Shown one piece after another: positions 1 to 40,392 of a stretch of DNA of 40,392 bases (positions within the stretch are counted from its first letter, which is position 1; each line of letters opens with the position of its first letter). The notes beneath the pieces are model-generated. The model was given only the letters and a program-made list of their open reading frames with translations, had not been told where the DNA came from and did no database searches. The translations under genes and the position numbers were made by a program. This stretch comes from Massilia sp. (GTDB lineage Bacteria; Pseudomonadota; Gammaproteobacteria; Burkholderiales; Burkholderiaceae_D), in NCBI GenBank assembly GCA_028292765.1, contig JAQGLR010000515.1:1-40392 (forward strand). Direction: 5' to 3'.

Positions 1-161
1 CCCCAGATCTCGTTCCAGGCGAAGCGCGTGATCAGGTTCTGGAAGTCGGCATTGAAGCTGTTCGCATTGTTCAGCGAACGGTCGACCCAGGCGTCGCCGA
101 GGACGCTGCGGCGGTTCTGCAGGCCGCGTTCGAAATCGTGGTCAATCGGATCGAAACTCAT
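1..161 (-). CDS. pcaC: 4-carboxymuconolactone decarboxylase, N-terminal part (runs off window start)
   Basis: Reverse complement of 1-161 reads MSFDPIDHDFERGLQNRRSVLGDAWVDRSLNNANSFNADFQNLITRFAWNEIWG, a typical PcaC N-terminus (RR-VLGDAWVDRSL, ITR-AW-EIW); follows pcaB. Confidence 0.9.
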   Translation of the reverse strand, partial: MSFDPIDHDFERGLQNRRSVLGDAWVDRSLNNANSFNADFQNLITRFAWNEIW

Positions 162-181
162 GCGCGTTTTACTCCGTGAAT

Positions 182-1603
182 TCACTCGTGAAATGGGTGG
201 GTGGCGTCCAGCGCGGCCATGCGCATGCGCAGGCTGTGCAGCTGGCCTTCGGCCAGGCGGCGGGCAGGCGCCGCAGCGGCGACCGGGTCGAACAGGGCGG
301 CAAGCCTGCCCTGGTCGACGTGCGCCGCCAGTTGCGGATCGGCCCGGACGGCGTCAAACAGCAGGGCCTGGAGGCTGTGCCCGTCGCCGGCCCGCCCGCT
401 GAGTTCCTCCAGCAGCGCGTGGGCCCGCGGCCGGCCGATGGCGCCGGCAAGGTAGCTCGAGGCGGCTTCGGCAAACACCAGGCCGTGCAGGGCGCCGATG
501 TTGCGCAGCATGCGCTCCGGATCGACCTTCAGGCCGGCAAACGCGTCGTTCAGCGCGCGCAGGGCGCCGTGGGCGGACAGGAACAGGTTTGGCCACTCTG
601 CCAGCTCGGCCTGCCAGTTGCCCAGTCCGCGCTCGTGCTCCTGGCCCATGCAGGCCAGCAGGGCGGCGGCATGCTGCGGCGTGCGGCGCGCGGCGGCCAG
701 CGCGATCATCGACGAGACCGGGTTGCGCTTGTGCGGCATCGCCGATGAACCGCCGCGCCCGTTGCCGGACGGTTCGGCCAGCTCGGCGACCTCGCCTTGC
801 GCCATCAGGCTCAGGTCCGTCGCCAGTTTGCCCAGGCTTCCGGTCAGTACGGCCACTTCCATGCCCAGCCTGACCCATTCGTCGCGCTGGGTATGCCATG
901 CGGCATCCGCGACCTTCAGGCGCAGTTCCTTTCCCACGCGTTCGGCCACGGCCGCGCCGTGATCGGCCATGGTCGACAGCGTGCCGACCGCACCGCCCAG
1001 CTGCAGCTGCAGCGCCCGGGCGGCGGCTGCGCGCACCTGTCCGCGCGCACGCACCAGCGGCGCCAGCCAGCCGGCGGCCTTGAAGCCGAGGCTGGTCACC
1101 TGGGCCGGCTGCATCAGGGTGCGCGCGAGCACGGGTGTGGACAGGTGCCCGGCGGCGAGCTCCAGCAGGTGCCCGCCGAGGTCGTGCAGGGCGTCGTCGA
1201 GCAGTTGCAAGGCCTCGCGCGTGACGAGCACCATTGCGGTGTCGAGCACGTCCTGGCTGGTGCTGCCCCAGTGGACGTGGCGTGCCGCATCGGCGTCGTA
1301 CAGGGCCACCGTCCTGGTAAGTTCCTTCACCAGCGGAATGGCGAGGCTGCCGGCACGGCGCCCGGCGTGGACGATGGCGGGGATATCGTAGAGCTGGGCG
1401 TTGGACACGCCGGCGATGGCAAGCGCTGCCGCCGGCGGTATCAGCCCTTCCGCGGCCTGCGCCCGCGCCAGCGCCGCTTCAAAAGCGAACATGGCCTGCA
1501 CCACCGCCGCGTCGTCGAACGCGGCGATCATGTCCGGCGTGGTCAGGAAACTGTCGAAGATCGAAACACTCACTGGCGCTCCCGCTTGGTCGGGGTCATA
1601 CAT
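182..1603 (-). CDS. pcaB: 3-carboxy-cis,cis-muconate cycloisomerase
   Basis: Fumarase/aspartase superfamily signature GNGRGGSSAMPHKRNPV; operon context with pcaGH and pcaC. Start uncertain: ATG at 1603 (overlaps pcaG end) or GTG at 1573. Confidence 0.93.
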   Translation of the reverse strand: MYDPDQAGAPVSVSIFDSFLTTPDMIAAFDDAAVVQAMFAFEAALARAQAAEGLIPPAAALAIAGVSNAQLYDIPAIVHAGRRAGSLAIPLVKELTRTVALYDADAARHVHWGSTSQDVLDTAMVLVTREALQLLDDALHDLGGHLLELAAGHLSTPVLARTLMQPAQVTSLGFKAAGWLAPLVRARGQVRAAAARALQLQLGGAVGTLSTMADHGAAVAERVGKELRLKVADAAWHTQRDEWVRLGMEVAVLTGSLGKLATDLSLMAQGEVAELAEPSGNGRGGSSAMPHKRNPVSSMIALAAARRTPQHAAALLACMGQEHERGLGNWQAELAEWPNLFLSAHGALRALNDAFAGLKVDPERMLRNIGALHGLVFAEAASSYLAGAIGRPRAHALLEELSGRAGDGHSLQALLFDAVRADPQLAAHVDQGRLAALFDPVAAAAPARRLAEGQLHSLRMRMAALDATHPFHE

Positions 1604-2126
1604 AATCAAAGAAAACGGTTTCGTGCTCGCCCTGCATCCGGATATCCCATCGATACTGTCCGTCGTCCGTCTTCCGGGCAAGCAGGGTGCCGCGGCGCGC
1701 TTCCGGCACCTGGTTCAGTATGCCGGACTGCGCCAGTGCGGCATCGTCTTCGAGGAACACCGCCGTGAACTGGTGCTTCACCAGTCCGCGCGCGAACACG
1801 GTGACGTACATCACAGGTTCGCCCTGCGCAGGCTGTGCCGGCAGCGACACGCGCATGCTGAATTCGCCTTGCTCGCCGCTCGGCACCCGGCGAAAGCCCG
1901 GGATCATCTGCCCGGGCTCGGCGGGGGCCGCCTGCGGCGTCCATGCCTCGATCTGGGCGTCGTTGATCGGGTTGCCGTCGCCGTCGTAGATGATGCCGCT
2001 GACGAGGATCGTCGCGCCGGTCGCCTTCACCGTGTCCGGCAAACCGGCATCGACAGCCCACTGCCACGCTTCGTGCGAGAACGGGCCGATGGTCTGGGAG
2101 GTGGTGATCTTGCTCATTATGCTCAT
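1596..2126 (-). CDS. pcaG: protocatechuate 3,4-dioxygenase subunit alpha
   Basis: MSKITTSQTIGPFSHEAWQWAVDAG...GDGNPINDAQIEAWTPQ; intradiol dioxygenase alpha subunit, adjacent to pcaH. Start 2126 or 2117. Confidence 0.95.
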   Translation of the reverse strand: MSIMSKITTSQTIGPFSHEAWQWAVDAGLPDTVKATGATILVSGIIYDGDGNPINDAQIEAWTPQAAPAEPGQMIPGFRRVPSGEQGEFSMRVSLPAQPAQGEPVMYVTVFARGLVKHQFTAVFLEDDAALAQSGILNQVPEARRGTLLARKTDDGQYRWDIRMQGEHETVFFDYV

Positions 2127-2137
2127 TTTGCGTCTCC

Positions 2138-2830
2138 TTACAGGCCCATGGGCGTGGCGTTGCGTCCGCGCAGGACGATATCGAATTCGTAGCCCAGCAT
2201 CTCGGCGCCAACGGTGTGCTCGAGGCTGAAGCGCGAGACCAGGCGCTGGCGCGCCGCCTCGTCGGGCACGCTCTGGAAGATGGGATCGTAGTCGAACAGG
2301 GGATCGCTCGGAAAATACATCTGGGTCACCAGGCGCTGCGCGTACACGTTGCCAAACAGCGAAAAGTGGATGTGCGCCGGGCGCCATGCCTTGTCGTGGT
2401 TGCCCCAGGGGTAGGGACCGGGCTTGATCGTCACGAAGCGGTAGCGGCCCTCGTCGTCGGTCAGCATCTTGCCGACGCCATGGAAATTCGGGTCGAGCGG
2501 GGCCGCGTGCTGGTCCTTCCTGTGCCAGTAGCGCCCGGCCGAATTGGCCTGCCACACTTCGACCAGCGAGTTGCGCACCGGCTTGCCGTCCTCGTCGAAT
2601 ACACGCCCGGCGACGACGATCTTCTCGCCGAGGGGCTCGCCGTCGCCGTGTACGGTCAGGTCGGCATCGTTCGGCAGCAGGATGTGCGGGGCGGCGGCGA
2701 TGTTCTGCGTGACCGGCACGGGGGCCTCGATCCGCAACATCGGGAGCAGGGGGCCGCGTTTGACGGTGGACTTATAGGCCGGGTAGACGAGCTCCGGGTA
2801 GACGCCCGGTGGAACGAGATCGAATTTCAC
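2138..2830 (-). CDS. pcaH: protocatechuate 3,4-dioxygenase subunit beta
   Basis: (V/M)KFDLVPPGVYPELVYPAYKSTVKRGP...GRYWHRKDQHAAPLDPNFHGVGKMLTDDEGRYRFVTIKPGPYPWGNH...; GTG start at 2830 with GGAG upstream; longer upstream ORF extension is spurious. Confidence 0.95.
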   Translation of the reverse strand: MKFDLVPPGVYPELVYPAYKSTVKRGPLLPMLRIEAPVPVTQNIAAAPHILLPNDADLTVHGDGEPLGEKIVVAGRVFDEDGKPVRNSLVEVWQANSAGRYWHRKDQHAAPLDPNFHGVGKMLTDDEGRYRFVTIKPGPYPWGNHDKAWRPAHIHFSLFGNVYAQRLVTQMYFPSDPLFDYDPIFQSVPDEAARQRLVSRFSLEHTVGAEMLGYEFDIVLRGRNATPMGL

Positions 2831-2927
2831 AGCGTTGTCTCCTTCGATTGATTGGTGGTGGTGCCGGGACAGCGTAAGGAAATGCGCAGGTCGCCGCAAT
2901 AGGCGAATGGCCGCGCCGATCGCATAG

Positions 2928-2953
2928 CGCACAATGTGTGCGACAATCGCACA
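2928..2953. promoter_or_regulatory. Putative IclR-family (PcaR/PcaU) operator
   Basis: TGTGCGA-CAA-TCGCACA perfect 7-bp inverted repeat (2937-2953) with an additional CGCACA half-site immediately upstream, in the pcaH / iclR divergent intergenic region. Confidence 0.7.
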
Positions 2954-2974
2954 AACCACCGAGGATTTTAGCGA

Positions 2975-3748
2975 ATGATGGATCAAGCGGAACGTCCGCT
3001 GGCACGCGACCTCGTCGCCGGCCTGGACAAGGGCCTGAAAGTGATCGAGGCGTTCGACCAGGAGCGCTCGCGCCTGACGATCGCCGAGGTGGCGCAAGCT
3101 ACCGGGCTGACCAGGGCGGCAGCGCGCCGCTACCTGATCACGCTGACCCACCTTGGCTACATGCGCCACGAGAACAAGCTGTTCTCGCTGACCCCGGCGG
3201 TGTTGCGGCTCGGGCAATCCTACCTGCATTCGGCCAGGCTGCCGCGCATCGTGCAACCCCTGCTGTACCGGCTCGCATACTCGCTCGGCGAGGCAGCCTC
3301 GGTCGGTGTGCTCGACCATGAGCAGCTGGTCTGCGTGGCTGCGGTGAGCGCCGGGCAGCTGGTGTCGGGGACGCTGCAGCCAGGCACGCGCGTGCCGGCC
3401 TATTGCACAGCCAACGGCCGGGTCCTGCTGGGGAGCCTGCCGCAGGCCGAGGTCGACCGTTTCCTCGAGCGCGTGCAGCCCGAACAGATTACGCAGCACA
3501 CAATCGTCAACAAGGAGCGCCTCTCGCTCGAGATCGCCCGTGGGCGCGCCCAGGGTTATGTGCTGGTCGACCAGGAACTGGAGCTGGGCCTGCGTGCGAT
3601 TGCCGTGCCGATCAAGAATTTTCGGGGCGATGTCGTGGCGGCGATGAACGTCAGCGTCCACGCCGCGCGCCTGCCGGCCGGGCAGATGGTCGAGCGCTGC
3701 CTGCCGGCGATGATCAAGATTCAGGTGGAACTGGGCGCCTTGCTCTAG
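2975..3748 (+). CDS. IclR family transcriptional regulator, PcaR/PcaU/PobR type
   Basis: LVAGLDKGLKVIEAFDQERSRLTIAEVAQATGLTRAAARRYLITLTHLGYM...; divergent from pcaHGBC. Confidence 0.93.
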   Translation: MMDQAERPLARDLVAGLDKGLKVIEAFDQERSRLTIAEVAQATGLTRAAARRYLITLTHLGYMRHENKLFSLTPAVLRLGQSYLHSARLPRIVQPLLYRLAYSLGEAASVGVLDHEQLVCVAAVSAGQLVSGTLQPGTRVPAYCTANGRVLLGSLPQAEVDRFLERVQPEQITQHTIVNKERLSLEIARGRAQGYVLVDQELELGLRAIAVPIKNFRGDVVAAMNVSVHAARLPAGQMVERCLPAMIKIQVELGALL

Positions 3749-3751
3749 GTG

Positions 3752-4253
3752 TCAGGCAGTGGCGGCGGCATGGGTCTGCTGGCGGAATTGCTTCGGCGTC
3801 AGCTTGACCAGCTTCTTGAACAAGCGACTGAAGCTTGCGGCAGGCTTCGAGCATCAGCCGGTCCTGGGTCATGTCGAAAGCGGTCTTGCCGGCGAGCTTA
3901 GCCCTCGTGGCCCGCAGCGGCGAAGAGCACGTTCTGGTCGATCGTCAGCACGTAGCCGTGCGCTTCTTCGGAAAAATCGAAGCCGTGCGCGAGGGAAGGG
4001 TGGATCGTCAGCGCGACCGGCCCGCCGCAGTCCCAGCCGTCGCCGTCGATGTCGCCTTGACCCGTCCGCCGATTAAAAAAAGTACCTGGAACAGCCCGGC
4101 ATGCCGGTGCGTTCCGATGTGCCAGTCGTGCTGGCGGCTGCGTGTTTCGATCAGCTCGATATGCACGCTTTCGGTGTCGAGGCCCCGCCTTAGCTCGCCA
4201 TACAGCGCGAATTCCGGGATCCTGACGGGCGGTGCGATAGGTAGGCCGGGCAT
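3752..4253 (-). pseudogene. pobR: Decayed PobR-like AraC family regulator
   Basis: N-terminal fragment IPEFALYGELRRGLDTESVHIELIETRSRQHDWHIGTHRHAGLFQVLFLIGG, frame-shifted continuation VALTIHPSLAHGFDFSEEAHGYVLTID, then residual KTAFDMTQDRLMLEACRKL and SFSRLFKKLVKLTPKQFRQQ (C-terminal end of an AraC HTH); stops/frameshifts between and most of the HTH missing. Confidence 0.85.
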
Positions 4254-4348
4254 GGAGGCAAACGGTGCGAGAGCGGTTAAAGGTAAAAATAGTACAAGTT
4301 TTTCACGCCTCTATCCATTCTTATCCTGGCCACCCGGGACTAAGATGA

Positions 4349-5554
<1,206 letters not shown>

Positions 5555-5767
5555 TGGGGGTGGCGCCTGGCTTGTGAAGTTCCACAGCCGAACACACTAC
5601 TGTTAGTGGCTTGCGCGGCCGGCGGCACTGGCCTACACTCTGGAGCATAAGTTCTGTCATCAAACATTGGTGCGATGAACGAACATCATGGTAGGGTTAT
5701 TCATGTGCTGCCATGCCTGGCCGCTGTCCCAGGCCCACGAATCTAGTAAAAAGTTTCGGAGTCAAGC

Positions 5768-6496
5768 ATGAGCCAACAAGAAGCCGCCCTGGTCACGGGC
5801 GGCAGCGCCGGCATCGGCCGGGCCATCTGCGAGGCGCTGCTCGCGCAGGGGCGCACTGTTGTCAATCTCGACTACAACAAGCCGGACTGGGGCCATGACA
5901 AGCTCGTGTCCTTCCAGGCGGACCTCACGCAGCAACAGGAAACCCGGGAGATCGCGCGGCAGATCACGTCAAGCCACGACGTCACTGCACTGGTCAACAA
6001 CGCCGGCGCCACCCGTCCCGGCACGATCGACACCGCTACGATGGCCGACCTCGATTACGTGGTCGACCTGCACTTCAAGGCCAGCATCATCCTGATCCAG
6101 GCGGCATTGCCGGCGCTGCGCGCATCAAGGCAGGGCCGCATCGTCAACATGTCGTCGCGTGCGGGACTGGGCAAGGCGGAGCGCGTCGTGTATTCGGCCA
6201 CCAAGGCCGGTTTGATCGGCCTGACGCGCACGCTGGCGCTCGAGCTCGGCGGCGACGGAATCACCGTGAATGCCGTGGCGCCAGGGCCGATTGCGACGGA
6301 ACTCTTCCGGCAAAGTAACCCTGACGGCGCGCCCCAGACAAAACGCATCATCGACAGCATCGTCGTCGGGCGTCTCGGCACTCCAGGGGACGTGGCGCGT
6401 GCCGCGCTGTTCTTCCTTTCTCCAGATAACGGGTTCGTGACCGGCCAGGTGCTGTATGTGTGCGGTGGCACGACGCTCGGCGTCGCACCGGTCTGA
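5768..6496 (+). CDS. SDR family oxidoreductase
   Basis: ALVTGGSAGIGRAI, NNAG, YSATKAGLIGLTRTLALEL, PGPIAT motifs. Confidence 0.92.
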   Translation: MSQQEAALVTGGSAGIGRAICEALLAQGRTVVNLDYNKPDWGHDKLVSFQADLTQQQETREIARQITSSHDVTALVNNAGATRPGTIDTATMADLDYVVDLHFKASIILIQAALPALRASRQGRIVNMSSRAGLGKAERVVYSATKAGLIGLTRTLALELGGDGITVNAVAPGPIATELFRQSNPDGAPQTKRIIDSIVVGRLGTPGDVARAALFFLSPDNGFVTGQVLYVCGGTTLGVAPV

Positions 6497-6613
6497 CTTG
6501 ACAATGCTACGGGCCGGGCGACCGTACCCGGACCCCTACCGACGGGACTGCCCGTTCACATCGCCCGCAGCGGCATTTGCGCCCCTGCAGGTATAACTTC
6601 TCGGAGACCATCC

Positions 6614-7621
6614 ATGCCACGTTTCGTTCCTGATACCGCTTTCAAGTGCCGCACCACCCTTGTCGCTGCGGCCGCCGTTGGCGTCCTGTCGCTGGCCCCC
6701 CTGGCTGCGCAAGCCCAGGCGGCCTTCCCGACCAAGACCATCACGATCGTCGTACCCTTCTCGGCAGGTGGCACCACCGACATCCTGGCGCGCGTCGTCG
6801 GGCAATACATGAGCAAAGATCTTGGCCAGACGGTGCTGGTCGATAATCGCGCCGGCGCGGGCGGGAACATCGGCGCCCAGGCCGTGGCGCGGGCTGCGCC
6901 GGACGGTTACACGCTCCTCATGGGTACCGTCGGTACGCACGCGATCAACCAGAGCCTCTACAAGAAGCTGGCCTTCGATCCGGTCAAGGACTTCACGCCG
7001 CTGTCGCGCGTGGCGCTGGTGCCGAACCTGCTTGTGGTCAATCCTTCGCAACCGTATAAGAACGTCAAGGAAATGATCGCCTATGCAAAGGCCAATCCGG
7101 GCAAGGTCACCTTCGGCTCGTCGGGCAATGGCAGCTCGATTCACCTGTCCGGTGAACTCTTCAAGCAGATGGCCGGCGTCGACATGCAGCACGTGGCCTA
7201 CCGTGGCAGTGCGCCGGCGCTGACCGACCTTCTCGGAGGCCAGATCGCCGTCATGTTCGACAACATGCCGTCGGCAATTAGCCACGTGAAAGGCGGCAAG
7301 CTGCGCGCCCTGGCAGTGACCACGCCAAAGCGCTCGCCGGCATTGCCGAACGTGCCAACCATCGCCGAGGCTGGCGTGCCCGGCTACGAAGCCACATCCT
7401 GGTTTGGCCTGCTGGCGCCTGCCCGGACACCTGCGCCGGTGGTCGCGAGGCTGAACGCCTCCATCCTCAAGGCGCTGGCCGACCCGGAGGTGAAGAAGAA
7501 AATGGCGGAGCAGGGGGCCGAACCTCACGGGGAGAAGCCGGAGCAGTTTGCGCAGTTCATCCAGGGCGAAACGGCGAAGTGGGGCAAGATCGTGAAGCAG
7601 TCGGGCGCGACGACCGACTGA
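6614..7621 (+). CDS. Bug family tripartite tricarboxylate transporter substrate-binding protein
   Basis: Signal peptide then FPTKTITIVVPFSAGGTTDILARVVGQYMSKDLGQTVLVDNRAGAGGNIGAQAVARAAPDGYTLLMG. Confidence 0.95.
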   Translation: MPRFVPDTAFKCRTTLVAAAAVGVLSLAPLAAQAQAAFPTKTITIVVPFSAGGTTDILARVVGQYMSKDLGQTVLVDNRAGAGGNIGAQAVARAAPDGYTLLMGTVGTHAINQSLYKKLAFDPVKDFTPLSRVALVPNLLVVNPSQPYKNVKEMIAYAKANPGKVTFGSSGNGSSIHLSGELFKQMAGVDMQHVAYRGSAPALTDLLGGQIAVMFDNMPSAISHVKGGKLRALAVTTPKRSPALPNVPTIAEAGVPGYEATSWFGLLAPARTPAPVVARLNASILKALADPEVKKKMAEQGAEPHGEKPEQFAQFIQGETAKWGKIVKQSGATTD

Positions 7622-7677
7622 TCACGAGGGCCGGGAGGCAGGAATGAGACGCAATGCGATGCTGCGCGATAATCTGA

Positions 7678-7704
7678 TGGTGCCCGGAGCCGGGATCGAA
7701 TACG
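7678..7704 (-). repeat. Left copy of direct repeat; tRNA 3'-end-like fragment (tRNA-Phe type), putative att site
   Basis: tggtgcccggagccgggatcgaatacg; reverse strand TTCGATCCCGGCTCCGGGCACCA matches a tRNA T-loop/T-stem/acceptor/CCA end; repeated at 39603-39629 with one mismatch. No tRNA 5' half is present. Confidence 0.75.
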
Positions 7705-7731
7705 CCTAACTTTGTCATCGGAAGAACCCGG

Positions 7732-7860
7732 CTCGCCCGGGAGCTCAGCTTCACCAGCGCCAGGTCTCCTCTCGCCACCATGCGGTAGACCGTCGCGTGC
7801 GAGATTCCCGATCGGTGTATCACCGTCGAGATGCGGTAGGGCGAGGGGGGGGCGGATTGT
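7732..7860 (-). pseudogene. Remnant of HTH/AlpA-excisionase-like DNA-binding protein
   Basis: Minus-strand YRISTVIHRSGISHATVYRMVARGDLALVKLSSRASRV; core shared with remnant at 39755-39870. Confidence 0.6.
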
Positions 7861-7890
7861 ACGGATAACCAGGACAGCGAACTGCAGGAA

Positions 7891-7931
7891 CAAGTGGCGT
7901 CGTTGACAACAATGGACGTCACTTGTAGCAT
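7891..7931 (+). promoter_or_regulatory. Putative sigma70 promoter (TTGACA-N17-TAGCAT) embedded in an inverted repeat
   Basis: -35 7903-7908, -10 7926-7931; dyad CAAGTGGCGTC (7891-7901) / GACGTCACTTG (7915-7925), 10/11 complementary. Confidence 0.5.
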
Positions 7932-7942
7932 CGCGCCTAATC

Positions 7943-8365
7943 ATGAAGCGCCTCTCTCGTCCATCGCGGCTCCTTGCTGCGGCGATCACCCTCTTCAGCA
8001 TCCTGTTCATGCAGCTTGCTGTGGCGGCCTACGCCTGCCCCGCGCTGAGCCTGGGGCACGGCAGCGCGGTTGCCAGCACATTCGCGCCCATGTCGGCCTA
8101 CATGCCGCCAGACGAGATGCCGGCCTGCCACGCGATGGACCCGGTGCAGCCCAGCCTTTGTGACGCCTACCACCAGGCGGACAGCCAATCGCTCGACAAG
8201 CCGGCGGTGCCGCCGCTGGCGCCCTTCCTGGCCGTTGGCTTCGGGTTGCCGCTGCGGCCGCTGGACCTCGTTTATCGACCAGACTTCACCTCCGCTAATC
8301 CTCCCTTCCTGGCGCGAACGACGGCGCCGCCCCTGGCAATCCGCCACTGCTGTTTCCGTATCTGA
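7943..8365 (+). CDS. Small secreted Cys/Met-containing protein of the copper-efflux locus (hypothetical)
   Basis: Signal peptide MKRLSRPSRLLAAAITLFSILFMQLAVAAYAC; CHAMDPVQPSLCDAYHQADSQSLDKP; C-terminal TTAPPLAIRHCCFRI; directly upstream of the OMF gene. Confidence 0.75.
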   Translation: MKRLSRPSRLLAAAITLFSILFMQLAVAAYACPALSLGHGSAVASTFAPMSAYMPPDEMPACHAMDPVQPSLCDAYHQADSQSLDKPAVPPLAPFLAVGFGLPLRPLDLVYRPDFTSANPPFLARTTAPPLAIRHCCFRI

Positions 8366-8440
8366 TCCTCCTGCTTGCCCGGTCTGTCGTCGCTGTGCCT
8401 GGTGCATTGGCGATGTTGTGCATTGCATTGTGGAGGATCC

Positions 8441-9775
8441 ATGTTTATCCCATACACCGCGCCCGTGCTGGCGCGTCATCGCGCCTGCCGAGGCGGCGCA
8501 CGGTTCGTGCTCGCCTCATTTTTCGCCGCATTGTGCGGTGGTGCTGCCGCGCTTGAGAATCCGCTGACACTGCAGGAGGCGCAGCTGCGCGCGGTAGAAC
8601 GCTCCCGTCTCCTGGCCGCGAAGGACCATGCCGTCCACGCATCGCGAGAACAGGCGGTCGCCGCCGCGCGCCTGCCCGACCCGGTCCTGAAGCTTGGCGT
8701 CGACAACCTACCGGTCGAAGGACCGGACCGGTTCAGCACCACGCGCGATTTCATGACCCAGCGCCGCATCGGCCTCATGCAGGACCTGACGCGCGCCGAC
8801 AAGCGGCGCTTGCGCGCAGAGCGCTTTGAACGCGAAGCCGACAAGACGTCGGCGGAAAAGACCGCGGCCGCCGCCGCGATCGAGCGCGACACGGCGATGG
8901 CCTGGCTGGACCGCTATTATTTTGAGGCGATGGCAGGGCTGGTCGCCGAACAGGAACAGCAGGCGAGCCTGGAGGTCGCGGCGGCCGAGGCTGCATACCG
9001 TGGCGGACGCGGCGCACAAGCCGACGTCTTCGCCGCCGGCGTCGAGGCGCTTGCCCTGGCTGACCGCTCCCGCGAGCTGGGACGGCGCGTCGCCAACGCC
9101 AAACTGGCGCTCGCGCGCTGGATCGGCGAGGCGGCGCAACTCCCCCTCGCAGGCAAGCCGGTGCTTGACGCCGTCCCGCTCGAACCCGGGACACTGGAGA
9201 CCCAGCTCGGCCATCACCCCGAGATCGCCGTGTTGCGAAAGCAGGAAGACATCGCCGCAACCGAAGCAGCGCTTGCGCGAGCCGACAAAAAGGCGGACTG
9301 GAGCGTCGAAGTCGCGTTCCAGCAGCGCGGGCACGCGTACTCGAACATGCTGTCTGTCGGCGTGTCCGTTCCCTTGCAGTGGAATCAAGGTAACCGGCAG
9401 GACAGGGAGGTATCGGCACGGCTGGCACAGCTCGAACAGGCGCAGGCCGAAAGCGAGGACGCTCTGCGCGCGCACGTAGCCGAGGTGGGGGCCATGCTCA
9501 ACGAGTGGCGGGACAACCGGGAGCGCCAGGCGCGACTCGAGCAGGACCTGCTTCCGCTGGCACGCTCACGGACCACGTCGGCCGTCGCGCATTACCGCGG
9601 CGGCAAGATGTCGCTCGCCGACGTCCTCGCTGCACGCAGGGGGGAACTCGATGCGCGTTTGCAGGTGCTGCAGCTGGAGGCGGACACTGCCCGTCTCTGG
9701 GCGCAGCTCCGGTTCCTGGTCCCGGCAAGCGGACAACGCGATGCGAACCAAGGTATGGACAGGAGGCAGCAATGA
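8441..9775 (+). CDS. TolC family outer membrane factor (CusC-like)
   Basis: Outer membrane factor with long coiled-coil repeats; first gene of an OMF-MFP-RND set; RBS GGAGG before ATG 8441. Confidence 0.88.
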   Translation: MFIPYTAPVLARHRACRGGARFVLASFFAALCGGAAALENPLTLQEAQLRAVERSRLLAAKDHAVHASREQAVAAARLPDPVLKLGVDNLPVEGPDRFSTTRDFMTQRRIGLMQDLTRADKRRLRAERFEREADKTSAEKTAAAAAIERDTAMAWLDRYYFEAMAGLVAEQEQQASLEVAAAEAAYRGGRGAQADVFAAGVEALALADRSRELGRRVANAKLALARWIGEAAQLPLAGKPVLDAVPLEPGTLETQLGHHPEIAVLRKQEDIAATEAALARADKKADWSVEVAFQQRGHAYSNMLSVGVSVPLQWNQGNRQDREVSARLAQLEQAQAESEDALRAHVAEVGAMLNEWRDNRERQARLEQDLLPLARSRTTSAVAHYRGGKMSLADVLAARRGELDARLQVLQLEADTARLWAQLRFLVPASGQRDANQGMDRRQQ

Positions 9776-11301
9776 ACCGGAAAACCATGGCGATTGCCCT
9801 GCTTGCGGCGCTCGCCGCCGGGGCAGGTGGGTATGGCGCCTATCGGCTTGGGATGAACAAGGGAATGGAAGCCGCGACCGGCGCGCCCGATCCCGCGACT
9901 GGAAGGAGGGTGCTGTACTGGCACGACCCGATGGTGCCTGGCCAGAAATTCGACAAGCCAGGCAAGTCGCCTTTCATGGACATGCAACTCGTTCCGGTGT
10001 ACGCCGATGCGCCTGCGGACGAGGGCAAGGTCTCGATCAGTCCGGTGGTGCAACAGAATCTCGGGATGCGCACCGCCGAAGTCACGCGCGGCAAGCTGGC
10101 CATGAGCGTCGAAGCCGTCGGCACCGTCGCCTGGAACGAGCGCGACGTCGCGCTGGTGCAGGCACGCAGCGCCGGCTTCGTCGAGCGGCTGTTCGTGCGG
10201 GCGCCTCTCGATCCGGTGAAGAAGGGCCAGCCGCTGGCGGCCCTGTACGTGCCGGACTGGGTCGCCGCGCAAGAGGAATTCCTGGCGGTGAAGCGCATGT
10301 CCGGGACCGGCCTTGATGGCCTGTTGGATGGCGCCCGCCAGCGCATGCGCCTTGCAGGCATGAGCGACGACCAGATTCGGGCTGTCGACTCCGGCGGGAA
10401 GGTGCAGCCGCGTGTGACGATCAACGCCCCGGTCGGCGGCGTCGTGTCGGAGCTGTCGGTACGGGAGGGAATGACGGTCGCCGTCGGCGCACCGATGTTC
10501 CGGATCAACGGGCTGAGTACCGTCTGGGTCAACGCGGAAGTGCCGGAAGCGGCCGCGGCGCAGGTGCGCCCCGGCACCCTCGTGGAAGCGCGCACCCCAT
10601 CCTCGCCCGGCACCGTGCTGAAAGGCCGGGTCAGCGCGATCCTGCCGGAAGTCGATCCGGCAACGCGAACCCTGCGCGCGCGGATCGAACTGGAGAATCC
10701 GGGGCAGCGGCTCGTGCCGGGCATGTTCACGACCGTGCGCTTCACGCCAGCCGCGGGCGCGGACAGGCTGCTGGTACCGACCGAAGCAGTCATCCAGACG
10801 GGGCAGCGCAGCGTCGTGATGGTGGCGCTCGGAGAGGGCAAGTTCGCGCCGGTGGAGGTCGAACCTGGCAGCGAGAGCGGCGGCAAGACCGAGATCCGCG
10901 GTGGACTCGAGGCAGGGCAGGAAGTGGTGGTTTCCGGCCAGTTCCTGATCGATTCGGAAGCAAGCCTGCGCGGAACCGCGACTCGCCTGGCCGAGCCCCC
11001 GCAGGCCAGGCAAGTCCCGCCGGCCGCACAGCCGCGGCCGGCCGATGCGGGCGCCACACGCCACCGCGGCGAAGGCAAGGTCGAGAGCGTCGACAAGGAC
11101 GAAATCGTCGTCTCGCACGGGCCGATTCCAAGCCTGCAATGGCCACCGATGACGATGGGTTTCAAACTGCCCGCCAGCGGATTGCCGGGCAAGTTCGCTG
11201 TCGGAGACTCGGTGACCTTCGAGTTCCGGCAAAGCGGTGAGGGCGAATACGAGATCATCAACATCACCCGGACGCCCGGGGAGAAGAAAGGGCGGAAATG
11301 A
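9772..11301 (+). CDS. cusB: Efflux RND periplasmic adaptor, CusB-like, with N-terminal heavy-metal-binding domain and C-terminal CusF-like domain
   Basis: [33 protein letters not shown] near N-terminus; MFP core; C-terminal [35 protein letters not shown]...[11 protein letters not shown] (CusF-type). Confidence 0.92.
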
Positions 11302-14300
11302 TCGCCCGACTGATCCGGTGGTCGATCGCCAACCGCTTCCTGGTGCTGCTGGCTACGGTGGCCATGACCGCATGGGGCATCTGGTCCCTCCAGCGCACGC
11401 CGCTCGACGCGCTTCCCGACCTGTCCGACGTGCAGGTGATCATCCGCACGACCTGGCCGGGCCAGGCTCCGCAGATCGTCGAGAACCAGGTGACGTATCC
11501 GCTGACGACCACGATGCTGTCGGTTCCCGGGGCGAAGACCGTGCGCGGCTATTCGTTCTTCGGCGACTCCTTCGTCTACATCCTGTTCGAGGACGGGACC
11601 GATCCGTACTGGGCGCGTTCGCGGGTACTGGAATACCTGAACCAGGTCCAGGCGCGCCTGCCGGCCCAGGCGAAGACCGCCCTCGGGCCGGATGCCAGCG
11701 GCGTCGGCTGGATCTATGAATACGCGCTGGTCGACCGCAGCGGCAAGATGGACCTGTCGCAGTTGCGCGCTCTCCAGGACTGGTTCCTCAAGTACGAGCT
11801 GAAAACGGTTCCCAACGTCGCGGAAGTGGCCAGCCTGGGCGGCATGGTGCGCCAGTACCAGATCGTGCTCGATCCTGACCGGCTGCGCGCCTATGGCATC
11901 CCGCACGGCGCGGTGATCGAGGCGGTGCAGAAGGCGAACCAGGAGACCGGAGGCTCGGTGCTGGAGCTTGGCGAAGCGGAGTACATGGTGCGCGCAAGCG
12001 GGTACCTGGGAACGCTCGACGACTTCCGCAAGATACCCTTGACGGCCTCCCAGGCTGGCGTACCGGTGCGGCTTGGGGACGTCGCGCGCATCCAGATGGG
12101 GCCGGAAATGCGGCGTGGGATCGCGGAACTGAACGGGGAAGGGGAGGTGGCCGGCGGCGTGATCGTCATGCGTTCCGGGAAGAACGCGCTCGAGACCATC
12201 CAGGCTGTCAAGGTGAAGCTCGCAGCGCTGAAGGCCAGCCTGCCGGCGGGTGTCGAGATCGTGCCGACCTACGACCGGTCAGGCCTGATCGAGCGGGCCG
12301 TCGACAACCTGCGCACCAGGCTGGTCGAGGAATTCGTGGTGGTGGCGGTGGTGTGCGGCATTTTCCTGTTCCACCTGCGCTCGGCACTTGTGGCCATCGT
12401 CACCCTGCCGATTGGCATCCTGGCCTCCTTTATCGTCATGCAGCACCAGGGCGTGAACGCCAACATCATGTCGCTCGGCGGCATCGCCATCGCGGTGGGG
12501 GCGATGGTCGATGCGGCGGTCGTGATGATCGAGAACGCGCACAAGCATATCGAGGCATGGAACCACCAGCACCCCGGGGCGACGCTCGATGGCGAGAAGC
12601 GGTGGCAGGTGATCGGCGACGCCGCCGCCGAGGTCGGGCCGGCGCTGTTCTTCTCGCTGCTGATCATCGTGCTGTCGTTCATCCCGGTGTTCACGCTGGA
12701 GGCGCAGGAAGGGCGGCTGTTCGCGCCGCTGGCGTTCACCAAGACCTATGCCATGGCAGCCGCGGCCGGCCTGGCGGTCACGCTGATTCCGGTGCTGATG
12801 GGTTACCTGATCCGTGGCCGGATTCCCGAAGAACGCGCGAATCCTTTGAACCGCTTCCTGATCGCGCTGTACCGGCCGCTGCTCGAGCGGGTACTGCGTT
12901 TTCCGAAGGCGACGCTGCTCGTGGCCGGGCTGGTCGTCGCGATCACCCTGTGGCCGCTGGCGCGCCTGGGCGGCGAATTCATGCCGCCGCTGGACGAAGG
13001 CGACCTGCTGTACATGCCCTCCGCGCTGCCGGGCTTGTCAAGCGGCAAGGTGTCGCAGTTGCTGCAGCAGACCGACCGCCTGATCAAGACGGTGCCGGAG
13101 GTCCAGTCCGTGTTCGGCAAGGCCGGCCGCGCCGAAACGGCCACCGATCCCGCGCCGCTCGAGATGTTCGAGACGACGATCCAGTTCAAGCCGCGCGACC
13201 AATGGCGGCCCGGCATGACGCCGGAAAAGCTGGTCGAGGAACTGGACCGGGTGGTCAAGGTCCCCGGCCTGTCGAACATCTGGGTGCCGCCGATCCGCAA
13301 CCGCATCGACATGCTCGCGACCGGCATCAAGAGCCCGGTGGGCATCAAGGTGGCCGGCACCAGCCTGGCGGAGATCGACCGCATCGCAGGCGAGATCGAG
13401 CGCATCGTGAAGGATGTGCCAGGGGTGTCGTCCGCGCTCGCGGAGCGCCTGCGCGGCGGGCGCTACATCGATGTCGACATCGATCGCGGCGCGGCCGCAC
13501 GCTATGGGCTGAATATCGCGGACGTGCAAAGCGTGGTCTCGGCGGCGATCGGCGGCGACAACATCGGCGAGACGGTCGAAGGCCTGCAGCGCTTCCCCAT
13601 CAACGTGCGCTACCCGCGCGAGTTCCGCGATTCCCTGGAGCGGCTGCGCCAGCTGCCGGTGCTGACCGCGCGCGGGGCCCGGATCCGCCTGGGAGACGTG
13701 GCGTCGATCCGCATCAGCGACGGTCCCCCGATGCTGCGCAGCGAGAATGCGCGCTTGTCGGGGTGGGTCTATGTCGACATCCGCGGGCGCGACATGCATG
13801 CGGTGGTGCGCGACATGCAACAGGCAGTCGCGCGTAAAGTAGCGCTGCCGGCGGGATATGCGGTGTCCTGGTCCGGCCAGTTCGAGTACCTGGAGCGCGC
13901 CAGCGAGAGGCTCCAGGTCGTGGTGCCGGCGACGCTCCTGATCATCTTCGTGCTGCTGTACATGACCTTCAAACGTGCCGACGAGGCAGTCCTGATCATG
14001 GCGACGCTGCCGTTCGCGCTGGCCGGCGGCGTGTGGCTGCTGTGGCTGCTGGGGCACCACGTGTCGGTCGCCAGCGCGGTCGGCTTCATCGCGCTCGCTG
14101 GCGTCGCGGCCGAGTTCGGGGTGATCATGCTGCTGTACCTGAAGCACGCATGGGAAGCGCGCCAGCGCCGCGGCGTCGCGTCCGAGGCAGATTTGCTGGA
14201 CGCGATCCGCGAGGGTGCCGTACTGCGGGTGCGCCCGAAGGCCATGACCGTCGCCGTGATCATCGCCGGCCTGGTGCCGATCGTCGTGGGCGGCGGCACG

Positions 14301-14471
14301 GGTTCCGAGATCATGCAGCGTATCGCCGCACCCATGGTTGGCGGCATGATCACGGCGCCGCTTTTATCGATGTTCGTCGTGCCCGCGGCGTACTTGCTGA
14401 TGCGGCGGCGCGAGCTGCATGCGGCCAGGCGTGAAGCATCTGTACAGCCGGCCACCTGCGATGAGGCCTGA
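11298..14471 (+). CDS. cusA: CusA/CzcA family heavy metal efflux RND transporter, Cu/Ag (HME4) type
   Basis: 1057 aa; [25 protein letters not shown] (TMH4); [47 protein letters not shown] overlap with adaptor gene. Confidence 0.95.
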
Positions 14472-14481
14472 TTTTGCCAGG

Positions 14482-14516
14482 CCGGCCGCTGCGCGTGCAT
14501 AATGCGCAGCGGCCGG
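14482..14516 (+). terminator. Strong hairpin downstream of cusA (possible terminator/attenuator)
   Basis: CCGGCCGCTGCGC-GTGCATAAT-GCGCAGCGGCCGG, perfect 13-bp stem, 9-nt loop; only short T tract (TTT) follows. Confidence 0.55.
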
Positions 14517-14554
14517 TTTGCCCTGCCGGGTAACTCAACTCAAACACGATAAGT

Positions 14555-15247
14555 ATGCAATCAGCCTTCTGGGTGCGACGCGCCCACAAATGGATCGGGC
14601 TGGTCATCGGGGTACAGGCGCTGCTCTGGATGATCAGCGGCCTGTACATGGTCGTCGTTCCGCTCGAGGTCATCCACGGCGACCACCTGGCGCATGTGCC
14701 CACCGAAGCACTCAAACCCGCCGGCAGCCGCATCACGCAAGCGCGCCTGCACGCGCTTTACCCCGGCATTACCGCCTTTCGCATGAAGAGCCTGCTTGGA
14801 AAGGAGGCTTACGAAATCAAGCAAGGACATCGGACCACCCTGGTGGATGCGGCGGACGGCGGGAAAATGAGTCCGCTCGGCCGGGAGGATATCGTCGCGC
14901 TGGCAGACGCGGCCTATGTCGGCGAAGGCAGCATCCGCGGCGTGGAGTGGGTCACCAAGGCACCTCAGGAAGTCGGCGCACGGCCAGTGCCCCTGTGGGC
15001 GGTCCATTACGACGAGCCAGGCAAGACGACTCTGTACTTTTCGCCCTTTACCGGTGAGCTCGTGGCGCGGCGTCATGAACTCTGGAGGTGGTTCGATTTC
15101 CTGTGGATGTTCCACATCATGGACTACGAAGAGCGCGAGGACGTGAACAACACGCTCCTGCGCGTGGCGTCGATCTCCGGGCTGGCGTTCGCGCTGAGCG
15201 GAGCCTGGCTGCTCTTCTACAGTGTCAAGCGAAGGAAACAGGCATGA
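14555..15247 (+). CDS. PepSY domain-containing membrane protein
   Basis: MQSAFWVRRAHKWIGLVIGVQALLWMISGLYM...FDFLWMFHIMDYEEREDVNNTLLRVASISGLAFALSGAWLLF; PepSY_TM-like topology; paralogous to N-terminal part of next ORF. Confidence 0.82.
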   Translation: MQSAFWVRRAHKWIGLVIGVQALLWMISGLYMVVVPLEVIHGDHLAHVPTEALKPAGSRITQARLHALYPGITAFRMKSLLGKEAYEIKQGHRTTLVDAADGGKMSPLGREDIVALADAAYVGEGSIRGVEWVTKAPQEVGARPVPLWAVHYDEPGKTTLYFSPFTGELVARRHELWRWFDFLWMFHIMDYEEREDVNNTLLRVASISGLAFALSGAWLLFYSVKRRKQA

Positions 15248-17046
15248 GCCACTGGATGCGGCGACTTCACAAGTGGGCAGGACTCATCCTGGCGATCCAG
15301 TTCGTGTTGTGGATGTCCAGCGGGGTCATGATGAGCCTGCTCGACGCGGACAAAGTGGCTGGACGCGAGTTTCGTGTCAAGCCGCCGGTGCCGCCGGCAT
15401 GGCCGCGCGATGTCCTGAGCACGGACGCGGTGCTGGCCGCCACAAAAGAAAGCATCATGACCATCAGTTCCGGCTGGCTGCTCGACCAGCCTGTTTACCG
15501 GCTCCAGAACGGCGAGCGCAGCTGGCTTGTCCGCGCAAGCGATGCCACCGCCGTTATGGTCGACGCGCAGCTCGCCGCAAGGATCGCACGGGCGTCTTAC
15601 TCCGGCCCCGGTAAAGCCGGTTCCCCGCGCCTGCAGGAATCCACGCTGGAGACGCGCAACCACAAGGAGCCGGCCTGGCGCATCGACTTCGACGATGCCG
15701 ACGAGACGTCGGTCTACGTATCGAGCAGGTCGGGCGCCGTGCTCGAACACAGGAACAGTACCTGGCGCCTGTTCGACCTGTTCTGGATGCTCCACATCAT
15801 GGACTACAGCGAGCGGACAAACTTCAACAATCCTTTGTTGGTCTCGAGCGCGATCGGCGGCTTATGGATGGCATTGACGGGCGTCTGGCTGCTGTTCGTC
15901 AGCGTCCGTCTGGCGGAATTCGTCCCCAGCCGCTGGCGTCGGAGCCGCACCGTCAACCTGGTCGACACCAGCGGGAGGCGGCAGCGTTCGGTCGATGTCG
16001 TACAGGGCGACACGGTATTCCAGGCGCTGGCCCGCTCCGGCCTGCAGCTGCCCTCGAATTGCGGCGGCGGACAAAGCTGCGGACTATGCGAGGTCAGATG
16101 CGTCGGGAATGTACCGGAACCGACAAGTGCCGACCGCGCGCTGCTGTCGCCGTCCAAACTCGAGGCGGGTTACCGGCTGGCCTGCAACCTGCCCGTGAAG
16201 CGCAGTCTCGACATCGACGTCGGGGACGCCACGGCCCTGGCCGCCGAGCGGGCAGGGGTCGTCACAAGCGTCAAGCCCTTGTCGCCCTTCCTGCGCGAGA
16301 TAACGGTGCGCCCGAACGCACCAGTCGCGTGTCGTCCAGGCGCATACGTCCAGGTCCATGTTCCGGCGTATGAGCGCGATGCCAGCGACCTCGAGATTCC
16401 CGAGGACCATCATGAGGACTGGCGGACTGCGGGGACGCTCGCAGCGCTCGCGAACGATGCGCCGGTACGCCGGTCGTATTCGGTGGCAGTGCCGCTCGAA
16501 CGCCGCGACGGGCAACTGACTTTCCTGGTCCGCTTCATTCCCGGCCCAAGGCCGGGCAGGGGATCCGGCTACATGTACACGCTGAAGGCCGGCGACGAGC
16601 TGCGCTTCAGCGGTCCGTTCGGTGATTTCGCCCTGAAGACGGGAACACGTGAAAAGGTGTTCATCGGTGGCGGCGCCGGCATGGCGCCGTTGCGCGCAAT
16701 GATCCACGAGTTGCTGGCAAAGGGCGCTATAGAGCCAATCCACTTCTGGTACGGCGCGCGCAGCCGCCGCGATGCGCCTTATGTGGAAGAGATGCGCGAC
16801 TTTGCGTCGAAGTACCCGAACTTCCACTGGCACCTGGTGCTGTCGGAAGCGGCAGGCGAGGGTAACGCGCGGTCCCGATTTGTCCATGAAGCGGTGCTGG
16901 AGGGCCTGTTGCGCACGCACTCGGATATTTCGTCGCTTGAGTTTTATGTTTGCGGCCCGCCGGCGATGCTATCGGCAACTCGTCAGATGTTACGGGCATT
17001 GGGCGTGGAAGACGCGCAGGTGGCATACGACGACTTCAAGATTTAA
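15244..17046 (+). CDS. PepSY-TM / [2Fe-2S] ferredoxin / FNR-type (NqrF-like) NAD(P)H reductase fusion
   Basis: N-term MSHWMRRLHKWAGLILAIQFVLWMSSGVMM...FDLFWMLHIMDYSERTNFNNPLL; middle LPSNCGGGQSCGLCEVRCVGNV...GYRLACN (plant-type 2Fe-2S ligands); C-term RRSYSVAVPLE, VFIGGGAGMAPLRAMIHELL, HFWYGARSRRDAPYVEEM, FYVCGPPAML. Confidence 0.9.
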   Translation: MSHWMRRLHKWAGLILAIQFVLWMSSGVMMSLLDADKVAGREFRVKPPVPPAWPRDVLSTDAVLAATKESIMTISSGWLLDQPVYRLQNGERSWLVRASDATAVMVDAQLAARIARASYSGPGKAGSPRLQESTLETRNHKEPAWRIDFDDADETSVYVSSRSGAVLEHRNSTWRLFDLFWMLHIMDYSERTNFNNPLLVSSAIGGLWMALTGVWLLFVSVRLAEFVPSRWRRSRTVNLVDTSGRRQRSVDVVQGDTVFQALARSGLQLPSNCGGGQSCGLCEVRCVGNVPEPTSADRALLSPSKLEAGYRLACNLPVKRSLDIDVGDATALAAERAGVVTSVKPLSPFLREITVRPNAPVACRPGAYVQVHVPAYERDASDLEIPEDHHEDWRTAGTLAALANDAPVRRSYSVAVPLERRDGQLTFLVRFIPGPRPGRGSGYMYTLKAGDELRFSGPFGDFALKTGTREKVFIGGGAGMAPLRAMIHELLAKGAIEPIHFWYGARSRRDAPYVEEMRDFASKYPNFHWHLVLSEAAGEGNARSRFVHEAVLEGLLRTHSDISSLEFYVCGPPAMLSATRQMLRALGVEDAQVAYDDFKI

Positions 17047-17102
17047 TGCTTGGACCTTATTCGTCAACTGGCAGTAATTGATGGTTTAATGGCGCAACTG
17101 CC

Positions 17103-17642
17103 ATGCCCGCCGCCCGGATAATGAGCTTCATGTTGGATTCACCAGGAAGCCCCATGAAGCATTTATTGTCGACCATCCGTCACTCGGAGGGCAAGCACAA
17201 GCTTTACGATGTGACCGTCGTATCGGCAAGCGGTGGTCTGGTCGCGACGAGTGCTGGCTTGGAAGTGATGACGCAGCCGCTATCGGCGCTGGACGACATT
17301 GCCCTCGATACCGTGATCGTGGCAGGCGGCTGTGCCGGCGAAGAGTATTACGCGCCTCGCGAGTTGGCTGACTGGATTGCGCGTCGCGCGCCGCAGGTTC
17401 GGCGCCTGTACTCCGTCTGCACCGGTGCATTCCTTCTGGCAGCTGCAGGCCAGCTGAATGGACGTCGGGTCTCTACCCACTGGGCTTGGGCGGACCGGCT
17501 GCGCCGACTGAATCCCGATGTCGAGGTGGATCATGACAAGATTTTCGTTCGCGACGACTTGCGGCGCGTGTTCCAGCGACAAATCGGGATTACTCCTGGA
17601 GAGTACCGCAGCCGCTTTTCCACACATGCTACTCCGAAATAG
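17103..17642 (+). pseudogene. GlxA/DJ-1-type AraC family regulator with internal deletion of most of the HTH domain
   Basis: YDVTVVSASGGLVATSAGLEVMTQPL...VCTGAFLLAAAGQLNGRRVSTHWAWADRLRRLNPDVEVDHDKIFVRDD then directly LRRVFQRQIGITPGEYRSRFS, the extreme C-terminus of an AraC domain. Confidence 0.7.
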
Positions 17643-17651
17643 CAACCTAGA

Positions 17652-18002
17652 TTAAAGAAGTGTGATGCCAAAACGCTTCACTACGGGTGCAAACGCCCCG
17701 AAACAAGCCATCGTAATCAGCGCACACGAACCAGGCGTCCACCAGAACCCCACGCGCTGCAGCAACCAGGGAAATACCAGGAACATCGGCAGGGTCGGAA
17801 CTACATACCAGAACGTGTACCACGCATGCTTGGCCAGCCTGGCTTCCGGCTGTTTTTCGATATGCAGCCAGACCAGGGTCAGCAGTGTGATCGTCGGAAG
17901 GGCGGCAACGAAGCCGCCGAAGCGATCACTGCGCTTCGCTACCTCTGACACCAGCACGACAACCGCCGCCGTAATCAGGTATTTCGTGATAAGCCACTTC
18001 AT
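17652..18002 (-). CDS. DUF3147-like small membrane protein
   Basis: MKWLITKYLITAAVVVLVSEVAKRSDRFGGFVAALPTITLLTLVWLHIEKQ...; hydrophobic, about four TM segments. Confidence 0.75.
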   Translation of the reverse strand: MKWLITKYLITAAVVVLVSEVAKRSDRFGGFVAALPTITLLTLVWLHIEKQPEARLAKHAWYTFWYVVPTLPMFLVFPWLLQRVGFWWTPGSCALITMACFGAFAPVVKRFGITLL

Positions 18003-18059
18003 CGTCTCTTCAATAAATTCGTTACTCGGTGACCATCGAAATGGCCACCGAAGTCGCAT

Positions 18060-18434
18060 TTACTGAATTGAAAAGCGGACGCTGACAGCTTTCTTGTCTG
18101 CGAACGTGACGGCGGCGACTGCCTTGTTGCCTTTCACGAGCCTGGCGTCGCCCTTCACGACCAGCGTGTTGCCGGCGCCGGCTGCCAGCGGCAGTTCGCT
18201 CTTCTGCGCACCCTTCAACACGGTCAGGGTGCCGGTGGCGCCTGCGGTCGGCAGGTTCTTGCCGTGGTCGTCGACATAGATCGTCGTGGCGCCATCCTTG
18301 GTCACCAGCTCGAATGACAAGTCGCCCGCGGTTTGCACAATGCCGCCGTGCTTGGCCTTGGCGCCGTGCGCAAGAACGTTGCCCGACAGGGCCATACTGG
18401 CCGCGAGGGCCGCTACTGCAAAGATCTTTTTCAT
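18060..18434 (-). CDS. Hypothetical periplasmic protein
   Basis: Signal peptide MKKIFAVAALAASMALSGNVLAHGAKAKHGG; all-beta-looking remainder; directly downstream of the RND gene on the same strand. Confidence 0.75.
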   Translation of the reverse strand: MKKIFAVAALAASMALSGNVLAHGAKAKHGGIVQTAGDLSFELVTKDGATTIYVDDHGKNLPTAGATGTLTVLKGAQKSELPLAAGAGNTLVVKGDARLVKGNKAVAAVTFADKKAVSVRFSIQ

Positions 18435-18502
18435 TGCTTACTCCAGAAAACACATGGCGGCTCGGGATGGGCGCCGCCATTTGGCCCTATGTATCAAAGC
18501 GA

Positions 18503-21500
18503 TCAAAACGCGTCGCTACCTTTGTCCGCCAGCAGCCGCTCCAGCGGGCGACGCCCGACTTTCCAGAAGATGAGCGGCGTGAGCAGCGAATCGAGCAGGG
18601 TAGAACTGATCAGCCCGCCGAAGATGACGACCGCGACCGGATGCAGGATTTCCTTGCCCGGTGCGTCGGCGGCCAGCAGCAGCGGCGTCAGTGCAAAAGC
18701 GGCAACCAGCGCCGTCATCAGGACCGGCGTCAGGCGCTCGATCGAGCCGCGCACGATCATCGGCCATCCAAAAGTCTCGCCCTCGAACTTGCAGAGGTTG
18801 ATGTAATGGCTCACCTTGAGAATGCCGTTGCGGGTCGCGATACCCGCCAGGGTAATGAAACCGACCATCGAAGCCACCGACAGCGATACCCCGGCGATCC
18901 ACATGGCGACCACGCTGCCGACCAGCGCGAAGGGAATATTGCCCATGATGACGAGCGCCAGCGTCCCCGACCGGTAGCGCGAGTACAGCACCAGGAAGAT
19001 CAGCACCAGCGACGCCAGCGACAGGCCGACGATCAGCTGCTGCGACTGTTCCTGGGCCTGGAACTGGCCTTCGACGCTGACGAAATAACCGCCCGGGAGC
19101 GCGCCGGCGGCGACCGTCTTGCGCACGTCCTCGATAATCCGGGACATGTTCGAGCCGTCGGTATTCGCGTACACGACGATGCGGCGGCGCCCGTTCTCGC
19201 GGCCGATCTGGTTGGGGCCGTCGCCTTCTTCGACCGTCGCGACGCTTGATAACGGGATCTGGCCGGCCGGGCTGGCGAGCATCACGCGCGCCAGGTCCTG
19301 GGGTGTGCGGTCAACGTCGGCCAGGCGCACGACCAGGTCGAACCGGCGCGGGCCGTCGATGACCTGCGTCACTCGCGTGCCTTCGGCCAGCGCCTGCAGC
19401 GCCTGCAGCACGTCGCCCGCAGCCAGGCCATACTGCGCGGCCTTGCGGTAGTCGATGCGCACCTTGACCTGCGGGATCAGGACCTGGCGCTCGACCGACA
19501 GGTCGACCAGGCCCGGCACGGAGCGCAGGCGCCCCTGCAGGCCGTCGGCCAGGCCGCGCAGGGTGTCGAGGTCGTCGCCATAGATCTTCAGGGCGATCTG
19601 CGCGCGGACGCCGGAGAGCAGGTGGTCGAGCCGGTGCGAGATCGGCTGGCCGATGGCGACCGAGGCCGGGATCACGGAGAGCTGGCTGCGGATGCTTGCC
19701 ATGATCTCCTCGCGGCTTCGCTCGGAGGGTTTGAGGTCGATGTCGATCTCGGACGAGTGCACGCCTTCGGCATGTTCGTCCAGTTCGGCGCGGCCAGTGC
19801 GGCGCCCAACCCTGGTCACTTCCGGCACCTGGGCGATCAGGGTTTCGGCCAGGGACCCCATGCGGTTGGCTTCCACCAGTGAGGTGCCGGGCGTGAAGAT
19901 CATGCCCATCACCAGCGAACCCTCGTTGAAAGCCGGCAGGAAGGCGCGCGGAAAGAAGGGCACGGAGGCCGCAGCCGCCACCACCACGATCAGGGCGCTT
20001 GCCAGAAGCAGGCGCACGCGCGAGAACGACCAGTTCAGTACGGCGGTATCCCATTGTTTCATGCGACGCACGATGGGGCTGTCGCCGCGGTGCAGGCGCT
20101 TCATCTTCGGCAGCAGGTAGTAGGCCAGGGCCGGGGTGACGGTCATCGACACCAGCATCGAGGCCAGAATCGAGGCAATATAGGCAATGCCCAGCGGCGC
20201 GAACAGGCGGCCTTCGATGCCCGGCAGGGCAAACAGCGGCACGAACACCAGCACCACGATCACGGTGGCGTAGACGATGCCCGAGCGCACTTCCACCGAG
20301 GCGTGCCAGATGGTTTCCAGCACCGACTGGCCGGTATCGCCGCGCTGCTTCAACCTGCGCACGATATTTTCGACGTCCACCACGGCATCGTCGACCAGTT
20401 CGCCGATCGCGATCGCCAGGCCGCCGAGCGTCATCACGTTGATCGACTGGCCGAGCAGGTGGAAAGCGAGCGCCGTTACCGCCAGCGACAGCGGGATCGC
20501 GATCAGCGAGATCAGCGTAGTGCGCACGCTGAGCAGGAAGGCGAACAGCACGATGGCGACCAGGATGGCGCCGTCGCGCAGGGCCTCGACGACGTTGCCG
20601 ATCGAGTTGTCGATGAAGTTCGCCTGCCTGAACAGGACCACGGGTGGGGAAATGCCTGCCGGGAGCCCCTGTTTCAGTTCCGCCAGCGCGGTCTCGATGT
20701 CGTGCGTCAGGCGCACCGTGTCGCCAGCGGGCTGCTTTTGCACGCTGACGATCACCGCCGGCTTGCCGTTCAGGCCGGCGTCGCCGCGCTTGAAGGCCGG
20801 GGCGTAGGTGACGCCCGCGACTTGTTCGAGCAGGACGGGGGCGCCGTTCCGGTAGGCCACCGCCAGCCCCTGGATGTCTTCCAGGCGATTCGTGCGGCCC
20901 AGGTTACGGATCAGGTATTCGCGATTGTTCAGGTCGACGAAGCCGCCGCTGGTATTGGCCGCAAATCCGCGCAGCGCCGTGGTCACCTGTTCGAGCGAGA
21001 CGCCGAACTGGGCCATGCGCGCCGTATCCGGCTCGACGCGCAGTTGGCGCACCTCGCCGCCGATCGGGATCACCTGCGACACGCCCGGGATCGACAAGAG
21101 GCGCGGGCGAAGCACGAAGTCTGCATACTCGCGCGCCTTCATCGGGTCGGTCCGGGCGACGTCGATCGGCAGTGCGATCAGCATGATCTCGCCCATGATC
21201 GAGGACACCGGCCCCATCACCGGCGCTATGTTCCCCGGCAGTTGTTCCTTGACCAGCGTGATCCGCTCGGACACGAGCTGCCGGTTGCGGTAGATGTCGG
21301 TGCCCCAGTCGAATTCGGCATACACGATCGACAGGCCGACGCCCGAGACCGAGCGCACCCGTGTCACGCCGGGCATGCCGTTGAGCGAAGTCTCGATCGG
21401 GAAGGACACCAACTGCTCGACTTCTTCAGGTGCCATGCCGCCGGCCTCGGTCAGCACGGTCACGACCGGCTTGTTCAGGTCGGGAAAGACGTCGACCGGG

Positions 21501-21601
21501 GTGCGCCATGCGGTCATGGCGCCCCAGATCATCAGCAGCAGCGCCGCCGCCAGGACGAACAGGCGGTTGTGCAGGCTGAAACGAACGATAGAATTGAACA
21601 T
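18503..21601 (-). CDS. CusA/CzcA family heavy metal efflux RND transporter, distinct (HME5-like) class
   Basis: 1032 aa RND; TMH4 motif [26 protein letters not shown] differs from both other RNDs in the window; [22 protein letters not shown]. Confidence 0.92.
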
Positions 21602-21621
21602 GGGCGGGTTACCTGATCTGC

Positions 21622-22764
21622 TTATCTAATTTGGTTAATCAGGGAGGTACCGACGACCACGACCCTGTTGTCGGGGCTGAGCCCCCTGGTGACGATGACG
21701 GTGCCCGCATCCAGTGCCGTGGCCTCCACGGGCAGCGCAATGAAGCGCTGGGTCCCGGATTTGATCCACACCACCGTTTCATTGGCGGGGTTCCGCGCCA
21801 GCGCCGCAGCCGGCAGGGCAATGCCCTTGACCCTGGTGTCGAGCTTCGCCAGGACGGTCACCGGCTGGCCAACTGCCAGGTCGAGGGCACGGTTGGGTCC
21901 CTGAGCGCGCGCACGGAAGTTGATCGGCACCGCGCCATCGCGCAGCGTGCGCCCGCCGCCGAGCAGGGTCAGCTCGACATCCGGCACGTCAACGAGGCTT
22001 GCTGCGCTGATCTTGCGGGCGACACCTGCGTCCGTGGACAGGGCCTCGATCACCATGCGCTGCGGATCGACAATCTCGAACAGCACGTCGCGCGATTCGA
22101 CGATCTGGCCGTTCAGCACCGACGCGCTGGCAATGACGCCGCTGCTGGGTGCAACGATCGCCTCGACGCCGCTGATCGAACCGGCAACTGCGCGCTCCTG
22201 GCCGAGGGTGCTGGCCAGTTCCGCCTGGGCGGCTTCGATTTCCTTGGCCGGCACTACGCCTTCGAGCGATTTCAACCGCTGCACCCGCTTGGCCAGCAGG
22301 GCCCGGTTGGCGCGCAATTCGGCGAGTTGCGCTGCCTGGTTGCCGCGCTCGATAGCCGCGCCCGTCGGGCGCAGGCGTGCCAGCACCTGGCCCTTGACCA
22401 CGCGCTGGCCAGCGACCGGCAGGCCCTTTGGCCCCGGCGCGATTTGCCCGGCGAAGGGGGCCTGCACGCGTCCACCCGCATTCGGGTCGATGGCGACGCG
22501 GCCGTTCAGGGCCACGGTGCGTGCATGCTCGCCTTCCTTGACCATCAGCGTGCGCACGCCTATGCGGCGTTGGGCCAGCTTGGGGACCTGGACGCTGCCA
22601 TCGGGCAGGCGCGCCAGGCCGCCCGTGGTGGCAGTCGCCTGGCCATCGAGGTGCTCGCCATTCGGACCATGGGCGCCGGGCGAGGCGAGCAGGGAAGTGG
22701 CGAACGTGGCAGCGGCAAGACCGGCAACAATTTGTTGGATCATTCTCTGTTGTGGCTTCTTCAT
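21622..22764 (-). CDS. Efflux RND transporter periplasmic adaptor
   Basis: MFP family with barrel-sandwich core [33 protein letters not shown]-terminal [19 protein letters not shown] motif; adjacent to RND. Confidence 0.9.
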
Positions 22765-22765
22765 A

Positions 22766-23320
22766 TCAGGCTTTCTTGGGTTGACGGCGGCGGCGCGCGA
22801 CAAATACTGCGGCAGCAGCGAGCACGGCGCCAGCCAGGCCGGCCAGCGCCCAGCGGCTCGCTCCGGGCCCGTGACCGTGATCGTCGGCCGCTTCGGCGAC
22901 CGTCAGCGTGCCTTCGAGCAGATCGCTCTCTTCACCGGCGACCAGCGTGAACAGCAGGGCATGGGTGCCCGGTGTCGAGATGGCAGCGAGGAACGTCGGA
23001 TCGTCGACCGCGTAGTCGCCGAGGTCGGCGTGGAACCTGGCCTTGGCCTTCAAATCCTTGTACTGGACTTCCAGGTCGCCCCCCAGCACCGGCTCATTGG
23101 TCTCGTAGCGGTCGATCATGATCGAGAGTTCGCCGCCGGAGAGGTGCCCGAGCAGTTCGAACGCTTCGGTGAAGGTCTCGATGCGGGGGACGGACGCGGT
23201 GGCGCCGGTGGCGGTGGTTTGGCCGTCGAGGTGTTCGCCGTTGGGCCCGTGGGCGCCGGGGCTGGCGAAGGCGGCCGGCATGGCGAGCATGGCGGCGAAG
23301 AACAGGTTCAGGTATTTCAT
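22766..23320 (-). CDS. Hypothetical periplasmic protein with C-terminal TM anchor, part of the RND operon
   Basis: Signal peptide; [19 protein letters not shown] motif shared with adaptor; C-terminal DDHGHGPGASRWALAGLAGAVLAAAAVFVARRRRQPKKA. Confidence 0.8.
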   Translation of the reverse strand: MKYLNLFFAAMLAMPAAFASPGAHGPNGEHLDGQTTATGATASVPRIETFTEAFELLGHLSGGELSIMIDRYETNEPVLGGDLEVQYKDLKAKARFHADLGDYAVDDPTFLAAISTPGTHALLFTLVAGEESDLLEGTLTVAEAADDHGHGPGASRWALAGLAGAVLAAAAVFVARRRRQPKKA

Positions 23321-24555
23321 GGAAGGATTCCTAATGCTTGGTTGAGCAGGGCATGTGCGTGCCCGAGTGCGACTTTTTGCTGGGCTACGGCGACGTCGGC
23401 CTCGTGCGTCAGCGCACGCGAACGCAGCAGTTCGGCAAGCCCCCGCTCGCCGGCCCGGAATGCCTTTTCGAACAGCGCGGTGTGTTCGTGCAGGGCGGCG
23501 GCGCGCTCAAGGGCGGTGTCCAGGGCGGCCCGCGCATTCGCAAGCCGCTGCTGAGCGGTGTCGATGTCGGCCCCGGCATTGGCCTGCACCTCGGCCGCTT
23601 CAGCCGCCGCGGTCGCGATTACGGTCCGGGCCTGCGCTTCCACCGTGCGGTTGCGCGCGGCAGTGCCGATCGGGATCTGGAGTGCCACGCCGATGCTGTT
23701 GACGGGCTCGCGCAGGAGGCGTTCGTCCTCGCGGCGCACCGAGACGGCAATCGTCGGTGGCGCCGAGCGGTTGGCCGCTGCAAGGCGCAGGGCGGCGCGT
23801 GCCCGCTCCTCGGAGGCCTGCGCTGCCGCCAGCCGGGGATCGATGGGCGCGGCGGTATCGTGCAGCGGTTCGGGTTCCAGCGCCGGCAGGGTTGGGAGGC
23901 CGGTCGCGACGCGGTAGCGTGCCAGCGCTTCGGCCGCTGCGGTGCGGGCATTCGTTACCTCGATGCGGGCGGCCAGCACTTCCTGCTGTGCGAGCAGGCC
24001 GTCGCTGCGTGCCAGGTCGCCGGCCTTGACACGCCGCTGGACCTCGTCAGACAGTCCTTCCAGATGATGCAGGTGGTCTTGCTTCTCTTCCAGCCTGACC
24101 TGGGCGGCGGCCGCTTCCCACATGCTGTTGCGCACCATGCCGGCCACGGCCAGGCGGGTGGCGCCGAGATGGGCGGTCACTTCGTCGCTACTGCGCGCGG
24201 CGAGCGCTTCGCGGGCACTCTTCTGGCCGGGGAGCCAGATCGAGGACGAGACCGAGATCTCGGATTCGCGCTGGTCGCGCTCGGACGCCCCGCGGTCGGC
24301 GCGCCGGGACAGGCCGAGCGCCGGACTGGCAGCAAACCAGGACCGGGCATTTGCGCGCGCGGCGGAGACTTCATCCTGGCGTGCTTCGATGGTACGGGCG
24401 GCGGGTGCCCTTTGCCACGCACTCTCGACGGCTTGTTTCAGTGAGGGGCCGACCGGGGTCGGCGTAGCCGGTGCTGCGCGGACCAGGCATGGCAGGGTCA
24501 GGGCGGCACCGATAAGGTACAGGTACAGGTACAGGGACAGGCGGCAGGTGCGCAT
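23317..24555 (-). CDS. TolC family outer membrane factor
   Basis: OMF-type coiled-coil sequence (e.g. VGVALQIPIGTAARNRTVEAQ); first gene of OMF-(22766)-MFP-RND operon; overlaps next gene. Confidence 0.88.
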   Translation of the reverse strand: MRTCRLSLYLYLYLIGAALTLPCLVRAAPATPTPVGPSLKQAVESAWQRAPAARTIEARQDEVSAARANARSWFAASPALGLSRRADRGASERDQRESEISVSSSIWLPGQKSAREALAARSSDEVTAHLGATRLAVAGMVRNSMWEAAAAQVRLEEKQDHLHHLEGLSDEVQRRVKAGDLARSDGLLAQQEVLAARIEVTNARTAAAEALARYRVATGLPTLPALEPEPLHDTAAPIDPRLAAAQASEERARAALRLAAANRSAPPTIAVSVRREDERLLREPVNSIGVALQIPIGTAARNRTVEAQARTVIATAAAEAAEVQANAGADIDTAQQRLANARAALDTALERAAALHEHTALFEKAFRAGERGLAELLRSRALTHEADVAVAQQKVALGHAHALLNQALGILP

Positions 24556-24632
24556 GTGTTCTCCAGCGGTGATATTGGGAATCACCGGGGGCGAGCACAC
24601 CGGCGCGAACGAGTCGCGCCTCCATCTTTCGA

Positions 24633-25115
24633 TTATGCGTGCAGCATTCCCCCGGCAGCGTGGCCGGGGGTGGGGGCAGGGGGCCTGTGCGGTCCGTCGA
24701 GGAAGGGTTCGGGGACGGCGCCGGCAACATAGGGCCCCAGTTCGGACACGGACTGCTCGGGCGGGACCGTCAGGCGCGGGAAGCCGAAGCCGGCTGGTTG
24801 CGATGTGGAAGAGTGTTCCTGCGCATGATCGAGGGACTCGTCGGACTCGTCGTAGTGGACGGACCCGTCGTCCTCATGGTGGTGGTGTTGCACGCCCTGG
24901 TCGTGCTCAAGCTGATGCTCGAGCTGATGGGCGAGCGATGCCGCGCCGGCAGCAGGCGGCAAGCTGCCTTGCATGGCGAAACCATACAGGGGCAGGCACA
25001 ACAGGAGGAGGATATGGACAATCCGGCGCAAGGCAGTTCCAGATAAATTTTGCGGGATTATAGCAGTGCATCTACTGCGCTGCGCCGCGATATGCCGCAA
25101 TTCTTCCGGATTCAC
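24633..25115 (-). CDS. Small His/Asp-rich protein of RND locus (CzcI-like or novel)
   Basis: ALRRIVHILLLLCLPLYGFAMQ signal-like segment, then HQLEHQLEHDQGVQHHHHEDDGSVHYDESDESLDHAQEH; true start uncertain (may be about 30 aa downstream of ORF start). Confidence 0.6.
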   Translation of the reverse strand: MNPEELRHIAAQRSRCTAIIPQNLSGTALRRIVHILLLLCLPLYGFAMQGSLPPAAGAASLAHQLEHQLEHDQGVQHHHHEDDGSVHYDESDESLDHAQEHSSTSQPAGFGFPRLTVPPEQSVSELGPYVAGAVPEPFLDGPHRPPAPTPGHAAGGMLHA

Positions 25116-25165
25116 CCGGGCCAGATTGTTCCGGCACAGGTTTGCTCAGAAGACAGGACTGCGGC

Positions 25166-25609
25166 TTATTTTGCTTTCCGTGAAGACCAATGCACGTGAA
25201 CGATCGTCCAGTTATCGCCATTCTTCTCGAGGACTGCCGTCTCCGTTCCGAAAACGTGCACAGGCTTTCCGCGGGCAGTCCCCGTTGTTTCGGTTTCCTC
25301 CCACACGATCGCCGTCTTGCCGTCGATGCGCTCGGTCTGCTTCAACACCTTGCGGGTCGCGTTCTTCGCAAACTCCATGTCGCCACCGAGGTGGTGGCCC
25401 GCATACTCATCACGCGAGCGTTCCACATAACCGGCTTCATAGATCGCGACCCCGGGTGCGAGCAGGCTGATTGCCTTTGCCTTGTCGCCGCTGGCAAGGG
25501 CATCATGGAAGGCCGCAAGGGTTTCTTTTGGCGAAGCGGCCAGGCTGTTCGCCGATGCCGCGAAGAGTGCCGTTGCCAGCAACAGTCCTGCAATCGATTG
25601 CATGGTCAT
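25166..25609 (-). CDS. Secreted NTF2/SnoaL-like (DUF4440-type) protein
   Basis: Signal peptide then SPKETLAAFHDALASGDKAKAISLLAPGVAIYEAGYVERSRDEYAGHHLGGDMEFA...DGKTAIVWEETETTGTARGKPVHVFGTETAVLEKNGDNWTIVHVHWSSR. Confidence 0.8.
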   Translation of the reverse strand: MTMQSIAGLLLATALFAASANSLAASPKETLAAFHDALASGDKAKAISLLAPGVAIYEAGYVERSRDEYAGHHLGGDMEFAKNATRKVLKQTERIDGKTAIVWEETETTGTARGKPVHVFGTETAVLEKNGDNWTIVHVHWSSRKAK

Positions 25610-25635
25610 TAGTATTCCTTATTGGATGAAGTTCC

Positions 25636-26577
25636 TCACGACGCCGTCGGCGGTGGGGTTGAACTCAAGATGGCGGCCGCCACGATGACGGCCAGCAGAA
25701 TGACTGCCTCGACCTGAAGCACGAGCGCGAACTTGTGGGTGCTACCCCGGCCGGGGAACGGAGTGCGGCGCAGCTGGGCGAGTAGCGCAGGCATGACGAT
25801 GAAGCGGTTCATGCCGCCCAGCGCCGCCGCGCAAAGAACCAACCCGACCTTGATGAGCAACATGCTTCCATAGGGGTTGCCGAAGACCTGGTCCGGGCTC
25901 CCAAGTCCCCGCCACGCGCTCAGGACGCCGGTGACGAAGATGCCCACCAGCGCGATGGTGGCCGAGGTCGAAAGCGCTTCGACGTAGCGCGCGCAGTCAA
26001 CACGGTTCTCCTGCCCGGCCGCGGGCTCGCTGCGCAGGGTAATCAGGCCGGCGACGATCACTTCGCCTACCCAGAGGCTGATCAGGACAAGGTGTACCCA
26101 GTCGACGGCGACTGCCCAGGTGAAATCTCCGGCGGCGCCGGCGTGGCTGACGATGCTGCGACTGTACAGGAACAGTCCCAGCGCGGCGAGCCGGAGCATG
26201 GAGCCTGGCCCAGGCCCCAGCGCGCCCGGCCGTAGTGCAGTCGCGACCCAGGCCACGATCAGCGCGGCAGCGCCGAGCATCCAGGCGTAGCCGTAGTGCG
26301 TTGCCGTGATAACGGACTGTAGGGCAGGAAATGCCTCTGCGACCGGCACCTCCGCCATCGACGCTGCCTCGAGCCAGAGCACCGCAACATAGGTCACCAT
26401 CGCCAGCGCAAAGCAGGCAAGCATCGCCTTGCGCAGGCGAGGCAGCATGCCAGCTGCCCAGGGCGAACTCGCACTGCGCAGCCAGAGTGTTGCGGCGCCG
26501 GCACCGACGAGTATGGCCACCGACAGGTTCAGGACGACGATGGCGACCCGCTGGGCCAATGCGAGGTCCGGTTCCAC
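25636..26577 (-). CDS. copD: CopD family copper resistance membrane protein
   Basis: Multi-TM, WVHLVLISLWVGEVIVAGL, NPYGSMLLIKVGLVLCAAALGGMNRF; adjacent to copC. Confidence 0.92.
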   Translation of the reverse strand: MEPDLALAQRVAIVVLNLSVAILVGAGAATLWLRSASSPWAAGMLPRLRKAMLACFALAMVTYVAVLWLEAASMAEVPVAEAFPALQSVITATHYGYAWMLGAAALIVAWVATALRPGALGPGPGSMLRLAALGLFLYSRSIVSHAGAAGDFTWAVAVDWVHLVLISLWVGEVIVAGLITLRSEPAAGQENRVDCARYVEALSTSATIALVGIFVTGVLSAWRGLGSPDQVFGNPYGSMLLIKVGLVLCAAALGGMNRFIVMPALLAQLRRTPFPGRGSTHKFALVLQVEAVILLAVIVAAAILSSTPPPTAS

Positions 26578-26578
26578 C

Positions 26579-26944
26579 TCACTTTACCCGGAAGGCAAAC
26601 TCGCCTTTGACCTTGTGGCCATCGCGCGTGACGGTGCTCCACTGGACGCGATACGCGCCTGAGCGCAGGGCAGGGACGGTGGCAACCAGGGCTTTGGGAT
26701 TGGCGCCATCGACTGCAATCTTCGACGGTAGGACGACAGCACCCTTTTCGTCCACCAGCTTGACCTTGCTGAACGCTAGCTCGAGCGGATCGCTGAACTG
26801 CAGGCGCACCTGCGTCGGCGGCGGGGCCACCACGGCATTCGCCTGTGGCATGGAGGACTCCAGCTTCGTATGCGCGAGTGCCGAGGCGCCGAACACGCAC
26901 CCAGCCGCCGCCACGACGGAGACGAACAGGTTTTTCGCTTTCAT
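26579..26944 (-). CDS. copC: CopC family copper resistance protein
   Basis: Signal peptide; AHTKLESSMPQANAVVAPPPTQVRLQFSDPLELAFSKVKLVDEKG...LRSGAYRVQWSTVTRDGHKVKGEFAFRV. Confidence 0.95.
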   Translation of the reverse strand: MKAKNLFVSVVAAAGCVFGASALAHTKLESSMPQANAVVAPPPTQVRLQFSDPLELAFSKVKLVDEKGAVVLPSKIAVDGANPKALVATVPALRSGAYRVQWSTVTRDGHKVKGEFAFRVK

Positions 26945-27008
26945 TTGACTCTCCTGTTGAGGCCCTGCGCGTACGCCGACCCGCAGGGCCTCGATCAATG
27001 GGGCGTGC

Positions 27009-27365
27009 TTATGGGGCAGCCTGCAGCTGTACGATCGTCACGGCGCCGTTCACCCGGTCCGCTGCAAACTTGACCTTGTTGCCGACCTTGACCTGGTCGA
27101 GCATCGCCGCATCCTTGACGCGGAAGACCATGCTCATCGGCGGCATCTTCAGGTTTTTCAGCTCGCCATGGCGCAGCGTGATTTTCCCGGCTTCCTTGTC
27201 GATCTTCTTGACTTCGCCATCGGCCAGCTCGGTCGTGGCCGCGGCCTGATGGCCGGCCTGCGCCGCATGGGCATCGTGGCCGCCGTGCGCGCTCTGCTGG
27301 GCGGTCGCGATGGAGGTCGCTGCGCTCAAGGCGATGGCGATGGCCAGTTTCGAAAATGCGTTCAT
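27009..27365 (-). CDS. CusF-like copper-binding periplasmic protein
   Basis: MNAFSKLAIAIALSAATSIATAQ...GEVKKIDKEAGKITLRHGELKNLKMPPMSMVFRVKDAAMLDQVKVGNKVKFAADRV. Confidence 0.92.
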   Translation of the reverse strand: MNAFSKLAIAIALSAATSIATAQQSAHGGHDAHAAQAGHQAAATTELADGEVKKIDKEAGKITLRHGELKNLKMPPMSMVFRVKDAAMLDQVKVGNKVKFAADRVNGAVTIVQLQAAP

Positions 27366-27396
27366 GGTGTTTCCTTTCGTGGGTTCGACCTTGGTT

Positions 27397-27840
27397 TTAG
27401 TTGTAGTGCCTGAAGACCTTCGTTTGGCCATTGGCCTGGACCAGCAGGACGTCGTACGGGTCCTTGCGCGGGCCTTCCATTCCGGGCGAGCCAAGCGGCA
27501 TTGCGGGCACGGCGAGCCCCTTTGCCTTTGGCTTCTGTGCGAGCAGGCGCTTGATGTCGCTCGCAGGGACGTGGCCTTCGATGGCGTAGCCCTGGACCAT
27601 GCCGGTATGGCAGGAGCCGAGTTTGTCCGGAATGCCGCCACGTTCCCGGTAATCGGAAGGGTTTTCGACATTGACGACACGGGTCGCAAAACCGTTCGCT
27701 TTCAGGTGCTCGACCCAGGCGCCGCAGCAGCCGCACGATTCGCTCTTGAACACCTCGATGACGGGGGCGGCAGCCATCGCAAACACCGGCGTGAACAAGG
27801 CAGCGGCAAGTGCGGCCCGGCTGAATAATCGTCGCTTCAT
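27397..27840 (-). CDS. DUF411 domain-containing (metal-binding) protein
   Basis: VIEVFKSESCGCCGAWVEHLKANGF...IPDKLGSCHTGMVQGYAIEGHVPASDIKRLLAQKPKAKGLAVPAMPLGSPGME. Confidence 0.93.
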   Translation of the reverse strand: MKRRLFSRAALAAALFTPVFAMAAAPVIEVFKSESCGCCGAWVEHLKANGFATRVVNVENPSDYRERGGIPDKLGSCHTGMVQGYAIEGHVPASDIKRLLAQKPKAKGLAVPAMPLGSPGMEGPRKDPYDVLLVQANGQTKVFRHYN

Positions 27841-27879
27841 GAGACAGTCCTTTCGTACTCGATTGATGACGTATTGTGC

Positions 27880-29271
27880 TCAGTGATGACTCTGGTGGCC
27901 AGTCGGCTTACGAACGGTTACCTCGATGTCCGTCGCCTTCGCGGCGGGCATGGCCTGGCCGCCGGCCGCCTGGCTGCGTACGGCAGCCGGCGGCTCTCCC
28001 TTCCACTCGTAGGCAACCGTGCCCGCCGGGTGCTTGTACCAGCCGGGATCCTTGTAGTCGCCCGGCTTCTGGTCCTTGCGCACTTTCAGGACCGTGAACA
28101 TTCCGCCCATTTCGACGCCGCCGAAGGGCCCCTGGCCCGTCATCATCGGCAGGGTGTTTTCGGGGATCGGCATCTCCATGTCGCCCATCGAACCGCCTTT
28201 GTCGCCCATGACCATGTAGTCCGGGATCAGCCTGGCGATCTTCTCGGCGACACCGCGATGGTCGACGCCGATCAGGGTCGGGACGTCGTGACCCATGGCG
28301 TTCATCGTGTGGTGCGACTTGTGGCAGTGGAAGGCCCAGTCTCCCGGTTCGTCCGCGACGAATTCGATGGCGCGCATCTGGCCCACGGCGACGTCGGTCG
28401 TGACTTCCGGCCAGCGCGACTCGGGACGGGTCCAGCCGCCATCGGTCCCGGTGACCTCGAACTCGTGTCCATGCAGGTGGATCGGATGGTTCGTCATCGT
28501 CAGGTTGCCGGTGCGGATGCGCACGCGGTCGCCCTGGCGGACGTTCATCGTGTCGATGCCCGGGAAGACCCGGCTGTTGAAGGTCCAGATATTAAAGTCG
28601 AGCATTTCGTTGACCTTTGGCGTATAGCTGCCAGGCTCGATGTCATAGGCGTTCAGCAGGAAGACGAAATCGCGGTCCACCGCGTGGTGTTTCGGATTCT
28701 TCGGATGGGTTACCCAGAAGCCCATCATCCCCATCGCCATCTGCACCATCTCGTCGGCATGCGGGTGATACATGAAGGTGCCCGGGCGCCGTGCGACGAA
28801 TTCGTAGACGAAGGTCTTGCCCGGCTGGATGCCGGGCTGGTTCAGGCCCGTGACGCCGTCCATGCCGTTCGGGAGGCGCTGGCCGTGCCAGTGGATGCTC
28901 GTGTGTTCAGGCAGGCGGTTGGTCACGAAGATGCGGACCCGGTCTCCCTCGACCACCTCGATGGTCGGCCCGGGGCTCTGGCCGTTATAACCCCACAGGT
29001 TCGCTTTCATGCCGGGGGCGATCTCACGCACCACCGGTTCGGCAATCAGGTGGAACTCCTTGACGCCCTTATTCATGCGCCACGGCAGCGACCACCCGTT
29101 CAGGGTGACGACCGGGTTGTACGGACGGCCGTTGGGCGGCGCCAGCGGCGCTTGCGTCGCCGCGGTAGTCATGATCGGTGCTTCCGGCAGCGTGGCGGCG
29201 CCCGCACGGCTTACCAGCCCGGCACCGACCAGCGCAGCGGCGCCGGTGAAGAAATCTCGACGCGAATTCAT
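27880..29271 (-). CDS. Multicopper oxidase (Tat-exported copper oxidase)
   Basis: MNSRRDFFTGAAALVGAGLVSRAGA; HWHGQRLPNGMDG, FMYHPHADEMVQ, HPIHLHGHEFEVTG, WAFHCHKSHHTMNAMGH. Confidence 0.95.
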   Translation of the reverse strand: MNSRRDFFTGAAALVGAGLVSRAGAATLPEAPIMTTAATQAPLAPPNGRPYNPVVTLNGWSLPWRMNKGVKEFHLIAEPVVREIAPGMKANLWGYNGQSPGPTIEVVEGDRVRIFVTNRLPEHTSIHWHGQRLPNGMDGVTGLNQPGIQPGKTFVYEFVARRPGTFMYHPHADEMVQMAMGMMGFWVTHPKNPKHHAVDRDFVFLLNAYDIEPGSYTPKVNEMLDFNIWTFNSRVFPGIDTMNVRQGDRVRIRTGNLTMTNHPIHLHGHEFEVTGTDGGWTRPESRWPEVTTDVAVGQMRAIEFVADEPGDWAFHCHKSHHTMNAMGHDVPTLIGVDHRGVAEKIARLIPDYMVMGDKGGSMGDMEMPIPENTLPMMTGQGPFGGVEMGGMFTVLKVRKDQKPGDYKDPGWYKHPAGTVAYEWKGEPPAAVRSQAAGGQAMPAAKATDIEVTVRKPTGHQSHH

Positions 29272-29299
29272 TGTTGATCCTTCATTACTGATTCCTTGT

Positions 29300-30715
29300 T
29301 TAATGTGCGGGGGCGGCTTCGGCGGAGGAGGACGCGGCCAGCGCCAGGGACGACCCTCCGGTTCCGCTGATAGCGGCCTGCAGGTCCGTGTCGGCGATCC
29401 AGTAGTCGCGCTGCGCTTCGATGGCAGCGTTGACGCCGGCGATCTGCGCGCGCGCATCGGCCAGCAGTTCGAACACACTCATCAGCATGCCGTTATAGCG
29501 AAGCAGGGTCTCTTCCGAGATCTTCTTCCGGAGCGGGACAAGCTCGTCGCGGTAGTGCCTGGCGACGTCATAGGTCGTCCGGTAAGCGGAGTAGGCCTCG
29601 CGCACCTGCGAGCGGGCCAGCGTGGCGGTGTCGGCGGTGCGGTGCACCGACTGCATGTAGATCGCCTCGGCCTTTGCAGTGCGAGCCCCGCCCCAGTCGA
29701 AAATCGGCAGCGCCAGTTCGATTTCGTAGCCGTTCTCGCGAGGAGACCCGGACTTGCTCGAGTTGACGTAGCCGGCGTCGAGGACGTTGATAAAACCGGT
29801 CGCCCTGGTGAGGCCCATCGCGCGCGCGGTCGCCTCCGTGTCCAGCTTCGCCAGGCGCACATCGAGACGCTGCTGCATGGCGATCGCTTCGATATTGCCG
29901 GCATCGCGTGGCGCCGCCGGTAGTTCTGGTAGCTTGTCCGGGAGCTGGAACGCCGTGTTCGCTCCCCAGACACCCATCAGTCGGGTCAGCCGTTCGCGGG
30001 CTGCCGTTGCGTTGTGACGCGTGCGGGCGAGCTGCGCCGTCGCCTCGGCGGAAAAGGCCTGCTCGCGTGCCTGGTCCAGCGCGCTCAGGTTGCCGACCTT
30101 GGTCATGCGCTGGGCCAGCTCGGCGCTTGCCTGGGCTGCCTCCCGGACCTGCTGCGCATAGCGGGCCGCCTGCACTGCCGCGACGGCATTGAAGTAGGCC
30201 TTGCGCGTGTCGGAAGCGAGGCGAACCGCTTCGGTTGCCGCAACAAGCTTGGCGCTTTCGAAGCGCCGGGATTCGATATCGCGGCGGATGGGGATGGTCA
30301 CCAGACCGACCAGGTCGAGCATCACACTGCGCTCGATCTCCGTTTCGCCGCCGCCGGACATGCGGCCAAAGCTGAAGCCTGGATTGCTCATGCGGCCTGC
30401 CTGCACGAGGTCGGCCTCCGCCACACCCAGTTCGGCGAGGGAAGCGCGCAGGCCCCGGTTGTTGAGGAGGGCGATACGTACGGCACTGTCGGCCGACAGC
30501 GGCTGCTTCAGCATTTCAGCAAGCTCGGCCCGGGCAGGCTCGCTCTCGCCAGTTGCTTTCGACAGTCGAATGTCCTGGCCTGTGCGCTCGGCCGTCAAAG
30601 TCGAGACCGCGTCGAGCCCGCCGTCTTTCGAAAAGCTGGCGCAACCGCTCAGAACAAGAACCGCAACGCCTGCGGCAATGGCGCGCAGCGAAGGAATTGG
30701 TGGCTTTATTGTCAT
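29300..30715 (-). CDS. TolC family lipoprotein outer membrane factor (no adjacent RND)
   Basis: VLVLSGCASFSKDG lipobox; OMF-type repeats; upstream of multicopper oxidase on same strand. Confidence 0.88.
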   Translation of the reverse strand: MTIKPPIPSLRAIAAGVAVLVLSGCASFSKDGGLDAVSTLTAERTGQDIRLSKATGESEPARAELAEMLKQPLSADSAVRIALLNNRGLRASLAELGVAEADLVQAGRMSNPGFSFGRMSGGGETEIERSVMLDLVGLVTIPIRRDIESRRFESAKLVAATEAVRLASDTRKAYFNAVAAVQAARYAQQVREAAQASAELAQRMTKVGNLSALDQAREQAFSAEATAQLARTRHNATAARERLTRLMGVWGANTAFQLPDKLPELPAAPRDAGNIEAIAMQQRLDVRLAKLDTEATARAMGLTRATGFINVLDAGYVNSSKSGSPRENGYEIELALPIFDWGGARTAKAEAIYMQSVHRTADTATLARSQVREAYSAYRTTYDVARHYRDELVPLRKKISEETLLRYNGMLMSVFELLADARAQIAGVNAAIEAQRDYWIADTDLQAAISGTGGSSLALAASSSAEAAPAH

Positions 30716-30727
30716 TGGTGCCTTGGC

Positions 30728-31051
30728 TTAGTCATGTTTGCTGTGATGTTTGCCGTGGTCGGCAACCGGCTGAACGACTGGCTTCGCGGCGGCTACCGGC
30801 GCCGCATGCCCGGCATGCCCGGGGGCTCCGGAGACGGTGTCGTTCGCGGTTCGCCAGGCCTTGTCAGGCCTCGCATCGCCCTGTTCCGGCTCAGGCAGGG
30901 AAACACGCGTCATGGCGGATTCATACAGCGCAGGCGGAACGGCAACGCGTGGGTCTGCCGGGTCGGGCGCGCGGGGGGATTGCTGGGCCAATGTGGAAAC
31001 AGGCACAGCCAGCAGGGCGCCAATCGTGGCGACCCAAAGCTTGAGTTTCAT
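30728..31051 (-). CDS. Small periplasmic His-tailed hypothetical protein
   Basis: MKLKLWVATIGALLAVPVSTLAQ signal; C-terminal HAGHAAPVAAAKPVVQPVADHGKHHSKHD; ends just before TolC gene. Confidence 0.75.
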   Translation of the reverse strand: MKLKLWVATIGALLAVPVSTLAQQSPRAPDPADPRVAVPPALYESAMTRVSLPEPEQGDARPDKAWRTANDTVSGAPGHAGHAAPVAAAKPVVQPVADHGKHHSKHD

Positions 31052-31154
31052 GGTCAATCCTCAAAATCGGAAACAGGGCGTGCATAGGCACGCGCGCAGG
31101 CTCAAGAGACGCAACGCCGGCAGCGTTAAACAGCCGGGTCAGCTCTTGTTTCGA

Positions 31155-31583
31155 TCAGGCGGATTGGTGCCGGGGAGGGCGCTGGGGGCCGTCCTGGATG
31201 AAGCCCACGAGCAAAGCCGCAGGCGAAGCGACGGCTGCATCCGAGCCGTCGAATGAAGGAACAGCGAGATCGGTCGATGGCGGTGCGGCCGCGCCGATGC
31301 AGAAAGACGAGCAGGCGCTGCAGGAGCCGTGCGATTGCTTCTCAACATCTGAGACTGATGAGCCCGTATCTGCGGGTAGCTCAGCCGCATGGCTTGCATG
31401 CTCCCCGCCGTGGTGGGCATGCTCGTCAGCCACCACTTCATGATGCGGCACAGACATACCGGCCGGTTCCTGCAACTGGTGATGGACCGGCGCGCAAGAC
31501 ATGCCAAGGCGGCCGGCGACCGCGTGGAGCGGTAGCACGGCAATCAGCAGCCAGAGCAGGAATGTCTTGAAGGTGCGGTTCAT
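31155..31583 (-). CDS. Small Cys/His-rich secreted or anchored protein
   Basis: MNRTFKTFLLWLLIAVLPLHAVAGRLGMSCAPVHHQLQ...HAHHGGEHASHAAELP...SHGSCSACSSFCIGAAAPPSTDLAVP; DUF2946/CzcI-like layout. Confidence 0.7.
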   Translation of the reverse strand: MNRTFKTFLLWLLIAVLPLHAVAGRLGMSCAPVHHQLQEPAGMSVPHHEVVADEHAHHGGEHASHAAELPADTGSSVSDVEKQSHGSCSACSSFCIGAAAPPSTDLAVPSFDGSDAAVASPAALLVGFIQDGPQRPPRHQSA

Positions 31584-31672
31584 GGTCGAGCCGAGTATAT
31601 CACGACAATTTTCGGCCAGTAATGGACTGAAGCCCGGGGTAAAGCCCGGGTGCGTCAGGCAACAAACTCCCC

Positions 31673-31703
31673 TTGACCTTCCTATCCAGGAAGGGTCCAA
31701 AGT
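31673..31703 (+). promoter_or_regulatory. MerR/CueR-type promoter, TTGACC-N19-CAAAGT with dyad ACCTTCC-tatcca-GGAAGGGT
   Basis: -35 31673-31678, 19-bp spacer, -10 31698-31703; dyad centred in spacer as in CueR-regulated copA promoters. Confidence 0.8.
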
Positions 31704-31738
31704 GAATCCTGTCCACGGCATGACGGGCGCCGGGAGAG

Positions 31739-31980
31739 TTGCACAAGCATCCTGAGCACCAGCACCAGCACCAGCACCAGCACCAGCACCGTGGCCATGG
31801 TCACCATTCGCATTCCGGCCAGATCCGCGTCGGCGCTGGCACAGCGATCGATTCAGGCGGTCCACTGGATGGGGAGGCGTTGCCTTCGGCTGAGAAACCG
31901 TACACCGACCCCGTATGCGGCATGAAAGTCGCGGGCAGGGAGGAGAACGCGTTGCGGCTGCGCGGGACGGGCGGAATCCA
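31739..31980 (+). pseudogene. N-terminal remnant of copper P-type ATPase-like protein (His-rich leader + YHS motif)
   Basis: HKHPEHQHQHQHQHQHRGHGHHSHSGQ...YTDPVCGMKVAGREENA then loss of the YHS continuation and no ATPase body; downstream of CueR-type promoter; no clean ATG start. Confidence 0.6.
31755..31790 (+). repeat. Hexanucleotide tandem repeat (AGCACC)6 encoding HQ dipeptides
   Basis: Six perfect copies of agcacc. Confidence 0.95.
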
Positions 31981-32147
31981 CAGGCCGAAGAAACAAGACG
32001 CGCGGGAGCAGCAGGAGGTAAGGCGAAATGCGTTGTCTCCGCCCCCGGTTGGCGCCGCATGCCTCGGGGCGCGCTTCGGATGACGGGTGTTCGTTATGGG
32101 GGCACAAGAGCCGGCGCAGGACTCTCCGGCGAAGGTCGAGATGCCGG

Positions 32148-32552
32148 TCAGGCAGCCGTCTCGCCGAGCTGCCTCAGGATTTCGCACTGCCCGGCCGGCC
32201 GAGTGGAGTCGCACTGCTTGCGGAGATCGGAAAGCTCCGAATGGAGCATGCGCAGGTCAGCGATCTGGCGGTCAATCTCAAGAATATGCCGGTCGACCAA
32301 CTCGTTGACGCCGCCACACGGCTGCTCGGGACGATCCTGGAACCCGAGCAGGGTGTGCACTTCGTCGAGCGACATGCCCAGCGCGCGGCAGCGTCGAATG
32401 AAGTGGAGGCGATCGATATGGACGGCGTCGTACAGCCGGTAGTTCGCCTGCGACCGGATGGGCGGAGGCAGCAATCCCTTCTGTTCGTAGAACCGAACCG
32501 TCTCCGCCAGGCACCCCGCCAGCTTCGCCAGTTCGCCAATTCGTATGTTCAT
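32148..32552 (-). CDS. MerR family regulator, Cd(II)/Pb(II)-responsive CadR/PbrR type
   Basis: MNIRIGELAKLAGCLAETVRFYEQKGLLPPPIRSQANYRLYDAVHIDRLHFIRRCRALGMSLDEVHTLLGFQDRPEQPCGGVNELVDRHILEI...RKQCDSTRPAGQCEIL. Confidence 0.92.
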   Translation of the reverse strand: MNIRIGELAKLAGCLAETVRFYEQKGLLPPPIRSQANYRLYDAVHIDRLHFIRRCRALGMSLDEVHTLLGFQDRPEQPCGGVNELVDRHILEIDRQIADLRMLHSELSDLRKQCDSTRPAGQCEILRQLGETAA

Positions 32553-32563
32553 GTCATCTCCGC

Positions 32564-32594
32564 TTGACCTTGTAGTAACTAGAGGGATTCTAAT
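32564..32594 (+). promoter_or_regulatory. MerR-type promoter TTGACC-N19-TCTAAT
   Basis: -35 32564-32569, 19-bp spacer, -10 32589-32594, in the regulator/CDF intergenic region. Confidence 0.8.
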
Positions 32595-32619
32595 GCACCT
32601 ATTATCCCTGGAGGTGCCA

Positions 32620-33252
32620 ATGTCGTCATGCTGCTCAGGATCGTCTGGTTCCCAACCGTTACCCCCCGACAACCGCTATCGCAAGGTTCTTTGGGTGGCA
32701 TTGTTCGTCAACTTTGCGATGTTCGGGGTCGAGCTGGTCAGCAGCTTTGCGGCCGGCTCCGTGTCCCTGTTGGCCGACTCGGTCGACTTCCTGGGCGATG
32801 CCGGCAACTATGCCGTGACCTTGTTCGTACTGGGCATGGCGGCCGTCTGGCGTTCACGCGCGGCGTATGCCAAGGGTGTCGTCATGGGGGCATTCGGCGT
32901 GCTCGTGCTGGCACGCGCGATGTGGATCGGTTTGAGTAGCCATGTGCCCGAGGCGCAGACGATGGGCGTGGTCAGCCTGCTGGCCTTCGCCGCGAATGCC
33001 TCGGTCGCGTGGCTGTTGTACGCTTTTCGTAACGGCGACGCGAACATGCGTTCCGTGTGGCTGTGCACGCGCAACGACATGATCGGCAACCTTGCGGTCA
33101 TGCTGGCGGCCTTGGGGGTATTTGGCACGAATTCCGGGTGGCCTGATATCGCAGTAGCAAGTGTCATGGCGGTTCTCGGCCTTTCGGCGGCGCGCGACGT
33201 TATTGGGCGTGCTCGTTCGGAAATGCGTAGCTTAACGATTTCCATGTCCTGA
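32620..33252 (+). CDS. Cation diffusion facilitator (CDF) family transporter
   Basis: RYRKVLWVALFVNFAMFGVELVSSFAAGSVSLLADSVDFLGDAGNYAVTL...RNDMIGNLAVMLAALGVFGTNSGWPDIAVASVMAVLGL. Confidence 0.92.
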   Translation: MSSCCSGSSGSQPLPPDNRYRKVLWVALFVNFAMFGVELVSSFAAGSVSLLADSVDFLGDAGNYAVTLFVLGMAAVWRSRAAYAKGVVMGAFGVLVLARAMWIGLSSHVPEAQTMGVVSLLAFAANASVAWLLYAFRNGDANMRSVWLCTRNDMIGNLAVMLAALGVFGTNSGWPDIAVASVMAVLGLSAARDVIGRARSEMRSLTISMS

Positions 33253-33256
33253 TCAA

Positions 33257-33613
33257 ATGCGCCGTTGGGTCCTCATCCTCATGCTGCTGGTTTATCCGTT
33301 CCAGGTTGCCCTGGCAATGGCGGACGGGTGCTGCGTGGCGACACCCGCGGGCATCACGCATCACAGCACGGGTCAGGACAACAGCCCGGCTGTGGCCGAA
33401 CCCGTGTTCCTGGCCGATGACGCCCGATCGACCCTGGCCGATCCCCACTGCCCGGCATGCGTGTTCGGGCAAATCCCTGGCATCCCCTCGAATGTCGCCG
33501 CCATGCCCGCTGTGGCGCATCACGTGGCCGCGATCGCCTTTGACATCCCCTTCCTGACGTCCGTGCCAGGGAGCCGCCCCGAGCGGCCCAACTGGCCTGC
33601 TGCCGCCAAGTAG
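33257..33613 (+). CDS. CzcI-like small periplasmic protein
   Basis: MRRWVLILMLLVYPFQVALAMADGCC...HHSTGQD...DPHCPACVFG; immediately upstream of czcCBA. Confidence 0.75.
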   Translation: MRRWVLILMLLVYPFQVALAMADGCCVATPAGITHHSTGQDNSPAVAEPVFLADDARSTLADPHCPACVFGQIPGIPSNVAAMPAVAHHVAAIAFDIPFLTSVPGSRPERPNWPAAAK

Positions 33614-33691
33614 CGCGCAGGCCTTCGAATGGCGAGCCGGCCGGCTCGCATGCTCCTGCGCGCCTGACCGATGTTTTTTTCAGGAGCACAA

Positions 33692-34984
33692 ATGATTATC
33701 CAACCCAAGCGTCTGCCGACGCTGGTCGCCCTATCCATTGTGGCCTGGTGCTGCGGCGTGGCTGCGCAGCCCCTGGGCAGCATGGCGCCGGGCACCTCTG
33801 CGCCCATCGACTTGCCGGCCGCGATCCGGCTCGCCCTCGAGCAGCCCGGGCTGCGCGCAGCGGCTCACGAAGTCGCCGCGAGCGAAGCAGCCGCCGACCA
33901 GGCGGGCAAGTATCCGAATCCCGAGCTGGAATATCTGCGCGAGGGCCACCGCGCCGGCACACGGACCACCACCGTCCAGATCAAGCAGCCGATCGAGCTC
34001 GGCGGCAAACGGCGCGCACGGGTCGCGCTCGCCGAAGGGGCTGTGGCCCTGGCGCGTACCGAACATGAGGCACGGCGCCAGCAGATCCGCGCCGACGTCA
34101 TCGCCGGTTATTACGCCGTCCTGGTTGCACAGGAAAGGCAGCAGCTGGCACGCTCGCTCATCGAACTGGCCCGCAGGGGTGTGGACGCCGCCAGCAAGCG
34201 CGTCGCGGCCGGGAAGATCTCGCCGATCGACGAGACGAAAGCGCGGCTTGCAGCGAGCGATGCCTCGGTCGAGCTGAACGGGGCCACCGGCGAGCTTGCC
34301 ATCGCGAGGACAAAGCTCGGCGCGCTGATCGGCAAACCGGCGCAATTGTTCACGCTGGCGGCGCAGTACCCGGAGCAGCTTCCCGCGGTGAAGCCGCTCG
34401 CGACATTGCTCGCCGACGTAGGCGAATCGGCCGCCGTGCAGCGCGCACGCCGGCAACTCGCCGCCCAGGTAGCGCAGACGGACGTCGAACGCGCGGTCCG
34501 GATTCCCGATGTGACGATCTCGATCGGCAGTCAACGCGACGACGAGGTTCAGCGCCGGCAGGCGGTGGTCGGCCTGTCGGTGCCGCTTCCGCTGTTCAAC
34601 CGTAACCAGGGCAGCCTCAGCGCGGCGCTGCGTCGGGCCGACAAGGCGCAAGACGAGCTGGCGGCCGTCCAGGTAACGGCCGCGTCGGAATTGGCGGGCG
34701 CATACACCCGGTACGAAGTTGCAAGGGGCGAGGTCGCGCTGCTGCGCCAGGACGTGCTTCCGAACGCCCAATCCGCGTACGAGCTGACCCTGAAGGGCTT
34801 CGAATACGGGAAGTTCCCGTTCCTTGACGTCCTCGATGCGCAGCGCACCTTGTTCCAGTCCCAGTCCCGCTATTGGAAAGCGCTGCTCGAGGCCTGGCGC
34901 GGCTTTGCCGACATCGAGCGCCTGGCAGGCCATGCCAATACAACAGAGCAAAACAGATTAACCGAGCCGGGATCACATCCATGA
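33692..34984 (+). CDS. czcC: TolC family outer membrane factor, CzcC-like
   Basis: OMF sequence (e.g. YPNPELEYLREGHRAGTRTTTVQIKQPIELGGKRRAR); first gene of czcCBA. Confidence 0.92.
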   Translation: MIIQPKRLPTLVALSIVAWCCGVAAQPLGSMAPGTSAPIDLPAAIRLALEQPGLRAAAHEVAASEAAADQAGKYPNPELEYLREGHRAGTRTTTVQIKQPIELGGKRRARVALAEGAVALARTEHEARRQQIRADVIAGYYAVLVAQERQQLARSLIELARRGVDAASKRVAAGKISPIDETKARLAASDASVELNGATGELAIARTKLGALIGKPAQLFTLAAQYPEQLPAVKPLATLLADVGESAAVQRARRQLAAQVAQTDVERAVRIPDVTISIGSQRDDEVQRRQAVVGLSVPLPLFNRNQGSLSAALRRADKAQDELAAVQVTAASELAGAYTRYEVARGEVALLRQDVLPNAQSAYELTLKGFEYGKFPFLDVLDAQRTLFQSQSRYWKALLEAWRGFADIERLAGHANTTEQNRLTEPGSHP

Positions 34985-36231
34985 CCAGGAAACAGACATC
35001 ACTGATCGCGCTGATGTGCGTGATTGCCGCCGTGCTTGCCGCCCTGATGCTGTGGCGCGAGCCGGCCAGACCTGGTGGGCAGGGGCACGAAGCGGGCCAT
35101 GAAGCGGGCCACGTACGCCATGCGGATTCGCACGGCCATGACGACCGCCACGAGGAAGCGGAAGGGGAATCGGATGAAGGGAAAGCCGAAGCCGTACGGG
35201 AACCCGGCGTCGCGATGACCGAGGCGCAGATCAAGGCCAACGGGATCGCCATCGACACCGCCGGGCCGGCGACGATCCAGGAGCGATTGCATTTGCCCGC
35301 ACAGGTCAAGGTCAATGCCGAGCGGACCGTCGCGCTCGCATCGCCTGCCGACGGTATCGTGCAGTCGGTGCCGGTGTCGGTCGGTACGCCCGTCAGGAAA
35401 GGACAGTCCCTCGTCGTCATCCAGAGCCCATCGGTGGCGCAGTGGCGGGCCGAATACGGCAGTGCCCAGCAGCGACTGAAGCTGGCGAGGACGAGCTGGC
35501 AGCGCGAGAAGTCCCTGTGGGACGAGCGCATCTCTGCACGCCAGGACCTGGATGCCGCGCAAAGCGCGCTGGGGGAGGCCGAGATCAACGCCCAGGCCGC
35601 AGGGCAGCGCTTGAGCGCCCTCGGGATTGCGGCGGTGGAAGGCAAGGGGGCGTCGAGCAGCGTGACTGTCCGCGCACCCCTTGGCGGCGTCGTGGTCGAC
35701 AAGCCCGCGGTCGCCGGCCAGGCAGTCGACGCAAGCAAACCCCTGCTCACAATCGCCGATCTGTCGCAGGTCTGGGTCGAAGCGGCGGTGCCGGCGGACA
35801 GCCTGGCACAGGTTGGCACCGGTATGCCGGCCCAGGTCAGCGTCAATGCAATGCCGAAACAGCTCAGCGGCACGGTGTCGTTCGTCGGACCCATTCTCGG
35901 CGAGGCGACACGCATGGCCACGGCCAGGGTAACGCTGCCCAACCCCGGACTGCGTTTGCGGCCGGGCATGCTGGCAACCGTCGACCTCCTGGGGCAGCAG
36001 GCAAGCATACCGGTGACAGTCGCAAACGACGCCATCCAGACCATCCATGAGCGCAGCGTGGTGTTCGTCCGGACCAGCGCCGGCTTCCGGCCCACGAGCG
36101 TGACGGTGGGCCGCTCGGACGGGAAACGGAGCGAGATCGTCAACGGCCTGGCGCCTGGCGTGAAATACGCGGCCAGCGGCAGTTTCCTGCTCAAGGCGGA
36201 CCTCGGCAAATCCGAAGCTGAACACCACTGA
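34981..36231 (+). CDS. czcB: Efflux RND periplasmic adaptor, CzcB-like
   Basis: N-terminal His/Asp/Glu-rich GHEAGHEAGHVRHADSHGHDDRHEEAEGE; MFP core; overlaps czcC stop by ATGA. Confidence 0.93.
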   Translation: MTRKQTSLIALMCVIAAVLAALMLWREPARPGGQGHEAGHEAGHVRHADSHGHDDRHEEAEGESDEGKAEAVREPGVAMTEAQIKANGIAIDTAGPATIQERLHLPAQVKVNAERTVALASPADGIVQSVPVSVGTPVRKGQSLVVIQSPSVAQWRAEYGSAQQRLKLARTSWQREKSLWDERISARQDLDAAQSALGEAEINAQAAGQRLSALGIAAVEGKGASSSVTVRAPLGGVVVDKPAVAGQAVDASKPLLTIADLSQVWVEAAVPADSLAQVGTGMPAQVSVNAMPKQLSGTVSFVGPILGEATRMATARVTLPNPGLRLRPGMLATVDLLGQQASIPVTVANDAIQTIHERSVVFVRTSAGFRPTSVTVGRSDGKRSEIVNGLAPGVKYAASGSFLLKADLGKSEAEHH

Positions 36232-36241
36232 TCGGGCAGAC

Positions 36242-39200
36242 ATGTTCCAGAAACTCATCGAACTTGCCATCGCCCGCCGCTGGCTCGTCATCTTTGTCGC
36301 CGCCTGCCTTGGCGCCTCCGGACTCTACAGCTATGGCCGCTTGCCAATCGACGCGGTTCCCGACATTACCAACGTCCAGGTGCAGATCAACACCGGCGCC
36401 GAAGCTTACTCGCCCCTCGAGGTGGAACAGCGCATCACCTTCCCGATCGAGACGGTGATGAACGGTCTGCCCGGGCTCGAGCAGACCCGCTCCCTTTCCA
36501 GGTACGGCCTGTCCCAGGTGACGGTGGTTTTCGAGGACGGCACCGACATCTATTTCGCACGCCAGCTCGTGAGCGAGCGCTTGCAGCAGGCGAAGGCCAG
36601 GCTGCCCGCGAACGTCGAACCGTCCATGGGACCGACCGCGACCGGCCTGGGCGAAATCTTCTACTGGACCGTGGAAACGAAGGAGGGGGCGCGCAAGCCG
36701 GACGGCAGTCTCTACACGCCGGCGGACCTGCGCGAGATCCAGGACTGGATCGTGGCGCCGCAATTGCGCAGCGTTGCCGGCGTCACAGAAGTCAACACCA
36801 TTGGCGGCTACCTGAAGGAATACCAGGTGGCGCCCGACATGGCCAGGCTGTCCGCGCACGGCCTGTCGCTCGCGACCCTGGTCAACGCCATCGACCGCAA
36901 TAACGCCAATGCAGGCGCCGGCTACATCGAGCGCGGCGGCGAACAGTTCGTCGTGCGCACCCCCGGCCAGGTCAAGTCGCTGGAGGAAATTGGCAATATC
37001 GTCCTCGATGTGGTCGAGGGTGCGCCGGTGCGGGTGCGCGATGTCGCCGACGTGCAGCTGGGGCGCGAATTGCGCACCGGCGCCGCCACCGAAAACGGGC
37101 GCGAAGTGGTGCTCGGCGCTGTCTTCATGCTCATTGGCGAGAACAGCCGCGCCGTGGCGGAAGCGGCGCGGCTGAAGCTTGAAGAGGTCAACCGTTCGCT
37201 TCCCGCCGGCGTGCAGGCGCTGCCGGTGTATGACCGCTCGGTCCTGGTGAACAAGGCGATCGACACGGTGCGCACGAACCTTGTGGAAGGGGCCCTGCTG
37301 GTCATTGCGATCCTGTTCCTGTTCCTCGGTAACCTGCGCGCCGCGCTGATTACGGCGCTGGTGATTCCTTTGAGCATGCTGATGGTGTTCACCGGCATGG
37401 TGAACGCCGGGGTCAGCGCGAACCTGATGAGCCTTGGCGCACTCGATTTCGGCATCATCATCGATGGTGCGGTCGTCATCGTCGAGAACTGCATTCGACG
37501 TCTCGGCCTGGCGCAGAAGGCTGCAGGCCGGCTCTTGAGCCGCGAGGAACGGTTTGCCGAGCTTGCCGCAGCAGCGGCCGAGACCCGGCGTCCGCTGCTG
37601 TTCGGCCAGCTGATCATCATGACTGTCTACCTGCCCATCTTTGCGCTGTCGGGCGTGGAGGGCAAGATGTTCCACCCGATGGCCATTACGGTCGTGATGG
37701 CGCTCGTTGCGGCGATGATTCTGTCGGTGACCTTCGTGCCCGCTGCGGTTGCGATCTTCGTGAGCAAGGGAGTAACGGAGCATGAAAACAAGCTCATGCA
37801 CAAAGCGCGTGACCTGTACCAGCCGGTGCTCGATTGGGTGCTGCGTAACCGGCCGGTCGCGTTGGCCTTCGCGGCAGTGAGCGTTCTTTTATCCGGCATG
37901 CTGGCCACCCGGTTGGGAACCGAGTTCGCTCCCAACCTGAACGAAGGCGACCTCGCGGTGCTCACCATGCGCATTCCGGGCACCAGCCTCCAGCAGTCGG
38001 TCGCCATGCAGCAGCATCTGGAGGGCACGCTCCTGAAGCAGTTTCCCGAGATCGAGCGCATGTTTGCCCGCGTCGGCACCTCCGAGGTGGCAACCGACCC
38101 CATGCCGCCAAACGCCGCCGACAGCTACATCATGCTGCGCCCGCAGGATCAATGGCCGGCGCCGCGCAAGTCGCATGCGGAGCTCGTCGAAGCGATCACC
38201 GTGGCCGCCAACCGCGTTCCCGGCAATAACTACGAGTTCTCCCAGCCGATCCAGCTGCGCTTCAACGAACTGATCTCGGGTGTGCGCAGCGACATCGCCG
38301 TCAAGGTGTTCGGCGACGACACCGAAGCCATGACGGCTACAGCCCAGCAGATCGCCCAGGTGATGGGAAAGCTCCCTGGGGCGGCCGAGGTCAAGGTCGA
38401 GCAGACGGAAGGACTGCCGGCGCTCACGCTGACGGTCGACCGCATCAAGGCGGCGCGGTATGGCCTGAATGTCGCCGACGTGCAGGAGGCGTTTGGCACC
38501 CTCGTCGGCGGACGGGACGTCGGCATGGTGTTCGAAGGCGACCGGCGCTTCGCCATCACCGTGCGCCTGCCGGAAGGCCCGCGCAACGATATCGAGAGCC
38601 TCAGGCAACTGCCGATTTCGCTGCCGGCGCAAGATGGCCACTCAGCCAGTATTCCCCTGTCCGAGATTGCCACGCTGAGCTTCGTGCCGGAAGCGAACCA
38701 GATCAGCCGCGAGAACGGCAAGCGGCGGGTCGTGGTCACGGCCAACGTCAGGGGACGCGACCTGGGATCGTTCGTGACCGAGCTCAGGACCGCATTGGCG
38801 GCGGTAAAGCTGCCGGCCGGGACATGGCTTGGCCTCGGCGGACAGTTCGAAAACCTGCAGGCCGCGAGCCAGCGCCTGGGCCTGGTGGTCCCGGCGGCGC
38901 TGGCGATCGTGTTCGCCTTGCTGTACCTGATGTTTAACAGCGTCAAGGACGGGCTCCTGGTCTTTAGCGGCATCCCGTTCGCCATGACCGGCGGCGTACT
39001 CGCCCTCTGGCTGCGCGGTCTGCCGCTATCGATCTCGGCTGCGGTCGGTTTTATCGCGTTGTCGGGCGTCGCGGTACTCAATGGCCTGGTGATGGTCTCG
39101 TTCGTGCGTTCGCTGGTGGAGCAGGGCCATGCGCCGGAACAGGCCATGCGGGAAGGTGCGCAGGCACGGCTCAGGGCGGTCCTGATGACGGCGCTGGTCG

Positions 39201-39385
39201 CTTCCCTGGGATTCCTGCCGATGGCATTGGCGACGAGTACGGGAGCCGAGGTTCAGCGGCCCCTGGCTACCGTCGTCATCGGCGGGATCCTGTCGTCGAC
39301 GGCGCTGACGCTGTTGATTTTGCCAGCGTTGTACACATGGGCTCACCACGACAAAAAGCGCCTGCGATCGGGGGAAGTCCAATGA
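36242..39385 (+). CDS. czcA: CzcA-type heavy metal efflux RND transporter (HME1/2 class)
   Basis: TMH4 LGALDFGIIIDGAVVIVENCIRRL; YSPLEVEQRITFPIETVMNGLPGLEQTRSLSRYGLSQVTVVFEDGTDIYFARQLVSERLQ. Confidence 0.95.
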   Translation: MFQKLIELAIARRWLVIFVAACLGASGLYSYGRLPIDAVPDITNVQVQINTGAEAYSPLEVEQRITFPIETVMNGLPGLEQTRSLSRYGLSQVTVVFEDGTDIYFARQLVSERLQQAKARLPANVEPSMGPTATGLGEIFYWTVETKEGARKPDGSLYTPADLREIQDWIVAPQLRSVAGVTEVNTIGGYLKEYQVAPDMARLSAHGLSLATLVNAIDRNNANAGAGYIERGGEQFVVRTPGQVKSLEEIGNIVLDVVEGAPVRVRDVADVQLGRELRTGAATENGREVVLGAVFMLIGENSRAVAEAARLKLEEVNRSLPAGVQALPVYDRSVLVNKAIDTVRTNLVEGALLVIAILFLFLGNLRAALITALVIPLSMLMVFTGMVNAGVSANLMSLGALDFGIIIDGAVVIVENCIRRLGLAQKAAGRLLSREERFAELAAAAAETRRPLLFGQLIIMTVYLPIFALSGVEGKMFHPMAITVVMALVAAMILSVTFVPAAVAIFVSKGVTEHENKLMHKARDLYQPVLDWVLRNRPVALAFAAVSVLLSGMLATRLGTEFAPNLNEGDLAVLTMRIPGTSLQQSVAMQQHLEGTLLKQFPEIERMFARVGTSEVATDPMPPNAADSYIMLRPQDQWPAPRKSHAELVEAITVAANRVPGNNYEFSQPIQLRFNELISGVRSDIAVKVFGDDTEAMTATAQQIAQVMGKLPGAAEVKVEQTEGLPALTLTVDRIKAARYGLNVADVQEAFGTLVGGRDVGMVFEGDRRFAITVRLPEGPRNDIESLRQLPISLPAQDGHSASIPLSEIATLSFVPEANQISRENGKRRVVVTANVRGRDLGSFVTELRTALAAVKLPAGTWLGLGGQFENLQAASQRLGLVVPAALAIVFALLYLMFNSVKDGLLVFSGIPFAMTGGVLALWLRGLPLSISAAVGFIALSGVAVLNGLVMVSFVRSLVEQGHAPEQAMREGAQARLRAVLMTALVASLGFLPMALATSTGAEVQRPLATVVIGGILSSTALTLLILPALYTWAHHDKKRLRSGEVQ

Positions 39386-39525
39386 AAACGGCATTGCCGG
39401 CCACTGCGGGGCAGGCCGGCGTCGATCGCCTGCTGGCCATCATGGAGAAGGACCTGCGCCCGAACATGGTTCTTACTGGGGTGCGATCGGTGGGCGAAAT
39501 CGGCCCGCATTTGCTTGCCAGGTAA
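39382..39525 (+). pseudogene. lldD: C-terminal remnant of L-lactate dehydrogenase LldD (FMN-dependent alpha-hydroxy-acid dehydrogenase)
   Basis: ALPATAGQAGVDRLLAIMEKDLRPNMVLTGVRSVGEIGPHLLAR matches the LldD C-terminal pattern ALATAGQAGV-LL-LIEKE----M-LTG--SI-EI; overlaps czcA stop. Confidence 0.8.
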
Positions 39526-39602
39526 AAACCGCGCTTGATGTGATCAGAAGCGAACTGAGCCGCTCAGCTCCCCATGATCAGGAGGGTAGGGAGCAAAATT
39601 AG

Positions 39603-39629
39603 TGGTGCCCGGAGCCGGAATCGAATACG
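39603..39629 (-). repeat. Right copy of direct repeat; tRNA-Phe 3'-end-like fragment, putative att site
   Basis: tggtgcccggagccggaatcgaatacg; reverse strand TTCGATTCCGGCTCCGGGCACCA. Confidence 0.75.
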
Positions 39630-39754
39630 GCTGAGCTTTCCATAGGGAGAACGGGGCGCCTTTTGGAGATATTGAACAAAAAGTACCGCCAAATCTACCG
39701 CCAGGCGAGCTCGTGTCATCGGTTCGGTTCCGGGCACGCGAACGTGGTGCACCG

Positions 39755-39870
39755 TTACCCCTGTCCGTTGCGGCCCGAAATGATGCGTTCAACGCTCGCC
39801 GACGTGATCCGGCTGGTCCGGGAACCCAGCTTCACCAGCTCCAGGTCTCCTCTGGCTACCATTCGGTAAT
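39755..39870 (-). pseudogene. C-terminal remnant of HTH/AlpA-excisionase-like DNA-binding protein
   Basis: VHYRMVARGDLELVKLGSRTSRITSASVERIISGRNGQG*; shares YRMVARGDLxLVKLxSRxSR with the 7732-7860 remnant. Confidence 0.65.
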
Positions 39871-39939
39871 GAACCGCCCCGGGTTCCGTGGAGGCCGGTT
39901 GATGTGAGTCAGGCCGGTACGGCTTGACTGCTCAGTTAC

Positions 39940-40127
39940 GTGTAATAGGTTGCCTCAGCTTCGTTCGGTGGTACATAGCCGAGCGGTTCGAGCAAGCGAT
40001 GATGGTTGAATCAGGATTCCCACTCCATCGTGGCCAGCTCGACGGCTTCACGTGTCTTCTATGGAGCACGGCGATGGATCAGCTCCGCCTTGTAGGGCCC
40101 GTTGATGGTCTCGGTCAGGGCATTGAC
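39940..40127 (-). pseudogene. IS3-family transposase OrfB C-terminal remnant (with stops)
   Basis: Minus-strand NALTETINGPYKAELIHRRAP*KTREAVELATMEWES*FNHHRLLEPLGYVPPNEAEATYY; two in-frame stops where Trp is expected. Confidence 0.85.
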
Positions 40128-40136
40128 GCTCCTATG

Positions 40137-40392
40137 TCAAGGATTTCCCGCTGCTGCCCCTAAGTCTGCCAAAATGTACGGGTATAGCTCCCTGATGACA
40201 TACCGTTTCAGGCAGCGATGGATTTCCTTGTTCGACATGCCCTCCATCGTTCTTTTCTCTACATACGCAAGCGTGCGCGGCTCGCTCCGCATCCTAACCA
40301 TGGCGATGGTCCACAACGCATTGTTCGCTTGGCGGTTGCCACCTCGATTCAATCGGTGGCGTATTGTCTTACCAGAGGAAGCCGGGGAGCGG
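40137..40392 (-). mobile_element. IS110-family transposase, C-terminal part (runs off window end)
   Basis: Minus-strand SSGKTIRHRLNRGGNRQANNALWTIAMVRMRSEPRTLAYVEKRTMEGMSNKEIHRCLKRYVIRELYPYI. Confidence 0.88.

Follow-up and report, generated by a model that had tools for sequence, protein, structure and literature searches.

FoxB of Pseudomonas aeruginosa (PDB 7abw) is a PepSY_TM ferrisiderophore reductase, as the passages devoted to it in PMC13038864 and PMC12914433 relate. The former, citing Josts 2021, describes a two-PepSY, four-helix fold with two hemes and four histidines. FoxB is a single chain, and its electron donor is obscure. CrpH of Bordetella pertussis, encoded with the TonB-dependent copper importer CrtA, has been proposed to be a periplasmic copper reductase; the CrpH passages of the same two papers describe one chain, with a link to respiratory oxidases and induction when copper is scarce, and mention no NAD(P)H module. 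PepSY proteins of flavinylation gene clusters join PepSY_TM to PF00175, with NADH as the proposed donor; such clusters are tied to ApbE/DUF2271 and generally interpreted as iron systems, and a copper role is undescribed there (PMC8238504). NqrF, subunit F of Na+-NQR, carries Fer2, FAD and NAD modules behind a membrane helix.

Here, we describe a pair of genes, pep1 and pep2, that resembles each of these systems in part. They lie on a 40,392-nucleotide stretch of Massilia sp. DNA, the whole of which we call the window. Unlike FoxB, the pair is divided over two chains, brings its own ferredoxin-FAD-NAD(P)H module and stands among copper genes. Like CrpH/CrtA, it has a PepSY_TM gene following one for a TonB-dependent receptor in most relatives, and a link to copper; unlike CrpH, it lies among resistance genes, is preceded in many relatives by a HutC operator, and has an NAD(P)H module. 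It shares with the flavinylation-cluster proteins the union of PepSY_TM and an NAD-binding domain. The novelty lies in the combination of features. The relevant stretches of the window are these:

7943..8365, plus strand: 140-aa leader ORF containing Cys, His and Met, ahead of cusC (CopL-type likeness by eye)
8375..9775, plus strand: ORF of a cusC-type outer-membrane channel (OEP), start uncertain (Pfam)
9505..11301, plus strand: cusB ORF, adaptor with a C-terminal CusF domain, start uncertain (Pfam)
11298..14471, plus strand: cusA, Cu(I)/Ag(I) RND pump, Met triad positions kept (TIGR00914, 1380 bits; alignment)
14472..14554, plus strand: cusA-pep1 junction, presumed point of a receptor deletion (match to Massilia arenae)
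14555..15247, plus strand: pep1, half PepSY_TM protein (TM1, periplasmic PepSY, TM2), 230 aa (Pfam, conservation)
14585-14587 and 15113-15115, plus strand: heme-type histidines H11 and H187 of pep1 (conservation, 87 homologues)
14675-14677, plus strand: H41 of the pep1 motif IHGDHL (conservation, 87 homologues)
15244..17046, plus strand: pep2, PepSY_TM, [2Fe-2S] ferredoxin and NqrF-like FAD/NAD(P)H reductase, 600 aa (intact ATG-start ORF)
15259..15915, plus strand: PepSY_TM module of pep2, residues 6-224 (Pfam; conservation, 87 homologues)
15979..16200, plus strand: [2Fe-2S] domain (Fer2) of pep2, residues 246-319, with Cys 273/279/282/314 (Pfam, conservation)
16450..16983, plus strand: FAD_binding_6 (residues 403-462) and NAD_binding_1 (473-580) of pep2 (Pfam, NCBIfam, PDB sequence match)

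The first-pass annotation had read pep2 as a fusion of PepSY-TM, [2Fe-2S] and NqrF-like modules with conserved histidines and ferredoxin cysteines, preceded by a stand-alone PepSY paralogue, and all of this holds. The four Pfam domains of pep2 score over their curated cut-offs. For PepSY_TM (PF03929), with a gathering score of 28.8, pep2 reaches 30.8 bits and pep1 31.5 bits; in both proteins the match covers only the N-terminal half of the profile (positions 1-159 of 295 for pep1). Across 87 homologues there is no or almost no variation at H9 and H184 of pep2, at its cluster cysteines C273, C279, C282 and C314, in its FAD motif (R410-x-Y412-S413) and NAD motifs (the G475-P482 region and C570-G571-P572), or at H11 and H187 of pep1. 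In the predicted periplasmic part of pep1 alone, H41 is invariant and H44 and H174 are kept in 92% and 97% of homologues; these three residues are a candidate metal site. The C-terminal 350 residues of pep2 are NqrF-like, and NqrF is the nearest solved structure by sequence (35–42% identity over the structural alignment). The best NCBIfam match, nqrF (TIGR01941), scores 275 bits against a cut-off of 295 and so misses the equivalog threshold. We considered whether pep2 is a stray NqrF and ruled this out, given the sub-cut-off score, the PepSY half in place of the NqrF membrane helix and the lack of nqr genes around it.

A GTDB genome scan yielded 402 relatives, and 80 homologous loci were kept and fetched. 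More than 80 full-length pep2 homologues exist, so the architecture is not a product of chance. Wherever a fetched locus contains both genes, pep1 and pep2 stand in tandem, almost universally with the 4-nt ATGA overlap of stop and start that also joins them in the window. In three distant genomes the two are fused in a single frame of 843–850 aa, and these natural fusions may be handy for structural work:

L040 9063-11591, minus strand: natural pep1-pep2 fusion
L120 9995-12547: natural pep1-pep2 fusion
L124 1191-3731: natural pep1-pep2 fusion

Because the genes are tandem, coupled and three times fused, the functional unit is, on this evidence, the pair, and not the 600-aa protein by itself, as had first been supposed. 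A CrpH-like single chain with both PepSY halves occurs only in these three fusions, there with the NAD(P)H module; the window has two genes.

The pair has the two PepSY/TM halves and four conserved histidines that characterize FoxB (H11 and H187 of pep1, H9 and H184 of pep2), and these histidines could hold two predicted hemes. AlphaFold models were made of the Aliikangiella fusion (mean pLDDT 84.6, pTM 0.54) and of its 470-residue two-PepSY part (pLDDT 79.2, pTM 0.69; four long helices), both from one-sided alignments, as MAFFT stacked the pep1 and pep2 rows on one repeat. The second model was made since NqrF-like chains, matching the C-terminal part of the fusion, filled the best 50 Foldseek matches of the whole. 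With the two-PepSY model, the sole significant PDB match is FoxB 7abw (E 7e-6, probability 1.00, TM 0.30–0.37). The modelled fold family is FoxB-like; the packing of the subunits and the heme placement are predicted, the TM-score to FoxB being low and the pTM values 0.54 and 0.69. Each of pep1 and pep2 is predicted to be half of a FoxB-like reductase, an uncharacterised relative of the iron-siderophore reductases. From the pair anatomy and the FoxB precedent, we infer an electron wire that runs from NAD(P)H through FAD, the [2Fe-2S] cluster and two hemes into the periplasm. The first-pass annotation had sketched such a transmembrane wire, and the domains and invariant residues of the pair support its anatomy.

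Upstream of pep1, the first-pass annotation placed a cusCBA set, and by its motifs this set is genuine. The window CusA retains M573, M623 and M672 of E. coli CusA, which serve as Cu(I)/Ag(I) ligands, and it is accompanied by CusB with a CusF domain. The 140-aa leader ORF ahead of cusC has no family match. At about 25–30 kb, on the opposite strand, the window encodes CopD, a CopC-like protein, CusF, a DUF411-type CXCC protein and a copper oxidase. Past pep2 (17103-17642) is a DJ-1/PfpI-domain protein that matches only the N-terminal part of FtrA-type regulators and is probably a truncated regulator. Two further RND sets lie in the window. The second set (18503-24600, minus strand) is divergent, 31% to CusA, and includes an adaptor and an outer-membrane channel; the third is at 33671-39385 on the plus strand.

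In 68 of 85 scorable loci, pep1 is directly preceded by a gene for a TonB-dependent receptor of about 900 aa, which also stands there in nearly all pair-carrying congeners of the window; the usual operon order is receptor, pep1, pep2. From about position 14477, some 6 bases past the cusA stop, the window sequence agrees with the spacer between receptor and pep1 in Massilia arenae (L046, from 9906), where the order is cusA, copper oxidase, CopB, receptor, pep1. Gene order and spacer match together make it appear that loss of the receptor by deletion, or a misassembly, joined cusA to pep1. The window genome as assembled (520 contigs, 84.6% complete) contains no close receptor elsewhere, the best match being 35%. 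The direct link of the window pair to cusCBA is, by these comparisons, derived within its lineage, and cus adjacency as a rule is ruled out over more than 80 loci. The first-pass annotation was right in its copper direction, and the cus adjacency that it read is secondary; yet cus-pep1 joins recur, on four branches of the pep2 tree with that of the window included, at least three of them forced by well-supported nodes. Outside the window, such joins are seen in Hyphomonas johnsonii (with cusF in between), in Microbulbifer hainanensis (where some 1.4 kb separates the two) and in one gammaproteobacterial clade.

Against the PDB, the receptor gives weak matches, with BtuB and siderophore receptors nearest. 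Eight Cys, four His and Met885 are almost invariant across 68 receptors (reference L046 7184-9892), possibly as disulfides and a metal or ligand site. In L232 (15947-21442), L080, L082 and L102, the stretch past pep2 encodes an ECF sigma factor, FecR, a second TonB receptor and DUF4198, followed by cusABC; the part before cusABC is possibly a second metal uptake unit.

To survey the neighbourhoods, the same protein queries were run on the 74 pair loci with 19 kb or more of sequence, about 10 kb either way, and on 40 random 20-kb control stretches drawn from genomes carrying the pair. At least one copper family lies within about 10 kb in 61 of the 74 loci and in none of the 40 controls. The Fisher p-value of this contrast should not be read literally, since related species are not independent, two loci are present twice (L038/L096 and L039/L077), and some of the queries were taken from the loci themselves. 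At the level of genera or groups, a copper family is present in 24 of 26. Two or more families are present at 50 loci and three or more at 42. The most frequent neighbour is DUF411, known as the CopG oxidoreductase (43 of 74), followed by MCO (36), CopB (30), Cu-ATPase (27), CusA (23), CopC and CopD (18 each), CusB (16) and cupredoxin (14). At ten of the 74 loci, copper genes and hut genes are both absent from the surrounding 10 kb. The pair is also found on plasmid records of Xanthomonas, Massilia and Indioceanicola, and those with readable genes are rich in copper genes. The copper setting of the pair is strongly supported, and its partner is the whole Cus/Cop/ATPase/MCO/DUF411 repertoire; Cus alone, as originally suggested, is too narrow, although CusA is among the neighbours.

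These neighbourhoods bear on the main rival to copper, namely reduction of iron. The receptor might take up a ferric siderophore or chelate and the pair reduce its Fe(III), as FoxB or FpvG would. The receptor in the same operon at most loci, the FoxB fold, the Xanthomonas plasmids with an ECF sigma factor, FecR and a second receptor past pep2, and the usual iron reading of PepSY clusters (PMC8238504) would all fit. Copper families nevertheless make up most of the recurrent neighbour families, and the clusters that were identified include no recognised family for siderophore biosynthesis or other iron uptake. Several lineages have a CopL-type leader ahead of the receptor, and the operator found is HutC-like. 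Overall, we regard iron reduction as unlikely. The first-pass annotation had named a preponderance of iron genes beside the homologues as the finding that would count against it; copper families prevail instead, though the receptor is compatible with more than one ligand.

It is also conceivable that the pair reduces copper for the assembly of heme-copper oxidases, that is, for supply and not for detoxification. The gene of the PepSY_TM protein CrpH accompanies that of the copper receptor CrtA (PMC13038864, PMC12914433), and the order of receptor and PepSY gene is the same in the pair loci. The neighbours here are, however, export and oxidation genes (CusA, Cu-ATPase, MCO, CopB, DUF411), the pairs are carried by mobile copper-resistance plasmids, and the recurrent clusters include no recognised family of oxidases or of oxidase assembly, so that we consider such a supply role quite improbable. 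A little more doubtful still is redox supply or repair, in which the pair would feed another periplasmic copper protein, for example DUF411, without reducing free copper. Thiol or cluster proteins do require an electron source and DUF411 leads the neighbour counts, but 31 of 74 loci have no nearby DUF411 match, and the PepSY cavities of FoxB are described, in the relevant passage of PMC13038864, as substrate sites.

A second set of neighbours ties the pair to histidine. On Xanthomonas copper plasmids, an operon of CopL, receptor, pep1 and pep2 is divergent from hutC-hutU-hutH-hutG, and on an Indioceanicola plasmid pep2 is followed by hutC-hutF-hutU-hutH. Seventeen loci (Pseudoxanthomonas, Lysobacter and relatives, Luteimonas, Hyphomonas and one unclassified) and none of the controls have hut genes within 10 kb; in L232 (4940-10408), L233, L235 (11970-17410), L082, L113 and L116, hut genes and hutC lie directly beside receptor-pep1-pep2 in varied arrangements. 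The operator search set out from an assumed HutC motif. At 44 of 65 loci, the HutC-like word TTGTATAGACAA is found in the 900 bp that precede the receptor; the other 21 receptor operons have no recognisable operator. In all, 57 sites fall in 59.8 kb upstream of receptors and 17 in 1,333 kb elsewhere, an enrichment of about 75-fold. As an independent check, the sole exact operator copy per genome lies directly before hutU in four Massilia genomes, including that of the window. The consensus of the HutC operator is TGTA-N2-TACA (PMC12977541). The receptor-type operon is thus apparently under the histidine-catabolism switch HutC. No good site precedes the pair where cus replaces the receptor or the receptor is absent (L041 has one near its separate receptor). 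The window holds no HutC operator at up to two mismatches, and its copy lacks this mark of the HutC regulon, which 44 of the 65 receptor-type operons of relatives carry. In L091, L108 and L232, Cys/His-rich CopL-type leader ORFs lie, in part with an overlap, between the HutC-like operator and the receptor; this combination suggests joint copper and histidine control.

Taken alone, the HutC operator and the varied ways in which hut genes adjoin the pair might indicate that histidine or urocanate metabolism is the true role and that the copper neighbourhood assembled secondarily. We think this very improbable: at cus-type loci without the operator the pair still keeps company with copper genes, and loci of Microbulbifer, Massilia and Stenotrophomonas have copper neighbours without hut neighbours.

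The explanation that we favour, and consider somewhat better than evenly probable, is NADH-driven reduction of periplasmic Cu(II) by a split FoxB-like pair, the substrate perhaps being Cu(II)-histidine in the receptor-type operon, with Cu(I) passing to Cus/Cop proteins. Copper is suggested as the acceptor by the neighbourhoods, the Cu(I)-type pump and the CrpH precedent. The two proteins would be the two chains of a single inner-membrane reductase with two PepSY halves. The cytosolic FAD domain of pep2 would oxidise NAD(P)H, and electrons would flow from FAD to the [2Fe-2S] cluster of pep2, to a cytosol-side heme on pep1-H11 and pep2-H9, and then to a periplasm-side heme on pep1-H187 and pep2-H184. 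Cu(II) would become Cu(I) in the periplasmic PepSY cavity, to which pep1 would contribute its conserved IHGDHL/H174 site. In the common operon, copper would enter through the receptor as a chelate, with Cu(II)-histidine the likeliest form. Its reduction would release histidine, which Hut could use, and CusCBA/CusF, CopA-type ATPases or copper oxidases would receive the Cu(I). Where the receptor appears to be lost, as in the window, the pair would supply Cu(I) to the Cu(I)-type cusCBA behind which it stands there. Several considerations count against copper as the substrate: copper clusters gather unrelated genes too, such receptors are mostly annotated as siderophore receptors, and the PepSY_TM enzymes with proven substrates reduce iron. 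The adjacent copper oxidases, moreover, catalyse the opposite reaction.

Histidine as the ligand would explain the ties of one operon to both hut and copper-resistance genes. Tentatively, and as a rather doubtful extension, receptor-pep1-pep2 may be a dedicated copper-histidine system, which imports the complex, strips it of Cu(I), passes histidine to Hut under HutC and Cu(I) to pumps; the cus-linked form in the window would then have been reduced to detoxification.

The origin of the periplasmic Cu(I) that Cus pumps handle in air is unsettled, and a reductase with its own NAD(P)H module is a concrete candidate. Since the donor module that is obscure in FoxB is here fused on, the heme wire becomes testable. 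Finally, through the HutC operator the handling of copper would be linked with the breakdown of histidine, on copper-resistance plasmids of Xanthomonas.
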